Assembly (NCBI GenBank): GCA_016840285.1
Contig: JAEOSR010000163.1
Location: 1-64,000, forward strand
Source of the DNA: Candidatus Hodarchaeota archaeon
GTDB lineage: Archaea; Asgardarchaeota; Heimdallarchaeia; Hodarchaeales; Hodarchaeaceae
DNA: 64,000 bases
Direction of reading: 5' to 3'
Part shown: positions 1 through 64,000 of the stretch, one piece after another
Position numbering within the stretch: the first letter of the stretch is position 1
How the letters are laid out: every line of letters begins with the position of its first letter
Position numbers and translations under genes: made by a program
Notes under the pieces: generated by a model
The model's database searches: none
What the model was told of the DNA's origin: nothing
What the model saw: only the letters and a program-made list of their open reading frames with translations

Positions 1-641
1 CCTCGATCGATAGCTTCCTTTGCTTGTTCTAAAGCAAAGCTTGGCCCATTAGCTAGTTTGCTGGCTAGCTCATGAACAGTAGAATCTAATTCTTCTGGCT
101 CCACAACTTTATTTACAAGCCCAATGGATAACGCTCTCTCTGAGCTTATATTATCCCCTAATAGTATTATCTCTTTTGCTATAGTTTTGCCTACTAGACG
201 GGGAAGACGTTGTGTTCCACCTGCACCTGGGATTATGCCTAATTTTATTTCAGGCTGCCCAAAAAGTGCTTTAGTTGAAGCAATGCGCAAATCACATGCC
301 ATTGCTAACTCATTACCACCTCCGAGGCAAAACCCATTGATAGATGCAATTACAGGTATTGGAAGGAGTTCAATTTCGTTTAGGACACGTTGTAAGTATA
401 AAGAAAATGCTTTCATCTCTGGAGGAGTTCTTCCTTTGAACTCGGTAATGTCAGCACCAGCAATAAAAGCCCTTCCTGAACCTTTGAAAATTAAGACCCG
501 AACTTTATCCTTCTTTATCTTTGATATAGCCTGATCTAGTTCTTGAACAGTCTCATTGTTTAATGCATTGAGGGCTTTTTCACGAATAAAAGTGATAGTA
601 GCAATTCCTTCTGAAACTTCGTAATTCAGATTTTTGAACAT
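1..641 (-). CDS. Enoyl-CoA hydratase (crotonase family), 3' end cut by window edge
   Basis: The first 213 residues of a crotonase-fold protein are visible; the C-terminus lies beyond the left edge. It should hydrate trans-2-enoyl-CoA such as crotonyl-CoA to the 3-hydroxyacyl-CoA in the cytoplasm. The oxyanion-hole stretch GFCLGGGNELAMACD and the following FGQPEIKLGIIPGAGGTQRL contain both catalytic glutamates of true hydratases (ELAM and QPEI), which separates it from crotonases that lack them. The start ATG (639-641) begins MFKNLNYEVSEG. It is divergent from the gene at 797 with about 155 bp between. In this window it fits the last steps of benzoyl-CoA breakdown after glutaryl-CoA dehydrogenase. 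Exact chain-length preference cannot be read from sequence. Confidence 0.9.
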   Translation of the reverse strand, partial: MFKNLNYEVSEGIATITFIREKALNALNNETVQELDQAISKIKKDKVRVLIFKGSGRAFIAGADITEFKGRTPPEMKAFSLYLQRVLNEIELLPIPVIASINGFCLGGGNELAMACDLRIASTKALFGQPEIKLGIIPGAGGTQRLPRLVGKTIAKEIILLGDNISSERALSIGLVNKVVEPEELDSTVHELASKLANGPSFALEQAKEAIDR

Positions 642-796
642 AATTTTTCCCTACAACTAGATTTAAGTGGTGAGAAGCGATTTAAAACTGATATTCAAAT
701 ATTTTTGCATTGATAACCTATTTTCATCACAAATTTAATTAATTTCTGATTTTTATTGAGAACCTGACAAAATTAGTGTGGATCTTGGTGAAAAAG

Positions 797-1330
797 ATGG
801 CTATCTATGAATTCGAAGGAAAACAACCTAAAATTGCTAAAACCGCATTTGTTTTCCCGTCTGCAGATATCATCGGAGATGTAAGTATTGGAGAGAATTG
901 TTTCATTGGCCCCAATGCTGTTCTTCGTGGAGATTGGGGGTATATAAAAGTTGGAGACGGTTCTAATATACAGGATACTTGTGTTATTCACTCAATTCCT
1001 GATGCTGGGACAATTCTAGGGGAAAATTGTCATATTGGACATGGAGCAATTGTACATCAAGCAGAATTGGGAAAACATGTACTTGTGGGTAAAAATGTTG
1101 TAATAATGAATTGGGCAAAGATTGGAGACGACTGTGTAATCGGTAGTGGCTGCGTTATCCCTCAAAAAAGAGTGATTGAGCCAAACAGTTTAGTCCTTGG
1201 TATTCCAGGAAAAGTTGTTGGCAAAGTTTCAGAAAATCAAAAAGAATATAGCACAAACGCAACTAAACTCTATCAAACATTACCTAAGCGCTATCACAAT
1301 AACCTAAAGCTCCTTAAAAATAATTATTAG
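797..1330 (+). CDS. Gamma-carbonic anhydrase-like left-handed beta-helix protein (PaaY/CaiE type)
   Basis: A 177-residue hexapeptide-repeat protein with the pattern V.IG.NCFIGPNAVLRGD of left-handed beta-helix trimers. The gamma-class metal ligands are all seen: Q and D in NIQDTCVIHS with its histidine, and two histidines spaced five apart in IGHGAIVHQ, matching His81, His117 and His122 of Methanosarcina Cam. It could be an active zinc or iron carbonic anhydrase, or a PaaY-like thioesterase; PaaY proteins are often encoded with aromatic acyl-CoA genes. I chose ATG 797 (MAIYEFEG) because GGTGA lies just upstream; in-frame GTG codons at 776 and 788 would add up to seven residues. The C-terminal helix after residue 150 is usual for the family. 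Confidence 0.85.
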   Translation: MAIYEFEGKQPKIAKTAFVFPSADIIGDVSIGENCFIGPNAVLRGDWGYIKVGDGSNIQDTCVIHSIPDAGTILGENCHIGHGAIVHQAELGKHVLVGKNVVIMNWAKIGDDCVIGSGCVIPQKRVIEPNSLVLGIPGKVVGKVSENQKEYSTNATKLYQTLPKRYHNNLKLLKNNY

Positions 1331-1481
1331 CAAAGTTTTTATTAGAGAAGAGAAAATTTGCACGACCTAATGAAATTCTTTATAGTCGATGATATATTAA
1401 AAATGGAAAAAGAGATAAGACTTGTTGTAATCTTAATGAAGAATAAGGTTTAGTTTTTACAACCAACATATGGGGTTTATA

Positions 1482-2933
1482 ATGGTGATTACAAAGACAA
1501 AAATAGTCTGTACGATTGGACCAGCAACCGAGGATCCTTCTGTATTTAAAAAATTGGTCGAAGCAGGGATGGATGTATGTCGCCTTAATTTCAGTCATGG
1601 GTCTTATTCAGATCACAAAGAACGGTATGAACTTATCAGAGAGACTAGTGACGATCTTGCCGTTTTAGTCGATCTGTGTGGACCAAAAATACGAACTGGA
1701 GAGGTAAAAAAAGGAACTGTTATCAAAACAGGTCAAAAATTCGAGATTTCTGCAGATATCAGTTTGGAAGGGGATTCAAAGACATGTACAACTAATTATC
1801 CACCTCTTATAAAAGATGCAAAAGTCGGAAATCATCTAGCTATCGATGATGGGTTACTACTGCTAAAAATTACTAAAAAAACAAAGTCTGAGCTAGTTTG
1901 CAAGGTATTGAATGGTGGTCCACTAAAATCAAGAAAGGGGATAAATGCTCCAGATGTACCTTTATCATTATATTTTCCTCTTGAAAAAGACTTACAAGAC
2001 GTTCGTTACGTTTTGAGAAAGTTAGATATTGATTTTTTAGCGGCATCTTTTGTTCGTAGAAAAGAAGATATTCTGAAAATAAAAGAGATACTGGATGAAG
2101 TGCATTCACCCATCGGAATTATCAGTAAAATAGAACATCGTGATGCCCTAAAGAATTTTGATGAAATTTTAAAAGTATCGGATGGAATTATGGTCGCGAG
2201 AGGGGATCTAGGAATAGAAATTCCCACAGAACAAGTACCCATTGTTCAAAAGGAACTGATTTCAAAGTGTAATCATATCGGTAAACCAGTAATTGTAGCA
2301 ACCCAGATGTTAGAATCAATGATCAATAATCCACGACCAACCCGAGCAGAAGCATCAGATGTGAGTAATGCAATCATAGATGGATCTGATGCGGTCATGT
2401 TATCTGGGGAGACTGCAGTTGGTAAATTTCCTGTGGAGGCTGTCCAATATCTAGAAAAAATTGCAAAAGCGGCTGAAGATCATGGATTAATACGTCAAGT
2501 TGGTTATGGTATCGAACAACCGTCTATCACTGAAGTGTTTGGGAGAGGAGTTTACATGATTAGTCAAGAAAATCATTTGAATATTAAAGCTATCCTAACA
2601 AACACAAGAAGGGGATCTACGGCAAAACTTGTGGCAAAATACAGGCCAAAAACACCTATTATAGCTGGTACTCCCTATCCATCAACCAAAAGGCAATTAA
2701 ATTTAGTTTGGGGTGTATGCCCAATACAAGTTGAAGTAACCAATTCCTCGAACGAATTAAAATACTTTCTAGCAAAAGAGGCTCATGAGAGAGGTCTACT
2801 TCAACCTGAAGATCAGGTACTCATTATTGGTGGCAGTCTCTTAGGTTTTCCAGCCGCTACAAATTTAATTCAAACGATGAAAGTTGATGATATCCTTCTT
2901 TTTGGACAACAGCTGAGACGACCTTTAATGTGA
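1482..2933 (+). CDS. pyk: Pyruvate kinase
   Basis: A 483-residue full-length pyruvate kinase converting phosphoenolpyruvate and ADP to pyruvate and ATP. Visible are the N-terminal barrel motif KTKIVCTIGPA, NFSHG, the B domain at about residues 70-165, the catalytic lysine in IISKIEHRDAL near residue 210, the metal and phosphate site MVARGDLGIEIP, and ATQMLESM followed by PRPTRAEASDVSNAI and MLSGETAVGKFP. A C-terminal PK_C domain with IIGGS near the end is present. ATG 1482 is preferred because GGGG sits at the right distance; ATG 1470 would add four residues. The stop codon overlaps the GTG start of the next gene, so it is probably translationally coupled to the HgdB-like protein. Confidence 0.95.
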   Translation: MVITKTKIVCTIGPATEDPSVFKKLVEAGMDVCRLNFSHGSYSDHKERYELIRETSDDLAVLVDLCGPKIRTGEVKKGTVIKTGQKFEISADISLEGDSKTCTTNYPPLIKDAKVGNHLAIDDGLLLLKITKKTKSELVCKVLNGGPLKSRKGINAPDVPLSLYFPLEKDLQDVRYVLRKLDIDFLAASFVRRKEDILKIKEILDEVHSPIGIISKIEHRDALKNFDEILKVSDGIMVARGDLGIEIPTEQVPIVQKELISKCNHIGKPVIVATQMLESMINNPRPTRAEASDVSNAIIDGSDAVMLSGETAVGKFPVEAVQYLEKIAKAAEDHGLIRQVGYGIEQPSITEVFGRGVYMISQENHLNIKAILTNTRRGSTAKLVAKYRPKTPIIAGTPYPSTKRQLNLVWGVCPIQVEVTNSSNELKYFLAKEAHERGLLQPEDQVLIIGGSLLGFPAATNLIQTMKVDDILLFGQQLRRPLM

Positions 2934-4186
2934 CAAATGATAGGATCGGAAAAATACCATTGACTAAACGTAAGCGTATTCATGCTTCAGAGGAATTGAA
3001 AAAGGTTGCTACTGCTTATTACCAAGATTTAGATAGAGCAGCAAAGGATCCCTCTCAAAAAGTAGCTTGGTGCTCGAGTGTCGGCCCCGCCGAACTCTTA
3101 ATGGCTTTAGATTTTAAAGTATATTACCCAGAAAATCATACAGCAATGCTTGGTTCTAATCGGACTGCTAATGAATACATACCTGCTGCTATCGCGCTGG
3201 GATATTCACCAGAAATATGTTCATACCTTACAAGCGACATCGGTGCATTTATTAGTAAGAAAACTGCTTTAACGAAAGCTTATGGCGTTGACGAAGTACC
3301 AAAACCTGATGTGCTCGTATATAATACAAATCAGTGTAGAGACGTTCAAGATTGGTTTGCGTTCTATGCACGTACTTTTAATGTCCCATTAGTAGGTATA
3401 CATTCTCCAAAGAACATTGAAGAGATCGATCAGATTCATATTGATTATGTTACAGAACAATTGAAAGAAATGAGTGATTCGTTAAAAAAAATTTCAGGGA
3501 CAAGCTTTGACAAAAGGAAACTTGAAACCTCTGTTAGATTGTCGCTTGAGACGTCTATATTATGGACTGAAATTCTGGAAACAGCCTCAACAATTCCTTC
3601 TCCTTTATCATTTTTTGATGGTTGTATACATATGCTCCCAGCCGTTGTATTGAGAGGCGAGCAAGCAGCAGTCGATTATTACAAATTATTAAAACAGGAA
3701 CTCAAGGAAAGAGTAGACAATGGAATCGCGGCCGTAGAGAATGAGAAATATCGGTTATTCTGGGAGGGAATGCCTATATGGGGAAAGTTGAGGGCGCTTT
3801 CGGAGCAGTTCATAGAATTGGAGTCGTGTGTTGTAGCTTCAACTTACTGTAATAGCTGGATATTTAGTGATTTTAATCCTCAAGAACCATTTTCAAGTAT
3901 GGCTAAAGCATACACAAAATTATTTATCAATCGGTCAGAATCAAGTAAGGAAAAATATCTACATGAAATGATCCAGAAATATAAAATTGATGGCATTATT
4001 TTTCATAATGCTCGGACGTGTCCCAATAATTCCAACACTAGTTATGGTTTGCCCAAACGTATTGAAGAACAAATGAATATACCAAGTTTAGTAATAGATG
4101 CTGATCTTAATGACCTGAATGTTTATAGCGAAGAACAAACCAAAACTAACATTGAAGCTTTCATAGAACAGCTAGCTGGAATTTAA
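2930..4186 (+). CDS. 2-hydroxyacyl-CoA dehydratase D / benzoyl-CoA reductase family subunit, orphan
   Basis: A 418-residue protein of the HgdB/BcrB/BcrC superfamily, which binds [4Fe-4S] or double-cubane clusters and accepts one low-potential electron from an ATPase activator. The first cluster-binding cysteine motif VAWCSSVGPAELL is at residue 48, further cysteines are at 97 and 136 (NTNQCRD), and ARTCPNNS lies near the C-terminus. It starts at a GTG that overlaps the pyruvate kinase stop and is followed 74 bp later by its activator. Only one catalytic-type subunit is encoded here, whereas classical dehydratases and reductases need two different ones. It may be a homodimeric enzyme like the double-cubane cluster proteins or YjiM, or work with a subunit encoded elsewhere. 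Substrate unknown. Confidence 0.8.
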   Translation: MTNDRIGKIPLTKRKRIHASEELKKVATAYYQDLDRAAKDPSQKVAWCSSVGPAELLMALDFKVYYPENHTAMLGSNRTANEYIPAAIALGYSPEICSYLTSDIGAFISKKTALTKAYGVDEVPKPDVLVYNTNQCRDVQDWFAFYARTFNVPLVGIHSPKNIEEIDQIHIDYVTEQLKEMSDSLKKISGTSFDKRKLETSVRLSLETSILWTEILETASTIPSPLSFFDGCIHMLPAVVLRGEQAAVDYYKLLKQELKERVDNGIAAVENEKYRLFWEGMPIWGKLRALSEQFIELESCVVASTYCNSWIFSDFNPQEPFSSMAKAYTKLFINRSESSKEKYLHEMIQKYKIDGIIFHNARTCPNNSNTSYGLPKRIEEQMNIPSLVIDADLNDLNVYSEEQTKTNIEAFIEQLAGI

Positions 4187-4260
4187 AAGCGTCATCTTTC
4201 AAAATTTTGTCTGGATTTAGCGGATACTCGTTTCGAATCAAAAGAAATGGAGAAAATATT

Positions 4261-5046
4261 TTGTCTCTGTTTGCTGGAATAGATATTGGTTCATCATTCA
4301 CTAAAATAGTTTTATTAGATCAGGCAAAGAGTATTATTGGAACAGAAATCCGTCTCTCTGGGACAGATTTACAATTTGCTGCTGATGAAGGACTACGAAC
4401 AGCTCTAAAAGGCAATTTTCAGTTTTCTAGGATCAAAGGAATTGTTACAACAGGTTATGGAAGAAAGAATGTTCAAATTGATAATAAGAAAATCACTTCA
4501 ATTACGGAGATTAGTTGTAATGCTAAAGCAGCACAGTTTTATTATCCAGACAAAGCACTTTCAATAATTGATATTGGTGGTCAGGATACTAAAGTTATTA
4601 AAACGCGGGATGGGAAGCGTACGGGTTTTAAGATGAATAGAAAATGTGCTGCTGGAACTGGAACATTTTTAGAAGAGCTTGCGTTGAAATTAAGAGTGCA
4701 ACCAAGTGAAATGGATAAGTTAGCAAGACAGTCAACAAATGCAAAATCAATTAGTAGTTATTGTACGGTATTCGCTGCAACTGAGATCTTGAGTCGTATT
4801 AGGGAAGGTGATTCTGTTGAAGATATGGTTCGTGGTGCGTTTCATTCTGTTGTTAAACGCGTAATTGAGATAGATGTGTTAGATAATGAAATAATATTGA
4901 CAGGAGGGGTAGTAGCTCACAATCCTACTATTGTTGAAATTTTTGAGCAGGAAATAGGCAAGCCTGTTTCTGTTCCACCTTCTCCTCAATTATTTGTTGC
5001 TTTAGGTGCAGCATTATACGCATTGGAAGAGGAAACATCAATTTAA
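4261..5046 (+). CDS. ATP-dependent activator (activase) of the HgdC/BcrA-BadF family
   Basis: A 261-residue ASKHA-fold ATPase that drives an electron into its partner with ATP hydrolysis. The phosphate-binding loop FAGIDIGSSFTK, the IDIGGQDTK motif, and the two cysteines that hold the [4Fe-4S] cluster between two monomers are present: C129 in NRKCAAGTG and C168 in SYCTVFAATE, nearly at the positions known from Acidaminococcus HgdC. The start TTG 4261 has GGAG eight bases upstream and gives the usual family length; a TTG at 4207 would add 18 unlikely residues. It belongs with the preceding HgdB-like gene, not with the bzd operon, which has its own P and Q subunits. Confidence 0.87.
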   Translation: MSLFAGIDIGSSFTKIVLLDQAKSIIGTEIRLSGTDLQFAADEGLRTALKGNFQFSRIKGIVTTGYGRKNVQIDNKKITSITEISCNAKAAQFYYPDKALSIIDIGGQDTKVIKTRDGKRTGFKMNRKCAAGTGTFLEELALKLRVQPSEMDKLARQSTNAKSISSYCTVFAATEILSRIREGDSVEDMVRGAFHSVVKRVIEIDVLDNEIILTGGVVAHNPTIVEIFEQEIGKPVSVPPSPQLFVALGAALYALEEETSI

Positions 5047-5185
5047 AACTTCTTTGATTGATATTTGAAAAGAGTTTTTTGTGTAAAACATTCCGCAAAA
5101 GGTAGACATATAAAAATGAACGTCTTTCTATTTTTTAGATACGTTCTATAATGCTAAGAAATACAGAAATTGGTGAAAAGTAAAA

Positions 5186-5560
5186 ATGACATATAAAACA
5201 GATAGCGGGCAACGAATTGATCCTATGCAAGTAATGGTATCAACTACTGATGAGATTCCAGGATTTGAAATTGAACAATACTTAGGTATTACTTTTGGTA
5301 TTACTGTAAGATCACGAGGCCTTGGTGGCAGATGTATTGGAGGCTGTGAGGCTTGTTTTGGAGGAGAAGTGACCGCTTACACACAAAGTGCTGTTGAAGC
5401 AAGGAATGACGCGATATATCGATTATGTACAGAAGTAGTAGAACGAGGCGGTAATGGTGTAATTGGTGTGAAATTTGATTCTTCACGTTCAGGTCAGGAC
5501 TCGTCCATGACCGATATTGTAGCGTATGGAACAGCTGTTCGTGTACGACCAAAAGTCTAA
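5186..5560 (+). CDS. YbjQ / UPF0145 family protein
   Basis: A 124-residue protein matching the UPF0145 (YbjQ) fold across nearly its whole length: VSTTDEIPGFEIEQYLGI, a FGGE turn, the helix with EARNDAIYRL, then GGNGVIGVKFD and DIVAYGTAVRV at the end. The family forms pentameric rings of unknown biochemical function; a heavy-metal-binding role has been suggested. Unlike short members, it has a loop with three cysteines (GRCIGGCEACFG, residues 48-58), which could bind a metal. GGTGAAAAG precedes the ATG, and an AT-rich ACATATAAAA box lies about 75 bp upstream. Monocistronic as far as visible. Confidence 0.85.
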   Translation: MTYKTDSGQRIDPMQVMVSTTDEIPGFEIEQYLGITFGITVRSRGLGGRCIGGCEACFGGEVTAYTQSAVEARNDAIYRLCTEVVERGGNGVIGVKFDSSRSGQDSSMTDIVAYGTAVRVRPKV

Positions 5561-5600
5561 ACAATGGATGTGAAAATCCATCCTCTCAACAAATGCTTTT

Positions 5601-6254
5601 GTGAGACTATTACCTAAAAATCATCGGTTACATTTTTTGAAGCGGTTTCTTCAATTGATGTTACCATTCTACTTTTCTCATCATCCCCTGTGTAATAATT
5701 ATAGACAAGAAGTACTTAAAATTGGTTCCTGGTATATTTGTAGAGGATGCTTTTGTGTTTACAGCTCAACGCTTGTCTCACTTCTCATAACTATATTTAT
5801 TAATCCTTTCAATACTTTTTCTTTTGGTGAGGTTTTCCTCCTCGTTCTGATTGTGAGTAGTCCCACCTGGATCGGGTTGTTTTTTAATTTTAGAAATCGC
5901 ACAATAAAAGATCTTCTAAGAATTTCATTAGGTCTTGGATGGGGAATCGCTTTAGGTGAACTTTGGTTACAACCATCATGGAGTGATAAGCTCGCGATAT
6001 TTTTACTCATGATCACTTTCTGGTTTATTTTTAGAAAGATACGGAATTTTCAATCTGGTAAAAAGCCTCTAATTTTATGCCGAAATTGTATTGAACTGAA
6101 TAACAATGCCTGTCCTGGGTATAAAAAACAGTTTGAAGCAGAGCAGATATACAGTCGTGAGATAAGCGATTTCTTGCAGCAAAAACTCAACTGGGATGAT
6201 ATCCAGAAAGGATTACAAAAATCTCACGTTTCCAACATCGAAGGGTCATTATAA
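5601..6254 (+). CDS. Membrane protein, DUF2085-like
   Basis: A 217-residue integral membrane protein with an N-terminal HHPLC..Y and ICRGCFCVYSS motif that recalls DUF2085 proteins, where a histidine and cysteines sit before the first helix. About four hydrophobic segments follow (roughly residues 55-75, 78-98, 105-123 and 128-147). The soluble C-terminal part has a second cysteine group, CRNCIELNNNACPG, which could bind zinc. It starts at GTG 5601 about 40 bp after the YbjQ gene and could share its transcript. Function unknown; the family match is by motif only. Confidence 0.6.
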   Translation: MRLLPKNHRLHFLKRFLQLMLPFYFSHHPLCNNYRQEVLKIGSWYICRGCFCVYSSTLVSLLITIFINPFNTFSFGEVFLLVLIVSSPTWIGLFFNFRNRTIKDLLRISLGLGWGIALGELWLQPSWSDKLAIFLLMITFWFIFRKIRNFQSGKKPLILCRNCIELNNNACPGYKKQFEAEQIYSREISDFLQQKLNWDDIQKGLQKSHVSNIEGSL

Positions 6255-6471
6255 GCTAGTTATCCCTTAAGAGGATTTATTAGAATATCCATTGTCAATA
6301 CAAAAAAAAATTCGTTTTAGGAGAGTATACAGCCTTTGAAAGTTTTTTTAGAAGGCAATGCAGAAAAGCATAAATAATTAAATCTCTTTTATTGTAAAAT
6401 CAATTGGATTTTGTATTTCATGCTTTGTTTTTGAATCCAATATAACGAATAACTGAGTTGAGGATCGAAAA

Positions 6472-7413
6472 TTGATAGATGAAGATTATAAGGTAGCCAT
6501 AATAGGAGCAGGTCCATCAGGCGGTATTTTAGGTTCCTTTCTTACCAAAAAGAATGTTGATGTGACATTAGTGGACATTTGGAAAGCTCACATGGAAGCA
6601 ATCGAAAATTATGGATTACAAGTAATTGGGGCAGCAACAATCACTACCCAATTTGATTCAGATCACTTGAAATTATCTATTTCCGATTTGAAAGATACTG
6701 ATGTGAATCTTGTTATCATTTCAGTTAAGACCCCATATCTAGAACGAGTAGTACAAGATCTCAAACAAGTCATCTCAGATGATACTAATATAATAAGTCA
6801 CCAAAATGGATTTGGGACTGAACACGTACTTGCGAAGGCATTTGGAGAAGAAAGAGCTTTTCGTAATGTGATAAATTATGCTGGTAATGTCTTAAGGCCA
6901 GGGATAATTGATATGACCTTTTTCAATCCTCCAAACTACGTTGGATCTTATTCACCCAAGAGTCAAGACAAGGCTCGTGAAATCGCAGACTTAATTTCTT
7001 CGCCTGAATTTGCAACAAAATTTGTGGAGGATATTCAGCCTGAAGTATGGAAAAAAGTAATATTAAATGCAGCTCTTGCACCAGTATGTGCAATCACAGG
7101 CCAAACAATGAGAGAGGCTATGGATTTCGCAGATACCAATAAGATAGCCAGTGAGATCATCAAAGAGGGAATTGCTGTAACTGAAGCTCTAGGAATCTCT
7201 TTTGGAGCAAATTTTCACGATATTTGCATGGGTTACCTGTCCAAGGGGGGCCATCATAAACCAAGCATGCTTATAGACATTGAGAATCGGAGTCAAACAG
7301 AAATAGGATTCATAAATGGGAAAATTGTTGAAGTTGGGAAGCAATACAATATTCCTACCCCATATAATGAAGCAACAGTAACATATGTACGTGGATTAGA
7401 ATCGAAATATTGA
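6472..7413 (+). CDS. Ketopantoate reductase-like (PanE/ApbA family) oxidoreductase
   Basis: A 313-residue NAD(P)-dependent reductase with an N-terminal Rossmann motif AIIGAGPSGGILGSFL, a middle NLVIISVKTPYLE stretch and the PanE C-terminal domain. The catalytic lysine region is recognisable as EVWKKVILNAALAP, and the substrate-binding block HKPSMLIDIENRSQTEIGF matches the S/D/E pattern of ketopantoate reductases. It may make pantoate for coenzyme A, but many PanE-like proteins act on other 2-oxo acids, so no symbol is given. It starts at TTG 6472 with GAGG eight bases upstream. A run of T residues just after the stop is a likely termination signal. Confidence 0.82.
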   Translation: MIDEDYKVAIIGAGPSGGILGSFLTKKNVDVTLVDIWKAHMEAIENYGLQVIGAATITTQFDSDHLKLSISDLKDTDVNLVIISVKTPYLERVVQDLKQVISDDTNIISHQNGFGTEHVLAKAFGEERAFRNVINYAGNVLRPGIIDMTFFNPPNYVGSYSPKSQDKAREIADLISSPEFATKFVEDIQPEVWKKVILNAALAPVCAITGQTMREAMDFADTNKIASEIIKEGIAVTEALGISFGANFHDICMGYLSKGGHHKPSMLIDIENRSQTEIGFINGKIVEVGKQYNIPTPYNEATVTYVRGLESKY

Positions 7414-7587
7414 TTTCTTTTTTGTCTCGAAATGGCTCCAATTGGGCTAATTTTCCTTCGTAGATTCTTACAATTTTTTTACCTGTATTATTTGGAGGTC
7501 TATTTGTCTTTATAATCAATGAGGTTTGGTTGGTTTCCATACTTCCGAATAATAGCTCCCTAATCCCATTTTTCTCCTTTTTTTTCT

Positions 7588-7770
7588 CTATTCAGTTTTG
7601 TCTCTTACTCGTGTGTATATTACTCGATAATTAGCGCAGTCAGCTTTAAAACATTCCGCACATCCTTCCATTTCCCCTGGAATTACAGATTCAACGCGTA
7701 CTTCTTGATTTAATGATTTATATAATTCTACGTATTCGTTCACGCGATGTTCTTCAATGGTAAACTTCAT
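7588..7770 (-). CDS. Small Cys-containing protein at the 3' end of the bzd operon
   Basis: A 60-residue protein beginning MKFTIEEHRVNEYVELYKSL, with three cysteines in EGCAECFKADCANYRV that may bind a metal. GGGAG lies just ahead of this ATG on the minus strand; an in-frame start at 7824 would add 18 charged residues and has no good ribosome site. It follows the BzdV-like gene by 86 bp on the same strand and may be the last cistron of the benzoyl-CoA reductase operon. I do not recognise the family. The amphipathic start and ending on basic residues look like a real protein rather than chance reading. Confidence 0.5.
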   Translation of the reverse strand: MKFTIEEHRVNEYVELYKSLNQEVRVESVIPGEMEGCAECFKADCANYRVIYTRVRDKTE

Positions 7771-7856
7771 CTCCCATCCCTTCTTCTCTAGCTGCGATCT
7801 TTTCGTATTTTCCTCGCTTTTCAAGTCTACTCGATTCTTCCTGCAGTTTTATTTCA

Positions 7857-10385
7857 TTAAAAAAGATCATCATCCAACTCTTCATTACCCTCTGGCATTC
7901 TCCCAAATTCATGCATGAATTGCTGAAGCATTTCGCTCTCTTTCTTTGTATACATTGGATCTTCTTGGTAATCAAAGTATTGGGCCTTATCGTTCGTGCT
8001 CAGCTGTTCTTCTAATGCTTGACGGAGATTGGGAGTGCCTTGAATTAATATGATTTGCTTACTTTCATCAAGAAGTTGAAAAGCGCCTTCAACCCATGGA
8101 ATTGTTTGAATGTTCTCGATCGTAAATTCTTGCCATTTTTCTGGGGGTAATGTTACAGATGAAATATTCAAACGTAAATCACATTTAAGACATCGTTTCG
8201 CTTCTTCTATTGCCATATTTTCATTCAGGCCTAGTTCTATTTCGTTAAAGCTGGTGATACGATCTGTGAGGGGTAGACATGGCATTTGAACTCGTGGTCT
8301 ATCAAAGAAATCCTCTTCTCGGCCAAACCAAGGATTTAAAGTGTCTAACTCAATTAGTGTTTCATCTATATTACCACTACCTCCCAAATATCTATCTATG
8401 GAACCAGCAGCTTTTCGTCCCATTTCAATAGCTTCAACAACCGATAAGGGTCCCTTTATTACTTCTCCTCCAGCGAAAATTCCTTTTACATTTGATGAAA
8501 GGTCAGTATCATTCACGCTGATTAAACCTGATGGGGAAATTTGAACTGATGTTTCTGGTTCTAAAACAGTTAGATCAGGATTTTGACCTATTGCCAAAAT
8601 CACCATATCAGTTTCAATGGTCTTTATGGTTGTTTCGTCAAATGTTGGACTAAATCTGCCTTTTTCATCAAAAACATCTGTACATCGAACCAATTCCACC
8701 TTTTCTACTTGATCATTCGTACCAATGATCTTCTTGGGGCCCCATGAACAATGAAGAGTAATATTCTCATCTAATACTTCTTGAATCTCCCATTCATGAG
8801 CAGGCATTTCTTCTCGTGATTCAAGACATGCTATCTGGACTTCCTCGGCACCTAGTCTAAGTGCAGTTAATGCAACATCCATTGCAACCCCACCACCTCC
8901 AATCACAAGAACTCTTTTTTCTAGTTGTACTTCAGGATCTTGTGTTACATCCATTAAAAATTCTAATCCCCAGAGAACTCCCTTGAGTTTTCCTCCTTCG
9001 ATTTTAAGTTTCTTAGCTTGTTGTGCTCCAATAGATATGAAAATTGCTTCATATCGTTGTTGTAAATCCTCAAGAGTTAACTCTTGTCCCACTATGATAT
9101 TGGTTTTGAATTCTACACCAGCATCTTTTATATATTTAAGATCCACGTCAAATGTTTCTCGTGGTAATCGATATTCTGGAATCCCTTGCCTTAACATACC
9201 TCCCACTTCGGATTTTTCCTCAAAAATAACAGCTGAGTGACCATTTTTGGCTAAATAATAAGCAGCTGTAAGTCCTGTAGGCCCAGAGCCAATTATAGCT
9301 ACTTTTTTTCCAGTAGCAGGAGTAGTCGTAATTTTTGATTGCCACATTCCAGTGTCATGCTCTATAGCAAAACGCTTAAGCGCACATATTGCAATTGGAT
9401 CGTTAAGCTGACCCCGACGACATTCTGTTTCACAAACATGAAAACATACTCTTCCAAGAACAGAGGGAAGAGGAGCTTTCTCTCGAATAACTGCAGCAGC
9501 TTCTCCAAACTTACCTTCAGAAATCAATCGAATATAGCGGGGAACATCGGTTCCTAAAGGGCAGGTATTACGACAAGGAACAAGTGAATTTTCACGTTCA
9601 GCCCATAAAATATCTTTGTCAGAGAGAGCCCCTGTAGGACAAACCTCAATACAGGCTCCACAAAATTTACATCCTGATTCCTTGAGTGTAGGTTTGATGC
9701 TGCCTACAATTGTGTCATCGTTTGAAAAGATAAATCCAAGCGCGCTAACACCTCGAATATCCTGACAAACTCTTACACAACGAGTACATCCTATACACAA
9801 TTCATAATTTCGTATGAAGAGAGGTTCATCGTCAAGAATTTGAATTCCTTGAGGTTTATAGCGTGGAGTATCATCCCTTATCCCTACATATTCTGCTACT
9901 TTTTGTAATTCACACCGCCCCAACTCTGGGCAACATCGTTCTTCAACGGGAACATTTGTGGAACAAGGTTCACGACTACAACCCTCTTGTTGAGCACAAG
10001 TTAAACAAGCATGCGGGTGTTTTGCGAGAATGTTCATCATCCTTTCCCGTCTGAAATCGTGAATCTCTGGTAAATCAGTCCAAATTGTCATATTCTCTTT
10101 TATTATTGTATTACATGATGTTACAAGTTCTTTAACTTCTTCTATTTTCACTACACACAGCTTACAACCTTCGTGTGTTTGCGATGCCAATAACTCATCA
10201 TTCTTATATTGGATATCGCCTCGATATATTGATTCTACTGGTTTCAAGTCTTGTGATGGTGTTAAATCCGGGTGTGTACATAGTCTTGGAATATAAATGT
10301 CAGCTGTTTGAGCAGCCTCTAGTACTGTTGTTCCTTTCTTTGCTTCAATTTTTATATCATTGATAGTTATTGGTATTGTTTCCAT
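7857..10385 (-). CDS. BzdV-like NAD(P)H:ferredoxin oxidoreductase (NuoG-type Fe-S domain fused to GltD-like flavoprotein)
   Basis: An 842-residue iron-sulfur flavoprotein. Residues 1-95 are a [2Fe-2S] domain (C36, C74, C77, C91); next is a His-Cys3 cluster site (H123, C127, C130, C136), then two [4Fe-4S] sites (LCIGCTRCVRVC near 197 and CKFCGACIEVCP near 239). From about 265 comes a GltD/NfnB-like module with its own cysteines (CRNTCPLGTDVPRY), an FAD motif AIIGSGPTGLTAAYYL and an NAD(P) motif VIGGGGVAMDVAL. The last 110 residues are an unassigned tail. Bacterial bzd clusters encode a BzdV reductase proposed to reduce ferredoxin; this enzyme, encoded behind the ferredoxin gene, should do the same for benzoyl-CoA reductase. 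The long N-terminal Fe-S array suggests more than one redox partner. Confidence 0.85.
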   Translation of the reverse strand: METIPITINDIKIEAKKGTTVLEAAQTADIYIPRLCTHPDLTPSQDLKPVESIYRGDIQYKNDELLASQTHEGCKLCVVKIEEVKELVTSCNTIIKENMTIWTDLPEIHDFRRERMMNILAKHPHACLTCAQQEGCSREPCSTNVPVEERCCPELGRCELQKVAEYVGIRDDTPRYKPQGIQILDDEPLFIRNYELCIGCTRCVRVCQDIRGVSALGFIFSNDDTIVGSIKPTLKESGCKFCGACIEVCPTGALSDKDILWAERENSLVPCRNTCPLGTDVPRYIRLISEGKFGEAAAVIREKAPLPSVLGRVCFHVCETECRRGQLNDPIAICALKRFAIEHDTGMWQSKITTTPATGKKVAIIGSGPTGLTAAYYLAKNGHSAVIFEEKSEVGGMLRQGIPEYRLPRETFDVDLKYIKDAGVEFKTNIIVGQELTLEDLQQRYEAIFISIGAQQAKKLKIEGGKLKGVLWGLEFLMDVTQDPEVQLEKRVLVIGGGGVAMDVALTALRLGAEEVQIACLESREEMPAHEWEIQEVLDENITLHCSWGPKKIIGTNDQVEKVELVRCTDVFDEKGRFSPTFDETTIKTIETDMVILAIGQNPDLTVLEPETSVQISPSGLISVNDTDLSSNVKGIFAGGEVIKGPLSVVEAIEMGRKAAGSIDRYLGGSGNIDETLIELDTLNPWFGREEDFFDRPRVQMPCLPLTDRITSFNEIELGLNENMAIEEAKRCLKCDLRLNISSVTLPPEKWQEFTIENIQTIPWVEGAFQLLDESKQIILIQGTPNLRQALEEQLSTNDKAQYFDYQEDPMYTKKESEMLQQFMHEFGRMPEGNEELDDDLF

Positions 10386-10495
10386 CTTTAGACTCTCTTA
10401 TAAGATGATATATCAGAGTAATCAATTTAAAACGAAGTGTTGAATAATCACGATATTTTCTGTCGTGATAGTAGTTCGTATAAGGTATAATTAGC

Positions 10496-10783
10496 TCACC
10501 AAGAGTGAGCTAAAGCCCTTGGTTCACAAGCCTGAACACAAGGCAATTCTATTGGTTCACCAGTTGGTTTACAAGGAGCACACGAGTATTTGATCTTTTT
10601 ACGATGTTCGTCAGTAACCCTTGCAACAAGTTCTTCTGCTAAAGGATCTAATTCATTTTCTACAACTTCGAGGACACCCTCAGGGCAAGCAGCAACACAT
10701 TTACTACACCCATCACAGAGATCTGTGTCTACAGTGATGAAGTACTCTCCTGAACCATCTTTATATCCATAATTGGCTTTCAT
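10496..10783 (-). CDS. Two-cluster ferredoxin of the benzoyl-CoA reductase operon (BzdM position)
   Basis: A 95-residue ferredoxin. The first cluster motif is CDGCSKCVAACPEG at about residues 23-36. The second is spread out: CAPC near residue 68, then CVQAC and a proline before the C-terminus. A 30-residue insertion lies between the clusters. It follows subunit Q by 36 bp and precedes the BzdV-like reductase, the same order as ferredoxin BzdM after BzdQ in Azoarcus. It is the probable electron donor to the P/Q activator subunits. The assignment to BzdM rests on position and fold, since ferredoxins are hard to tell apart by sequence. Confidence 0.85.
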   Translation of the reverse strand: MKANYGYKDGSGEYFITVDTDLCDGCSKCVAACPEGVLEVVENELDPLAEELVARVTDEHRKKIKYSCAPCKPTGEPIELPCVQACEPRALAHSW

Positions 10784-10819
10784 TTCTCGTTCTTTCCATA
10801 ATTCGATTTGAACGCAACA

Positions 10820-11704
10820 CTAGCCAGCCTTTTTACGAGCTTTCTCTACTAAAGCTTTCCCGAATAAAGCGCCCCCAATCGCTCCTGCAAGTTGAGGATC
10901 AACAGTGGGCTCAGGAGCAGTAATCTCTAATTCTTTCTCAATACGTGAAACCACCCCTATATTTTTAGCAATACCACCAGTTATTGCAAAATCATTTTCT
11001 ACTCCAAGACGCTCTAAGAGAGTAACAACTCTATGAGCCATTGCCCCGCAATAAGCAGCTAAAACTCTCTCTTTGGACCATCCTTTCCGTAGTAAACCTA
11101 CAGCTTCAGATTTAGCAAAAACAACACATGTACTACTTACTGGCTCTGGTTCTTCATCTACTAATGACATTTGTCCAACATCATTGACGTGAACTTGCAG
11201 GAGATCCGCAAAGACTTCCATACCTCGCCCTGTTCCCGCTGCGCATTTATCATTCATGAGAAAGGCAGTGACCTTTCCACGTTGATCGCAGCGAATCGCC
11301 TTACAGTCTTGACCACCCATATCTAGAACTGTCCTGATTGTTGGCCCATACATATAATTTGCGCCTCGTGCGTGACAAGCAATTTCTGTTATAGCCCGCT
11401 TTGCGAAAGGAACATTAACGCGGCCATAACCTGTGCCAACAGCGTACTCAATTTTGTCTAAAGTAAGTCCTGTATCTTCAAGTGCCCAATTTATAGCTTT
11501 ATTGGCACTATCTGGGCTATCACTTCCAGTTCTCATGTTTGAATAACAATAGAGATTCCCATCAACCATGACCACTGCTTGAGTACTAACTGATCCAACA
11601 TCTATACCAGCTGTTATAATATTGGTATTTTTCCAATCCAAATCTGGGTTTGTCCAACGTGATTCAGTCCATCTCCAATATTCTATACTTTCTGTACTTG
11701 CCAT
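10820..11704 (-). CDS. bzdQ: Benzoyl-CoA reductase, bzd-type, subunit Q (ATPase/electron activator)
   Basis: A 294-residue ASKHA ATPase with [4Fe-4S]-binding cysteines C153 (NDKCAAGTGRG) and C193 (STCVVFAKSE), the phosphate loop TAGIDVGSVSTQ and the motif VLDMGGQDCKAI. The N-terminal 30-residue extension rich in tryptophan (EYWRWTESRW) and the total length are typical of the Q rather than the P subunit. With BzdP it forms the ATP-hydrolysing electron-injecting module of class I benzoyl-CoA reductase. It starts 4 bp after bzdP with AGAAGGA as ribosome site, so the two are tightly coupled. It differs from the orphan activator at 4261 by that N-terminus. Confidence 0.9.
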   Translation of the reverse strand: MASTESIEYWRWTESRWTNPDLDWKNTNIITAGIDVGSVSTQAVVMVDGNLYCYSNMRTGSDSPDSANKAINWALEDTGLTLDKIEYAVGTGYGRVNVPFAKRAITEIACHARGANYMYGPTIRTVLDMGGQDCKAIRCDQRGKVTAFLMNDKCAAGTGRGMEVFADLLQVHVNDVGQMSLVDEEPEPVSSTCVVFAKSEAVGLLRKGWSKERVLAAYCGAMAHRVVTLLERLGVENDFAITGGIAKNIGVVSRIEKELEITAPEPTVDPQLAGAIGGALFGKALVEKARKKAG

Positions 11705-11708
11705 TGTT

Positions 11709-12494
11709 TCATCCTTCTATTCTAGCTTGTGCTGTAAGCGCCGCCCCATAAGCACTCACGAACTCTGGTGTTACTGGATCATTTGGTACCAGGATCTCAC
11801 ATTTTAGGTTCCGTTTCATTGAATCTACAAATCCAATATTTTTTGCAACTCCTCCAATTAACGCTACATCCTGTTCAATGCCGACTCTGCGGGCCATACT
11901 CGTGATCCTGTCAGCAATTGCATCGTGTACAGCACGTACGATGTCTTCTTTAGGTGTTTTCTGATGTATTAATGATACAACTTCGGATTCTGCGAAAATT
12001 GTGCATTGAGCGTTCATTGGGACAGCTTTCGTTGATTTCAGAGAGAGCGCCCCCATCTTTTCGATGTTTATTTCTAGTGCTCTTGCCATTGCTTCCGTGA
12101 ACGCTCCAGCTCCCGCAGCGCATTTTTCATTAATGCCAAAATCTACAACTTTTCCACTTTCATTAAGACGAATAGCTCTACCTTCTTCTGCACCTACATC
12201 GATCACTGTACGAACAGAAGGAAAGATCGCGATTATTCCACGTGCATCTGCGCTGATCTCAGTAACAGTATCATTCGCGAAGGTAGTTGCCTCCATTCCT
12301 GCACCTGTAGCAGTGAAATGTTTAATTTCCTTTCGGGCGATTCCAGCATCGTTTAGTGCTTTGTTTAATGCTTGTTCTTCGGAAGCTTTCTGATCAAATC
12401 CAGTCAGGACTGAAGAAATGGCTAATATTTCGCCATTTCTTAGGATAACTGCTTTAGTATTTTTAGCTCCATAATCCATTCCAATAGTTACCAT
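11709..12494 (-). CDS. bzdP: Benzoyl-CoA reductase, bzd-type, subunit P (ATPase/electron activator)
   Basis: A 261-residue partner of BzdQ in the ATP-driven electron activation module. It has the phosphate motif VTIGMDYGAKNTKAVI, TVIDVGAEEGRAI in place of the usual GGQD, and cluster cysteines C125 (NEKCAAGAG) and C164 (AQCTIFAES). The short length separates the bzd type from the bcr/bad type, where BcrA is about 437 residues. It begins 7 bp after bzdO with GGAGTGA upstream. The divergence of the GGQD element from Q is what is expected of the heterodimer. Confidence 0.9.
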   Translation of the reverse strand: MVTIGMDYGAKNTKAVILRNGEILAISSVLTGFDQKASEEQALNKALNDAGIARKEIKHFTATGAGMEATTFANDTVTEISADARGIIAIFPSVRTVIDVGAEEGRAIRLNESGKVVDFGINEKCAAGAGAFTEAMARALEINIEKMGALSLKSTKAVPMNAQCTIFAESEVVSLIHQKTPKEDIVRAVHDAIADRITSMARRVGIEQDVALIGGVAKNIGFVDSMKRNLKCEILVPNDPVTPEFVSAYGAALTAQARIEG

Positions 12495-12501
12495 AATTTT
12501 G

Positions 12502-13815
12502 TCACTCCGCTATTTTTTCCAATTCAAGAGACTCCATGAAGGCGTCTATCCGGGTCATTGTCTTAGTGAGATCAAATTCTCTCTCATCACCCATATTTCC
12601 CTCAAATGGCATTACTGGAAACCCAGCTTTCTGAATCGCTAAACGATTCTCTGCAATTCCAAGACTTAATCCTTCACAACCTCTATTGAAGTGTAAAAGA
12701 ACCCCATCAAGCTTCCATTCACGTGCAATGCGAATCATCATCTCCGATTTAAGTTTAGGATGATAAAAATGCTGCCATTCTGGTTTACTCAAGTTCCATT
12801 CAGCAAGAGCTCTCAAAGCTTCGTCTCGGTTTGTTATTTCAATATCAGGAATAGCTCGTGGCCCCCAGGTTCCATCTTCTTGATCTTCCCAAAGTCCAAT
12901 CAGTGAAAAAGTGTAAAGACTTCCCACCGATACGCAGCCATACTTTTCTAGATAGCGGAAGACCTTCAGGAACGCCCAAGGAGGTTGTGTATCAGTCATA
13001 ACACGACACCGTTCATTCTCAACGGCAGCTATTCCACGTTTTACACGATCTTTTACTTCAGGGTAGAGTTCTTTCTCATAAAAATCAGCGGTCCATTGTG
13101 CTGATTTTCTTAACGTACCTAAGACATAGAGAGAATACATTGATTTTTCATCTAGCGGTGCGGGGATCGTTTTGTTAAGAGCACAGATAGCTGCCCAATA
13201 ATGACAACTTCGAAACTCATTATGAACTGCTTTAATTAGGAGCTCATCATTATAATCTCTGCCAGTCACCTTTTCAAGCCATTTAATCCCATCATGCATT
13301 TGTCCAACAATATAATTAATTTTACTATCTGTCAGTTTCCCATAAGGGCCCACTGAAACATCGATACTATACATCGGAACCCCACCTTCAAGCTCACTGG
13401 CTACTTGATACCATTTAGAATGGGAACAACAAATATGATCTTGCCAAATAAAGTCAGCTTTTGGGAATTCCTCAGAGTATTGAGGCCACGCATATTTATT
13501 TATAAGAATTGAACCCCAATAATTGCGCATGTATGAGCAGAGATCGCGTGCGTACCCCTTCGTTTCGATCGCTTCCTGACATTCTGTTGCAAAATCTTTA
13601 TTCCATGCAACAGTTGCTCCATAAGGTTCACCAGTTAAAGCCCATACGTCGTCACCCAAACCAGAAGGAATGGCGTCAAAAGACCAAGCGCCACCTGCCC
13701 AACGAATTCCTCCTTTCTCGTGAGCCTCTGCAAAACCCTTGTAATAGTTTTCCCGAAGAGATTTGGCTTTTCCCCAACATTTTAGTCTTTCTGTTGAATA
13801 TTTAGTTGAACTCAT
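12502..13815 (-). CDS. bzdO: Benzoyl-CoA reductase, bzd-type, subunit O
   Basis: A 437-residue HgdB-superfamily subunit of class I benzoyl-CoA reductase. With BzdN it forms the module that binds benzoyl-CoA and a [4Fe-4S] cluster and reduces the ring to cyclohexa-1,5-diene-1-carbonyl-CoA. Cysteines are seen at C93, C129-C130 ([10 protein letters not shown]), CHYWAAIC and near the C-terminus in [10 protein letters not shown]. The length and sandwich position between N and P match BzdO/BcrB. A strong AGGAGG site precedes two adjacent ATG codons; the second (13815) has better spacing. The gap to bzdN is 11 bp. Confidence 0.9.
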
Positions 13816-13826
13816 CATTATTCCTC

Positions 13827-14978
13827 CTAAAATAAGTCTTCCTCTCGAATGATTTCAAGAAAGGCCTCCACACGAGTCTTAAATTGACCAATTGGTACTG
13901 TAACATCTAATTCAAGGAACAAAGTTGATAGACCATTCTTTTCTAATGTCTCTTTAATGATCGGGATATCAAGTTCATGAGGATCACAGAATTTCTGTTG
14001 GATTATGATAGCTCCCTGAACATCGTAGTCTTTTGCCATCCGAACAATATGGTCAACCCTTGTTCGCTCGGGCCAATCCTTACTAGGACATGGAACACGT
14101 TTGACATAGCGTTCAGCTATTGCAGTTAATGGGTCACCTGCTGGATCTACTTCCTCTTGGAAATATCGCGTGCCTGTGCAGTGGTCATCAATAACAAATG
14201 TCGCTCCTAAGTTTTCAACCATTGATATAAACTCTGTATCATCATTTTCAGAGCCCAAGATCATAACCCGTTCTCCTGGATCCCCCAAATTTCTCGAGGG
14301 AAGTTCCTGAAGAAGGGTTTCTAAGGTTTGGCTGTGATCACTTTTATCAGTCGTTTGACTTGATACTACCATATACATTGCTTCAAGTCCAGTCAAAGGC
14401 GGGTTGACGCTCTTTCTTAACTCATATACTTGCTTCATAAGACGCCTATTGGTATTCATAAGCTCAATTCCGTTCCTGAGATCTTCATCAGTAATAGTTC
14501 TGCCTATCCATTTTTCTATAGAGGTTTTAAACTGAACCAGCTCTTCTCTTAAATAGGGGATAGCATGAGGACTTTGAACATGCATTGGATGAGGTAAATA
14601 GTAGCTGTAATCCGTAGGGATATGAATATCCCAACTTGTATAAGCCTGTCTGATATGTAAGCAGCTCTGAGCTATCATAATTCCATCAAGATAGTCAAAA
14701 CGTCCTTTCAATCCCTGGGCCAAACAATCTCGGCAGAAAGGACAGAACATTGCAAAAATATGCGGTTCAGTGACATCCTGAGGTTCATGACTGCCTAAAA
14801 TACGAACTGGAAGAATGTCAGCGGCGTATAATATCTCCTCGGGGACATAGGTACAAAAATAACCCATTACTTTCCCCCCTGTACGCTCTTTCCATGCTTT
14901 TGCATAATCATGTCTGTTTTTGTACCAATCTCTGAATTTGTTAAACAATTCTTTCTCTTCTTTGTGTACAAGTTCCAT
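13827..14978 (-). CDS. bzdN: Benzoyl-CoA reductase, bzd-type, subunit N
   Basis: A 383-residue HgdB-superfamily protein, first of the four reductase subunits. It has the classical [12 protein letters not shown] motif (C42), a close cysteine group [12 protein letters not shown] (C79, C82, C85), QSCLHIR (C106) and a late [11 protein letters not shown] motif, the pattern of BzdN/BcrC/BadD. The ATG at 14978 has AAGGTG nine bases upstream; a TTG at 14996 would add six residues. The GNAT gene ends about 33 bp before it, so transcription likely starts further upstream. With O, P and Q it makes a complete ATP-dependent benzoyl-CoA reductase. Confidence 0.92.
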
Positions 14979-15011
14979 CAATTTGAACACCTTCAAAATT
15001 TGTAAGAATCT

Positions 15012-15458
15012 TTATAATTCCTTCATTAGAGTGATAAATCCACTTTTTGTCATTCCCAAAGTCTTGAAGAACTCGAGAAGGTCACTGGAAGTCCAATCTA
15101 CAGTTGTATACACAACTTTGATTTCTCGTAATTTGAGATCTTCGAGAAGTCTTTCTCCGAGTTTTTTTCCCACACCTTTCGCTGTATGTGTTGGATCAAC
15201 ACCAAGAATTTCAACCCATCCTCCTTTCTCAACACCAAATAACCAAGGATGTATGGTCGCCATCATAAACCCCACAACACGGTCTTCAATCTCAGCAATC
15301 AAACATATGCTCTCAGATCGGCTGAGATAATGTTGAACTTGAGATTTCCACATGTCTGGGCGGTGAAGACGGGTGATTTTTTCATCAATAGCTATAACCG
15401 AAGAAACATCGTCTTCTTTCATTTTCCTGACAAAAATACCTTCCTCAGTTAAGTTCAT
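15012..15458 (-). CDS. GNAT-family acetyltransferase in the bzd operon
   Basis: A 148-residue GCN5-related N-acetyltransferase. The acetyl-CoA site is seen as VEILGVDPTHTAKGVGKKLG, with the beta-strand RVVGFMMATIHPW before it. It lies between the DUF2080-like gene (21 bp) and bzdN (33 bp) on the same strand, so it is probably co-transcribed with the reductase. The Rhodopseudomonas bad cluster also contains a putative acetyltransferase (BadL), and acetylation of aromatic acyl-CoA ligases is known there, so a role in controlling an acyl-CoA ligase such as 46783 is possible. Substrate is not deducible from sequence. Confidence 0.85.
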   Translation of the reverse strand: MNLTEEGIFVRKMKEDDVSSVIAIDEKITRLHRPDMWKSQVQHYLSRSESICLIAEIEDRVVGFMMATIHPWLFGVEKGGWVEILGVDPTHTAKGVGKKLGERLLEDLKLREIKVVYTTVDWTSSDLLEFFKTLGMTKSGFITLMKEL

Positions 15459-15479
15459 TGATATCTACTCGCGAAATTT

Positions 15480-15716
15480 TCATTTTTTTGGTTTATTTTG
15501 TTCATTTCGCTTTTTTGAAACACGAATAATCTTAACCCGAGAACCGATCCAATCTCTAGGTATGTAAACGCGTCCAGTATTACCACTCTGCCTCACTTCC
15601 CGATCGAGCATTTCAAAGCCATAAACTTTGAACTCGGAGGGTTGGTCTTCGACTTTAAAATCAGATGATTGGTCTTCACTTGACTCACTCAAGAGATACA
15701 CCAAATTACAGCCCAA
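15480..15716 (-). CDS. Small DUF2080-like (AbrB-type) protein, first gene upstream of the bzd operon
   Basis: A short protein of up to 78 residues whose C-terminal half, VRQSGNTGRVYIPRDWIG followed by RVKIIRVSKK, matches the SGNSGRVYLPKDWIGK.V pattern of archaeal DUF2080 proteins, relatives of the swapped-hairpin AbrB/SpoVT DNA-binding fold. The N-terminal part contains two near-copies of the sequence SSDFKV / PSEFKV. The start is uncertain: TTG 15716 gives the longest form, while an internal ATG gives about 42 residues covering only the core domain. It is the promoter-proximal gene of the operon, so it could act as a local regulator, though family members are also called transposon-associated. 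Confidence 0.65.
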   Translation of the reverse strand: MGCNLVYLLSESSEDQSSDFKVEDQPSEFKVYGFEMLDREVRQSGNTGRVYIPRDWIGSRVKIIRVSKKRNEQNKPKK

Positions 15717-15792
15717 GGATGATATTTTCTTCTAGAACTTGGGGAATATTTGTGAATGCTTCTAAGAAAGAATACAAAGACGGGTTAAAAAC

Positions 15793-15820
15793 ATTATGTT
15801 AAAAATAGTTATAACATAAT
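15793..15820. promoter_or_regulatory. Perfect 9-bp inverted repeat in the divergent bzd/aor intergenic region
   Basis: ATTATGTTA at 15793-15801 is mirrored exactly by TAACATAAT at 15812-15820, with a 10-bp spacer. The centres of the arms are 19 bp apart, about two helical turns, as expected for a dimeric regulator. It lies about 77 bp upstream of the first minus-strand gene of the bzd operon and about 128 bp upstream of the MoaD gene. No regulator is identified. Confidence 0.6.
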
Positions 15821-15823
15821 TAC

Positions 15824-15867
15824 AATGGTGATAAAATGGTAGCAAAATGGTTAAGAAATGGTAGTAT
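15824..15867. repeat. Four direct AATGGT repeats at exact 11-bp spacing
   Basis: AATGGT occurs at 15824, 15835, 15846 and 15857, each 11 bp after the last, so all copies face nearly the same side of the helix. The units are AATGGTGATAA, AATGGTAGCAA, AATGGTTAAGA and AATGGTAGTAT. The array starts 4 bp after the inverted repeat and lies roughly 50 bp upstream of the TATA-like box of the MoaD-AOR unit, an activator-type position. Confidence 0.65.
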
Positions 15868-15909
15868 AATTAATTAAGTAACTCATGGGATTTCAGTAAA
15901 CCTAATTAA

Positions 15910-15920
15910 TTTTTATATTG
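15910..15920 (+). promoter_or_regulatory. TATA-like promoter element of the MoaD-AOR unit
   Basis: TTTTTATATTG lies about 30 bp upstream of the GTG/ATG cluster that starts the MoaD-like gene. A start of transcription about 25 bp downstream would give a very short leader. The call rests on base composition and distance only. Confidence 0.4.
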
Positions 15921-15947
15921 TACCATGCATAAAGCACAGTGAGTGTT

Positions 15948-16229
15948 ATGGCTGCTGAATTAAGGATATTATTTCACGCAACCTTTAGAGAGGTTACTGG
16001 AAGAAAAGAAATCAAAGAAGAACTTCAAAAAAACACTACAGTTAAATCTATTTTGGATAAATTAACCAAAAAATATGGAAAAGATTTCAATGGAATAATC
16101 GATCCAAAAACGAAAAAAATTTCTACTGAAGTTTTGATCATGATTAATGGGAGAGCTATTAGAACAACAGATATAATATTAGAAGACAGGGACAGTTTAA
16201 TAATATCACTTCCTCTTGGCGGTGGTTAA
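15948..16229 (+). CDS. MoaD/ThiS-like ubiquitin-fold sulfur carrier
   Basis: A 93-residue beta-grasp protein ending in ISLPLGGG, the exposed di-glycine tail that is adenylated and thiocarboxylated in MoaD and ThiS. The archaeal MoaD pattern is recognisable in FHATFREVTGRKEI, SILDKLTKKYG and VLIMINGRAI. Next to a tungsten aldehyde oxidoreductase it most likely supplies sulfur for the molybdopterin dithiolene cofactor; it could also be a SAMP-type protein modifier. ATG 15948 is preferred over GTG 15939. Its 3' end lies 28 bp from the next small gene. Confidence 0.85.
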   Translation: MAAELRILFHATFREVTGRKEIKEELQKNTTVKSILDKLTKKYGKDFNGIIDPKTKKISTEVLIMINGRAIRTTDIILEDRDSLIISLPLGGG

Positions 16230-16257
16230 TAGACAAAAGTGCATAGGTGAAAATATA

Positions 16258-16401
16258 TTGAATGAAGTCAGATGTTTAAATTGTTTAAAACGATTCGAGG
16301 TTCAACCAAAGGCTGAAGAAAGTACTTGTCCAAACTGTCATATTCGGTATAGAATCTCTTGGCCAAGATCAGACCAACCCAAAATACGTGGGGCGGTATA
16401 A
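16258..16401 (+). CDS. Tiny zinc-ribbon protein between MoaD-like and AOR genes
   Basis: A 47-residue protein with one clear zinc ribbon: CLNC at the N-terminal end and CPNC sixteen residues later, then a basic stretch. TTG 16258 has AGGTGA eight bases upstream; TTG 16216 would overlap the MoaD gene and add 14 residues. It is packed between the MoaD-like and AOR genes on the same strand (21 bp to the AOR start), so it is probably part of the same transcript. A role in cofactor delivery or assembly of the tungsten enzyme is possible, but nothing in the sequence proves it. Confidence 0.6.
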   Translation: MNEVRCLNCLKRFEVQPKAEESTCPNCHIRYRISWPRSDQPKIRGAV

Positions 16402-16422
16402 AAGGTATTTGAGGTGAAATTC

Positions 16423-18312
16423 ATGGTTTGGAAAAGGAAAATCGCTTATGTTGATTTATCTAAAGGGAAAATCACAAAAAAAACGATACCAAACTCACTT
16501 CGAAAGCAGTATTTAGGGGGTCGCGGGATCAATGCCTATTATTTATATAATCACATTTCACCTGGAATTGATCCCCTAGGCCCAAAGAATGCATTACTTA
16601 TTGGAACAGGATTACTCACTGGAGTTCCAGCTCTTGGTGCTGGTAGATGTGATATTGCAGCAAAGTCACCCTTAACAGGAGTAGTGGGAAACTCGAATAT
16701 AGGAGGTTTCTTTGGTCTGGAGTTGAGACTGGCTGGTTTTGATAACTTAATTATAACTGGAAACGCTGAGAAGCCTATTTACCTTAGGATAAAGGATGGA
16801 GAGATAGAAATCTTAGATGCAAGTCATCTCTGGGGAAATGACACCTTTGATACTCAAACTCAAATCCGTTCTGATCATAATGATGAGGAAATAAAGAGTA
16901 TTGTCATCGGTGTTGCTGGAGAAAAACTTGTGCGTTATGCTAATATTAGAACTGGGATGAAAAATTCTGCAGGACGAACAGGTATGGGGTGTGTTATGGG
17001 TTCCAAGAATTTAAAGGCCATAGCTGTTCGTGGAACAATGGATATTGAATTTTCATATCCAGAGAAATTATTGGAATATAGTTCACAAATGAACGAAATG
17101 ATTACTAGTTCTCGTTGGGCACGGGCGCAATCAAAATGGGGTTCACTTATCATTTATAGTAACACCAATACTACAGGACTAATCAGAACTAGAAACTTCC
17201 AGAAAAATTTGTTAGAAGGAGGAGAAGACCTAGAACCAGAAAATATGGACAAATACACAATTGGTATGTCTGGTTGTTATGGTTGTAGTGTGCACTGTCG
17301 TCATCGCTATGTATTGGAGGAAGGGCCTTATGCCCCTATCTTTGCAGAAGGGCCTGAATATACCTCCCTTGGTGCTTTCGGAACAATGATAGACTGCAAG
17401 AAAATGGAAACAGTATTAATTGCTAATCACTTGGTAAATAAATATGGTATCGACACACTAGAAGTCGGAGGGCTATGTGCGTGGGCGATGGAACTTTGGG
17501 AGAAAGGAATACTCACGGAAGAAATGACAGATGGATTAGAACTCGAATGGGGGAATGAGGAAGTTCTTTTCGAGCTTATCCGCAAAATATCCTATAGAGA
17601 AGGTTTCGGCGCCCTACTCGCTGATGGTTTCAAGCCTGCAATAGCGAAAATAGGTAAAGGATCAGAATATTACGCGATGCAGATTAAAGGGATGAGTAAC
17701 TTACATTCAGATGAACGGCCAACTCCCAGTCTTGCCTTAGGAATAGCAACTGCGACACGGGGAGCCGATCACCTCAGAAGTCGTCCAGCTATAGACCTTT
17801 ATGGATTACCTGAAGAACTTTTAGAGGAGATATATGGTGGCCCTGTTTCCTCAGATTATACTTCTTATGAGGGGAAAAGTCGTGAGGTTTGGTGGCAAGA
17901 ACTTCTTTATGCAGTCACAGACTCAATTGGGATATGTAAATTTCAGACTGTATTTTGTGCTGTACATGCACCTAAATGGGACGAATTCTCGAGACTTATC
18001 TATCTAACTACAGGAATGGACCTCAAAAAGCCTCAACTTATGGAGATTGGAGAACGAATATCCACTACGGAACGACTATTCAATATCAGAGAGGGATTTT
18101 CGAGAAAAGATGACATTTTACCAGAACGATTCTTTAAAGAACCTACCACTCTTGGATTTCCAATAGCAAAAGGCAAGAAAATTGATAGAGACAAATTCAA
18201 AGCGATGTTGGACGAGTATTATGCTCTTCATAAGTGGGATAATGAAGGAGTTCCTACCACTGAAGTTTTACAGAAACTCGGTTTAGAGAAGCAACAATCT
18301 CAAACAACTTGA
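16423..18312 (+). CDS. Tungsten-dependent aldehyde:ferredoxin oxidoreductase (AOR family)
   Basis: A 629-residue AOR-family protein. The N-terminal domain has the pterin-binding stretch YLGGRGINAYYLY, GAGRCDIAAKSPLTG and the IRTGMKNSAGRTGMGCVMGSK region. The [4Fe-4S] cysteines are CYGCSVHC (about residues 285-292) and the late cysteine in DSIGICKF near 504. A second pterin region is GADHLRSRP. AORs oxidise aldehydes to acids with ferredoxin as acceptor; benzaldehyde or phenylacetaldehyde would suit this neighbourhood. The partner gene follows directly. BamB of class II benzoyl-CoA reductase is in the same family, so that role is an alternative. ATG 16423 is six bases after GAGGTG; GTG 16414 would overlap that site. 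Confidence 0.88.
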   Translation: MVWKRKIAYVDLSKGKITKKTIPNSLRKQYLGGRGINAYYLYNHISPGIDPLGPKNALLIGTGLLTGVPALGAGRCDIAAKSPLTGVVGNSNIGGFFGLELRLAGFDNLIITGNAEKPIYLRIKDGEIEILDASHLWGNDTFDTQTQIRSDHNDEEIKSIVIGVAGEKLVRYANIRTGMKNSAGRTGMGCVMGSKNLKAIAVRGTMDIEFSYPEKLLEYSSQMNEMITSSRWARAQSKWGSLIIYSNTNTTGLIRTRNFQKNLLEGGEDLEPENMDKYTIGMSGCYGCSVHCRHRYVLEEGPYAPIFAEGPEYTSLGAFGTMIDCKKMETVLIANHLVNKYGIDTLEVGGLCAWAMELWEKGILTEEMTDGLELEWGNEEVLFELIRKISYREGFGALLADGFKPAIAKIGKGSEYYAMQIKGMSNLHSDERPTPSLALGIATATRGADHLRSRPAIDLYGLPEELLEEIYGGPVSSDYTSYEGKSREVWWQELLYAVTDSIGICKFQTVFCAVHAPKWDEFSRLIYLTTGMDLKKPQLMEIGERISTTERLFNIREGFSRKDDILPERFFKEPTTLGFPIAKGKKIDRDKFKAMLDEYYALHKWDNEGVPTTEVLQKLGLEKQQSQTT

Positions 18313-18328
18313 AATGGAGAAATGTGTT

Positions 18329-18814
18329 ATGCAGAAAATACTATTTGTTGAACCTGAAAAATGTACGGGATGTAGAATCTGTGAAACAGTCTGTTCTCTC
18401 CATCAAGAGAAAGTCGTCAATCCAGCACGAGCAAGGATCCAGATTATAAAGTGGGATAACAAAGGAATATATATCCCAATGATTTGTCATCAATGTGAAA
18501 CTGCCCCTTGTGAAACAGTTTGTCCCATGCGTGCTATTCATAAAGACGAAACCACAGGAGCACTGATTATTGATTATGATTTATGCGTAGGATGCAAATT
18601 ATGCGTCACTTTTTGTCCATTTGGAGGAGTAGGAATAGATATTGAAGGAAAAGTCATCAAATGCGATCTGTGTGAAGGGGATCCTCAATGTGTAAAGAAT
18701 TGTGAACCAAAAGCTTTACAATTCATTGAGGCAACTTCTATCAACTTAAGGAAACGAAGACTGGCAGCTGAAAATTTGTCAGAGTTAATGAAGACAGTTT
18801 TAACCGTCACTTAG
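18329..18814 (+). CDS. Ferredoxin-like electron-transfer subunit with four [4Fe-4S] sites (AorA-like)
   Basis: A 161-residue HycB/DmsB-type protein with sixteen cluster cysteines in four groups: CTGCRICETVC, CHQCETAPCETVC, CVGCKLCVTFC and CDLCEGDPQCVKNC. It begins 16 bp after the AOR stop. The small AorA subunit of Aromatoleum AOR also carries four such clusters, whereas BamC of class II benzoyl-CoA reductase is usually described with three, which favours the AorAB reading. It probably passes electrons from the tungsten subunit to free ferredoxin or a flavoprotein. ATG 18314 is an alternative start. The 3' end overlaps by 4 bp the stop of the convergent gene. Confidence 0.85.
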   Translation: MQKILFVEPEKCTGCRICETVCSLHQEKVVNPARARIQIIKWDNKGIYIPMICHQCETAPCETVCPMRAIHKDETTGALIIDYDLCVGCKLCVTFCPFGGVGIDIEGKVIKCDLCEGDPQCVKNCEPKALQFIEATSINLRKRRLAAENLSELMKTVLTVT

Positions 18815-20883
18815 GCATATACCAACAGAATCTTCCCAGAAATGAAAAAAGTCATTAATAAACTATTGAAAAATGTTGAACTCAAAATATTTCCTGTTTT
18901 ATTATAAATTATCGCTGAAATAGCGCCTAAAATGCATGATATGCCAATACATATACCGTATAGAACGAAGATGAGAATTGGTTGATGAAGAAGAAGTCCA
19001 TATAGAGTGATACAGAGACTTGTCCCTAAACCAACTCCTAGGCACCCTCCACTAAATAAGGTTGACTTCCCAATTGTCATCCAGCTCTCATTACTTTTCT
19101 GAATTTTTGTCTGATAAAGGCCTCGAAAGAGAAGTTCAATCTCGAAATTAAAGAGTACTAAGATTCCAAATAATAGAACAAAATCAAGATAAATGCCAGG
19201 TTCAATTGGTCGTGGGAAAAGAAGAGGAACCTGAAAGCTCCAGGCAATTATGTTAAACAGCAGTATCCATAAACAAATCGCAATTAGAGAAGTTGAGGCA
19301 CTCTTCAGATTATTTTCAAAGGATGAACTTAGGCCAATGTCATCATAATGAAAACTGTATCGTTTTCTCTCAAAAAAAATTACAAAAAATACCGGAATCA
19401 ACATGAATAAGGCAGATATGAGGAGTCTCGGAATAATGAGTAAGTCATATATCCAAAAATGAGTAAGAGAATTAATTTCAATCAATCCTGAAATTGCTAT
19501 AAATAATATGGAAACAGTAGCATAAACAGCATACAGGTACTTTTTATCCTTGTTATTAAGATTTGGAGCAATCTCTGCTAGTGGGGATCTAGACCCTATT
19601 CTTGAATCAGAAATGTTTGTGAAAATGGGAAGTAACGCAAAAAGAGATCCAATAAATGTTAATAACCATCCCCCCATCTTTAGGAAATATGGTATTTGAA
19701 AGTATTTAGGGATCTTGGGGGATATATTAACGCAATTCATTGAATAATCAAACCAATAAGTAGTATTTTGCAGAACATCTAAACTGATAGCCTCTTCAAA
19801 ATGACTCGTTCCTGGAACTAAAACTAATCTTCTAGCACTGTTGTTTTCAATACTTCCAAAATTCCAAGTGTGGTTATCTGAAGTGTGGATCGTATCACTA
19901 ATTTCCTTCCAAGGCACTTGTGGAAGACTGGTGATACTTATCGTTGCATTTGCCATAATATGACACTCTGCCTCAATTGTAGCTGGATGTTCATCGCCCC
20001 CAATGATTAAACAATAATTCTTCATATTTGTTGCGTTGATAAAATTTGAAACAGAGCGGATCCTAAACTCCTCCTCAATGATCGAAGGATCATGGTTCGA
20101 TAACCATCTCCATTGGGTTAGCATCTTTTCAATAGTAGGATGAGACCATACCTGTGGTATTCCAAAGCTCTCCATAACACCCTCAGCCATTTTACTGGCA
20201 TCATCCCAACAGAAAATGGCACAACATGCTTTAATTCGACCAGTTCCAACCTTATTACTACTTATCGGATTAATCCAGTCATCAAAAATCCCTGCTCGCG
20301 TTGCTGCAATGCCTCCCATGCTATGACCAGAGACCCCGATTCTAGTGACATCTATTAGGTCTTTGTAAACAGAATCACTGATGAGCCATTCAATGGTTGA
20401 ATACACTCCCAATAGAGTTTCTAATCCCATATCATAATATCCACCAGACCACCCGTGTCCTGGCTGATCAAGAGCGATTGTAAAGAAACCTGCTTTCGCA
20501 AACTGCCGAGCATAATTCATTTGTATGTCGGAACTCACACCAAATCCATGTATCCAAATTATAACAGGAAATCCTTCAACGGAATGCTCTTTTTTCGGTA
20601 TGATAACATATCCAGCAACTCGATAATTCTCAATGAGTTTATTCTTAGCGTCTTCTCGGGGAGTGACTTCAGTTCTGTTGAAAAAACTATTAAGCTCATC
20701 TGAATACTTTTGATAAGTATTAAATGAGATACGGATAGGTAAGTTTTCGTCAGGACTGAAAGTTCCTATAGTCATCATTATGCAGCCTAAACAGAATACA
20801 ATTATGGTAGCTGCGAGCACCTTACGTATTGTTCTCACCAGAATTTCATTTATCTGTTTTCTGAGGTATCGTGTTTGTCCCAT
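18811..20883 (-). CDS. Alpha/beta-hydrolase fused to a multi-spanning membrane domain
   Basis: A 690-residue protein. One helix (about 21-42) is followed by an extracytoplasmic alpha/beta-hydrolase domain with nucleophile elbow GVSGHSMGG, oxyanion segment IIWIHGFGVSS, an acidic site IIGGDEHP and a histidine in VPGTSHFEE, so a full triad is likely. From about residue 400 come eight or more hydrophobic helices; one region, FEIELLFRGLYQTKIQ, resembles the E..LFRG motif of CPBP intramembrane proteases, though only one glutamate pair member is clear. Substrate is unknown. It is convergent with the AOR unit and divergent from the gene at 21063. Confidence 0.75.
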   Translation of the reverse strand: MGQTRYLRKQINEILVRTIRKVLAATIIVFCLGCIMMTIGTFSPDENLPIRISFNTYQKYSDELNSFFNRTEVTPREDAKNKLIENYRVAGYVIIPKKEHSVEGFPVIIWIHGFGVSSDIQMNYARQFAKAGFFTIALDQPGHGWSGGYYDMGLETLLGVYSTIEWLISDSVYKDLIDVTRIGVSGHSMGGIAATRAGIFDDWINPISSNKVGTGRIKACCAIFCWDDASKMAEGVMESFGIPQVWSHPTIEKMLTQWRWLSNHDPSIIEEEFRIRSVSNFINATNMKNYCLIIGGDEHPATIEAECHIMANATISITSLPQVPWKEISDTIHTSDNHTWNFGSIENNSARRLVLVPGTSHFEEAISLDVLQNTTYWFDYSMNCVNISPKIPKYFQIPYFLKMGGWLLTFIGSLFALLPIFTNISDSRIGSRSPLAEIAPNLNNKDKKYLYAVYATVSILFIAISGLIEINSLTHFWIYDLLIIPRLLISALFMLIPVFFVIFFERKRYSFHYDDIGLSSSFENNLKSASTSLIAICLWILLFNIIAWSFQVPLLFPRPIEPGIYLDFVLLFGILVLFNFEIELLFRGLYQTKIQKSNESWMTIGKSTLFSGGCLGVGLGTSLCITLYGLLLHQPILIFVLYGICIGISCILGAISAIIYNKTGNILSSTFFNSLLMTFFISGKILLVYA

Positions 20884-21062
20884 TAGAATTGGATTGGGAG
20901 GTCTTCAGGATAACTAGACATACATTGTACCAATTCTATTCTTTCTTTGTCATCTAATATCTATCTTACATATTCTTCATCATATAAGAAAGGTGTTTTT
21001 AAAATATTATCTCACATTTCCTTGCCAATATTGAATTTATCGTGAAAAGTGATGGATTAGTA

Positions 21063-22229
21063 ATGAAAAGTGAAAACTCAAAGAAAGTATCAGTCATAGG
21101 AGCAGGCCACATGGGTCATGGCATTGCAGAAGTGGCTCTTTTATCTGACTACTTTGTTTCTCTTTATGATATTGAAGAAGAAATAATTGCCAAAGGAAAA
21201 TCATTAATTGAATGGTCCTTAAAAAAATTTGTCGAAAAATCACAGATAACTAGAAAAAAGTATGAAGAACTAATTAACAATCTTGAAATTACCACTGACC
21301 TAAAAAAAGCAGCTAAAAATGCCATTCTTTGTATTGAAGCGGTACCTGAAAGATTAGAACTGAAAAAAGATATTTTTAGAAAATTAGATAAACTCTCTCC
21401 CAAATATGCTATCTTGGCATCAAATACTTCGACAATGAGTATTACTGAAATTGGTAATGTAACTCAACGACCTGACAAAGTTGTTGGATTACATTTTCCT
21501 CCTCCGCCTGTCCTCTCGAAAGTTATCGAAATAGTTAGAGGAGACAAGACATCAGAGAGTACAATTGCTTTTGCTATTAATTTTGCTAAAAGAGCAGAAA
21601 AAAAAGCGATTATTTCTAAAGACAGCCCTGGATTTATTTGTAATCGCATCATGGCGCCATCAATGCTTTTAATTCAATTAATGCTCGATAGAAAGGAATA
21701 TTCCCCCGCAAATATAGATGCAGCAGCTTTGAATATGGGAATGATTATGGGTCCTTATGAACTCCTAGATTATATTGGCCTTGATATTCTACATGATAGT
21801 TCGAAATATTTTGCAGAACATCTTTCAACAGATTACTCCCCAGTTCAAATCATTTCAAAGCTAGTTAAGGATAATAAACTAGGTAGAAAAACTGGGGAAG
21901 GAATCTATAAATGGCGTTCAGGAGGTAAAAGGCCGATTATCGATAGGTCAGACCCAGCAGATTTCGATGTAATGGATTTAATGCGTGTCCAGATTAATGA
22001 AGCAGCCAAAGTTCTGGAAGAAGGTGTTGCTAGCGTACATGATATTGATATAGGGATGAAGCTTCATTATCATAATCCTTGGGGGCCTTTTGAATTAGTA
22101 GAACAGATGAATTTAGGTGAATTAACAGAATTCCTAGATAATTTAGCAGATAAATATGGAAAAGAAGTTTTTCGAGCCCATGAATGGATACGTAACCAAA
22201 ATCTTCCTGAACGAATTAAAGAAAAATAG
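21063..22229 (+). CDS. 3-hydroxyacyl-CoA dehydrogenase with duplicated C-terminal domain
   Basis: A 388-residue NAD-dependent dehydrogenase oxidising 3-hydroxyacyl-CoA to 3-oxoacyl-CoA. It has the Rossmann motif VIGAGHMGHGIAEVAL, SNTSTMSITEI with the catalytic serine, LHFPPPPVLSKVIEIVRG with the His-Glu pair, and GFICNRIMAPS with the conserved asparagine. A second 3HCDH_C-like domain occupies about residues 300-380, the long form common in archaea. The loop HFPPPP replaces the usual HFFNPV, so substrate preference may differ from the paralogue at 45829; 3-hydroxypimeloyl-CoA is one candidate. ATG 21063 is preferred to GTG 21042. Confidence 0.88.
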   Translation: MKSENSKKVSVIGAGHMGHGIAEVALLSDYFVSLYDIEEEIIAKGKSLIEWSLKKFVEKSQITRKKYEELINNLEITTDLKKAAKNAILCIEAVPERLELKKDIFRKLDKLSPKYAILASNTSTMSITEIGNVTQRPDKVVGLHFPPPPVLSKVIEIVRGDKTSESTIAFAINFAKRAEKKAIISKDSPGFICNRIMAPSMLLIQLMLDRKEYSPANIDAAALNMGMIMGPYELLDYIGLDILHDSSKYFAEHLSTDYSPVQIISKLVKDNKLGRKTGEGIYKWRSGGKRPIIDRSDPADFDVMDLMRVQINEAAKVLEEGVASVHDIDIGMKLHYHNPWGPFELVEQMNLGELTEFLDNLADKYGKEVFRAHEWIRNQNLPERIKEK

Positions 22230-22306
22230 CTAAGCCAAAGTTCAGTCCAAGAAAAAAAGTTAAGAGGCTAATTGCATCAATTTGTTTGAATATAAAAGCA
22301 ATTGAA

Positions 22307-23119
22307 TTAAAAAACATCTAAATCTTTTGCTGAAACAACTTTTCCCGAGTAACCTTTACAAACCTCATTCAACAGATCTATCTCATTTCTCCCCATAAAG
22401 AGTTGATGATATAGAATTAACAGCTTAGGTTTGATTTTTGCTGCAATATCTCCCAACTCATAAGATGATGTATGGTAAGCAGAATGATAACGTATCCATT
22501 CTGGTTTTCTTTTAGCTAGACCAACAGCAGAATAGACTTCATGAATCAGTACATCACACCCCCTCGCGAATTCTATGAATTTAGGTGTTGGAGCTGTATC
22601 ACCTGAAACAACAATTGTTTTATCTGGAGTAATGAATTTAAATCCAAATGCTGGCCATAAACCATGTTTAACGTGAATTGCTTCTACTGTAACATGATTG
22701 TCTGAAAATATTATTCCAGGATCAATTTCTTGTACCTTAACTTCGTAACCACCCATTGAAGTCGGTTCTAATCCCTTATCTCTCTCTTCTATATCCATCT
22801 CATATGCAGCAAGAATGTGTTGCGTCATAGATTTAATACCTTGTGGTCCATATACCTCTAATGGTTGTTTACGTCCTTCAACTGCGGGAGAAAAGATCAA
22901 ATCAGGATAACCTATTGTATGATCAGAATGCATATGAGTTAAGAACGCTTTTATAATTTGGGGGGGTTTAATTCCAGCTGCAACTGCTCTCCGAACTACT
23001 CCAGATCCAAAATCTACAATATATACTTTATTATTGGTATTTATTACTAAAGAAGGCCCAAAACGCTCTGGATCCAGGATAGGAGTTCCAGTGCCTAATA
23101 AAATTATTTTAGTTACCAA
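22307..23119 (-). CDS. Metallo-beta-lactamase-fold hydrolase (RNase Z/phosphodiesterase-like)
   Basis: A 270-residue MBL-fold protein with the zinc motif THMHSDHTIGYPDL, further ligands in VSGDTAPTPKF and a late YHSAYHTS with LILYHQL. The FGPSLVI and DFGSGVVRRAV segments are typical of the ElaC/RNase Z-like group, but the exosite arm of tRNase Z is not evident, so a phosphodiesterase or arylsulfatase-like hydrolase is as likely. TTG 23119 is chosen because AGGTGA lies just ahead of it; GTG 23128 lies inside that site. It follows the 373-residue membrane gene by 38 bp and may share its transcript. Confidence 0.8.
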   Translation of the reverse strand: MVTKIILLGTGTPILDPERFGPSLVINTNNKVYIVDFGSGVVRRAVAAGIKPPQIIKAFLTHMHSDHTIGYPDLIFSPAVEGRKQPLEVYGPQGIKSMTQHILAAYEMDIEERDKGLEPTSMGGYEVKVQEIDPGIIFSDNHVTVEAIHVKHGLWPAFGFKFITPDKTIVVSGDTAPTPKFIEFARGCDVLIHEVYSAVGLAKRKPEWIRYHSAYHTSSYELGDIAAKIKPKLLILYHQLFMGRNEIDLLNEVCKGYSGKVVSAKDLDVF

Positions 23120-23157
23120 TTTGATCACCTTTGATCAATTTTGACCATCATCAACGA

Positions 23158-24279
23158 TCAATCACGATATTTTTCTATTCCACTAGCCCAAACAAGGGCA
23201 ATACAGCTTATTGTTGAACCCATAAATGCTGTTAACGGTGGAACATATGGGTCACCCGTTACGAAATTAAGTGTTAAAATAAATGCAACCTCAAGAATTG
23301 AAGGTATAAGCCATTGGTATCTATAGCTATATTTCCAACAGATAATACCAAGAAAAAATGTATATCCCAAATGAATTACTATATTTCCTAACAAACCAAG
23401 AGGGAGATAGAACCAAATATCAATCATCTCGATAAGGATAGCAAAAACACCAGCCGTTAATAATAAGGTAATTTCATTTCTCTCCTCAGAATCACGAGTG
23501 AATTGAGTTAATAACTCATTCTCCCAAGTTCTGCTCATCAAAGCAAATATCACAATTATTGCGATTATACCAAACAAAATTTCTATTATTATTCCCGTTA
23601 TTCGGTTCCGTGACATCGGAAAGTTTGTGTTCTTTAGTGTAAGTTCTATTGGCGAATCAGAACCTTCCCAAACCTCGATAATTCCACATGTAATATCAAA
23701 TGTAATCTTCGCAGTTAAGCGGTCATTAGATTTATTATAGAGTTTTGTATCAAAGCTGCTTTGTGCTCCTAATAAACCTGATAGTTCTAAGTCACTGGGC
23801 CAATAAGTTCGTTTTCGGGTTACGAGTAAGTCATAAGGTTGGTTAATTCTTCCTAGGAAACCAGTTGGATCAATTACGGAATAAATTTTCCCTCCTTTCA
23901 CACCAAACATCATCAGTACATTTGGAACGTAAATCCACCAGATGGAATAATTGCCCTGTAACCTCCCATTCTGATAAACAGTTCCGTTTGGATGAGTAAG
24001 GAAGAATTCGATCCTGTCCTCATACTCGAGAGTTACGTTAGTGTGGGTGTCGTTCAGGACATTACTCCTTAGAATGAACTCTGATTGGACCCCTTTTACA
24101 CCACTTTCATATCGATAATAACTGATATAATCCTGTTGAAAGAGATAAATATCTTTAGGATTAAAGTCTCCAATCATTCCTTCAATTTCGATCATAAGTT
24201 GATTGATTATGAATGAACCAGCTGCAATACCCACTATTAAGAGAATGATAGTTCTCCGAGTTTTCTTATCAAGAACCAT
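23158..24279 (-). CDS. Membrane protein with large extracytoplasmic domain
   Basis: A 373-residue protein of unknown function. A first hydrophobic helix lies at residues 11-30, followed by a ~190-residue beta-rich region with several N-x-S/T sites (NVT, NGT, NYS, NKS), suggesting exposure outside the cell. Five or so hydrophobic helices fill residues 225-365. GAGGG precedes the ATG. I recognise no catalytic motif. It probably forms a short operon with the MBL hydrolase at 22307. Confidence 0.65.
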   Translation of the reverse strand: MVLDKKTRRTIILLIVGIAAGSFIINQLMIEIEGMIGDFNPKDIYLFQQDYISYYRYESGVKGVQSEFILRSNVLNDTHTNVTLEYEDRIEFFLTHPNGTVYQNGRLQGNYSIWWIYVPNVLMMFGVKGGKIYSVIDPTGFLGRINQPYDLLVTRKRTYWPSDLELSGLLGAQSSFDTKLYNKSNDRLTAKITFDITCGIIEVWEGSDSPIELTLKNTNFPMSRNRITGIIIEILFGIIAIIVIFALMSRTWENELLTQFTRDSEERNEITLLLTAGVFAILIEMIDIWFYLPLGLLGNIVIHLGYTFFLGIICWKYSYRYQWLIPSILEVAFILTLNFVTGDPYVPPLTAFMGSTISCIALVWASGIEKYRD

Positions 24280-24367
24280 TTAGTTAACCCTCAGAAAGCA
24301 TCAATATTTCTTTTGAAGTCGTCAAAAAAATAAATACATTTCTAACAAAAAGTTATGCTTCAAGATG

Positions 24368-24390
24368 AATTTCCTAAAAAAAAGGAAATT
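24368..24390. promoter_or_regulatory. 8-bp perfect inverted repeat with A-only loop upstream of the cyclophilin-like gene
   Basis: AATTTCCT (24368-24375) pairs with AGGAAATT (24383-24390) across a loop of seven A, and TTTTC follows. It sits just ahead of a TATTATACTAAAT stretch about 30 bp before the ATG at 24425, so an operator role fits the position better than a terminator. Confidence 0.4.
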
Positions 24391-24424
24391 TTTTCATTAT
24401 ACTAAATAAAAAGAGAGAATTCAA

Positions 24425-24811
24425 ATGAATACTCAATCGAAAGCCCAAATTCGAATGAAAATTGATTCAAATCACTGGGACATTATCCTTGATGGTTCTA
24501 GTCCAAAAACTGGATCACAAATTCTAAATCTATTACCAATTGAGAGTGAAGTGAGAACATGGGGAGAAGAAATTTATTTTTCAATTCCTATAAGCATACT
24601 AGAAGAAAATGCAAAAAGTACTGTCACATTAGGGGATGTTGCTTACTGGCCAGAAGGGCAGTGTTTTTGTGTGTTTTTTGGAAAAACTCCTCTCACAACA
24701 TCATTAGATGAAATAAAGCCCGCTTCACCTGTCAATGTGTTTGGTAAAGTATTAGGAGATTTGGAAAGGTTAAAAACTATTGAATCTGGTGTAAAAGTTC
24801 TTTTAGAATAG
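24425..24811 (+). CDS. Cyclophilin-like fold protein (TM1367 type)
   Basis: A 128-residue protein with the cyclophilin-like pattern of the TM1367 group: TWGEEIYFSIPI, the VTLGDVAYWPEGQCFCVFFG core and TPLTTS, then ASPVNVFGKVLGDLERLK. The family has the cyclophilin barrel but lacks the proline-isomerase active site; its function is not known. AGAGAG lies ahead of the ATG. It stands alone between divergent neighbours, with a possible operator upstream. Confidence 0.82.
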   Translation: MNTQSKAQIRMKIDSNHWDIILDGSSPKTGSQILNLLPIESEVRTWGEEIYFSIPISILEENAKSTVTLGDVAYWPEGQCFCVFFGKTPLTTSLDEIKPASPVNVFGKVLGDLERLKTIESGVKVLLE

Positions 24812-24975
24812 ATAAAACAATGAAATCTATTTGAGAATAAATCAGTCTATGCTTTGGGTTAAGCGTCTTGATTGTGAGCTGAATAAAAAAATATAATTTC
24901 TAACGTTCGTGTAAGTGGAATAGAGATAGGTAATACTTATGACTCTACTTTAATAACTGATGGAGCTTTGTATTT

Positions 24976-26352
24976 ATGAAAAAAATTGCATTTATAGGTG
25001 CTGGATCACTGGTTTTTGGTGAAACCCTCCTTACAGATATTCTAACTTTTCCTACCCTTCAGGATGAAATTATCTTATGTCTTGAAGATATAGATCCAAA
25101 AAGATTAGAAATCATGTATAAATATATGCAGAAATATCGTGAAGATAATCTTCACGTCCTTGAAGATGTAACGATTGAGAAGACCACTAATCAAAAAGAG
25201 GCTATTACTGACGCCAAATATATTATAAATGCAGTTCTTATTGGTGGCCTTGATGTCGTTAAGCATGATTTGGAAATCCCCTTCAAATATGGTGTGACTC
25301 AATGTGTAGGCGATACTTTAGGCCCTGGTGGGATATTTCGCTTTTTAAGAACCGTACCGTTTTTTGATAGTCTATTAGAAGATATAAGAATTCATGGATA
25401 TAATTCCGACGACTCCAAAGGATCAAAACCACTACTCTTAAACTATACAAATCCCATGGCAATGAATACTTGGTATTGCAACACACTATTCCCAGATTCG
25501 ACGATTGGATTGTGTCATGGAGTTTTTGGAACAGCAGCAGTTCTTGAAGCAGCTGTTCATCTTATGGGCGTGAATCCACAAGGCTTCGATTACTTATGTG
25601 CAGGGATAAATCATCTCGCTTGGTTCTTAAAAGTCCAATATTTGGATTCAAATTCCGAATGGCAAGATGCGTATCCTCTAATTCGAGAAGCAAGTAAATC
25701 TCAATACTTTTTGACAGATATCGAGAAACTCCGGGTAGATATGATGAATGCAACTGGGTACTTCATGACTGAATCCTCGGGTCATCTGAGTGAATACCTT
25801 CCATATTACCGGAAGCGATCCGATTTATTAGAGAAGTATAAAGGAGATGGCTTTTATGCAGAGCTCGATCATGCTTTAGATTATAATGAGCAGAAAGACG
25901 CCCAAAATAATCTTGCGAAAGAATTTAATGAAAAATTAAACCAAGATAAACTCCCACTCAAAGAAATTCCTTCATGGGAATATGCTCCACTAATTATTAA
26001 TGCAATGGAGAGCAGTTCACCAGTACGAATAAATGGTAATGTCTTAAACAAAGGTTACATTACGAATCTCCCACTTAATTGTTGTGTTGAAGTTCCGATC
26101 TTTTTTGATAGTTTGGGGCCGCATCCTCAAGGAGGAATTGAACTGCCTACGGTTTGCCAAGCTCTGTGTATGTCAAATATCATGGTTCAGAAAGCAGCAG
26201 TCGAAGGGGCACTCACTTTCGATCGAGAGAGAGTTTATCAGGCTGTATTACTTGATCCAAACACTGCCAGTGTCTGTTCGCCCGTTGAGATACGTGAGAT
26301 GGTCGATGAATTATTTGAAGTAGAAAAAACATGGCTCCCTCAATTTGAGTGA
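24976..26352 (+). CDS. Glycoside hydrolase family 4 protein (alpha-glucosidase/alpha-galactosidase type)
   Basis: A 458-residue GH4 enzyme, a family that cleaves glycosides through NAD-dependent redox chemistry with a divalent metal. The N-terminal NAD site is KIAFIGAGSLVFGETLLTD; NYTNPMAMNTW and the metal-binding cysteine of GLCHGVFGTA and histidine of AGINHLAWF are present, then a conserved E..P.YF-like ESSGHLSEYLPYYRK block. Which sugar linkage is split cannot be decided. No sugar transporter is nearby. A good housekeeping-style gene, possibly for intracellular oligosaccharides. Confidence 0.9.
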   Translation: MKKIAFIGAGSLVFGETLLTDILTFPTLQDEIILCLEDIDPKRLEIMYKYMQKYREDNLHVLEDVTIEKTTNQKEAITDAKYIINAVLIGGLDVVKHDLEIPFKYGVTQCVGDTLGPGGIFRFLRTVPFFDSLLEDIRIHGYNSDDSKGSKPLLLNYTNPMAMNTWYCNTLFPDSTIGLCHGVFGTAAVLEAAVHLMGVNPQGFDYLCAGINHLAWFLKVQYLDSNSEWQDAYPLIREASKSQYFLTDIEKLRVDMMNATGYFMTESSGHLSEYLPYYRKRSDLLEKYKGDGFYAELDHALDYNEQKDAQNNLAKEFNEKLNQDKLPLKEIPSWEYAPLIINAMESSSPVRINGNVLNKGYITNLPLNCCVEVPIFFDSLGPHPQGGIELPTVCQALCMSNIMVQKAAVEGALTFDRERVYQAVLLDPNTASVCSPVEIREMVDELFEVEKTWLPQFE

Positions 26353-26392
26353 GGAGTTAAAGGGGATTTGAGTAGTATCTCTCAAGTATTGA

Positions 26393-27463
26393 TTAGATAC
26401 TAGATACGTGATAAAAATATCTTTTCTGCAATTGATTATCGATCCTATAGACACACCTCTTTCCATCAGCAATCCGATCTTCACAAAGATCGAGATTACC
26501 TTCCGTTTCAAACATTTCTCGTAATTCATTCCCAATAGAAATTTCTCGTTCCCATATATCCCTCGCATTTTGGGTAAAATCTAGTACTGTATAAGACAAA
26601 TTATTGTGTTTCAAAGCTTGGGCCATTTTGGTTTGATTGGGTTCTAAAATATGTTGGTGTTCTTTGGATTCTATAATTTGGGCGAAGAATATTACCAATT
26701 GCCCATTTGGTTTTAATAGTTCTTTTAGCTTAGATATGGTTACTTCTAAGTCAACTACATTGGTTGGATAAAGAGTATCTATAGCATAAATTGCAGTAAA
26801 GGATGACTGTGGAAAAGAAAGGTCATTTATATTACCTACTTGAAATCCTAAAGCATCTTCACTTGGATTTGTGTTGGTTTTCGCCCATTGAATAAGCTGT
26901 TCAGCGAAATCTATTCCAGTGATCTTAGCGTCCGTCTTCATCTGAATGTATTCTGTTACTTTTCCCAATCCACATCCTAAGTCTAAGACTGAATCCTTGG
27001 AATTCAGATTTAGTCTCGAAATGAGTGTTTCTAGTTGATCCATATCAAGAACATTGAACTGAAAAAGGTTTTTTCCAAACACTTTTTCACAGAACAGAGC
27101 ATATGCTTTACTTTTGGCACATCTAAGGAGATTATTATTATACCAATCAATCATCTGTTTAGAGTGAATTACTTTTCCTACTTTTATCCCAATTTTAGTA
27201 AGCTTAAGTTCGGTTCCATCGTAAACAATTAGATTTTTTGTAATTAATGAATTAATTGCAGAATCGGAATCTATGTTCTTCTCAGATACCATTCTAAGTT
27301 TTTTGATGCCTTCTGCTGTTAGAGTAATCTTTAGACTTTCAGAAATTGTTATTTCTTTTGTTTTAGGATCTCTATCTCTCGTTTCGAGTTCACTGATTAT
27401 CCCCAAAACTGTTTTCTCATTCTCTGTTAAATGAGCGTCTTCTTTTGTGGTTGTCATTATCAT
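26393..27463 (-). CDS. SAM-dependent methyltransferase with N-terminal winged-helix region
   Basis: A 356-residue class I methyltransferase. Motif I is VLDLGCGLGKVTEYI (about residues 159-173), the acidic residue after strand two is in ITGIDFAEQLI, and the motif-II region is AIYAIDTLYPTN. Residues 1-100 look like a winged-helix unit (ITLTAEGIKKLRMVSEK and LTKIGIKVGKVI), as seen in small-molecule methyltransferases. Substrate unknown. It is convergent with the GH4 gene, separated by 40 bp. Two ATG codons six bases apart make the exact start uncertain. Confidence 0.78.
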   Translation of the reverse strand: MIMTTTKEDAHLTENEKTVLGIISELETRDRDPKTKEITISESLKITLTAEGIKKLRMVSEKNIDSDSAINSLITKNLIVYDGTELKLTKIGIKVGKVIHSKQMIDWYNNNLLRCAKSKAYALFCEKVFGKNLFQFNVLDMDQLETLISRLNLNSKDSVLDLGCGLGKVTEYIQMKTDAKITGIDFAEQLIQWAKTNTNPSEDALGFQVGNINDLSFPQSSFTAIYAIDTLYPTNVVDLEVTISKLKELLKPNGQLVIFFAQIIESKEHQHILEPNQTKMAQALKHNNLSYTVLDFTQNARDIWEREISIGNELREMFETEGNLDLCEDRIADGKRCVYRIDNQLQKRYFYHVSSI

Positions 27464-27596
27464 TTCACTTTGTTTAATTTGAGGTTATTAAGAAAAAATC
27501 AATTTCATTATAAACCAACTGAATGGGGCAAAATGGCTTCCACGAGTACAGAAGGTCAAGTGTTAAGTTTTCTAATGAATGATTATATGGAAAGAA

Positions 27597-29132
27597 TTAG
27601 AGGTACATGGCTGATTCTACTATCTCAGCTATATCTTTAATCTGCAATGGGATGGATTTCTTTCGAGATGTGAGATGGAAATTCATTTGACACTGTGGAC
27701 AAGCTGTTGTTAAGAAATCCACATTAATTGGAACCACATCTTCCTTTATTCTTGTGTGAGCAGATTCCATGCTCACTTGATGATTAAATGTCCAAAGGCC
27801 CCCTCCTCCTCCACAACATCGTGATTTTTCTCTGTTAAACGGCATTTCAACAAGCTCTAAGCTAGGTATGGCTTTTAAGACATTGCGAGGAGCGTCATAA
27901 ACATTACAGTGCCTCCCTAAGGAACATGGGTCATGATAAGTTACCTTTTGGCCAAACTCCCTTAGTTCTATCTCTCCGTTCTTTATCTTTTTTTCAAGGA
28001 ATTGGGTTGAATGAAATGTCTTACAAGGTAGTGAAACATCAAGAATCTCAGGATATAATCTTGTGAAGGTATAATAACATCCTGCACATGAAGTAATTAA
28101 TGACTCAGCTTTTGTTTTTTTAATCCTATTGATGAGTTCATGTGCTACATGTTTTGCTTCATCCCACAGCCCAGAAGCAATTAAAACGTAACCACAACAT
28201 CCTTCATCTTTTCCTAACGTTGTAAAGTTTTCATTCGTATGCTTTAAGATGTTAAAAAAGGATTTAGCTGCGTTCGGAGTTCTATTCGCTACCACGCAAC
28301 CAACAAAATAGAGATTGTCCGCATGTTGTGGTAGCTTTGTTATGTTTAGATCTTTCATCCAAGCGAGACGACGATTGGCTGAAACACCGCTCGGATCTCC
28401 AAAGTCTAAGATATTTTTCGCTGTCGAATGAAAAACTCGTGGGGCCATATTGTTTTCTACAATATACCGTCTCATTCGAACAATCGCTTCATGAAGATCA
28501 ACTTTTTGAAAACACTCTCCAAAACAGCGTCCACACTTGCTGCAAGTATATAAAATGTCAACAATTTTATGTGTAAGATTCAATTCTCCTTTCATCACCC
28601 CTTTGATTAATAATCCTCTACCTCTCGCGGAATAGGTTTCTATTCCATCAAAGGAAGGAGTTACAGTACAATAATCACTACATATGGAAGATTGGAGGCA
28701 AGTGTTCCCAAATTTTTGTAGAAACAGTGTTTGTACAGCTAAAGAGAAATTTCGATAGGTTCCATGTCCGATACGACGAAGTTCAGACAAATGTTCATTT
28801 ATATCTGATTTTACTCTCTTATTCGTGACATCTTTATTAGGAGTAGGAATTTTTATATCATCTAACAATATTATTGTATTAGAACTTGTAAAAGTAGATG
28901 GGATTTGATCTCCTCTTTGAATTAGTGTTACATTCTCTTTCTCCACACTTTCTAAGATTTTTTCTTTTTGATCTGATGTATACACTTTAACCACAATATC
29001 AGGCATTGGATAAGCCTGATCCATGAAAATTTTTTCAAATGAATAAACATAACGGTCTTCTAAGTCAGTTAAGACATGAATTTTTGTTGAGGTCCGTTTT
29101 AACTGTTCAATGAGTGTTTTCTGTGATACCAT
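27597..29132 (-). CDS. HdrD/GlcF-like Fe-S oxidoreductase with a vestigial GlcD-type segment
   Basis: A 511-residue protein with cysteines C145, C151, C155 and CSKCGRCFGEC (197-207) for [4Fe-4S] clusters and two CCG domains: GCVV with EGCCGYV and SCAGCYY, then DPCSLGRHC, SRCCGGGGG and ACPQCQMNF. CCG pairs hold noncubane clusters in heterodisulfide reductases. Residues 25-75 resemble the start of a GlcD-type FAD domain (PDIVVKVYTSDQKEKIL then a RGD turn), but the rest of that domain is absent. Such proteins take electrons from ETF or acyl-CoA dehydrogenases in anaerobes. It is divergent from the dienoyl-CoA hydratase gene, so a link to this pathway is plausible. Confidence 0.8.
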   Translation of the reverse strand: MVSQKTLIEQLKRTSTKIHVLTDLEDRYVYSFEKIFMDQAYPMPDIVVKVYTSDQKEKILESVEKENVTLIQRGDQIPSTFTSSNTIILLDDIKIPTPNKDVTNKRVKSDINEHLSELRRIGHGTYRNFSLAVQTLFLQKFGNTCLQSSICSDYCTVTPSFDGIETYSARGRGLLIKGVMKGELNLTHKIVDILYTCSKCGRCFGECFQKVDLHEAIVRMRRYIVENNMAPRVFHSTAKNILDFGDPSGVSANRRLAWMKDLNITKLPQHADNLYFVGCVVANRTPNAAKSFFNILKHTNENFTTLGKDEGCCGYVLIASGLWDEAKHVAHELINRIKKTKAESLITSCAGCYYTFTRLYPEILDVSLPCKTFHSTQFLEKKIKNGEIELREFGQKVTYHDPCSLGRHCNVYDAPRNVLKAIPSLELVEMPFNREKSRCCGGGGGLWTFNHQVSMESAHTRIKEDVVPINVDFLTTACPQCQMNFHLTSRKKSIPLQIKDIAEIVESAMYL

Positions 29133-29310
29133 GTTAGTGAAGCTTGAGAGTAGAAGGTTTTTATTAATTTCCTAAAATCATTGTGAAAATCAGTGAATGA
29201 CTCTCGATTTATGAATAGGATGTAAAATCTCATTGAGTGTAAATTCTGAAGGTTTTACTCTTTTTCTACACTTTTAAAAGTATGAGACACAGAATAATGG
29301 TGATAATAAA

Positions 29311-30078
29311 TTGGCAAACGATTTAATTCAAGTTGAGAAAAGTAATGACATTGGAAAAATAGTCTTTAATAATGGGGACTGGAATATTTTAAACATTGCA
29401 ATGATGAAACAAATTAACGAAGCACTTGAGAGCTTCCTAAAAGACCAGTCTCTTAAAGCGGTCGTGATTGGCCATAATGGAAGATCTTTTTCTGCAGGAG
29501 TCGATGTGGGTGAACATATGGGTAATTTAGCTCCAAAAATGCTGAAAGAATTTCATGAAATGTTCAAAAAGTTAAATCGATTGAATTGTCTGACAATTGC
29601 TAGTGTTAAGGGAGCTGCTCTCGGTGGGGGGTGTGAGGTGGCAGTATTCTGTGATATCGTCCTAGCTTCAGAGAAAGCCAAGTTTGGACAACCTGAGATA
29701 AAGGTAGGTGTTTTTCCACCTATATCAGTACTAATTTTCCCCTATCTTACAGGCCACAAGAAAGCATATGAACTTCTCCTCCAAGGAGAAACAATTAGTG
29801 CCAACGAGGCATATCGCCTTGGTTTAGTCAATCATGTGTTTCCAATTGAGTCGTACGAACAAGAATTTGACCAGTTTCTTGAACGGTTTGGGAAGCTAAG
29901 TACAGTGGTATTACACCATACCAAAAAAGCAATTCGGTTAGGTTTTGCCGATGATTTTGATTCTCAAATCGATAAAGTAGAAGATTATTACCTGACTGAG
30001 CTCATGAAAACCCATGATGCGAATGAAGGATTACAAGCATTTGTTGAAAAACGTCCTCCCGAATGGAAAAATCGTTAG
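29311..30078 (+). CDS. dch: Cyclohexa-1,5-diene-1-carbonyl-CoA hydratase (BzdW/Dch)
   Basis: A 255-residue crotonase that adds water to the product of benzoyl-CoA reductase. The signature of this subfamily is clear: SFSAGVDVGEHMGNLAPKML, GAALGGGCEVAVFCD, FGQPEIKVGVFPPISVLIFP and the loss of the usual GTQ turn. Both the GCEVA and QPEI glutamates are present. TTG 29311 has GGTGA seven bases upstream. It lies 137 bp ahead of the matching dehydrogenase at 30215, the order seen in bacterial bzdWX. About 15 kb separates it from the reductase operon. Confidence 0.88.
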   Translation: MANDLIQVEKSNDIGKIVFNNGDWNILNIAMMKQINEALESFLKDQSLKAVVIGHNGRSFSAGVDVGEHMGNLAPKMLKEFHEMFKKLNRLNCLTIASVKGAALGGGCEVAVFCDIVLASEKAKFGQPEIKVGVFPPISVLIFPYLTGHKKAYELLLQGETISANEAYRLGLVNHVFPIESYEQEFDQFLERFGKLSTVVLHHTKKAIRLGFADDFDSQIDKVEDYYLTELMKTHDANEGLQAFVEKRPPEWKNR

Positions 30079-30214
30079 ATGATTTAATAAAGCAAATATC
30101 TGTTCTCTAACTATACTTAATAAAAATAGATCTAAATTGTCTCTAATAAGAAGAATAGTCTTGTAACAAGAATTAAAAATCAGACTCAAATTCACAACAA
30201 ATTAAGGGATAAAC

Positions 30215-31261
30215 ATGAAAGCAGCTGTTTTTGAAAAAGTAAAAACCCCGATGAAAATTGATGAAAATTATCCTTCTCCTGATATTTCTGGAAAATCAGG
30301 ACAAGTCATATTAAATATTGAGGCGTGTGGTGTTTGTCACACCGATTTAGGCTTCCTAGACCATGGTGTTCCAACAGGAAAAGCCCCACCATTGATCTTA
30401 GGACATGAAATGTCAGGAAAAGTAGTGGAGATTAATGATGATGTCACCTCTTTCAAAAAGGGTGACCATGTTCTTGTTCCTGCGGTGATATCCTGTGGAA
30501 ACTGTTTCTATTGTAGAATTGGACGTGAAAATATTTGCTCAAATCAAACGTTCTTTGGGAGTAATGTTGATGGAGGTTTTGCAGAGCAAATAATGGTTCC
30601 AGCAAAAGATATCTTTCATCTTCCTCATGAAATTCCTTTAGAAGAAGGGTGCATCATTTCAGATGCAGTATCAACCCCTTATCATGCGGTCAAGAATCGT
30701 GGTCAAGTGAGACCAGGAGACTGGGCCGTTGTGATTGGATGTGGCGGAATAGGGTTGAATGTTGTACAAAATATCAAAGCTGCTGGTGGATTAGCCATTG
30801 CTCTTGATATTATCCCGAAGAAATTAGAGGTTGCGAAACAACTTGGGGCTGTCGAAACAATCTTAACTAAAGATTTAGACAAGAGAGCTATTGTTAGTAC
30901 AATAAGAAAAATCACAGGAGGAGGAGCAGACGTTGCTTTTGAAGCAATAGGACACCCTGCAACTTTTACTCAAGCTTTTGACAGCCTGAGGAAAGGAGGA
31001 AGACTGGTTGCAGTTGGATATTCTCCGAAACGTTGGGATGGCTTTAACATAGGACGTGTCATGTTTTACGAAATGGAATTAGTAGGGAGTTTAGGATGCC
31101 GTACTGTGGATTATCCACGAATAATCGAGTTAGTTAAGAATAAAACATTAGTCGTTGAACCTTTGGTAACAGGAAAAAATCCTCTTTCAGAAATCAATGA
31201 AGCATTTGATATTATGCGCCGTGGTGAAGGAATTCGGACAGTTATTTTATGTCAAAAGTAA
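30215..31261 (+). CDS. had: 6-hydroxycyclohex-1-ene-1-carbonyl-CoA dehydrogenase (BzdX/Had)
   Basis: A 348-residue zinc-dependent medium-chain dehydrogenase producing 6-oxocyclohex-1-ene-1-carbonyl-CoA. Catalytic zinc ligands are in EACGVCHTDLG and GHEMSGKV, structural zinc cysteines in CGNCFYCRIGRENIC, and the nucleotide motif is VVIGCGGIGLNVVQNI. The segment FLDHGVPTGKAPPLILGHEM is characteristic of Had proteins. It follows dch directly and is followed 40 bp later by the thiolase gene. Without this context it could be called a general alcohol dehydrogenase; the neighbour makes the specific call likely. Confidence 0.87.
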   Translation: MKAAVFEKVKTPMKIDENYPSPDISGKSGQVILNIEACGVCHTDLGFLDHGVPTGKAPPLILGHEMSGKVVEINDDVTSFKKGDHVLVPAVISCGNCFYCRIGRENICSNQTFFGSNVDGGFAEQIMVPAKDIFHLPHEIPLEEGCIISDAVSTPYHAVKNRGQVRPGDWAVVIGCGGIGLNVVQNIKAAGGLAIALDIIPKKLEVAKQLGAVETILTKDLDKRAIVSTIRKITGGGADVAFEAIGHPATFTQAFDSLRKGGRLVAVGYSPKRWDGFNIGRVMFYEMELVGSLGCRTVDYPRIIELVKNKTLVVEPLVTGKNPLSEINEAFDIMRRGEGIRTVILCQK

Positions 31262-31301
31262 GTCATTCTTTTTATTTTTCCACTTTAGGATTTGAAATGT
31301 T

Positions 31302-32450
31302 ATGAAAGTAGGCATTGTTGGTATTGGCCACAGTAGATTCGGTAGACGAGATGATGTTACCGTTCAAGAGCTTGCCTTTGAGTCTTTTGTCGAAGCCCTA
31401 AATGATGCAAAAATCCAGCGGCAAGATATCGATGCAACCATTATTGGAGCCTCACCAGTTTATATGACTCAACGAAGTATTGCTGGACCAATCACTGAAT
31501 ATCTTGGTTTAAACCCACAACCCGTTTGGCTCACAGAAGCAGCTTGCAGTAGTTCTGCAGTCGCTTTACGAACCGCATACGCCTTAATATCTTCACGAAT
31601 GCATGAAATCGTCTTGGTCTTGGGTGTACAGAAGATGCTAGAAAATCCTACATCGGAAGTCCTGAAAATTATGGGGCGTAGTGGAGATGTTCAATGGGAG
31701 GCTCCTTTTGGGACAACTTTTGCTAATTATTACGCAATGTATGCAAACTCCCATATGGCGAAATATGGCACAACATCGGAACAGCTTGCTGCTGTGGCTG
31801 TGAAAAATCATCATTATGGAGCAATGAACCCGCTAGCAATGTTCCAAAAGGAGATTACAATAAAAAAAGCACTAGAATCAAGAATTATCGCCTCTCCGCT
31901 ACATCTTTATGATTGCTGTGCCAATGCTGATGGTTCTGCTGCACTTGTTGTAACAAATGAAGAAAAAGCTAAACAACTCTCTGATACACCAATTTGGGTC
32001 TCTGGTCTTGGTGCCGCTACTGCTCCTTTTTCTCTATTAACTCGTCCAGAGTTGGACACATTATCTAGTGCTGTTGAAGCCTCAAAAATGGCATATGCTC
32101 AGGCCAAAGTTCAACCCAGTGATATTGATGTTGCAGAAGTTCATGACTGCTTTACTATTGCTGAAATAATGGCTTATGAGGATTTAGGCTTTACTGAGAG
32201 AGGAAAGGGAGGAAAGTTTATCGAGGAAGGTGAGACTTATGTAGGAGGCAAAACTCCAGTAAACGTTGATGGAGGTTTGAAAGCAAAGGGTCACCCTGTT
32301 GGAGCGACTGGTTGTTCACAAGTTTATGGAATTGTCAAACAACTTCGAGAAGAAGCGGGAAAGAGTCAAGTTGACGGAGCACAAATAGGATTAACCCATA
32401 ATGTCGGTGGTCACGGGCAATATTGTGTTGTACATCTGTTTTCGAGGTGA
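31302..32450 (+). CDS. Thiolase (SCP2/archaeal acetyl-CoA acetyltransferase type)
   Basis: A 382-residue thiolase-fold enzyme cleaving 3-oxoacyl-CoA with coenzyme A. The nucleophilic cysteine is in TEAACSSSAVALR near residue 82; the later histidines are in EVHDCFTIAE and KAKGHPVGATGC, with HNVGGHGQYC near the end. This group typically works with a small OB-fold partner (DUF35), and exactly such a domain begins 5 bp later as the N-terminus of the next protein. The stop codon lies inside the ribosome site of that gene, so the two are coupled. In the benzoyl-CoA pathway it could cleave 3-oxopimeloyl-CoA to glutaryl-CoA and acetyl-CoA. Confidence 0.88.
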   Translation: MKVGIVGIGHSRFGRRDDVTVQELAFESFVEALNDAKIQRQDIDATIIGASPVYMTQRSIAGPITEYLGLNPQPVWLTEAACSSSAVALRTAYALISSRMHEIVLVLGVQKMLENPTSEVLKIMGRSGDVQWEAPFGTTFANYYAMYANSHMAKYGTTSEQLAAVAVKNHHYGAMNPLAMFQKEITIKKALESRIIASPLHLYDCCANADGSAALVVTNEEKAKQLSDTPIWVSGLGAATAPFSLLTRPELDTLSSAVEASKMAYAQAKVQPSDIDVAEVHDCFTIAEIMAYEDLGFTERGKGGKFIEEGETYVGGKTPVNVDGGLKAKGHPVGATGCSQVYGIVKQLREEAGKSQVDGAQIGLTHNVGGHGQYCVVHLFSR

Positions 32451-32454
32451 TAAA

Positions 32455-33666
32455 ATGAAACAATTTGGGTATAAAGACTATATTTCTCAATCAAAGATTG
32501 GAGAGCGCTTTCTGGAAGCTTTAAGAGAAGGAAAGTTGGAGGGAACCAAGTGTAGCAAATGTTCTACTCTTTATTATCCTCCTAGAGCCAATTGCAAAGA
32601 ATGTCTTACTGATGAGTTTATAGAACCTGCAGAGTTTTCTGGAGAAGGGAAAGTTTTATCATTTTCCGAAGTTCATGTTCCACCCGCTGGTTTTGAACGT
32701 TTCGCTCCGTACACAGTCACAGTTGTTGATTTAAAGGAAGGTGGGAGAGTTGTAGCCTGGATAGATGACGTTACTGAGCCACTTGAGATAGGTGAGGATG
32801 TACTAGTTAAACCAGAGGTCGTTGAGGGAGACAGGGTGATTTATCAGGTTCTAAGAGGGAAAGACATAACTATCTCTGCTGAAGAGATTGCTGTGACTGA
32901 AGAAACCACAGTTAAGTCAAAAAGGCTACTGGATAAGGTTGCTATTGTCACAGGAGCAGGGAAAGGAATAGGTAGAGAAATTGCCTTGAAGTTTGCAAGA
33001 GAAGGAGCAAAACTTGTCGTCGCGGCTAGGACACAATCAGATATTGATTCTCTTGTGGATGAGATTACACAATTAGGGACTGAAGCCTTTGCTATCCCCT
33101 GTGATGTTTCTAATGTTGAAGACGTGCATCGTTTAGTGAAAGGAGCACTGAATAAATTTCAAAAGATCGATATTCTGGTAAACAATGCTGGTATTTCTCG
33201 GAGCGCTTTAATTTCGAAAATGTCAGATGATCTCTGGAATTCAGTTATTAACATTAACTTAACAGGTACTTTCAACTGTGTTCGGGCCATATCTTCGCAC
33301 TTTATGGAGAAAAGGCCTCTTGGTGGAAAGATCATCAATTTCACATCTACCGCTGCAAAATTCGGTAATGTGGGCCAATCCGCATACGCTGCGTCCAAAT
33401 GGGGAATTATCGCCTTCTCAAAGACTGCAGCAAGAGAATTAGCTCGATATAAAGTTAACGTAAATTGTATCATGCCAGGATACATTGAAACAGCAATGAC
33501 AGCGGATACTCCCTCTGTATATAAGGAACAAACAATTGCTCAAATCCCACAAATGCGAATCGGATATCCAGACGATGTCGCAAAAGTAGCAGTCTTTCTG
33601 GCGTCCGAAGATTCTGATTATATGACAGGTGGAGTGGTTCAGGTCGATGGTGGCTTACGGATGTGA
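32455..33666 (+). CDS. Fusion of a DUF35 OB-fold/zinc-ribbon domain with a short-chain dehydrogenase
   Basis: A 403-residue fusion. Residues 1-60 are a rubredoxin-like zinc ribbon (C33, C36, C47, C50 in TKCSKC and CKEC), about 55-130 an OB-fold with AWIDDV and GEDVLVKPEVVEG, and from 158 a FabG-like SDR with TGAGKGIG, the NNAG motif, catalytic S-Y-K in STAAKFGNVGQSAYAASKWG and PGYIETAM. DUF35 domains bind thiolases and gate CoA substrates, so thiolase and 3-hydroxyacyl dehydrogenase activities may be joined in one complex. BbsA (DUF35), BbsB (thiolase) and BbsCD (SDRs) of anaerobic toluene breakdown are separate parts of the same kind. GAGGTGA precedes ATG 32455. Confidence 0.85.
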   Translation: MKQFGYKDYISQSKIGERFLEALREGKLEGTKCSKCSTLYYPPRANCKECLTDEFIEPAEFSGEGKVLSFSEVHVPPAGFERFAPYTVTVVDLKEGGRVVAWIDDVTEPLEIGEDVLVKPEVVEGDRVIYQVLRGKDITISAEEIAVTEETTVKSKRLLDKVAIVTGAGKGIGREIALKFAREGAKLVVAARTQSDIDSLVDEITQLGTEAFAIPCDVSNVEDVHRLVKGALNKFQKIDILVNNAGISRSALISKMSDDLWNSVININLTGTFNCVRAISSHFMEKRPLGGKIINFTSTAAKFGNVGQSAYAASKWGIIAFSKTAARELARYKVNVNCIMPGYIETAMTADTPSVYKEQTIAQIPQMRIGYPDDVAKVAVFLASEDSDYMTGGVVQVDGGLRM

Positions 33667-34063
33667 TAATCAATGTCAAGTATGTAATTTCTCAACCTCT
33701 TCTTCAAGAATACGTGTTTCCTTGTTAAGAAGGTTTCATTCTCTTTTTAAAGATTAAGAGTGCGGTTGAGGATAGAAGAATGACTATTGAAGTCCAAAAT
33801 GGAGAAGCTTGTGGGGTTGTGGGTTCAGAGCCATAGTCTTGATTAACCATGCATCTTTTCCTCCTGCTGAATAGGAGAAAGTTCACCCTGCAAGGGCAAA
33901 CCCACCATCCGCAGTTAATAGAAAAATGTTAACTAAACAAATAGTTCAGGCTGATGGTAGCTTAGGAATGTAAGTCACACTACCCCCTCTAGCAGAAAAA
34001 GCCAAACAAGCAAGATTTTTCCCTGATTGTTGTGTGGGTGAACTTTTAAGAAGAAAAAGGCGT
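33667..34063. other. 397-bp gap with a decayed SDR tail
   Basis: No intact gene is seen on either strand. Interrupted reading on the plus strand around 33781-33973 includes a fragment resembling SDR sequence (an LINHA segment near 33841) and a clear copy of the SDR C-terminus at 33926-33973. A T-rich stretch near 33736-33751 may end the thiolase-SDR transcript. Confidence 0.5.
33926..33973 (+). pseudogene. Remnant of the C-terminus of a short-chain dehydrogenase
   Basis: The last codons, read in one frame, give IVQADGSLGM and a stop, closely matching VVQVDGGLRM and the stop of the SDR fusion that ends 300 bp upstream (10 codons, seven identical). The DNA match GTTCAGG-TGATGGT-GCTTA is also strong. 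No complete SDR precedes it, so it is read as debris of a duplicated dehydrogenase. Confidence 0.5.
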
Positions 34064-34198
34064 TTATCCCCGCATAGTGAGAATTGGGCACTTTTCTGGA
34101 TCATCCAAGTCTAAACACGGTTTTTGCATGCCTTTATAAAACTTCTGACCAAGTTCCTTACACATTTGGTTTTCATCATCAAAGTGTGGACAAACCAT
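34064..34198 (-). CDS. 44-residue cysteine-rich miniprotein
   Basis: A short reading frame starting MVCPHFDDENQMCKELG, with four cysteines (3, 13, 28, 37) and a histidine at 5, and ending CPILTMRG. GGAG lies eight bases before the ATG on the minus strand, which supports translation. The spacing of C-P-H, C, P-C and K-C-P suggests a metal or Fe-S site. It sits just downstream of the wHTH-like gene at 34264 on the same strand. I do not recognise a family. Confidence 0.45.
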   Translation of the reverse strand: MVCPHFDDENQMCKELGQKFYKGMQKPCLDLDDPEKCPILTMRG

Positions 34199-34263
34199 GG
34201 CATCAACTCCGATTTTTAATGTTTGCTAATATTGAAATCAAGTAATAAACACTTCTTTACTTT

Positions 34264-34560
34264 TTATATATTAAGCCTTGCTAATCCGTTAATGGAAACC
34301 CAAGAGCCATTACGCTCAAATATCCCACATTCGAGTGTCAAATGAAGCCAACCATCTAAATAAGTGGAATCGAGTTTTAATTCCTGAGCGAGTTCATCAA
34401 GAGTAAAAATTACCGAAGAAACATCATTGGGACTAGGGGAGGATTTAGCCTTTTCATTAAGGTAATCAAAAATTCCCAGACGTCTTCCCAATCCAAATAA
34501 CAGGACTGTTTGAAATACTAACATACTTTTGATAGCAAATTCTTTCATTTGATCGTACAT
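34264..34560 (-). CDS. Stand-alone N-terminal (wHTH/dimerisation) domain of a methyltransferase-like protein
   Basis: A 98-residue protein. LLFGLGRRLGIFDYLNEKA followed by FTLDELAQELKLDSTYLDGW and LTLECGIFERNGSWVSI is the usual N-terminal dimerisation and winged-helix unit found ahead of small-molecule methyltransferases. The catalytic domain that should follow is missing: the frame stops after LARLNI and the region downstream holds only a cysteine-rich miniprotein. It may be a truncated gene or an independent small regulator. It is preceded on the same strand by the aminotransferase gene, 48 bp away. Confidence 0.55.
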   Translation of the reverse strand: MYDQMKEFAIKSMLVFQTVLLFGLGRRLGIFDYLNEKAKSSPSPNDVSSVIFTLDELAQELKLDSTYLDGWLHLTLECGIFERNGSWVSINGLARLNI

Positions 34561-34608
34561 GGTGATTTCGGTTTCATCTTTTATTCCATTTTTTTGAATT
34601 GAGATATG

Positions 34609-35796
34609 TTATTTTATTAGTTCTTCCCGTAAAATTCTGGCTATTCTCTTCATCCCTACAACAATTTTATCTTCAGGCATATTTGAGAAATTTAATCGGA
34701 TTGAGTTTTCATGACCTCCATTAGGATAGAAACATCCCCCAGGGACAAATGCCACTTTCTGTTCTTGGGCTTTTTCAAGCAATTCTCGTCCATTAATATG
34801 TTCAGGTAACTCAATCCATGTGAATAGCCCACCTTTAGGAATGAATAGTTTTGCTTCTGGTGGGAATTCTTCCTGAATAATCTTAATCATGATGTCTCGT
34901 CGTCGTTTGTATACTTGTCTTATCTTTTTTATGTGGGTTTCTATATCATATTCTTCTAGGAACATCGCAACCTCTCTTTGGGCCATAGAGTTGCACTGTA
35001 AGTCCGAAACTTCTTTAATTAAGGTATATTTTCTTAACACTTTCTCATCCGCACATATCCATCCAATTCTGAATCCTGGACATAAGATTTTTGAAAAAGT
35101 TCCTAGAAATATCACTCTCCCCTCTGTATCAAACGACTTAATTGGAGGGACATTCTCCCCTTCATACCTTAGCTCTCCATATGGATTATCTTCAATTACA
35201 GGTAAATTATACTCATTAACTACTTCCATAAAGTCTTTACGTCTCTTTGCTGACCATGTTATCCCTGTTGGATTCTGAAAATCAGGTGTAACATATATTA
35301 ATTTAGCTTTTGGAGTGATCGCTATTGTTTTTTCTAGTTCCTCCAGTTTCATACCATTTTTATCTGTTGGAATTTCTATAAATTGCGCCTGATACGCTCT
35401 GAAAGCCCCTATTGCTCCCAAATAACTTGGTTTTTCACATATAACCGTATCACCAGGATTCAGGAAAATCTTACCACTAAAGTCTATCCCTTGTTGAGAC
35501 CCATTAATAATGAGAATATTTTCTACTGATGATTTAATTCCTAATTTCTGCATACGTTCAACGATTTTTTCTCTCAGAGGGGGATATCCATCAGTAGGAA
35601 CATATTGTAAAGCATTCTCTCCGTCTGTTTCTAGAACTTTCACAGCAATTCCCTTCAATTCTTCTATAGGGAATAACTCTGGAGCTGGTAAACCCCCAGC
35701 AAATGAAATTATGTCTGGTTTGCCAATGAACTTCATAATTTCTCGTGTTTCTAAACCTTTTACTTGTTTCATGCGATCTGCATATCTTAATTCCAT
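34609..35796 (-). CDS. PLP-dependent class I/II aminotransferase
   Basis: A 395-residue fold-type I aminotransferase. The family start SFAGGLPAPELFP, ALQYVPTDGYPPLRE, the YVTPDFQNPTG block, IEDNPYGELRY and the PLP lysine in LGTFSKILCPGFRIGWI are all present, with a substrate arginine in SIRLNFSN. This set is typical of the LysN/2-aminoadipate and aromatic aminotransferase group, so aromatic amino acids could be substrates, which would feed the arylpyruvate oxidoreductase at 48768. The specific donor cannot be fixed from sequence. GGGGCT lies ahead of the ATG. Confidence 0.9.
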   Translation of the reverse strand: MELRYADRMKQVKGLETREIMKFIGKPDIISFAGGLPAPELFPIEELKGIAVKVLETDGENALQYVPTDGYPPLREKIVERMQKLGIKSSVENILIINGSQQGIDFSGKIFLNPGDTVICEKPSYLGAIGAFRAYQAQFIEIPTDKNGMKLEELEKTIAITPKAKLIYVTPDFQNPTGITWSAKRRKDFMEVVNEYNLPVIEDNPYGELRYEGENVPPIKSFDTEGRVIFLGTFSKILCPGFRIGWICADEKVLRKYTLIKEVSDLQCNSMAQREVAMFLEEYDIETHIKKIRQVYKRRRDIMIKIIQEEFPPEAKLFIPKGGLFTWIELPEHINGRELLEKAQEQKVAFVPGGCFYPNGGHENSIRLNFSNMPEDKIVVGMKRIARILREELIK

Positions 35797-36083
35797 TGTG
35801 AGAGCCCCATATCATATTAAAATTAAAATTTTTAATAATCCGTAAAATTAACACCAATCTAATGAAAATCTTCTAGTTTGTTGTCAATTCTTTTATACAA
35901 TGATCTATGATCGTCTTGTTGATATGTCTTTTTAGATTAAGATCACGTAAGTAGTTCTAAAAACTCATTAATGATTGAATTTATTCGCTCTTATTGTATC
36001 CTTATAAGCTGAAAATTAACTATCCTCGAAAAACGATTCATAATAGACTTATTTAGAAGAAAATTCAATAGAAGGTGTATCTT

Positions 36084-37277
36084 ATGGCTTTTGAATTTGA
36101 TGAAGAGCAAGAAATGTTCAGAGAAAGTGTAAGAGAGTTTGCTGAAAGGAATATTGTACCCCTTGGTCTCACAATGGAAGAAACTAAAGAGATTCCGCAG
36201 GAAATTAAGAAGGGTATGGCTGAACTAGGACTTCTTGCATGTACAGCATCTCCAGAATATGGCGGTTCAGGACTGAATGCTGTAAGTGCAGGGGTTATTG
36301 CCGAAGAATTAGGAAGAGCAGATCCAACAGGATCAATACCTGTGTTTTATCTTGTTCAGGCAGCCTGGGGCTTTTTATTCAACAAATATGGTACTGAAGA
36401 AGCAAAAAAAGAAATATTCCCAAAAGTTGTGAGTGGAGATTGGTTTCTTGGAATAGCAACGACTGAGGCTGATGCTGGTTCAGATGTCGTTGGTTCTTCA
36501 ATGACAATAAAGAAAGCATCTGACGGATTTATTATCAATGGTGAAAAGATGTACATAAGTGGGGTACGGGAAGCTGCGACTGGTGGTGGAGGCCATGTTA
36601 CGATAGCACATCAGACACCAGAGCGCGGCAGTAGAGGTATGACCGTGTTTTATTTCCCTTTGACAGCTGAAGGTGTCACACCTACCTATATTTCAGATTT
36701 GGGTAGAGAGGGTATATCCTGTGGTGGTTTTACGGCTGATAATGTAAAAATCCCTAGCCATTATCTCATTGGAGAAGAAAATAGAGGTTTTAATATTATC
36801 CATGAAGGGTATGAATTTGCTAGAGCATTAATTGCAGTGATATGTGCTTCTTCAGGTCTAAGGTCACTGGAAAATGGAATGGCTTATATAAAAGAAAGAA
36901 AAGTCTTTGGTACTGCTATTGGAAAATTTGAGGAAATTAACTTTAGATTAGCAGAACACTATACAAGATTGTGTGCTCTAAGAGACTTGGGCTACAAAGC
37001 ATTGTGGTTGATCGATAGAGAACAGGAAGGGAAAGCAGGGAGATTTGAAGTTAGCAAAGCTGTTGCTATGGCCAAAATGTTCGCGGCTGATTGGGCTTGT
37101 AATGCAATAAATGATGTCATGCAGTGGCAAGGAGCATTTGGTTATTCAAGAGAGTGTGCCGATCAAGCTGCATGGAGAGCTGTGAGATCATTTGCACTTG
37201 CAGAAGGATCTAGAGAAATCATGAAGATGATTGTTGCTCGAGAGCTACTTGGAAAAGACTTCATTGCATACAAATGA
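36084..37277 (+). CDS. Acyl-CoA dehydrogenase
   Basis: A 397-residue flavoprotein of the acyl-CoA dehydrogenase fold: N-terminal helices with FDEEQEMFRESVREFAE, TTEADAGSDVVGSSM for FAD and substrate, and a C-terminal helical domain. The catalytic-base region reads ALAEGSREIMKMIVARELL, with the glutamate in the usual place. The middle loop YISGVREAATGGGGHVTIA is longer than in typical butyryl enzymes. It is first of a unit with EtfB, EtfA and a second dehydrogenase, so electrons pass to that ETF. Possible substrates are pimeloyl-, cyclohexenecarbonyl- or medium-chain acyl-CoA. ATG 36084 follows AGGTG by six bases. Confidence 0.88.
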   Translation: MAFEFDEEQEMFRESVREFAERNIVPLGLTMEETKEIPQEIKKGMAELGLLACTASPEYGGSGLNAVSAGVIAEELGRADPTGSIPVFYLVQAAWGFLFNKYGTEEAKKEIFPKVVSGDWFLGIATTEADAGSDVVGSSMTIKKASDGFIINGEKMYISGVREAATGGGGHVTIAHQTPERGSRGMTVFYFPLTAEGVTPTYISDLGREGISCGGFTADNVKIPSHYLIGEENRGFNIIHEGYEFARALIAVICASSGLRSLENGMAYIKERKVFGTAIGKFEEINFRLAEHYTRLCALRDLGYKALWLIDREQEGKAGRFEVSKAVAMAKMFAADWACNAINDVMQWQGAFGYSRECADQAAWRAVRSFALAEGSREIMKMIVARELLGKDFIAYK

Positions 37278-37337
37278 AGTTCTCTTTTTATCTCTTTTTC
37301 ATATGGTAGATTAAGAACAAGACACAATGTGATAATT

Positions 37338-38123
37338 GTGAGATTCATAGTTTGTGTTAAACAGGTTCCCGACACTACTGAGGTAAGAGTCGATCCTAAA
37401 ACCAATACATTGATCAGAGAAGGGGTTCCATGTATTTTAAATCCTTTTGATCAATTTGCGCTTGAAGAAGCGGTTAGATTAAAGAAAGAGGGAGATGAAA
37501 TCATTGTTATTACAATGGGCCCCCCTCAAGCAAAAAAAGAGCTGATGAAATGTCTTGCTCTTGGCGCTGATGAAGCAATATTATTAAGTGACAGAGCTCT
37601 TGCAGGTGCAGATACCTGGGCAACATCTTATACTCTTGCTCAAGCTATCAGAAAGATAGGAAAATTCGACATAATTTTTTGTGGATATCAAGCTATTGAT
37701 GGGGACACTGCTCAAGTTGGTCCAGAGCTCGCAGCTCAACTTGGTATCCCTCAGATTACTTATATAGAAAGTGTTGACGACCTTAGCTCAAGGAAATTAA
37801 TTGCAAAATCTCAAACAGATGAGGGGTATAAGATTGTAGAAGTAAAACTTCCAGTTTTATTAACAGGGATAACACCATCGGGATTTATGCCCAGAAGTCC
37901 TCCACTACCTAACATAATTAAAGCAAAGCAAAAACCATTTGCCACTTGGACCGCAGATGATCTCGGTGGTGAAAAAGATAAGTATGGTTTAGCGGGCTCG
38001 TTGACGCAAGTCATAAGGGTATATGCTCCTCCTCTTCGTGAAAAGGGAGCCATAATCACTGATGAACCTAGCATAGCAGTTGAGAAATTGATGGAAATGT
38101 TAACAAAAGATAAGGTGATCTAA
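37338..38123 (+). CDS. etfB: Electron transfer flavoprotein beta subunit
   Basis: A 261-residue EtfB: MRFIVCVKQVPDTTEVR, NPFDQFALEEAVRLK, ALGADEAILLSD, the GYQAIDGDTAQVGPELAAQ signature and PSGFMPRSPPLPNIIKAK. Together with EtfA it accepts electrons from the flanking acyl-CoA dehydrogenases. The GTG at 37338 has GTGAT upstream; an in-frame GTG at 37329 would add three residues. The stop overlaps the EtfA start by one base (TAATG). Whether the ETF bifurcates electrons depends on its FAD site and cannot be settled by eye. Confidence 0.93.
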   Translation: MRFIVCVKQVPDTTEVRVDPKTNTLIREGVPCILNPFDQFALEEAVRLKKEGDEIIVITMGPPQAKKELMKCLALGADEAILLSDRALAGADTWATSYTLAQAIRKIGKFDIIFCGYQAIDGDTAQVGPELAAQLGIPQITYIESVDDLSSRKLIAKSQTDEGYKIVEVKLPVLLTGITPSGFMPRSPPLPNIIKAKQKPFATWTADDLGGEKDKYGLAGSLTQVIRVYAPPLREKGAIITDEPSIAVEKLMEMLTKDKVI

Positions 38124-39307
38124 TGATAAACGTAAAGGAAGAGCTTTGTAACCATTGCGGGAGCTGTGTCAAAGCATGCCCTTTCGGCGCTATAAAGATA
38201 ATAAATCAAATTGCAGTGATTGGAGACGAATGTACACTTTGCGGTGCTTGTGTTCAAGTATGTAAGGCTTGTGCGATAGAAATTGAAAGAAAAGAGAAAG
38301 ACATAGATTTTTCGCACTATAAAGATATTTGGGTATTTGTTGAGATTAAAGATAATAAGGTACGAAATGTCACATATGAATTACTAGGGAAAGCACGACA
38401 ACTTGCCGATGAACTAGGAGAGAATGTTTGCGCAATTATTCTTGGAAAGGATGTTAAAGCGTTATGTAAAGACCTTTCTGCTTATGGGGCGGATAAAATA
38501 TTTGTAGCAGATGATTCCACTCTTGAACAATATTACACAGATCAATTTACATCAGTACTTGTTGGATTGATATCTAAATATGACCCCAATATTGTAATAT
38601 ACCCTGCTACGAAAATAGGAAGAGATTTAGCGCCAAGAGTTGCCGCTACTTTAGAAGTAGGGCTTACCGCGGATTGTACTGGATTATCAATACAAGATGG
38701 TAGGTTATTGCAAACAAGGCCTGCATTCGGTGGGAATATAATGGCTGATATAATTTCTGTAACTAGACCACAAATGGCAACAGTCAGACCTAATGTGATG
38801 AAAAAAGTCTCGCCTAACAGAAATAGATCAGCTGAAGTCATAGATACGCCTGTGAAAATAGACATTAAGGGAATTAGAACCGTATTAAAAGAAATAATTA
38901 GTATGAAATCCTCCGACGCAGTACCTCTGGATGAGGCTGAAATTATAGTCTCAGGTGGGAGAGGAATCGGCAGTAAAGAGAATTTTAAGATTGTTGAGGG
39001 CTTAGCAGATGTTCTTAATGCTGCTGTTGGAGCAAGTAGATCTGCGGTCGATTTAGGCTGGAAACCTAAATCATTTCAGGTTGGTCAAAGCGGTACAACT
39101 GTCTCCCCTAAGATCTACATTGCGTGTGGAATATCTGGGAAGATCCAGCATCTTGTTGGAATGTCTGGATCAGACATAATTATTGCAATAAATAAAGACC
39201 CTGAAGCTCCTATATTCAATGTGGCTGATTATGGAATAGTTGGTGATCTAAATAAAGTAATACCAGCACTGACCAAAGTATTAAGGAAGGAACTTGCGTC
39301 TCGCTAA
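38123..39307 (+). CDS. etfA: Electron transfer flavoprotein alpha subunit with N-terminal 2x[4Fe-4S] domain
   Basis: A 394-residue EtfA with an added ferredoxin domain at residues 1-55: cluster motifs CNHCGSCVKACPFG (9-19) and CTLCGACVQVC (37-47), plus an extra cysteine at 50. The rest is a normal EtfA: YPATKIGRDLAPRVA, TRPAFGGNIMADI, the FAD motif VSGGRGIGSKENF, PKIYIACGISGKIQHLVGM and INKDPEAPIFNVADYGIVGD. Fe-S-bearing EtfA proteins are known from anaerobes such as CarE of Acetobacterium, where electrons are exchanged with ferredoxin. Here that could help supply low-potential ferredoxin to benzoyl-CoA reductase. Confidence 0.93.
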   Translation: MINVKEELCNHCGSCVKACPFGAIKIINQIAVIGDECTLCGACVQVCKACAIEIERKEKDIDFSHYKDIWVFVEIKDNKVRNVTYELLGKARQLADELGENVCAIILGKDVKALCKDLSAYGADKIFVADDSTLEQYYTDQFTSVLVGLISKYDPNIVIYPATKIGRDLAPRVAATLEVGLTADCTGLSIQDGRLLQTRPAFGGNIMADIISVTRPQMATVRPNVMKKVSPNRNRSAEVIDTPVKIDIKGIRTVLKEIISMKSSDAVPLDEAEIIVSGGRGIGSKENFKIVEGLADVLNAAVGASRSAVDLGWKPKSFQVGQSGTTVSPKIYIACGISGKIQHLVGMSGSDIIIAINKDPEAPIFNVADYGIVGDLNKVIPALTKVLRKELASR

Positions 39308-39374
39308 ACGTTTTTTAAATTCCAATAATTTTATAAATTTCATCAAAAAAAATATTAAATTTAGGTGGATTCTT

Positions 39375-40556
39375 ATGGATTTTGAAATGCCTGATGAACA
39401 TGAAATGTTAAGATCGTCAGTTAGAGAATTTGTCGATCGTGAAATAACACCAAAGATTAAAGAATATGACAGAAACGAGGAATTTCTCCCTCCACTCGAT
39501 ACGATGGGGAAAATGGGGTTGTTAGGTATATGTTTTCCCGAAAAGTATGGAGGGGCAGGAATGGATTACCTCGCACTCGCAATTGCATGTGAAGAGCTTG
39601 AAAGAGGTGATATATCACTCCGAACTGTCCTCTCAGTACATGTTGCTCTGACTTCATGCACGATTTATCAATGGGGAAATGATAAGCTGAAAAAAAAGTA
39701 TTTTGTACCTCAAAATCATGGTAAAATGATTGGAACGACTGCAATGACTGAACCATCCTGTGGATCAGATGTAGCAAATGTAGCAACACGTGCGGAGAAA
39801 CGAGGTAACCATTATATTGTTTCAGGTCAAAAAACTTGGATTTCTCTAGCTGAAATTGCAGATAATTTTCTTGTTCTGGCACGAACAGGAGAATCTGGTT
39901 ATAAGGGACTTTCTTTATTTATTATCGAACGTGATTTTCCCGGGGTAACCACCACCTCATTACATAACAAATTAGGTACCCGTGCAGGAAGCACAGGAGA
40001 GCTATTTTTTGATAAAGTAGAAGTTCCTGAAGAAAATCTTCTTGGTCATGAGGGTGAGGGTTTCAAGATATGTATGTCCGCACTGGATAATGGTCGTTTT
40101 ACTGTCGCTGCAGGTGCAGTAGGCACAATTAAAGCAGCCTTAGAGGCCTCAGTAAAGTATGCACACGAAAGAAAGGCATTTGGTCAAGAAATTGGGAGAT
40201 TTCAGTTAATCCAACAACATTTGGCTCACATGCAAGCTGCTTATGACGCCTCTCAATTATTAGTGTACAAAGTTTCATGGTTGAAAAACCAAGGCAAACG
40301 AAACACTCGAGAAACAAGTCTGGCGAAATGGTATGCTACTACTCATGCTCTTGATGCAGCTAATAGAGCCATTCAAATACACGGTGCTTATGGGTATACA
40401 AGTGACTATCCCGTTGAAAGATTATGGCGGAACGCACGGGGAGCATGCATCTATGAGGGAACAAATGAGATTCACAAGTTGATTCAAGGATCTTATGTAT
40501 TGGGATATCGAAAATATAAACCATTAAGATGTGAAATGCCTCGTTATGAGCCATAG
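39375..40556 (+). CDS. Acyl-CoA dehydrogenase, glutaryl-CoA dehydrogenase-like
   Basis: A 393-residue acyl-CoA dehydrogenase with AMTEPSCGSDVANVATRAEK, KLGTRAGSTGELFFDKVEVP and the catalytic YEGTNEIHKLIQGSYVLG near the C-terminus. The substrate region SLRTVLSVHVALTSCTI aligns with the YRSAMSVQSSL segment of glutaryl-CoA dehydrogenases, keeping the arginine that binds the free carboxylate. It would convert glutaryl-CoA to crotonyl-CoA, the step expected after ring cleavage and beta-oxidation of the pimeloyl chain. ATG 39375 follows AGGTGG; a longer frame from 39294 overlaps EtfA. Straight acyl-CoA dehydrogenation is the alternative. Confidence 0.82.
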   Translation: MDFEMPDEHEMLRSSVREFVDREITPKIKEYDRNEEFLPPLDTMGKMGLLGICFPEKYGGAGMDYLALAIACEELERGDISLRTVLSVHVALTSCTIYQWGNDKLKKKYFVPQNHGKMIGTTAMTEPSCGSDVANVATRAEKRGNHYIVSGQKTWISLAEIADNFLVLARTGESGYKGLSLFIIERDFPGVTTTSLHNKLGTRAGSTGELFFDKVEVPEENLLGHEGEGFKICMSALDNGRFTVAAGAVGTIKAALEASVKYAHERKAFGQEIGRFQLIQQHLAHMQAAYDASQLLVYKVSWLKNQGKRNTRETSLAKWYATTHALDAANRAIQIHGAYGYTSDYPVERLWRNARGACIYEGTNEIHKLIQGSYVLGYRKYKPLRCEMPRYEP

Positions 40557-40676
40557 AAGCCAATATGAAACTACGCTTTCTAAAAAGGAAAACCAATTTT
40601 TCTATCCTAGAATTTTTATGTAATGGCATTTTTCCTAATCCCTAGCTAAATTACAATATTTAGAAGGATGAACATC

Positions 40677-41777
40677 TTGAAGAACCACAACCTTTGGAAA
40701 AACGAACATTTTGGAACTGAACCTCCCTGTATAACGTATGAACTAAAGCCCTTAGTAGCTCCTCAAGGTGAGGTAATAGAAGAGCTCTATTCCGCATGGA
40801 TAATCTTGAATAATCCAGCCCAGTATAATTCTTATACTACACAAATGGTCAAAGGTGTCATTGCAGGCTTTTCCCGAGCTTCAATGGATCGAAACGTCGT
40901 TTGTGTTGTTTTTACCGGTGCTGGTGATCGGGCTTTTTGTACGGGTGGTAATACGAAAGAATATGCTGAGTACTATGCTGGAAGACCAAATGAGTATGGT
41001 CTCTATATGGACCTGTTTAATGGTATGGTTGATGCGATTTTAAACTGCAAGAAGCCTGTAATTTGTAGAGCAAATGGTATGAGGGTCGCAGGAGGACAAG
41101 AAATTGGAATGGCCGCTGATCTAACTATCTCTGCAGATACAGCAATCTTCGGTCAAGCGGGGCCACGTCATGGTTCAGCACCAGATGGTGGGTCAACAGA
41201 TTTTCTACCTTGGATGTTAGGTATAGAAGATGCTATGTATAACTGCGTTTCTTGTGAAATGTGGAGCGCTTATAAAATGAAACGACTTGGACTAATCACC
41301 AAGGTTGTACCAGTGCTTAAAACAGACGATGGTAAATTTATACGGAATCCTACAGTGCGCACAGATAGTTATGTAAAAGATGGCGAAATTGTATATGGAG
41401 AATTTCTCTCTGGTGAGGAGTTAAAAAAAGGAAGAGAAATTATGAAACGATGTAAAATCGATTTAGCTCCTCTCAATAATGCGTTGGATGAGATTATTTG
41501 GACTTTTACTAATCTATTCCCAGGATGTTTAATGAAATCCATTGATGGCATTCGAATGAAAAAGAAACTTTTCTGGGATCAAACAAAACTTGCAAACCGT
41601 CATTGGTTGTCTGTTAATATGATGACAGAAGCTTTGTTGGGATTCAAGGCATTTAATGAACGAAAACAAACTGGAAAAGATGTGATTGATTTCATAACAT
41701 ATCGGAAACTTGTAGGTCAAGCACATCCATTTAATCAAGATCTTATTGACGCTGTTCTCCCTAAACCCAAGGAATGA
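40677..41777 (+). CDS. oah: 6-oxocyclohex-1-ene-1-carbonyl-CoA hydrolase (Oah/BzdY/BamA), ring-opening enzyme
   Basis: A 366-residue crotonase that hydrolyses the ring to 3-hydroxypimeloyl-CoA; this gene is the accepted marker for anaerobic aromatic degradation. Its signature is unmistakable: FCTGGNTKEYAEYYAGRP, CRANGMRVAGGQEIGMAAD, GQAGPRHGSAPDGGSTDFLP and KAFNERKQTGK near the end. TTG 40677 is 9 bases after AAGGA; ATG 40668 overlaps that site and would add three residues. The stop overlaps the next ATG (ATGA). It stands alone, 111 bp after the glutaryl-CoA dehydrogenase-like gene, and completes the dch-had-oah set. Confidence 0.95.
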   Translation: MKNHNLWKNEHFGTEPPCITYELKPLVAPQGEVIEELYSAWIILNNPAQYNSYTTQMVKGVIAGFSRASMDRNVVCVVFTGAGDRAFCTGGNTKEYAEYYAGRPNEYGLYMDLFNGMVDAILNCKKPVICRANGMRVAGGQEIGMAADLTISADTAIFGQAGPRHGSAPDGGSTDFLPWMLGIEDAMYNCVSCEMWSAYKMKRLGLITKVVPVLKTDDGKFIRNPTVRTDSYVKDGEIVYGEFLSGEELKKGREIMKRCKIDLAPLNNALDEIIWTFTNLFPGCLMKSIDGIRMKKKLFWDQTKLANRHWLSVNMMTEALLGFKAFNERKQTGKDVIDFITYRKLVGQAHPFNQDLIDAVLPKPKE

Positions 41778-42043
41778 AGAATGATGAGATTTTAAGATAC
41801 CTATGTACCTTATGGTTGTTACTGGTCTACCCCCTTCATTCTGATAGCCATCCGTACAAGTGTACTGAACCTGGATGTTCTTATGCGGGAAAAACAAAAA
41901 ATACTTTAATTCGACATGTGAATTTTACTCAAAGTACATTAAGAGCATACAAATGCACTGAAGCGGGTTTTCGTTCATCTTTTAAACGTAGGGGAAACTA
42001 TAAACGACATTTAAGAACTGTACATTCCAAGAATGCAGAATAA
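41774..42043 (+). CDS. C2H2 zinc-finger-like small protein with one ligand lost in each finger
   Basis: An 89-residue protein whose ATG overlaps the oah stop. It has two tandem C2H2-like fingers. Finger 1 is C30, C35, H48 and Q53 where the second histidine is expected; finger 2 is C61, F66 where the second cysteine is expected, H79 and H84. Both show the eukaryote-like YKCTE start and a basic RH or KRH helix. Q53 (CAA) and F66 (TTT) are each one base away from the canonical His and Cys codons. Residues 1-27 are hydrophobic and do not look like part of a finger protein, so the true start may lie elsewhere. It may be decaying or have changed metal binding. Confidence 0.5.
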   Translation: MKNDEILRYLCTLWLLLVYPLHSDSHPYKCTEPGCSYAGKTKNTLIRHVNFTQSTLRAYKCTEAGFRSSFKRRGNYKRHLRTVHSKNAE

Positions 42044-42199
42044 GAGTGATGTGGTTTACTTCGTGGGACATTCTTGTTGATATACTCCTATCATGTGAAA
42101 TTATGGGAGGTTTTTTATAATTAAGAAAGATATAAGATACGAGAAATCTAACCTATAATATATGTAATTACTAGCCATGAATTAAATAGAGGGAATTAA

Positions 42200-43372
42200 A
42201 TGAAAATAAATAGGAATCAAATTTACTTTTTCGCAGGTCTTTTCTTGTGCTTAATGATCTGGAATCAGAATCTGTCATATCAAGGAAAATCTTATCCTTT
42301 AATAACAAAAAGATCATTGTATGAAGAACATAATCCTATCTATATCAATTCTAATTATAACTTTGAAACTTTAGGTTATAGCGGTTCTGGAACTGTAACT
42401 GATCCCTATTTGATTGAAAATTTGAATATTACTGATTTTACATCAGATTTGATCTTCATTCGCGATACCACCGTGTATTTTACGATCCAAAACTGTGTCC
42501 TTAATGGTGCGTATGATATGCCAGGGATATTTCTTCATAAAGTTAAACACTGTACTGTTTTCAATAACACTATAAACAATAGTAGAATAGCTATTAGGCT
42601 ATATGCTAGCAATGAAAATACTTTCTCCAACAATTCCCTTTACAATAATAGTGCATATGGGATTACTTTAGGTGATAGTAACAATGACATTATCTCGAAT
42701 AATTCTATTCATAACAGCAATGGGAATGGAATTGGTCTAGGTACAAGTCATTATAATATTATCTCGAACAATAAAGTCACACACTACCTCGATGGTGTTG
42801 GGATTGAGCTATACAACTCTAGCAAGAATAGTATAACGAATAATAGCGTTTCCTACGGTATCCACGGTATTACCTTATTCGCTATTAATAATTCAGCTAA
42901 TAATATTTCAAACAATATTATCTCTTACAACAACGGGTGGGGCGTTCACCTTAATGAAAATGCCTCTAATACTTTGGTGAAGGGGAACAATTTTATTGGA
43001 AATACTGGTTATCCCTCTCAAGCAACTGATGATGGAGTTAATAACATCTTTAACTATAACTACTGGGATGATTGGACTAGCCCCGATAATAATGGCGATG
43101 GTATCGTTGATCTACCCTACTCAATAGAAGGAATTACAACTAATCAAGATCTTAATCCATTAATATCACCTTATACTCAACCATTCTCAACAACTACAGT
43201 CGATACAAGTACAACAACTACAAGTACAACAAGTACAGTCGATACAAGTACAACATCTATGGAAACTTCCTCTTTAACACCGTTAGATCCATTATCTATA
43301 TTGGTGGGTATAAGTACTTTTGTTATCGTTAGGACAAATGTAAGAAAGAGAAATCGTAGAAACAAAAAATAA
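42200..43372 (+). CDS. Secreted, membrane-anchored parallel beta-helix (NosD-like) protein
   Basis: A 390-residue surface protein. Residues 1-25 are a signal peptide or anchor (FFAGLFLCLMIW), followed by a right-handed beta-helix made of about ten Asn-rich turns of the type NNSAYGITLGDSNNDIISNN, as in NosD and carbohydrate-binding PbH1 repeats. A TSPDNNGDGIVDLPY segment looks like a calcium-binding or CASH-domain end. A Thr/Ser-rich linker (about 335-358) leads to a C-terminal hydrophobic helix and the basic tail RKRNRRNKK, a common archaeal cell-surface anchor. Probably binds or cleaves polysaccharide outside the cell; no catalytic residues can be named. Confidence 0.8.
   Translation: MKINRNQIYFFAGLFLCLMIWNQNLSYQGKSYPLITKRSLYEEHNPIYINSNYNFETLGYSGSGTVTDPYLIENLNITDFTSDLIFIRDTTVYFTIQNCVLNGAYDMPGIFLHKVKHCTVFNNTINNSRIAIRLYASNENTFSNNSLYNNSAYGITLGDSNNDIISNNSIHNSNGNGIGLGTSHYNIISNNKVTHYLDGVGIELYNSSKNSITNNSVSYGIHGITLFAINNSANNISNNIISYNNGWGVHLNENASNTLVKGNNFIGNTGYPSQATDDGVNNIFNYNYWDDWTSPDNNGDGIVDLPYSIEGITTNQDLNPLISPYTQPFSTTTVDTSTTTTSTTSTVDTSTTSMETSSLTPLDPLSILVGISTFVIVRTNVRKRNRRNKK
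43196..43255 (+). repeat. Direct repeat encoding the Thr/Ser linker
   Basis: A 21-bp unit at 43196-43216 recurs exactly at 43235-43255, separated by ACA/ACT-rich spacer; together they encode the T-D-T-S-T-T linker of the beta-helix protein. The exactness at DNA level suggests recent slippage or expansion. Confidence 0.6.
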
Positions 43373-43451
43373 GAAAAAATTTATCTGAGAATTTTCTAAT
43401 ACAATGATAGAGCAAACTTGATTGCTTTCTTATTAATCCTAGAAGAAAATA

Positions 43452-43667
43452 ATGTCTATTGATATTGTGGCCCTCTTTTATCCTGAAGGCTTGATAATCT
43501 CAGAGGCTCATTTAGTTAGAGCAAAAGATGTGTACCAAAAAATTCACGCGAAAATAGACACTACCCAAGAGGCCTCATTAGATCTTAACGCGATTGAAGA
43601 ATACCTGAGTCAGATTCCTACCGAGATTTTTGACCAAATTCCGACTACAGTTAGTGCTAGTCAGTAG
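43452..43667 (+). CDS. Small hypothetical protein
   Basis: A 71-residue frame starting MSIDIVALFYPEGLIISEAH, with predicted alpha/beta content and an acidic C-terminal half (NAIEEYLSQIPTEIFDQIP). CTAGAAG precedes the ATG but is a weak ribosome site. No family recognised. The balanced amino-acid composition and lack of rare-codon runs make it more likely real than chance, but it lies in an accessory stretch next to gene fragments. Confidence 0.4.
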   Translation: MSIDIVALFYPEGLIISEAHLVRAKDVYQKIHAKIDTTQEASLDLNAIEEYLSQIPTEIFDQIPTTVSASQ

Positions 43668-43742
43668 TGAACAGCTCCTCATTCAATTGAATATCGTCTG
43701 ACTTCTCATCATTCATATCGTTTGTCAACCTCCACGTAATGA

Positions 43743-44003
43743 TTATTTCTCAATCAGGACTGTCCAACCGAGCTCCTCGAGATTCGCAATGAAATCAAGA
43801 ATGAAGGGTCGGTCTCTTGGAGGGATATCAGCTAACTTGGAAATTTTCTGTTCGTCAAGCCAGAGCTCGATTCGTTGGCCAGGATGATGTCTTGTCCTTA
43901 ATCTCTTACGTGTATCGACTCTTCGATTGTTATACCAACATTCATCCCAATTTTTTACCTCTCGATTCTCGAGTAATGTCCAAGATCTTTGGTCTGGGAT
44001 CAA
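43743..44003 (-). pseudogene. Fragment of an unknown gene lacking a usable start
   Basis: The minus strand encodes a protein-like C-terminal region (WDECWYNNRRVDTRKRL, PGQRIELWLDEQKISKL and FIANLEELGWTVLIEK). The only in-frame start is TTG 44003, yet the same frame stays open and protein-like to about 44093 (EGAIRVYIDLLEDD), where a stop occurs without any ATG, GTG or TTG. The protein is therefore probably 5'-truncated or frameshifted. No family recognised. Confidence 0.4.
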
Positions 44004-44070
44004 TTCACTTATGATGTCAAAGAAATCTTGAAGGAGAGCGTCATCCTCAAGTAAATCAATATAGACTCTG

Positions 44071-44208
44071 ATGGCTCCCTCATTTAGTCATAGATTTGTG
44101 GATTATGATCCGAAAGAGGGCTCCAAAGTTAATTTCAAAGATAAATCTTGGTTTTCGCAACCAAAAATAGTTCTCAAACGAGTATGTAACAAGCTTAGAT
44201 GGAAATGA
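44071..44208 (+). other. 45-codon reading frame, possible gene fragment
   Basis: A frame starting MAPSFSHRFVDYDPKEG and including WFSQPKIVLKRVCNKLRWK. The last part faintly recalls the target-recognition end of restriction-modification enzymes (PKI..R...NKL), but the match is too short to name it. No ribosome site. It overlaps the open 5' extension of the minus-strand fragment at 43743. Taken as debris rather than a working gene. Confidence 0.25.
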
Positions 44209-44551
44209 CATACACATGCTCCGAGCTTGTTATCCTTGAACAATACCCTTTAAACACCTTATTTCCTAAGAAAAAATCATGTGGTTCCTATTTCTAGGCT
44301 TAACAAGCTCTCTCCTTTCGATTGATTCGCTTCTAAGAATTTAATAAATTCTCTTTTATTTTGGGTGTAATACTATGAGGTTTTAATCTAGAGTATTTTT
44401 CATCAAAAACAGAGTTAAATTCCCGTTTTTTCAGTCTTAATTTCTAAAAGTACACACAAACTAATGTGTCAGTTTTTTCATTAATAACGAAAGAATCATT
44501 AAAAAGGAATATCATAAAAAAACAAATTAGTACGTCGGAGTAGTAAATACA
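44209..44551. other. 343-bp non-coding stretch upstream of a thiolase gene
   Basis: No gene-like frame on either strand. Very AT-rich; several TATA-like stretches (AATTTAATAAATT near 44339, ATTAAAAAGG near 44492) could serve the thiolase gene at 44552. No RNA gene recognised. Confidence 0.5.
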
Positions 44552-45760
44552 ATGCAATTCAAAAATGTCTTCGTTCCATACGCAGGATATTGGTCTAGTC
44601 CCTTCATCAGGTGGCAGGGCAATTTTTCTAGTTTAAATGCTATTCCCTTTGCAGCTGAAATGACAATTAGGGCTTTAGAAGATCGCAATATATCTACTGA
44701 CTCATTCGATTCGGTTTACCTCGGCATTACAATACCTCAGAAGCATAGCTTTTACGGATCAACATGGTTTGCTGGGTTGATTGGAGCTTCCAACATCACG
44801 GGATCAATGATTGCCCAAGCTTGTGCAACATCTGCTCGGGTTATTGCTAATGCTGCCTCCGAGATTGAGGTTAGCACTAATCATAACAGAAATATTCTGA
44901 CTGTGACTTGTGATCGTACCAGTAACGGTCCTCATATCTTATATCCTAATCCACTTGCTCCAGGGGGGAAAGCTGATGTAGAAAACTGGGTCTGGGATAA
45001 CTTTGGGTTTGATCCCTATGCAAAAAACCCAATGATTCAAACTGCTGAAAATGTCGCAAAGGAAGTAGGAATAACTAGAGAAGAGCAGGAAGAAGTTGTA
45101 TTATTACGCTATAAACAGTATAGCGATGCTTTGAAAGACGACTCGTCATTCTTAAAACGTTTCATGATTTCCCCTGTTGAAGTCAAATCGGGGAAGAAAA
45201 CGATAGCCACTGTTGAAGGTGATGAAGGAGTATTTCCAACAACTGCAGAAGGCCTTGCAAGGTTGAAACCAGTTTTAAAGGAGGGCACTGTGACATATGG
45301 AGCACAAACTCACCCCTCAGATGGTAACTGCGGAATGATCCTAACCTCCAGAGAGAAAGCTAATAATCTTAGTCTAAATAAGGATTTTGAAATCAAAATC
45401 TTGTCTTATGGGCAAGCTAGAAGCAAAAAAGGCCTTATGCCAATGGCTCCTGTTCCTGCGGCAAGAAATGCCTTGGATTCAGCTCAACTTTCTGTAGAAG
45501 ACATTACGTGTACGAAGATGCATAATCCCTTTACCGTGAATGATGTTTATTTCAGCCAAAAAATGGGGATAGCTCAAGAATCGATTAATAATTACGGTTC
45601 ATCTCTCGTATGGGGGCATCCTCAAGCTCCAACAGGCATGCGCCTTATCATAGAACTCATTGAAGAGCTTACACTGAAAAATGGGGGTTTTGGACTCTTT
45701 ACAGGTTGTTCTGCAGGCGATTCAGCAGCTTCAATGGTAATCGAAGTTTCTAAGGTTTGA
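44552..45760 (+). CDS. Thiolase-family acyltransferase
   Basis: A 402-residue thiolase-fold protein. The nucleophile is in AQACATSARVIANAASEIE, the His sites in TKMHNPFTVND and SLVWGHPQAPTGMR, and the second cysteine in FTGCSAGDSAASM, so the active site looks complete. It is of the degradative acetyl-CoA acyltransferase group and distinct from the SCP2-type enzyme at 31302, without a DUF35 partner. It could cleave acetoacetyl-CoA from the crotonyl-CoA branch. It is convergent with the 3-hydroxyacyl-CoA dehydrogenase gene across a shared hairpin. Confidence 0.85.
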   Translation: MQFKNVFVPYAGYWSSPFIRWQGNFSSLNAIPFAAEMTIRALEDRNISTDSFDSVYLGITIPQKHSFYGSTWFAGLIGASNITGSMIAQACATSARVIANAASEIEVSTNHNRNILTVTCDRTSNGPHILYPNPLAPGGKADVENWVWDNFGFDPYAKNPMIQTAENVAKEVGITREEQEEVVLLRYKQYSDALKDDSSFLKRFMISPVEVKSGKKTIATVEGDEGVFPTTAEGLARLKPVLKEGTVTYGAQTHPSDGNCGMILTSREKANNLSLNKDFEIKILSYGQARSKKGLMPMAPVPAARNALDSAQLSVEDITCTKMHNPFTVNDVYFSQKMGIAQESINNYGSSLVWGHPQAPTGMRLIIELIEELTLKNGGFGLFTGCSAGDSAASMVIEVSKV

Positions 45761-45777
45761 TTTTCATAGAAAGAAAC

Positions 45778-45814
45778 ATTTGGGCAGTATTTTTTGTGAT
45801 AGAGCTGCCCAAAT
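45778..45814. terminator. Bidirectional terminator-like hairpin between convergent genes
   Basis: ATTTGGGCAG (45778-45787) pairs perfectly with CTGCCCAAAT (45805-45814), a 10-bp stem. The loop contains six T, and AAAAAT follows on the plus side, so the minus strand reads T-rich after the stem. It lies 18 bp after the thiolase stop and 15 bp after the dehydrogenase stop. Confidence 0.6.
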
Positions 45815-45828
45815 AAAAATAGAGCTAG

Positions 45829-46722
45829 TTACCTAAATATCCGTGGTTCAGAGGGTTTCTTAGTATAGTCATAGAATCCTTTACCTGATTTTCTTCCAAA
45901 ATGGCCAGCACGAACCATCTTCCGGAGTAGTGTTGGAGCACGATATTTTGAATCTTGAAATTCTGAATACATGTAATCTGCAATGAAAAGAGCAGTATCA
46001 AGACCCACGAAATCTAATAGGGTAAGTGGCCCCATTGGATGATTCAAACCCAAACTAATTGCTTTATCAAGATCTTCTACGGTTGTTACACCTTCTTGTA
46101 GAGTAAAAACAGCTTCTAATAAGAATGGAAGAAGTAAACGATTAACTGCAAACCCAGGAGCTTCATTAACGAGTACTGTCTCCTTACCTAGCTTTTTAGA
46201 AAGCTCATCAATAAATTTGTAAGTTTCTTCCGAAGTATCATATCCTTTTATGATTTCAACTAAGCGCATAATAGGAACAGGATTGAAGAAATGCATCCCT
46301 ATGAATTTCTCGGGCCGCTTTGTTGCAGAAGCCATATCTGTGATGGATATGGATGATGTATTTGACGCGAAAATACAGTCAGGTTTACATTTTTCGTCTA
46401 ATTCAGCAAAGACTTTTCTTTTCAAATCTCTGTTTTCAATGATTGCTTCGATAACGACATCAGCATCTTTCACTGCCTCATCTATGTTAGTTGTTCCTTG
46501 AATGTTTGCTAAAATTATATCCATCTGTTTTTGGGTCATCTTTCCCTTACTGATTGCTCGGGATAGATTTTTCTTGATATTATTTAACCCATTTTCTACA
46601 AATCGATCTTCAATATCTCGCATGGCGACTTTGTAACCCACTTGAGCACATGTTTGAGCTATACCGTTACCCATAAGACCTGCACCCATTACACAGATCT
46701 TCTTCACATCTTCAACTTTCAT
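45829..46722 (-). CDS. 3-hydroxybutyryl-CoA dehydrogenase
   Basis: A 297-residue single-domain-pair 3-hydroxyacyl-CoA dehydrogenase of the butyrate type: ICVMGAGLMGNGIAQTCA for NAD, EAIIENRDLKRKVFAELD, SNTSSISITDMA, MHFFNPVPIMRLVEIIKG with the catalytic His-Glu pair, PGFAVNRLLLPFLLEA, and GPLTLLDFVGLDT. The ending GRKSGKGFYDY is classical. It turns 3-hydroxybutyryl-CoA into acetoacetyl-CoA. ATG 46722 is preferred because AGGAAG lies ahead; an upstream in-frame ATG (46755) is possible. It follows the acyl-CoA ligase by 60 bp on the same strand. Confidence 0.93.
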   Translation of the reverse strand: MKVEDVKKICVMGAGLMGNGIAQTCAQVGYKVAMRDIEDRFVENGLNNIKKNLSRAISKGKMTQKQMDIILANIQGTTNIDEAVKDADVVIEAIIENRDLKRKVFAELDEKCKPDCIFASNTSSISITDMASATKRPEKFIGMHFFNPVPIMRLVEIIKGYDTSEETYKFIDELSKKLGKETVLVNEAPGFAVNRLLLPFLLEAVFTLQEGVTTVEDLDKAISLGLNHPMGPLTLLDFVGLDTALFIADYMYSEFQDSKYRAPTLLRKMVRAGHFGRKSGKGFYDYTKKPSEPRIFR

Positions 46723-46782
46723 TTTTAGATAACTTCCTCTGTATGTACAAAACACAAGCTAAAACTTTGAATAAACTAATAC

Positions 46783-48366
46783 TTAGGTGTTCTCTTCTTC
46801 ATTATATCGTTCTCGCAAGATTCTATGCACAATTTTCCCTGATCCTGTTCGAGGGATATCATCATAATCAATGAATATTATTCTTTTTGGCACTTTAAAT
46901 CTCGGTAATTTGTTTCTACAAAGTTCTCTAATCTCATTTGCCAAACTATCCGAAGGTTCGCTACCTAAGGTCAATGCACAGATTGCTGTAACAGCTTCTC
47001 CCCATTTGATATCTTGCAATCCTACTATAGCACATTCCAAGACTGCCTTATGAGCTGTTATTACCTTTTCCACCTCTGAAGGAAATACATGTTCCCCCCC
47101 AGTAATAACCATATTTGCTTTTCTATCAACTAAATAATAATAGCCATCTTCGTCTTTTTTGGCCATATCTCCAGCACTAAAAAATTCTCCATCCATACTT
47201 GCTGCAGTCTTTTCTGCTAGTTTATAATAACTAGTCATTTGCATAGGACTACGGGAAAATAATTCGCCTATTTCACCTTGAGGTACTGGTTTTCGAGTAT
47301 CAGGATCTAATAATCGAATTTGGTCAGAACCAATACATTCCTGACCAATGGATCCTGCTTTATCGAATTGATCCTCAGGCCGTAAAATGGTCACCAAACC
47401 TGCCTCAGTAGAACCATATGCCTCAAAAAGACGTACTCCTTTAAAGAGATCCATTACTCCGTGTTTCATTTCTTTTGTCGCTGGTGCGGAAGATGTTAAA
47501 AGAGTCTTAATCGAGCTAAGGTCATATTTATTTTTAATTTCATCTGGAAGGTTTAAGATCAAGTTATAATGTGTAGGGATCAATGAGGTAAAAGTGATTT
47601 TCTCTCGATCTAAGATCTGTAAAACTTCTTCAGGATTAAAACCATATTCTCGGTGAACAAATACAGGAGCTCCAACGTAAGTAAAAACAAAAGAATAGAA
47701 AGTGCTATTCACATGTGATAATGGCATAAGAATTAGCCCGTAATCTTTGAGTGTATAAGAGAATTCTGCTGCATTGATCAGGAAAAAAGAGATGTACGAA
47801 CGATGAGAACGTACGACTCCTTTCGGTCTCCCTGTAGTGCCAGAAGTATAGAGTAAAATCCATGGATCTTCTGGGGTAACTTCGATTGATGGATAAGATT
47901 CTTCCCCTTCCTTTATGATGTCTTCAAAGTGGGTCCAATTTTCCGCAACGGGGATGTCACCTAACACTACATGATCTAGTTTGTCTAATCCAAAATCTAT
48001 AACCAAATCCCAATTATTTATTGTAATTTCGTAATATTGAGATTCCACAATTACCATTTTACACTCTGCGTTTGAGACAATCCAATAAAGATCCTTTGGT
48101 AAGAGACGAAAATTCAAAGGTACAATAATTAATCCTGCTTTTGCCGCAGCACCATATATTTCCATGAATTCAATATTATTATTTGACAGAACTGCGATTT
48201 TGTCTCCTTTACGTAAACCTCTTCTGAGTAAACCATTAGCCAGTTTATTTGTTCGTGCATCAAACTCTTTATTAGTGAGAGAACGATTAATATCTTTAAC
48301 TGCAAGCTTAATAGGATGTTTGAAAGCATTGATGCGTATAATTTCACCTAAATGTAACCATTTCAA
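46783..48366 (-). CDS. AMP-forming acyl/aryl-CoA ligase
   Basis: A 527-residue ANL-superfamily ligase that activates a carboxylic acid through the acyl-adenylate. Motif A3 is LLYTSGTTGRPKGVVRSH, A5 YGSTEAGL, A7-A8 SAGDMAKKDEDGYYYLVDR with GEHVFPSEVEK, and the catalytic lysine is in PRTGSGKIVHRILRE. It could be the benzoate-CoA (or other aromatic or fatty acid) ligase that starts the pathway, and it shares an operon with 3-hydroxybutyryl-CoA dehydrogenase. The binding-pocket residues do not let me decide between aromatic and aliphatic acids. Confidence 0.9.
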   Translation of the reverse strand: MKWLHLGEIIRINAFKHPIKLAVKDINRSLTNKEFDARTNKLANGLLRRGLRKGDKIAVLSNNNIEFMEIYGAAAKAGLIIVPLNFRLLPKDLYWIVSNAECKMVIVESQYYEITINNWDLVIDFGLDKLDHVVLGDIPVAENWTHFEDIIKEGEESYPSIEVTPEDPWILLYTSGTTGRPKGVVRSHRSYISFFLINAAEFSYTLKDYGLILMPLSHVNSTFYSFVFTYVGAPVFVHREYGFNPEEVLQILDREKITFTSLIPTHYNLILNLPDEIKNKYDLSSIKTLLTSSAPATKEMKHGVMDLFKGVRLFEAYGSTEAGLVTILRPEDQFDKAGSIGQECIGSDQIRLLDPDTRKPVPQGEIGELFSRSPMQMTSYYKLAEKTAASMDGEFFSAGDMAKKDEDGYYYLVDRKANMVITGGEHVFPSEVEKVITAHKAVLECAIVGLQDIKWGEAVTAICALTLGSEPSDSLANEIRELCRNKLPRFKVPKRIIFIDYDDIPRTGSGKIVHRILRERYNEEENT

Positions 48367-48767
48367 TGTGAATCTAACCTCTTGATCCTTGGTTGAATAG
48401 AATAATTTTATAACTGAATTAATGCTATTCGTGGACTATTTGGAGATGGAATTGAAGTTTATCCTAAGCAATCTGATTTTAACAAAAAAAAGTATATCGA
48501 ATTAAGTATTTTATTAAAATCCTACGTGATAAGAAAAACCTTTTGCGTTGTCCACAGCCTCTTCTCGTAATAGTCTTGAAGCGCCTTTAGGATATTTTTA
48601 TGCTAGAATTTAATCAACTACTTTTTTCTTGAGTATACTTTTCAATAGTTACTTTTTATTTATTCAATAGGTTAACAATGACATATCCTACTTAAAATAT
48701 ATATTAAATTTACTATTTGAGCTCTTTAAAGACAATTATTGCTTTTCTTCCTAAGGATGAAATCATA
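48367..48767. other. Divergent intergenic region upstream of iorA
   Basis: About 400 bp between the acyl-CoA ligase (minus) and iorA (plus). No gene-like frame except the possible N-terminal extension of IorA from TTG 48717. It holds the promoter-like element at 48693 and oligo-A/T tracts; no RNA gene seen. Confidence 0.45.
48693..48706 (+). promoter_or_regulatory. TATA-like promoter element upstream of iorA
   Basis: TAAAATATATATTA is a good archaeal TATA-type box. Transcription would start about 25 bp downstream, near 48725, which is after TTG 48717 and therefore argues for TTG 48768 as the start codon of iorA. Confidence 0.45.
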
Positions 48768-50687
48768 TTGGCGAGAATTGAAGATATTTTTGAGAATGTG
48801 AGTGATAAGACTCTTGTTCTATTAGGAAATGAAGCTATTGCCCGAGGAATAGTAGAAGCTGGTGTGGCTGGAGTTTTCACTTATCCTGGTACTCCCTCAT
48901 CTGAAATCCCAAACACACTTTATGCTGCTCGATCATACTTGAAAGAAATTGGATACGATCTATATCTCGAATGGAGCACAAACGAAGCTGTTGCTCTTGA
49001 ATGTGCATATGGTTTTTCCTTATTAGGTCATCGGGCTATTTTTGTGTGCAAACACGTAGGATTAAATGTAGCTGCTGATCCCTTTATGACCCTTGTAAAT
49101 GCGGGAGTGATAGGAGGATTGGTTCTAATTGTAGCTGAAGATCCTCATATGCATTCCTCGCAGAATGAACAAGATAATCGTTGGTACACCAAAATGTCAA
49201 ACGTTCCTATGTTTGAACCATGTGATGCTAGAGAAGCTAAAGCAATGTTAAAAGATGCGTTTCGTGTCAGCGAGAAATATCAAGTGCCAGTGATTTTAAG
49301 AACTGTAACCAGGTTATCACATTCACGGGCTGATGTCCATCTTGATCCAATAGCTTTTCCTGAGTTTCGCCAAACTATCTCGGTTAAGATTGATCCCAAA
49401 CGATTTGTTTGTGTACCTAGCAATGCACGTCAAAATAAACAACGAATATTACAAATTGTTGACGATATCTCAAATTACTTAGCAGATACTCCTTGGAATT
49501 GGGTGGATGAGGGGACTGATATCACATATGCATTCATTACTTGTGGTTCTGCATACAATTACTTGAAGGAAGTATTGTCCAAGCTTAAACTAGAGTACCC
49601 AATTCTAAAAGTAGGTCTCTCACACCCTTTTCCTCGGAGTCAGGTAGCTCAATACTTGGAGAAATATTCCTCTTCCACAATCATTGTTGTCGAAGAGGCA
49701 GATGATGTCCTAGAGACCTTTGTAAAAAAATTAGCCTTTGAAATTGGATTTCAACAGAAGATAATCGGAAGGGGAGAAGAAATTACCCCTACTTATGGTG
49801 AACTAACGATACGTAAAGTCTGGAATGGTTTAGCTAAAGCTATGGACTTTGACTCGCTCCCTCCTGAAATCCCACAAGATCAATCAGATTTGATTTTTTC
49901 TCGTCCTCCTGTTTTGTGTCCAGGGTGCCCTCACAGAGCAACATTTTATGCTTTGAATAAAGCCATCCCTAGAAGACACCGTCTGGTATCGACTGATATA
50001 GGCTGCTATACCTTAGGTGTTGCCCCTCCGCTTTCTGCTGGTAATGTGACCATATGTATGGGGTCTTCATTAGGAATTGGTTCTGGATTGTCTCATAGTC
50101 CAGGTTTAAAGGATCCCGTTGTTTCAATAATTGGTGACTCCACTTTTTGGCATACTGGATTACCAGGACTTGTAAATGCTGTTTACAACCGAAGTAAGCT
50201 TTTATTATTAGTCGTAGACAATTCCGCTACAGCAATGACAGGTTTTCAACCAAATCCTTCATCAATTACTTCTCATTCTCTGGGAGAGACTCTCGCTATA
50301 GAGGATGCCGCCCGAGGTGTGGGTGTTAAAAATGTGGCTACCATTGATGCTTATAACCCGAAAGAATCAATTAAGGTTATTAAAGAGACTATTAAACAGG
50401 AGGGAGTCTCAGTAATCGTATCCAAGGGCGAATGTGTTATTCAATCTACACGGAGAGAAGGACTGCCTACAATTACTTATCATGTCGAAGCAGACCGCTG
50501 TGTTGGCTGTTATGCTTGTGTAAACATGATTGCGTGTCCAGCTATCATATGGTCAGATCGTTCGACAACTGAAGAAGGAAAACCCATTCCAATGATTTAC
50601 CAGTCTCTATGCACTCGTTGTGGGTTGTGTGCCTCAGTATGTCCTTATGGCGTAATTGTGACAAAGGCCGAAAATGAGTTCAAATGA
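48768..50687 (+). CDS. iorA: Indolepyruvate:ferredoxin oxidoreductase alpha subunit
   Basis: A 639-residue IorA, which oxidatively decarboxylates arylpyruvates to arylacetyl-CoA with ferredoxin. Recognised are GVFTYPGTPSSEIPNTLY, CKHVGLNVAADPFMTL, AEDPHMHSSQNEQDNRW, CPGCPHRATFYAL and the thiamine-diphosphate block SIIGDSTFWHTGLPGLVNAV with NSATAMTGFQPNP. The C-terminus has two [4Fe-4S] motifs, CVGCYACVNMIACP and CTRCGLCASVCPYG; the first is irregular. TTG 48768 follows AAGGA; TTG 48717 would add 17 residues. With IorB it may channel aromatic amino acids to phenylacetyl-CoA, which can enter benzoyl-CoA metabolism. Confidence 0.93.
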   Translation: MARIEDIFENVSDKTLVLLGNEAIARGIVEAGVAGVFTYPGTPSSEIPNTLYAARSYLKEIGYDLYLEWSTNEAVALECAYGFSLLGHRAIFVCKHVGLNVAADPFMTLVNAGVIGGLVLIVAEDPHMHSSQNEQDNRWYTKMSNVPMFEPCDAREAKAMLKDAFRVSEKYQVPVILRTVTRLSHSRADVHLDPIAFPEFRQTISVKIDPKRFVCVPSNARQNKQRILQIVDDISNYLADTPWNWVDEGTDITYAFITCGSAYNYLKEVLSKLKLEYPILKVGLSHPFPRSQVAQYLEKYSSSTIIVVEEADDVLETFVKKLAFEIGFQQKIIGRGEEITPTYGELTIRKVWNGLAKAMDFDSLPPEIPQDQSDLIFSRPPVLCPGCPHRATFYALNKAIPRRHRLVSTDIGCYTLGVAPPLSAGNVTICMGSSLGIGSGLSHSPGLKDPVVSIIGDSTFWHTGLPGLVNAVYNRSKLLLLVVDNSATAMTGFQPNPSSITSHSLGETLAIEDAARGVGVKNVATIDAYNPKESIKVIKETIKQEGVSVIVSKGECVIQSTRREGLPTITYHVEADRCVGCYACVNMIACPAIIWSDRSTTEEGKPIPMIYQSLCTRCGLCASVCPYGVIVTKAENEFK

Positions 50688-50704
50688 CCTGAAAGGAGAT
50701 TAAC

Positions 50705-51166
50705 ATGAAACAACTAAATCTAAAGTGGTGTGAATGGATTTTACCCTTAATAAATTCCAGTCCATTCTTTTCGTTCTTAAGCATCAAATTGAATGAATTT
50801 AGATATGGTGAGTCGTTTTTAGAACTAGAAGTTAAAGAAAATCATAAACAATTACATGGTGTTGTTCATGGTGGGGTATTAGCTGCATTGATAGATGCTG
50901 CAGGAACATTAGCCGCGGTAACTCAGATAGAGGGACTTAATAGTGCAACCACAATTGAGATGAAAATTAATTATCTTTCAAGTGTAAAAAAGGGGAAAAT
51001 TTTTGCTCATGGTCATTGTATCAAGCTTGGAAAGACGATAGGTGTATCAGAAGCAACAATCACGAACAATGAAAAGAAAATTATTGCTCATGGAATAGTA
51101 ACTGTAATGATAAGACAACCGATTTCATTCCAAGGAATAGGTGAGATTCCTCCAAAATTTTTATGA
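50705..51166 (+). CDS. PaaI-type hotdog thioesterase
   Basis: A 153-residue hotdog-fold protein with the PaaI motif HGVVHGGVLAALIDAAGTLA, then TIEMKINYLSSVKKGKI and ISVS-like IGVSEATITNNEKK. PaaI releases aryl- or acyl-CoA esters and protects the CoA pool. It sits between iorA (17 bp) and iorB (31 bp), starting after AAAGGAGA, so it should be made together with the arylpyruvate oxidoreductase and could hydrolyse arylacetyl-CoA. Insertion between iorA and iorB is unusual. Confidence 0.88.
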   Translation: MKQLNLKWCEWILPLINSSPFFSFLSIKLNEFRYGESFLELEVKENHKQLHGVVHGGVLAALIDAAGTLAAVTQIEGLNSATTIEMKINYLSSVKKGKIFAHGHCIKLGKTIGVSEATITNNEKKIIAHGIVTVMIRQPISFQGIGEIPPKFL

Positions 51167-51197
51167 TTTAGATACTAAAGAGATTCTAGGTGATAAA

Positions 51198-51794
51198 ATG
51201 GAATATCAAATCTTTCTTGCAGGGGTGGGAGGACAGGGCATTCTTTCTGTCACTGATATATTATGTAATGCCGCTGTGAAAATGGGTTTTAGGGTTCATG
51301 GCTCAGAAACGCATGGTATGTCACAAAGAGGTGGGAGTGTCTTTTCCAATGTTCGCTTTGGGGAAGTTTACTCTCCCCTAATCATGGAACGGGATTCAGA
51401 CGTGATTCTTGCTTTTGAACCCACTGAAGCATTACGGTACGCTCATTTTATCAAACCTAATGGGATTTGCCTTGTCAGCATACATCCAATTCCTTCTCCC
51501 AGTTTTACATTAACAAAAAGCAGTTACCCTGAAATCGAATCTATAATATCGGCTTTGAAAACCTATAGTCCCAATATTATCTCAATGAATGCTACTAAAC
51601 TTGCATCTGATTTAGGGATGCCCATAGTTCAAAACATAGTTATGCTAGGAGCTCTATCAGCAGTACCAGGGCTTCCTCTCTCCGTGGAATCTCTAAAAGC
51701 AGCATTAAAAAAGCAATTTATGCCCAAATATTTCAACTTAAACCTACAAGCTTTTGAAGTTGGGCGTCAAGCGTATGTGGATCACAATCCTTAA
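51198..51794 (+). CDS. iorB: Indolepyruvate:ferredoxin oxidoreductase beta subunit
   Basis: A 198-residue gamma-type domain of the 2-oxoacid:ferredoxin oxidoreductases: MEYQIFLAGVGGQGILSVTD, GSETHGMSQRGGSVFSNVRFG, DVILAFEPTEALRYA and MLGALSAVPGLPL. It forms the heterodimer with IorA. The ATG at 51198 follows AGGTGATAAA; longer in-frame starts overlap the thioesterase gene. Length is normal for IorB. Confidence 0.93.
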   Translation: MEYQIFLAGVGGQGILSVTDILCNAAVKMGFRVHGSETHGMSQRGGSVFSNVRFGEVYSPLIMERDSDVILAFEPTEALRYAHFIKPNGICLVSIHPIPSPSFTLTKSSYPEIESIISALKTYSPNIISMNATKLASDLGMPIVQNIVMLGALSAVPGLPLSVESLKAALKKQFMPKYFNLNLQAFEVGRQAYVDHNP

Positions 51795-51847
51795 CGAGTT
51801 GAGGTTATTCTCCCGAAGGTTATTCCGTTGTCAGTTCAAACGTTGTA

Positions 51848-53428
51848 GTGATTAAGAACACACCTCAAGAAGGTTCATGTGAGTTGATTGAAAATATATT
51901 AGGACGAACTCTTCCTGAAAGGATATTTGGAATTGAAGTTCTTCCATATCAAGGTATTCATGCCTCTAGGACAAAGGGAAGAAGTCGTATTGGTACAAAA
52001 TACCAACCTTATATTGTCACGAGAGACACTAAACGATTTTATGACGATGTTGATCACTTATTGGGCCATCATTTTCTTCAATTATTTGATGGTATGTCAA
52101 TTTCTTTTCATCATATTCTTCGGGAAGGAGATGGGGTTGTATTACCCATAGTCGACGCCTTTGCTTCCTACGGGATTAAAAATATTACACTAGCACCTAC
52201 TGCCTTGTTTCCTGTTCATTCACCCCTTCTAGAACATATTGAATCAGGTGTTATAGGGCGAATTGAGGGTAGTATGAACGGGCCTATTGGCAGAGCAGTA
52301 TCTAGAGGAGCAGTAACCGTCCCAAGCATTCTTAGATCTCATGGTGGACGTGCGAGAGCGGTTCAAGAAGGTAGTTTACATATTGACGTAGCTTTCATAG
52401 CAGCATCCGCTGCAGATTTTCTCGGTAATTTAACTGGAATAGAAGGTAAAAATGCATTCGGGAGTATCGGATATCCCCTTGAAACTGATTCTCTTTATGC
52501 AGATGTAGTTATTGGAGTTACTGATACTGTGTTAGACCGTCCTTTAGAAAAGGTCAGTATCCCTTCTAGTCGTGTTGATGCGATTCTTGAAATAAATTCA
52601 ATCGGTGATCCATCAAAAATTGCATCAGGAAGTTTAAGCAGAAAATTATCACCCGCCCGTCTTGAAATCGCTGAAACTGCAGTTCAAGTAATGTATCATT
52701 CAGGATTTCTACAGCCAGGGTTCAACTGGCAAGCAGGAGCAGGTGGGATGTCCTTAGCAACTACAAAATATCTGAAAGACTTAATGATTGATAATAATCT
52801 AGAAGGTAGCTATATCTTTGGTGGAATCGCTAGTAATTCAGTGGAGTTATTGGAAGCAGGACTTTTTAAGACAATTTATGATGCTCAATCGTTCGATTCG
52901 AAAGCCATAGAATCTCTAAAGAACAACCCAAATCATGTTGAAGTATCAATTGATCATGCTTACAATCCTTTTAACAAAGGATGTATCGCAAATAATACTG
53001 ATTTCTCTGCTTTGGGGGCTACTGAAGTTGATGTTAACTTTAACGTAAATGTAAATACTTTTAGTGATGGTACTCTAAATTCTGGAATAGGCGGACATCA
53101 AGATGCCGCCAGAGCAAAAATTAGTATGATTTTATTACCATTAGCACGGAAAGTACCTTGTATCATTGACAGTGTTGTCACGGTCTCTAGTCCAGGGGAT
53201 TGCATAGATGTTATTGTGACAGATGGTGGTATTGCAATAAACCCTAAACGAAAAAAGTTGAACAAACGATTAAAAGACGCTGGATTAAATATTTATCCCA
53301 TTGAAAATTTAAAAGAAGAAGCTCAAAGCTTGGCAGAACCAATAGTAGCCAATTTAACCGATAATATAACAACACTGGTAGAGTATCGGGATGGTACTCA
53401 TTTAGATGTTATTTACCAGTTAGAATAA
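51848..53428 (+). CDS. citF: Citrate lyase alpha subunit / citrate CoA-transferase
   Basis: A 526-residue CitF aligned along its whole length: GMSISFHHILREGDGVVLP, LTLAPTALFPVHSPLLEHI-like core, SHGGRARAVQEGSLHIDVAF, FGSIGYPLETDS, GFNWQAGAGGMSLATTKYL, GGIASNSVELLEAGLF, DAQSFDSKAIESLKNNPNH and EYRDGTHLDVIYQLE at the end. CitF moves CoA or acyl carrier protein from an acetyl group to citrate, giving citryl-CoA. The partner genes citD (carrier protein) and citE (lyase) are not in the window. It starts at GTG 51848 without a clear ribosome site and is convergent with ATP-citrate lyase, 17 bp away. Confidence 0.92.
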   Translation: MIKNTPQEGSCELIENILGRTLPERIFGIEVLPYQGIHASRTKGRSRIGTKYQPYIVTRDTKRFYDDVDHLLGHHFLQLFDGMSISFHHILREGDGVVLPIVDAFASYGIKNITLAPTALFPVHSPLLEHIESGVIGRIEGSMNGPIGRAVSRGAVTVPSILRSHGGRARAVQEGSLHIDVAFIAASAADFLGNLTGIEGKNAFGSIGYPLETDSLYADVVIGVTDTVLDRPLEKVSIPSSRVDAILEINSIGDPSKIASGSLSRKLSPARLEIAETAVQVMYHSGFLQPGFNWQAGAGGMSLATTKYLKDLMIDNNLEGSYIFGGIASNSVELLEAGLFKTIYDAQSFDSKAIESLKNNPNHVEVSIDHAYNPFNKGCIANNTDFSALGATEVDVNFNVNVNTFSDGTLNSGIGGHQDAARAKISMILLPLARKVPCIIDSVVTVSSPGDCIDVIVTDGGIAINPKRKKLNKRLKDAGLNIYPIENLKEEAQSLAEPIVANLTDNITTLVEYRDGTHLDVIYQLE

Positions 53429-53445
53429 GATCAGATCTGATTTCC

Positions 53446-55587
53446 TCATAGGGGAATTTTCCTGGTCTTCTCTCCTTTATATACTGCTTCTGAAAAATTA
53501 ATCCTACGCATTTGGGGTTGAGATGCGATTTCCTCAAAATAATGAGCAGATAATCCTGCAATCCGTCCGTATATGAACACTGCTTTAGCAAGAGTCGGAT
53601 CAAGACCCATATCGGCAATTATAGCACCGATAACTCCATCAACATTAATGGGGAGGTCGATTCCACGTACTCTTTTGAATATGTCCGTTATGATTTTTGA
53701 AATCTCAACACACTCATTAGCTATTCCCGCGTGTTTTGCTTTAATCCAGAGAACGTCCCGTCGTGGATCACGAGTGTGGTATCGATGCCCTAAGCCTTGA
53801 ATTCTTTTCCCCTCCTTCATATATAAACTAATATTTTCATGAACCGCTTCTGAGATTCCAATGTTCTTCTCTTTCGCTAATGCAGTACACCTCTGAAAAA
53901 ATTGTGCAGCTTTTGTTCCAGCTCCTCCGTGAACGTCTGTAATCGCGCTAACTCCTTGAGTAACCGCCACCTCATATGCAGCTCTTACTGTAGCAGCGAT
54001 AATTGTTGCCTGAGCTGATGGTGGTGTGACCCCATGATCTACGCTAGCTACTATCATTGCTTCAAGTACACCAGCTTTTTTCTCATCTATAACGGATTCT
54101 CCAGTAAGAACCTGATATATAACATGAGAAAATGATTTTGTTATATCAATATTCTTTAATATGCTATTATTTCCCAGTATTGAAGCCAAGTATCCAGCAA
54201 CCCGACCCAAACAGAACATTAATTGGTTAGGAGGGTTCTTATTTTCTTGAATACAATAATCGGCCAATGTTATGTCCTGCAGCAGGAATTTAGCTATTGA
54301 TTTCGAAATATCTTCCTCTTCTCTTACGTTCACTTTTGGGAAAGGAAGTTTGGTAGCTTTCAGAGCTATCTGTTCTAATTCTTTAATCTGATCTTGTTTT
54401 GGAAAATTTCCTTTTACAAGCAAATAAGCTGTTTCAATAAACGTTTTCTTCTTAATTATGTCTTTTAAGGGATATCCTGCTATAATTAAGTTATTTGGTT
54501 GAACATTAGTAATAAGGGTAGCCCATCCGACTTTTTTAGGAGGTTCTTCCCATGTTTTTGTCATCTTTTCTTGATATCTTTCAATGCTGAAGTATTTCCA
54601 ACCTTGCAGAATTTCCTTAACAGTGTCAACTAATTCGTATTGGCTATTGACAACAGTCACACCTGCTTTTTCCAAAGTTTCTTTTTTAGTTTCAAAAGTG
54701 CCATAATTCTGTCCAGGAGTGATAATGGCTCCAGCATGTCCCATTGTCTTCCCTGCAGGTGCATTTGCTCCAGAAATTAACGCGACAATTGGTATCGGAT
54801 ATTTCTTGGGATTTGTAAGGATGTGATTCGCAAGAAGTTCTTCTTGACTTCCCCCAATCTCACCTGCTACTACGATGAGATCTGTTTTTGGATATTGTTG
54901 AATGAGTGGAACAATATCTACGAATCTTGTACCAATTGCTCCATCACCTCCTATTCCTAAGACAGCATTTTGTGCTATACCAGCACTCGCCAGTGCATCT
55001 GAGAGATGGTAAAGAATTGCTCCGCTCCTAGAAATAATTGTAACTCCTCGTGGCCCAAATTCCTCCTTGTTTTTTTCTTCAGGATAAAAGATATCAGGAA
55101 GCATCCCAATTTTTATCCCTTCGGGTGGAAAAATGATCCCTGGTGTGTTTCCACCAAAAAGTAAAGTATTGTGTTTTCTTGCTGCAACGATTATATCTCT
55201 AACATCTTTTAGGGGGATACCCTCACTTATTAAGACTACAATGGGGATACCTGACTCAATAACTTCAATTACTACATCCCTCACTCCCGAATAATGCCTC
55301 CAGATACTCGCTACTGCAATATTTGGATGTTCTTTAAGACACTCTTTGACTCTGTCATAAACAGGAATTACTTCGTGAATTCGAGTGCCTCCTCGCCCTA
55401 CTGAAACACCAGCTGTCACATTAGTCCCAAAATCTCTCATTAGACCCGCATGTTTTGTTCCTTGACTTCCAAGACCTATAATTACTGTTTCAATCTCCTT
55501 AGTTTTCTGAATATATGAAGCTAGTTCTGGACGAACCTTTTGGATAAGATGATACAAAACACCTTGGTCTACTGAAATTCTTTTCAT
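53446..55587 (-). CDS. aclA: ATP-citrate lyase large subunit (CoA-ligase alpha plus citryl-CoA lyase domains)
   Basis: A 713-residue protein. Residues 30-330 are a succinyl-CoA-synthetase-alpha-like module with VIIGLGSQGTKHAGLMRDFG for CoA and the phospho-histidine segment KTMGHAGAII near 293. From about 420 follows a citrate-synthase-like lyase domain with VDHGVTPPSAQATIIAA, DVHGGAGTKAAQFF, IQGLGHRYHTRDPR and GVIGAIIADMGLDP. It cleaves citrate with ATP and CoA to acetyl-CoA and oxaloacetate. About 90 residues between the two domains have no clear counterpart. It overlaps the small-subunit gene by 4 bp (ATGA). It is a probable reverse-TCA or acetyl-CoA-forming enzyme. Confidence 0.92.
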   Translation of the reverse strand: MKRISVDQGVLYHLIQKVRPELASYIQKTKEIETVIIGLGSQGTKHAGLMRDFGTNVTAGVSVGRGGTRIHEVIPVYDRVKECLKEHPNIAVASIWRHYSGVRDVVIEVIESGIPIVVLISEGIPLKDVRDIIVAARKHNTLLFGGNTPGIIFPPEGIKIGMLPDIFYPEEKNKEEFGPRGVTIISRSGAILYHLSDALASAGIAQNAVLGIGGDGAIGTRFVDIVPLIQQYPKTDLIVVAGEIGGSQEELLANHILTNPKKYPIPIVALISGANAPAGKTMGHAGAIITPGQNYGTFETKKETLEKAGVTVVNSQYELVDTVKEILQGWKYFSIERYQEKMTKTWEEPPKKVGWATLITNVQPNNLIIAGYPLKDIIKKKTFIETAYLLVKGNFPKQDQIKELEQIALKATKLPFPKVNVREEEDISKSIAKFLLQDITLADYCIQENKNPPNQLMFCLGRVAGYLASILGNNSILKNIDITKSFSHVIYQVLTGESVIDEKKAGVLEAMIVASVDHGVTPPSAQATIIAATVRAAYEVAVTQGVSAITDVHGGAGTKAAQFFQRCTALAKEKNIGISEAVHENISLYMKEGKRIQGLGHRYHTRDPRRDVLWIKAKHAGIANECVEISKIITDIFKRVRGIDLPINVDGVIGAIIADMGLDPTLAKAVFIYGRIAGLSAHYFEEIASQPQMRRINFSEAVYKGEKTRKIPL

Positions 55588-56870
55588 GCTGATGCCTCCT
55601 TCTTAATCTCGAAACCTCTTCTGATCCCTTCCTTAATCACATCGGCCATGATTTGTTCATTCCCCACGACAATCTCCATCATCTGTAAAGCCTCTGGAGT
55701 TTCATTTTTCGCTTTTTCAAGATAATTTTTAGCTGCTGGTAGATCAGTACCTACCATTCTACCGTAAACTGGAATTAGACGTTGGTTATCACGATAACGC
55801 TCTCTGAAAGCTTGAATTAATCCTCGAATAAATACATCACAGCTGGATATGCCTCCAAATCTCGATGTAATTATAATATCAGTCAGAGGATAATCCATTA
55901 GGAGATGAAACATTTGAGCTACTCGATTTTGTGGGGGTCCTCCTCCACTATCCATAAAATTTATCGGAATCACTTTACCATCAAAGAAGTTATTACCAAT
56001 GTTCACAACTTCATCTATAGAGAAGATCCCGTAACCTGCTCCTCCTGGAACAAGACCTACGTATAATTTATCTTTATCTTTGGGTATATCAGAAGAAAGT
56101 AAATCAACATATGGAAATCCTTGGTTGTAGGCCTGTTCCTCATTAGAGGTTGGTTCAGCAACGTCATGCCGTTTACTTGTTATTCCTAAAGTCTCTAGAA
56201 GCTTGCTTTGCCTGTATAAGCCGTTATCATCTAATACTATTTTCGCATCTGCAGCAACAACATTATCAGGTGTTATTATTACTGGATTAATTTCACAAAG
56301 TTTTGCATCAATATCTTGAAAAGTTCTATAAACCTTATTGATAATTAAGGCGAGAATTTCTTTCTGATTATTAGATAATTGAAGATCCTGAGCAAGTATG
56401 TCTGTAACTTCTTCTATGATATCATTTTGTAATGCTCGATCATTACTGACTATCTCCCTTTTTATAATCGCTTCAGGTCGAGTTTGTGCAACTTCTTCTA
56501 TATCCACTCCTCCAGAAGCGCTGACAACAAGCACATTGTTGAATGTATTTGGATCTGTTGTCACTCCCACGTAACAGGCTCCTCGTTCCTCAACTGCTTC
56601 CTCGAAAAACACTGTTTGTACTGGATGTTCCTTAATCCTCAATTTCAGAAGTTGCTTCGTGATATTGATGGCTTCCACTGATGTTGTGACTTTTTTTATT
56701 CCTCCTGCTTTTCCTCGTCCTCCAATCAAAACAGCAGCTTTAACCATCGCAGGGAATTTTAGGTTGAGTTTTTCGATTTCTTCAACAGAATGAACAATTC
56801 CAAATTGCTTTGGGATGGGAATGCCATTCTGTTCAAAAACTCTTTTCGATTCATGTTCATAGAGTCTCAA
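55584..56870 (-). CDS. aclB: ATP-citrate lyase small subunit (ATP-grasp, succinyl-CoA-synthetase-beta-like)
   Basis: A 428-residue ATP-grasp subunit: LYEHESKRVFEQNGIPIPK, MVKAAVLIGGRGKAGGIKKV, FEEAVEERGACYVGVTTD, LCEINPVII with the metal-binding glutamate, ADAKIVLDDN and a CoA-ligase-like C-terminal domain with GGAGYGIFSID, NFMDSGGGPPQNRV and GRMVGTDLPAAKN. It forms the ATP-dependent half of the two-subunit ATP-citrate lyase, as in Chlorobium. First gene of the operon; TCT-rich DNA upstream has no clear ribosome site. Plain succinyl-CoA synthetase beta is excluded by the fused lyase in the partner. Confidence 0.9.
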   Translation of the reverse strand: MRLYEHESKRVFEQNGIPIPKQFGIVHSVEEIEKLNLKFPAMVKAAVLIGGRGKAGGIKKVTTSVEAINITKQLLKLRIKEHPVQTVFFEEAVEERGACYVGVTTDPNTFNNVLVVSASGGVDIEEVAQTRPEAIIKREIVSNDRALQNDIIEEVTDILAQDLQLSNNQKEILALIINKVYRTFQDIDAKLCEINPVIITPDNVVAADAKIVLDDNGLYRQSKLLETLGITSKRHDVAEPTSNEEQAYNQGFPYVDLLSSDIPKDKDKLYVGLVPGGAGYGIFSIDEVVNIGNNFFDGKVIPINFMDSGGGPPQNRVAQMFHLLMDYPLTDIIITSRFGGISSCDVFIRGLIQAFRERYRDNQRLIPVYGRMVGTDLPAAKNYLEKAKNETPEALQMMEIVVGNEQIMADVIKEGIRRGFEIKKEASA

Positions 56871-57190
56871 TTTGGATTCTCCTATTATTCATGACGTCTT
56901 GTACGTGAAAAGTGACACTTAATGAGATTTTTCGTACTATAGGACATTCAATCTAAGAAAAAAAGGTCTGGTTTTATCCTTTTTTTTGTCATCAAACGTG
57001 TTAATTCAATGGTTTTAAATCCTAATTGCTTAAGTCTAAAATAAGCAGCGGATTTGCTTTAGATATAACGCTGATCAAAATAATTAGATCCTTGGTTATT
57101 TAATCGAGAACATTACGATTTCTCTCAATTTCCCCTAGATAACTTGATTTTAATTTCACTGTAAACAATCTTTTTAATGAATTTCTATAT
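56871..57190. other. 320-bp gap with no recognised gene
   Basis: AT-rich, no protein-like frame, no tRNA cloverleaf. Oligo-T and oligo-A tracts (near 56957 and 56981) could be transcription ends for the minus-strand gene at 57191 or promoter parts for the ATP-citrate lyase operon. Confidence 0.4.
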
Positions 57191-57805
57191 TCATTTTGCT
57201 AGGAATAATCGTTGTTCCCATTCATCGATTGCCTCGTGGATGTTCTCTAGATATTTCATTTTTTTAGCTCGAACCTCACGATTAAAACTTGCTATATCAT
57301 AAAGTAATCGAGAAGATTGACTGGTCTCTGAAAGAGCATCTCTAAATTGGTCAATAAATTCAGGAATTCTCTCTGGAGATTTTTCCCAAAAATTTGACAC
57401 ATTTTCCCGTAAGGACTGAATCATTATCCGTAAGTCTCCTGCTTCGGACACAGTTATTAATGTGCTTGGTCTTTCTTGAACTCTATCTTTAACTTGTTGA
57501 ATAAAACGTGCAGCAGCTTCACTACGAGTTTTAACAATCCCTGATGTAATCCAACTTTCAGTAACCACTTCAATTAGCTGAAAGACTGCTGCGTCCTCAT
57601 TACCTTGTATTTCTGGGAGATAGTGAAATAATCCTAACTTTGTGATAACAAAACGAAAGTTCGAGCCGAGATATTGACGTTCATGAGGAGTAAATTTGAC
57701 TCGTTTAAGCATTTCTCGGAAATCCGTAACATTTTGCCTTCCTGATAAAAAATCAATCGTTAGATGTGGTTTAATTTTCTCGCAGACCTGATCAACAACT
57801 TTCAT
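57191..57805 (-). CDS. Hypothetical helical protein
   Basis: A 204-residue, highly charged and probably all-alpha cytoplasmic protein without membrane segments or cysteine motifs (one cysteine, at residue 8). Stretches such as RSEAAARFIQQVKDRVQERP and FIDQFRDALSETSQSSRLLY look amphipathic. GGGTGGTAATAA precedes the ATG, so translation is likely. It sits in the housekeeping block between ATP-citrate lyase and Alba. I recognise no family. Confidence 0.65.
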   Translation of the reverse strand: MKVVDQVCEKIKPHLTIDFLSGRQNVTDFREMLKRVKFTPHERQYLGSNFRFVITKLGLFHYLPEIQGNEDAAVFQLIEVVTESWITSGIVKTRSEAAARFIQQVKDRVQERPSTLITVSEAGDLRIMIQSLRENVSNFWEKSPERIPEFIDQFRDALSETSQSSRLLYDIASFNREVRAKKMKYLENIHEAIDEWEQRLFLAK

Positions 57806-58048
57806 TTATTACCACCCAGGATTATGTATGAATCAGAACTTAATATTCTACAGTGTTATCCAGATTATATGTTATCAACGATAACATTGTAAAAAAGATT
57901 TCTAATTCACGTCATTTAACAGGTAGTTTAACCTTCTTCCTACCAAAAAAAGTTGGAATAAGTCTCCCCTAGATTTTATATAGAGTGTGATCTCTTTCTC
58001 CTAGCACATAACATCCAAATTACTCCAGTAAATCAAAAAAGTACTCTA

Positions 58049-58327
58049 CTAGAGTTTGGTAATGGTGATTTCAATCGCGCTAACGTTTGATAGATTTCCT
58101 TCACGTGTTTCGATTTGTTCAGTATCTATCTGAATATCTGTAACATCGACTCGATCTTTCATAAACCTACGTCTTAGGACTTCAGCAACATCTACAGCTC
58201 GGCTAATCGCGCGACCTCGGGCTTTTAGGACAATTGCTTCAGCATCGCGATTAAATTGTGTCACACATGCCATTACATAAGCAGTTACTGGTTTATTTCC
58301 GATGAAAACGGTATTTTCCTCTGCCAA
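58049..58327 (-). CDS. albA: Alba chromatin/RNA-binding protein
   Basis: A 92-residue Alba: [36 protein letters not shown] with the basic surface, [17 protein letters not shown] and [11 protein letters not shown]. It binds DNA and RNA as a dimer and helps compact the archaeal chromosome. The conserved lysine pair of Sulfolobus Alba (K16-K17) is replaced here by KP. TTG 58327 has AAGGAGTG upstream. Flanked by 198 and 243 bp of non-coding DNA, so it is probably transcribed alone. Confidence 0.93.
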
Positions 58328-58525
58328 AATTGTTACACTCCTTGTAATTCTCTTTGAAGTTCAATGTTTTCTAGTTTTATCTTTGCATCACTGAGATGTG
58401 ATAATCCAATTATACTTCTCAAGTTGACTTGAAAAATGTTTCTAGGTTTGTATTGTTATTTGAACACTGTTTATTTCTTGGGTACATCTCTTTAATGTCA
58501 ATATATGTTTAATGAGTATGAAATT

Positions 58526-59173
58526 TCAAAGAGGATCATCTTGAATACCTGTAAAATATCCAAAAAGATTGGCAGCGATATGCACGATGAAAGTTATGGG
58601 AACTTGGACAATTAAATACTCTATGGGCCATGGAACAAAGGGATACACAAAGATCATACCAAGAACTAAGAATCCGAGCTGATCCAGAAAAATGAATGGG
58701 TGTCCTCTTTCAATGCTACTACGTCGTTTAATAAAGGATCCAATTAAGTCTCCCATTAATCCTCCAAAAGCCATCAATGCTCCAGTAAAAAATCCTAGGA
58801 ACAATGAATTGGAGAATAATCCTCGGAGATTGAAACTGGAAAGTAAATCGAATAGAATTCCTGATTCTAAAAGATCTTGGTATACTATCCTTAAAATGAG
58901 ATTATCATTTAACATTATCGGGACTGGAAGGATAGAGCTCATCCAACCAACTAAGGTAGCAATAAATCCACCTATAATTCCACCAACAAGTGTTCCAGCC
59001 CAAAATCCCCGAATAGTCTTTCCATCTCCCAAAATTCTCTTTCCATCTCTCCAATACCTTCCTCCATCAATTGGTGCCCCTCCGCCTAGGATAGTTGGGG
59101 CAGCATTCCCAAACCATAATGGTAAGACAAATATGGTGCTATCGAGGATCACTTGGATTAGATCTTCAGCCAA
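58526..59173 (-). CDS. carS: CDP-archaeol synthase
   Basis: A 215-residue integral membrane enzyme that joins CTP to unsaturated archaetidic acid (geranylgeranylglyceryl phosphate diether) to make CDP-archaeol, a step unique to archaeal phospholipids. Five to six helices are seen, with the conserved LWFGNAAPTILGGGAPIDGG, DGKRILGDGKTIRGFWAGT and GALMAFGGLMGDLIGSFIKR blocks plus LDQLGFLVLG. Start TTG 59173 is behind GGTGA. Direct evidence that the genome is archaeal. Confidence 0.95.
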   Translation of the reverse strand: MAEDLIQVILDSTIFVLPLWFGNAAPTILGGGAPIDGGRYWRDGKRILGDGKTIRGFWAGTLVGGIIGGFIATLVGWMSSILPVPIMLNDNLILRIVYQDLLESGILFDLLSSFNLRGLFSNSLFLGFFTGALMAFGGLMGDLIGSFIKRRSSIERGHPFIFLDQLGFLVLGMIFVYPFVPWPIEYLIVQVPITFIVHIAANLFGYFTGIQDDPL

Positions 59174-59382
59174 AGTATTTCACCACAACTGTATATGCTG
59201 AAACAAGAAGAATTGTCTTAAAACTTAATTAATAAATCTTACTCCATGTGTTCTTATACGGATATTTCTACCTTTTTCAATATGACGGATTTTCCATTTT
59301 TATATTTTTCAATGGTACAATTTATATTTTTAGCCAAAATGCTTCCGAATCAATGATCTATTTCCCTACTTTTCTATTAGTG

Positions 59383-59910
59383 TTACAGGTGTGTATCAAT
59401 GTATATTCTTTCATCTCCACCAATAATTTCCCCCTTGGCTAAATAAAACGTTAAATGTTTTTTATTGTAACTGATGACACAGAACGAATGTGATTCTACA
59501 GAGCTAATCATCCCTATTTGCGTCCTCCAACATGAAATTGCTGGATAAGGCAGTTTTTCAGGTTTTGCATACAAATGGATTTCATTCAGTTTTTTTATGT
59601 TGAATTTGTAAGACTGGGATAAGATTTTGAAGATAATAAAAGGAAAAACTGGATTGTTCTCTTGGAATTCTAATGTGGAATTCTGAATAATCATCCGAAC
59701 TTTCTGATTGTTAATAAAGAGATCATCCTGATCAATCCAATATTGTAAATTCGCTTGAATTGCTTCTAATTCTCCTTCACTTGCTCCTGTGTTCTTTAAA
59801 TGGAAAAAGTTTTTCGATGGATCTTGGTAATAAAAATATAGGTTTTGATGTATTTGAGATGGAGTAATTCGGAAAAATGTTTCCACAAAAATTGGTTTTT
59901 CTCTTGTCAT
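59383..59910 (-). CDS. Hypothetical cytoplasmic protein
   Basis: A 175-residue protein of mixed alpha/beta character with no cysteine motif or membrane segment. It has a central helical region (GASEGELEAIQANLQYWID) and beta-rich end (HSFCVISYNKKHLTFYLAKG). ATG 59910 follows AGGTG by about eight bases; GTG 59913 is next to it. It is divergent from the AIR-synthase-like gene at 60009 with about 100 bp between. Unknown function; probably lineage-specific. Confidence 0.6.
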   Translation of the reverse strand: MTREKPIFVETFFRITPSQIHQNLYFYYQDPSKNFFHLKNTGASEGELEAIQANLQYWIDQDDLFINNQKVRMIIQNSTLEFQENNPVFPFIIFKILSQSYKFNIKKLNEIHLYAKPEKLPYPAISCWRTQIGMISSVESHSFCVISYNKKHLTFYLAKGEIIGGDERIYIDTHL

Positions 59911-60008
59911 CACACTTTCACCTTTATCTTCCGAGAATTATATACTCCAACTGTGGCGCATATTGAAAATTTAAATATTAAATTATTTTCTTCTAGACTT
60001 GAAATATA

Positions 60009-61073
60009 ATGGAAGTTCTACCATTAGGAAAAGCTCCCTGGTCTTTACTTGTTGAGCTCGTCAGGAAACAAGGTTATAGAAATAAAGGAATATTACAGAC
60101 TGCAGAGGAGGGAGTAGATGTTGCAGTTTTGGATCTCAATTCAGTTATTAAAAACGTAAATGAATTTTATAATACACGTAGTATTCCTTATTTAATTTAT
60201 AAAGCGGATCCAATTACTTTCCCCACTCCAAATCCTGCAAAATATCTTATTACTGTTAATAAGAATGATTTAGCTACAGCTGGAGCTCTACCTTATGGAA
60301 TTACAGTCACCATTTTACTACCTCCCAATTCTACAAGAAATTCGCTCTTAGAACTCCAATCAAATCTTTCAATAACTTGTAAAGAACAATATATTACAAT
60401 TCTAGGAGGCCATACAGAGATCACCCTGGGAGTTCAGAATCCAATATTATCTGCGAGTATGATAGGGTTTGTACCACCTGAATTTTATATTCCCCGTGAC
60501 CCTCAAGTTGGTGATTTAATAGTATGTTCAGGTTGGGTTGGAGCAGAAGGCACAGGAATTCTGTTAGCTGAAGCAGATGACTTCCTTTCAAAAGGTTATT
60601 TAGACCTAGGGGAGTATCAACAAGGTTTGAAAATTAGTGATAATTTAGACATCTCAAGACGAGTCGTTAACTGTAATCGAAAGTGGCACGATGATCTTCA
60701 CTTAGTTCATGATGCAACAGAAGGAGGGATCATCGGTGCATTGTACGAATGTTTAGCACCGAAAGGATTTGGAAGCGAAATAGATTCAGATAAAATACCA
60801 CTTGCCCCTGTTACAAAGAAATTAGCTGATATACTAGAATTTAATCCTTATAAATTAATATCTTCTGGGGCTGTATTATTTATTTGTAATCATGGTAAAG
60901 CTGAAGCAATAGCTAATTATTTAAGAGAGAATAACACTCCTGCTGAAATTATTGGGGAAGTAACAGAGAGGGGAAAGCCAATTAGAGTTGATAACGCTCA
61001 GATACACCCACCTGAATCAGATCATATAATCATTGGGTTACAGCAACTCGAACGATTAAAGAAGAGGAATTAG
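60009..61073 (+). CDS. AIR synthase-related (PurM/HypE/ThiL fold) protein
   Basis: A 354-residue protein of the PurM/HypE superfamily. The N-terminal half holds KNDLATAGALPYGITVT and ILGGHTEITLGV in the place of the usual ND.A..GA motif; the C-terminal half has VGDLIVCSGWVGAEGTGIL, HDATEGGIIGALYE and SSGAVLFICNH. The family uses ATP to phosphorylate or activate formyl, amide or carbamoyl groups. No hydrogenase or thiamine genes are near, so HypE or ThiL cannot be claimed. Its stop overlaps that of the convergent GHMP kinase by 4 bp. Confidence 0.8.
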   Translation: MEVLPLGKAPWSLLVELVRKQGYRNKGILQTAEEGVDVAVLDLNSVIKNVNEFYNTRSIPYLIYKADPITFPTPNPAKYLITVNKNDLATAGALPYGITVTILLPPNSTRNSLLELQSNLSITCKEQYITILGGHTEITLGVQNPILSASMIGFVPPEFYIPRDPQVGDLIVCSGWVGAEGTGILLAEADDFLSKGYLDLGEYQQGLKISDNLDISRRVVNCNRKWHDDLHLVHDATEGGIIGALYECLAPKGFGSEIDSDKIPLAPVTKKLADILEFNPYKLISSGAVLFICNHGKAEAIANYLRENNTPAEIIGEVTERGKPIRVDNAQIHPPESDHIIIGLQQLERLKKRN

Positions 61074-62215
61074 TCCTCTCTAACACCTGAATCAATTTTC
61101 GTAATGAAAGCTGTCCCAATTTTTTGGAGTTGATCTTTAATTCTAAGTGCTATATGTCTGTCGTCACATAAAGCAAACATACAGCCACCAAAACCTGCTC
61201 CTGTAAGTTTTGTTCCTAAAGCTCCATTTTTTTCGGATATTTCACACATTTTGTCTAGTTTTGGATGAGAGACTTCATAGTTATTTTTGAGAAATTTTTG
61301 TTGTTCTGATATAAGGGTGCCTATATATTCTAAATCCTGTTCCTTCTTTTTCAACTCATTAAAGGCTTTTAGTGTGTTATCACGGACTCCAATGACACCT
61401 AGTAGTTTTTTTTTGTGAGGTTTAGATAAGTTCTTTACTTGTTTAGCCTTTAGATTCAATTCTGAAAGGTTAGGATTTTTCAAAAAGCGTAAAGCATCAA
61501 AAATCTTTCCTTGAACAGTTTTTAAGGGAATATCTGCCTTTCTTTCAATATTGGAGTTTCCTATTACAAATAAAGCCTCACGATTCAGATTTAAAGGTAT
61601 TATATTTGGATCTTTATGGGAAGTCATGTGAAAAATCCCTCCTAAAGAACTTGCATATTGATCCATACGGCCACATGAAACCCCTAATATCTGATGTTCA
61701 CAAAAATATGCTATTTCAGCCATTTCTTCAAGTGTATGCTTCTGATTTAGAATATTACTAATTAAAAATGTCGTTGCTACTAAAAGAGCTGCTGATGATG
61801 ATAAACCAGCTCTGATTGGAATTTTGCTATCAATTGTTAATTTTGTAATTTTTTTCAGATCCATTTGCTCCCAAAAGTAATTAAACGCTGCCATTAGATA
61901 ATTGTAGATTGATCCAAACTCATTTGGTTTCTGAGTATATTTCATGTTTTCTGTATGATCAACTTGATTACTACGGAATAAGACATGAGTAGGGTTTTCA
62001 TTAAGTTGAAAATACAATTTAAGTCGCTTATTGATAGCCATAGGAATTACGGGGAGACCAAGATAATCTTGATGTTCACCAAAGAGACAAATTCTGCCAG
62101 GTGAACTAACAGATCCCTTCTTTTTCATACAGAGAAACAAGTTTATCTCACTTAAAATCTCTTCGCCACCCAAATCTGAATGAGATAAATACGAGCAATT
62201 TAGTTTCGAAATCAT
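61070..62215 (-). CDS. GHMP-family kinase, galactokinase-like
   Basis: A 381-residue small-molecule kinase. The substrate motif SSPGRICLFGEHQDYLGLPV corresponds to the GRVN.IGEH.DY signature of galactokinases, the ATP loop is IRAGLSSSAAL, the catalytic aspartate is in CGRMDQYASSLGG and the third motif is GTKLTGAGFGGCMFALC. Galactokinase, or a related sugar kinase such as galacturonokinase or arabinokinase, fits best; mevalonate kinase is less likely because of the EHQDY motif. TTG 62218 and ATG 62215 are adjacent starts. Confidence 0.85.
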   Translation of the reverse strand: MISKLNCSYLSHSDLGGEEILSEINLFLCMKKKGSVSSPGRICLFGEHQDYLGLPVIPMAINKRLKLYFQLNENPTHVLFRSNQVDHTENMKYTQKPNEFGSIYNYLMAAFNYFWEQMDLKKITKLTIDSKIPIRAGLSSSAALLVATTFLISNILNQKHTLEEMAEIAYFCEHQILGVSCGRMDQYASSLGGIFHMTSHKDPNIIPLNLNREALFVIGNSNIERKADIPLKTVQGKIFDALRFLKNPNLSELNLKAKQVKNLSKPHKKKLLGVIGVRDNTLKAFNELKKKEQDLEYIGTLISEQQKFLKNNYEVSHPKLDKMCEISEKNGALGTKLTGAGFGGCMFALCDDRHIALRIKDQLQKIGTAFITKIDSGVRED

Positions 62216-62294
62216 CAATCCCTACACAAAATATTTTGAAATTAGCGCCTTCTGAGAGTTTAAAAAGAGATTAATATTTTTAATCTTAAGGAAA

Positions 62295-62630
62295 ATGTTA
62301 CAAGTAAAATACTTTCAGAATAAACAGACTATTAGTACGCATTCTCTTAAAAATATCGGATTTGAATTCGATTTATTGTTATTGGGGATGATGACTGCTT
62401 TTAGACTTGAATTAACAGAAAAACAGATATGTCAGAACGTTAGAAATCTCCTCAAAGAGCTAGAATTGCCCATAACAAAAGGTTTGGTGTCAGTAGTACG
62501 GTACAACCTCTCTTTTTTACAATCAAATGGGTTAATTTTGTGCCAAGAAGGTGGATATATAGTTTCAGAGAAAGGTGAACCATTAGGAATGCGTGCTTTA
62601 ATACTTTTCAGACAAACCTTTGTGAATTAG
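62295..62630 (+). CDS. Small hypothetical protein, possible winged-helix
   Basis: A 111-residue protein with a helix-rich middle (LTEKQICQNVRNLLKELELP, then KGLVSVVRYNLSFLQSNGLI) and a beta-hairpin-like end ILCQEGGYIVSEKGEPLGMR, consistent with a winged helix. AAGGA lies very close to the ATG. It stands between the GHMP kinase (divergent) and pcn. No family recognised, so a regulatory role is only a guess from the fold. Confidence 0.55.
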   Translation: MLQVKYFQNKQTISTHSLKNIGFEFDLLLLGMMTAFRLELTEKQICQNVRNLLKELELPITKGLVSVVRYNLSFLQSNGLILCQEGGYIVSEKGEPLGMRALILFRQTFVN

Positions 62631-62812
62631 TTATTTCTCCTATTATTTTTTCCCCTTTAACTTAATGAAGAAGATTTCACTCCTTAGAAAGAACGTAATA
62701 GCGAACTTAAAAATCACCGCTATGCTCATATAATCAAACGTAAGCTAAATAATAATAGTTGAATTGAATATTTTTGACTATTATATCCAATACACACCAA
62801 GGAGTTAAAGTA

Positions 62813-63667
62813 ATGGCCCTTAAAATTAAAGTGGAGAATTTAGATTTATTTACTAAAGTTCTGAACGCTGCTGCTGCTGTTTTGGAGGATGATGGAACAT
62901 TTTTAATTACTCCCCAAGATGGTATGACTCTCCGAAACATGGATAAGTCTCGATTTGCAATGGTAGACCTGAAAATTAATCCTACCTACTTTAGTGATGA
63001 TTTTATATGTGATAAAGAATATATGATTACTATTCAAATGCAGGATTTGAAGAGGATTTTACAACGCGCTAGAAAGGATGATATATTAACTTTAGAACTA
63101 GATGAAGCTAAGGGTACTCTTAATTTCCTATTCGAAAGTCATGTGAAGAGACAGTTTGTGTTACCTCTTACATTAGCAGAGGAAAATGCACTTCCTGATC
63201 CTACATCTCTCAAACATGATGCTCATGCCAAACTTCGCGGAGGCGCATTAACAGAATTCATCAAAGACGCTGCAATCATCGGTGGTAGTGTGAAGATAAG
63301 CGTTGATTCAGGAAAATTAAGCTTTAGTAGTATCCAAGATAAAAAAGAAGTCAAAATAGAACTCAATGTTAATTCAGACGAGTCTGAAGCACTTGAAATT
63401 ACTAGTGATGGTCATTGTGAGGCGCTATATTCGATTGATACCTTCAAGAATTTAATCTTGGTGGATCAAGCTTTTGCAGTTGTTAATCTTGCGTTTAGTA
63501 CAAATCATCCGTTGAAACTAGTCTATACAAATGAAACTGGGATAACTTTAGGATATCTTCTCGCACCGATGCAGCCTGAAGCTGAGATGGAGGAAGAAGA
63601 TAGCGAAGAAGTTTATGCGGATGAGGATTGGGACTCAGACGAGGAATATGACGAGGACGAAGAGTAG
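62813..63667 (+). CDS. pcn: DNA polymerase sliding clamp (PCNA)
   Basis: A 284-residue PCNA, the ring that tethers DNA polymerases, ligase and FEN1. Both domains are recognised: LITPQDGMTLRNMDKSRFAM, MQDLKRILQRARKDDILTLE, FVLPLTLAEENALPDP at the interdomain region and the end LVYTNETGITLGYLLAPM. After that comes a ~37-residue strongly acidic tail (EEEDSEEVYADEDWDSDEE), beyond the normal clamp length of about 245. ATG 62813 follows AAGGAG by eight bases; a longer frame from 62774 overlaps the promoter. The RFC small subunit follows after 52 bp. Confidence 0.95.
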   Translation: MALKIKVENLDLFTKVLNAAAAVLEDDGTFLITPQDGMTLRNMDKSRFAMVDLKINPTYFSDDFICDKEYMITIQMQDLKRILQRARKDDILTLELDEAKGTLNFLFESHVKRQFVLPLTLAEENALPDPTSLKHDAHAKLRGGALTEFIKDAAIIGGSVKISVDSGKLSFSSIQDKKEVKIELNVNSDESEALEITSDGHCEALYSIDTFKNLILVDQAFAVVNLAFSTNHPLKLVYTNETGITLGYLLAPMQPEAEMEEEDSEEVYADEDWDSDEEYDEDEE

Positions 63668-63719
63668 AGTGCGACCATAGATCCCAATAATTCAAACCAG
63701 CTAAAATCAGGGAAGAAAA

Positions 63720-64000
63720 TTGGTCACTCTTGAACGAATGTGGACAGAATCATTCAGGCCGAGAACTTTAGACGAAGTTGTTGGTCAAACAGAGATTGTA
63801 GAGCGCTTAAAGCAATTCGTACGTCGTGTAGATTTTCCCCATATGCTTTTCTCTGGCCCCCCAGGTGTAGGAAAAACAACCTGTGCAGAAGCAATTGTCA
63901 ATGAGATCTATCCTCCTTCTGAACGTAGCAGTAATGTAAAACGTTTAAACGCTTCGGACGATCGTGGAATTAATGTGGTTCGTCAAGACATAAAGAATTT
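63720..64000 (+). CDS. rfcS: Replication factor C small subunit, 3' end beyond the window
   Basis: The first 93 codons of the clamp-loader small subunit: WTESFRPRTLDEVVGQ, the Walker A loop HMLFSGPPGVGKTT and LNASDDRGINVVR. It loads PCNA on primed DNA with ATP. TTG 63720 lies after AGGGA. Its place directly behind pcn is common in archaea and suggests co-transcription. The rest of the gene continues beyond the right edge. Confidence 0.95.
   Translation, partial: MVTLERMWTESFRPRTLDEVVGQTEIVERLKQFVRRVDFPHMLFSGPPGVGKTTCAEAIVNEIYPPSERSSNVKRLNASDDRGINVVRQDIKN

Follow-up and report, generated by a model that had tools for sequence, protein, structure and literature searches.

We re-analyze a 64,000-nucleotide stretch of DNA (hereafter, the window) and find on its minus strand an operon for a bzd-type, ATP-dependent class I benzoyl-CoA reductase that carries its own electron supply and belongs to a Hodarchaeales-type Asgard archaeon, a reading to which we assign a probability of roughly 0.93. 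We document its gene content, gene order, family membership, invariant cysteines and distribution. The operon type is already known, and similar Asgard clusters were published in 2021. Three features go beyond the initial annotation of this DNA: a GNAT acetyltransferase gene directly upstream, a conserved 78-aa protein encoded downstream, and an acidic C-terminal tail shared by BzdN and the BzdV-like reductase. The operon brings a benzoyl-CoA route to the Hodarchaeales, which have been reported as the sister lineage of eukaryotes (PMC10307638, available text).

The genes bzdN-O-P-Q are followed, downstream of Q, by those for a two-cluster ferredoxin and a BzdV-like reductase, and open frames together with profiles confirm all six at their places (Table 1), as the initial annotation had proposed; the lengths it gave for P (261 residues) and Q (294) are also recovered. 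The gaps between the four reductase genes measure 8 (N/O), 7 (O/P) and 4 bp (P/Q), which agrees with the lower but not the upper end of the earlier range of 4-11 bp; 36 bp separate Q from the ferredoxin gene and 110 bp the latter from V. An in-frame TTG at 14996 is an alternative start for bzdN. The operon can be called complete for the reductase and its electron supply but not for the downstream pathway, whose genes lie in the window and outside the operon. The interval 7588..15716 also includes the GNAT gene, a 78-aa ORF 5' of it and the conserved 78-aa ORF 3' of V.

Table 1. Features of the operon and of its surroundings in the window
Feature	Position	Strand	Details
78-aa ORF upstream of GNAT	15480..15716	-	open reading frame
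GNAT acetyltransferase, directly upstream of bzdN	15012..15458	-	PF00583
bzdN, gamma/D-component subunit	13827..14978	-	383 aa from ATG; TIGR03190 491 bits, cut-off 454
bzdO	12502..13818	-	438 aa; TIGR03191 680 bits, cut-off 449
bzdP, activase-type ATPase	11709..12494	-	261 aa; TIGR00241 206 bits, cut-off 125
bzdQ, activase-type ATPase	10820..11704	-	294 aa; TIGR03192 424 bits, cut-off 380
Two-cluster ferredoxin, BzdM-like	10496..10783	-	95 aa; Pfam Fer4_6
BzdV-like NAD(P)H:ferredoxin oxidoreductase	7857..10385	-	842 aa; Pfam, PDB matches
78-aa conserved protein of unknown function, downstream of V	7588..7824	-	TTG start; bzd-linked family
Single D-component + activase, separate from bzd	2930-4186, 4207-5046	+	recurring neighbour
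Divergent block: small ORF, AOR-family enzyme (16414-18312), Fe-S partner (18314-18814)	15939..18814	+	profile/PDB search
dch, dienoyl-CoA hydratase candidate	29311..30078	+	best family TIGR03189 178 bits, below cut-off 292
had candidate	30215..31261	+	best family TIGR03201 228 bits, below cut-off 339
oah	40668..41777	+	TIGR03200 576 bits, above cut-off 464
Acyl-CoA synthetase, candidate benzoate-CoA ligase	46783..48366	-	PRK06187-type, below cut-off

The assignment to the bzd type rests on profiles, structures, conserved residues and trees. N, O and Q pass the cut-offs of curated bzd-type NCBIfam models; P matched no subunit-specific model in the same profile search, only the activase domain. 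BzdN and BzdO align over their full length with their counterparts in PDB 8s02 (475 and 653 bits; 8s1t and 8s2r are further solved BzdNO structures), and the aligned Cys motifs are retained. The cysteines that we take to be cluster ligands are invariant in BzdN (C42, C79, C106, C267, C297 and C331; 71/71 rows), BzdO (C80, C94, C130, C131 and C381; 80/80), BzdP (C125 and C164; 69/69) and BzdQ (C154 and C193; 66/66), which bears out the earlier remark on P and Q and extends it to N and O. In the BzdO tree, 80 bzdO rows, among them an Asgard clade of 16 rows (SH-aLRT 100), stand apart from BcrB-type and single-D outgroups, and in the activase tree, built from 33 chosen loci, P (33 rows, SH-aLRT 100) and Q (34 rows, SH-aLRT 99) form separate clades; each tree comes from a quick search with SH-aLRT as its sole support measure, and the program flagged long branches. 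As bcr-type outgroup we used L040, in which the C, B and D models exceed their cut-offs and A does not; plasmid records tried for this role contained other dehydratase-like genes and were left out. Stop-codon recoding, considered for bzdO of G073 and G076 (one internal TAG reported), was rejected, as these loci show an ordinary ORF terminated by TAG.

The bcr/bad type of Thauera and Rhodopseudomonas is likewise class I and ATP-dependent. Unlike that type, the window has no long A activator, and in the profile search the Bcr A, B, C and D models reach at best 149, 44, 137 and 127 bits, all below cut-off, in agreement with the earlier exclusion of a bcr type with its 437-residue activator. Because an AOR-family enzyme and an Fe-S protein are found close by, together with a CCG-domain protein, we also considered a class II (Bam) system. 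The AOR and its Fe-S partner do adjoin the operon, but the AOR is closer to true AORs (363 bits with 1aor versus 235 bits with the class II reductase chain 4z3w), and by this PDB score it is not of BamB type.

By analogy with the Azoarcus and Thauera systems, from which we infer the path of the electrons, their coupling to ATP, the substrate and the direction of the reaction, BzdV would take up electrons from NAD(P)H at its GltD-like flavin part and hand them through its NuoG-like Fe-S module to the ferredoxin, which would pass them to the cluster lying between BzdP and BzdQ. P and Q would hydrolyse ATP to drive the electrons into BzdN-O, which would reduce benzoyl-CoA to 1,5-dienoyl-CoA, and the Dch, Had and Oah of the window would carry this product on to ring opening. 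The genes for these three enzymes are on the opposite strand, with starts 14 to 26 kb past bzdN; Oah alone exceeds its cut-off, and the Dch and Had models top their lists yet fall short of theirs. A dch homologue stands beside had and bzdN in Lokiarchaeota loci, and homologues of the acyl-CoA synthetase occur in three bzd loci (L010, L013, L015).

The substrate could be a substituted benzoyl-CoA. We consider it improbable that the enzyme acts mainly on another aryl-CoA (e.g., methyl-, hydroxy- or naphthoyl-CoA) or serves a physiology other than growth on benzoate, given its high similarity to BzdN and BzdO of 8s02 and the canonical Oah in the window. Some weight is nevertheless due to this alternative: substrate range cannot be read from sequence, a bzdNOPQ-like cluster of NaphS2 is named naphthoyl-CoA reductase in the available text of PMC12016498, and of the 21 Asgard genomes that bear bzdO, only 6 have an Oah above its cut-off. 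It is hardly credible that N, O, P and Q form a 2-hydroxyacyl-CoA dehydratase plus activator and have been mistaken for a benzoyl-CoA reductase: the enzymes share a superfamily, and the HadC model gives N 198 bits and the HadB model gives O 127 bits (cut-offs 700 and 750, respectively), but the bzd models score about 2.5-fold (N) and 5-fold (O) higher and pass their cut-offs, there are two activases rather than one, ferredoxin and BzdV genes are attached, Oah is in the window, and the grouping with dehydratases that the initial annotation had named as fatal to its reading is seen neither in the trees (O, P and Q) nor in the profile and PDB comparison (N).

Judging by sequence likeness, the host is a Hodarchaeales-type Asgard archaeon: over 7.8 kb, the operon and a Hodarchaeota MAG are 83% alike in DNA, and among relatives of N and O at 90% or above, all those with a named organism are Asgard. 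The earlier statement that such reductases are rare in archaea is too strong. Among 227 Asgard genomes, 21 carry bzdO above cut-off, and the best 80 of 167 BzdO loci, ranked on an archaeal query, include 33 whose titles are archaeal, 16 of them Asgard and the other 17 of Thermoplasmata or Euryarchaeota type; the Asgard clusters published in 2021 point the same way, and bzd reductases are thus not rare in archaea. Its companion remark, that class I reductases have been reported in some Asgard lineages, is borne out by the Hermodarchaeota clusters of that year (PMC8163825, available text).

Those best 80 loci (L001-L080), chosen by similarity to the window's BzdO, are hence kin. The order N-O-P-Q-ferredoxin-V recurs in Asgard, Thermoplasmata-type, Aminicenantes and other loci, and ferredoxin homologues lie 3' of Q in most loci that extend that far; the exceptions are inserted genes, a ferredoxin without a following V (L031, L053, L058) and a formate dehydrogenase (L032). 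In Azoarcus, the order given in the accessible text of PMC5658619 is N-O-P-Q-M-S-T-U-V-W-X-Y-Z-A. The window thus resembles the Azoarcus operon in its four bzd-type subunits, ferredoxin (BzdM) and BzdV in the same relative order, as annotated earlier, but the likeness stops short of identity, as nothing separates ferredoxin from V where Azoarcus has S, T and U. Unlike Azoarcus, the window also has the GNAT gene upstream, the 78-aa gene downstream and the pathway genes apart. The Hermodarchaeota cluster shares with ours an Asgard host and BzdV, ferredoxin and, as candidates in the window, Dch and Had alongside the reductase; the available text of PMC8163825 places these on one contig with genes named bcrABCD, counts three Heimdallarchaeota with Bcr genes, and names no GNAT, 78-aa gene or C-terminal tails.

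BzdN and the BzdV-like protein are unrelated and yet share a C-terminal [DE]LF tail, the former ending in IREEDLF and the latter in DDDLF. Among ORFs of L001-L080 that are complete at the 3' end, 59 of 76 BzdN and 54 of 56 BzdV have this end (contig ends cut the BzdV of L017, L022, L043 and L052), versus 1 in 3,089 ORFs once the BzdN, BzdV and 78-aa families are set aside, a background of mechanically defined ORFs that includes non-genes. In nine BzdN, [DE]LF stands neither at the very end nor one residue away from it; these carry EEDLY (4), QEALF/QESLF (3), EEDIF (1) or SEVLF (1), and the two remaining BzdV end in DDLY (L030) and EDLFD (L080). The BzdN of 8s02 also terminates in EEELF. Where a formate dehydrogenase occupies the position of BzdV (L032), it ends in DDLFD and its paralogue in the same genome has no such tail; in L187, the tail is also present on a short BzdV-like protein whose alignment is confined to the Fe-S module. 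In the accessible text of the reports we found on benzoyl-CoA reductase, BzdN and BzdV, the tail is not mentioned.

We read the tail as a possible docking signal for a putative partner, by which reductase and electron donor may find each other. At about even odds, [DE][DE]LF and its close variants would be a docking code of bzd-type reductases in bacteria and archaea, borne by BzdN and by the electron donor and tethering both to one putative partner in an electron-channelling complex, with the GNAT and the 78-aa protein as further, so far unrecognised members of the module. The tail would then sit on the catalytic BzdN and on any electron feeder, be it BzdV, the short BzdV-like protein or the Mo formate dehydrogenase. 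Our guess for the common partner on which the acidic tails would hold reductase and donor is the ferredoxin, in which a basic stretch (R61, K62, K63, K65, K72) and the C-terminus HSW are conserved in 61 rows. If this holds, the tail shows how a costly ATP-driven reductase may draw low-potential electrons from exchangeable donors, and offers a sequence tag for finding donors still unknown.

In our view it is somewhat unlikely that the tails are alike by chance, or that the one in BzdN is the structural end of a helix and the one in BzdV unrelated to it. The BzdN tail directly follows the last helix and could be structural, the pattern was spotted only after inspection of the data, and conservation within each family reflects shared descent. 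Moreover, the gamma subunit of another reductase type (L073) ends in LLFD, the window's own 78-aa protein has no LF tail, and some other ends differ (PDLF or PDLY in BzdN of L183-L185, DELY in BzdV of L158 and L161). Against this stand the scarcity of the tail in other ORFs, the tailed formate dehydrogenase beside its untailed paralogue, and the low predicted order of the BzdV tail: the AlphaFold model of this protein, which comprises a NuoG/HydA-like Fe-S module, a GltD/Nfn-like flavin part, a C-terminal domain and the tail, has a mean pLDDT of 88 and falls below 50 at residues 831-835 and 838-841.

The putative docking module would extend to two flanking families. A GNAT homologue occupies the same position in 26 of 70 loci (those of the 80 with a bzdN match above 50% and at least 700 bp upstream), and across 58 class-level genomes GNAT copies above 200 bits occur only beside bzdO. 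An acetyltransferase, BadL, is required for anaerobic benzoate use in Rhodopseudomonas palustris (PMC6191541, available text), a likeness to our GNAT by description only. The downstream 78-aa family is present in 18 of 21 bzdO genomes versus 6 of 206 others, a contrast whose Fisher values do not allow for kinship, since the loci share descent. MAGs titled as Hodarchaeota, Lokiarchaeota, Chloroflexota and Methanomassiliicoccales have homologues of it in their bzd loci; the window's copy gave no match in a Pfam search and no significant one in a fold search (best E 1.7).

Two further ORFs flank the GNAT side: that at 15480..15716, which presumably resembles a small AbrB-like or transposon-type protein, and the first of the divergent block, which we take to be MoaD/ThiS-like. 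The AOR of that block recurs in bzd loci L001 and L004-L007 and also in L045, L057, L060, L068, L070, L071 and L072 (L068 and L072 being the same contig). The separate D-component and activase recur as a pair in L004, L005, L006 and L035, and the D-component is also found in L010, L033, L037, L041, L042, L044 and L054.

The minus strand of 7588-15716 begins, in the 5' to 3' direction, with a 78-aa ORF and a GNAT acetyltransferase, followed by bzdN, bzdO, bzdP and bzdQ. A two-cluster ferredoxin and a BzdV-like protein of 842 aa come next, and another 78-aa ORF, this one conserved, closes the series. The intergenic gaps across N-O-P-Q are 8, 7 and 4 bp. The initial annotation gave P and Q as 261 and 294 aa, and both lengths are correct. 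The NCBIfam curated bzd-type cut-offs are exceeded by N, O and Q; BzdP matches an activase domain and scores only 132 bits with the Q model, far under its cut-off. In phmmer searches against the PDB, entry 8s02 ranked first for N and O through its BzdN (475 bits) and its BzdO (653 bits), with far lower scores for 2-hydroxyisocaproyl-CoA dehydratase (165 bits for N, 103 for O) and for 3-methylbenzoyl-CoA reductase MbdN and MbdO (114 and 37 bits).

We built a tree by a quick method from 80 BzdO rows (the best 80 of 167 loci, ranked by likeness to the window's BzdO) and 7 outgroup rows. The window groups with Hodarchaeota- and Heimdallarchaeota-titled loci within a 16-row Asgard clade (SH-aLRT 100), and BcrB-type and single-D-component rows fall outside on very long branches. 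An activase tree resolves one clade each for P (33 rows), Q (34) and single-gene activases (4). Among the best 80 of 167 loci, the invariant cysteines are C42, C79, C106, C267, C297 and C331 of BzdN (71/71 rows), C80, C94, C130, C131 and C381 of BzdO (80/80), C125 and C164 of BzdP (69/69), and C154 and C193 of BzdQ (66/66).

Features of the window and of two related loci, with their coordinates
Feature	Sequence	Coordinates	Strand
bzd gene series, from first to second 78-aa ORF	window	7588-15716	minus
Single HadB-like D-component with one activase	window	2930-5046	
AOR	window	16414-18312	
Dch candidate	window	29311	
Had candidate	window	30215	
Oah	window	40668-41777	
Presumed indolepyruvate:ferredoxin oxidoreductase-like gene pair	window	48717-51794	
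Molybdopterin formate dehydrogenase	L032, Methanomassiliicoccales-titled MAG	13190-16096	
Crotonase	L010, Lokiarchaeota-titled	5872-6837	

The electron supply is the ferredoxin together with BzdV, which joins an N-terminal NuoG/HydA-like Fe-S module to a GltD-like flavin part (AlphaFold model, mean pLDDT 88). BzdN and BzdV are unrelated proteins that share an extreme C-terminus. Among the best 80 of 167 loci, an exact [DE]LF end occurs in 59/76 BzdN and 54/56 BzdV, or 67/76 and 55/56 when one further residue is allowed; the background is 5 of 3,093 other ORFs of at least 80 aa in the same 80 loci, and 4 of these 5 belong to the 78-aa family. The BzdN of 8s02 ends EEELF. In five further loci chosen by genome place, all three complete long BzdV end DDLF, and BzdN ends PDLY, PDLF, PDLF, EEDLF and EEILF.

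In L032, the formate dehydrogenase follows the bzd ferredoxin, in BzdV's place, and ends GDDLDDLFD. The tail is absent from its same-genome paralogue in L138 (58% alike) and from the formate-dehydrogenase-like proteins of L124-L135. Among its best 120 relatives, itself included, 9 carry [DE]LF no more than 3 residues from the end and at least 5 more end DDLY. None of the 8 complete GltD-like paralogues has the tail (others are cut by locus ends). The 11 complete BzdV in that paralogue set end [DE][DE]LF in 9 cases and DELY in 2 (L158, L161); one of the 11, in L168, has 640 aa and lies away from its genome's two bzd loci. The tail was found in 0/120 single-D-component proteins and was not seen in the O, P, Q and ferredoxin ORFs counted. 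From these observations we propose that the sequence could serve as a docking tail. In the AlphaFold model of BzdV, it has pLDDT below 50.

The identity of the tail's partner is a guess. A conserved basic stretch and a terminal HSW mark the ferredoxin (61/61 aligned rows). In L183-L185, by contrast, this protein ends KGQML or KGQVL, which makes HSW less likely to be a universal partner. A divergent Asgard bzd-like cluster (L187, genome G087; BzdO 43% alike, under the cut-off) encodes a 371-aa BzdV-like protein that aligns solely with BzdV residues 4-255, the Fe-S module, and ends ELEELF. We found no mention of the tail in the parts consulted of the literature on benzoyl-CoA reductase C-termini and motifs, BzdN and BzdV. 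Earlier reports already describe the bzd operon type and its presence in Asgard archaea, Heimdallarchaeota among them, together with its links to BzdV and ferredoxin (PMC8163825), as well as bzdNOPQ with bzdV and korAB in Chloroflexi (PMC5736913).

Of the 70 loci whose upstream sequence is long enough (from the best 80 of 167), 26 carry a GNAT homologue immediately 5' of bzdN in the same orientation. Seven of these loci are Hodarchaeota- or Heimdallarchaeota-titled, and their proteins share 60-69% identity with the GNAT of the window; the others, at 35-44%, comprise 14 Thermoplasmata- or Euryarchaeota-titled loci, 4 Aminicenantes and 1 Elusimicrobia. It was found in 0/6 Lokiarchaeota loci counted. 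Across the 58 genomes of the host class, copies over 200 bits number 8 and are spread over 7 genomes, and every one lies some 1.3 kb from a bzdO; G007, the eighth bzdO genome of the class, has no copy over 200 bits. Because the acetyltransferase BadL is needed for benzoate use in R. palustris, according to PMC6191541, a fair guess is that the GNAT may act in regulation or on a small molecule.

Of 227 Asgard-phylum genomes searched, 21 have bzdO over the cut-off. The 78-aa family is present in 18 of these 21 versus 6 of the 206 others, and its gene shares the bzdO contig 14 times, at 4.8-6.0 kb; Pfam and fold searches gave no significant match. The nearest locus among the matches listed is a Candidatus Hodarchaeota-titled MAG (BzdO 96%); its DNA resembles that of the window at 83% across 7.8 kb of the operon and at 82% across the adjoining AOR genes. 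L004 aligns with the window in colinear pieces from about 0.1 to 32 kb, interrupted by gaps. The window's right end carries what we take to be PCNA- and RFC-like ORFs. One Hodarchaeota-titled MAG (G003) has two bzd clusters (L003, L005); these may be two copies within one genome or come from a mixed bin. The BzdO of L008, on a 3.1-kb contig of the Heimdallarchaeota-titled G007, groups with Lokiarchaeota, and this genome lacks the close GNAT of its class; the contig is perhaps misbinned.

Oah passes its curated cut-off; for Dch and Had the expected family ranks first, with scores under the cut-off. Oah exceeds the cut-off in 7 of the 227 Asgard genomes, 6 of which belong to the 21 bzdO genomes. 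In Lokiarchaeota-titled L010, L011, L013, L014 and L015, a 319-362-aa crotonase that is 30-31% like the Oah of the window precedes dch-had-bzdN, and in this survey their genomes lack an Oah over the cut-off. The L010 protein scores 204 bits with PRK07396, 203 with BadI, 195 with MenB and 186 with Oah, all under the cut-offs. These crotonases are possibly a different ring-opening enzyme. The Lokiarchaeota-type L186 has such a gene before dch-had-bzdN too (about 320 aa, roughly 30% like Oah), and its genome likewise lacks an Oah over the cut-off. A similar gene stands before bzdN in Peptococcaceae L053 and L058. Thorarchaeota are reported, in PMC8072921, to have bcr genes without Dch, Had or Oah; since our bzdO survey returned many low-scoring matches, we suspect that some such genes encode other dehydratase-like proteins.

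The pair of D-component and activase is found again close to bzd operons in several Asgard loci as well as L035, and a D-component without activase is found near bzd in Ignavibacteria- or Bacteroidetes-titled loci. The window's AOR and 12 bzd-adjacent relatives (two from one contig) have EGPEYT at the position of 1aor Glu313 and keep His448, residues that we take to have catalytic roles; the substrate may be something other than an ordinary aldehyde. The indolepyruvate:ferredoxin oxidoreductase-like pair could be a source of reduced ferredoxin. L183 and L185 likewise have genes 34-36% similar to this pair close to bzd.
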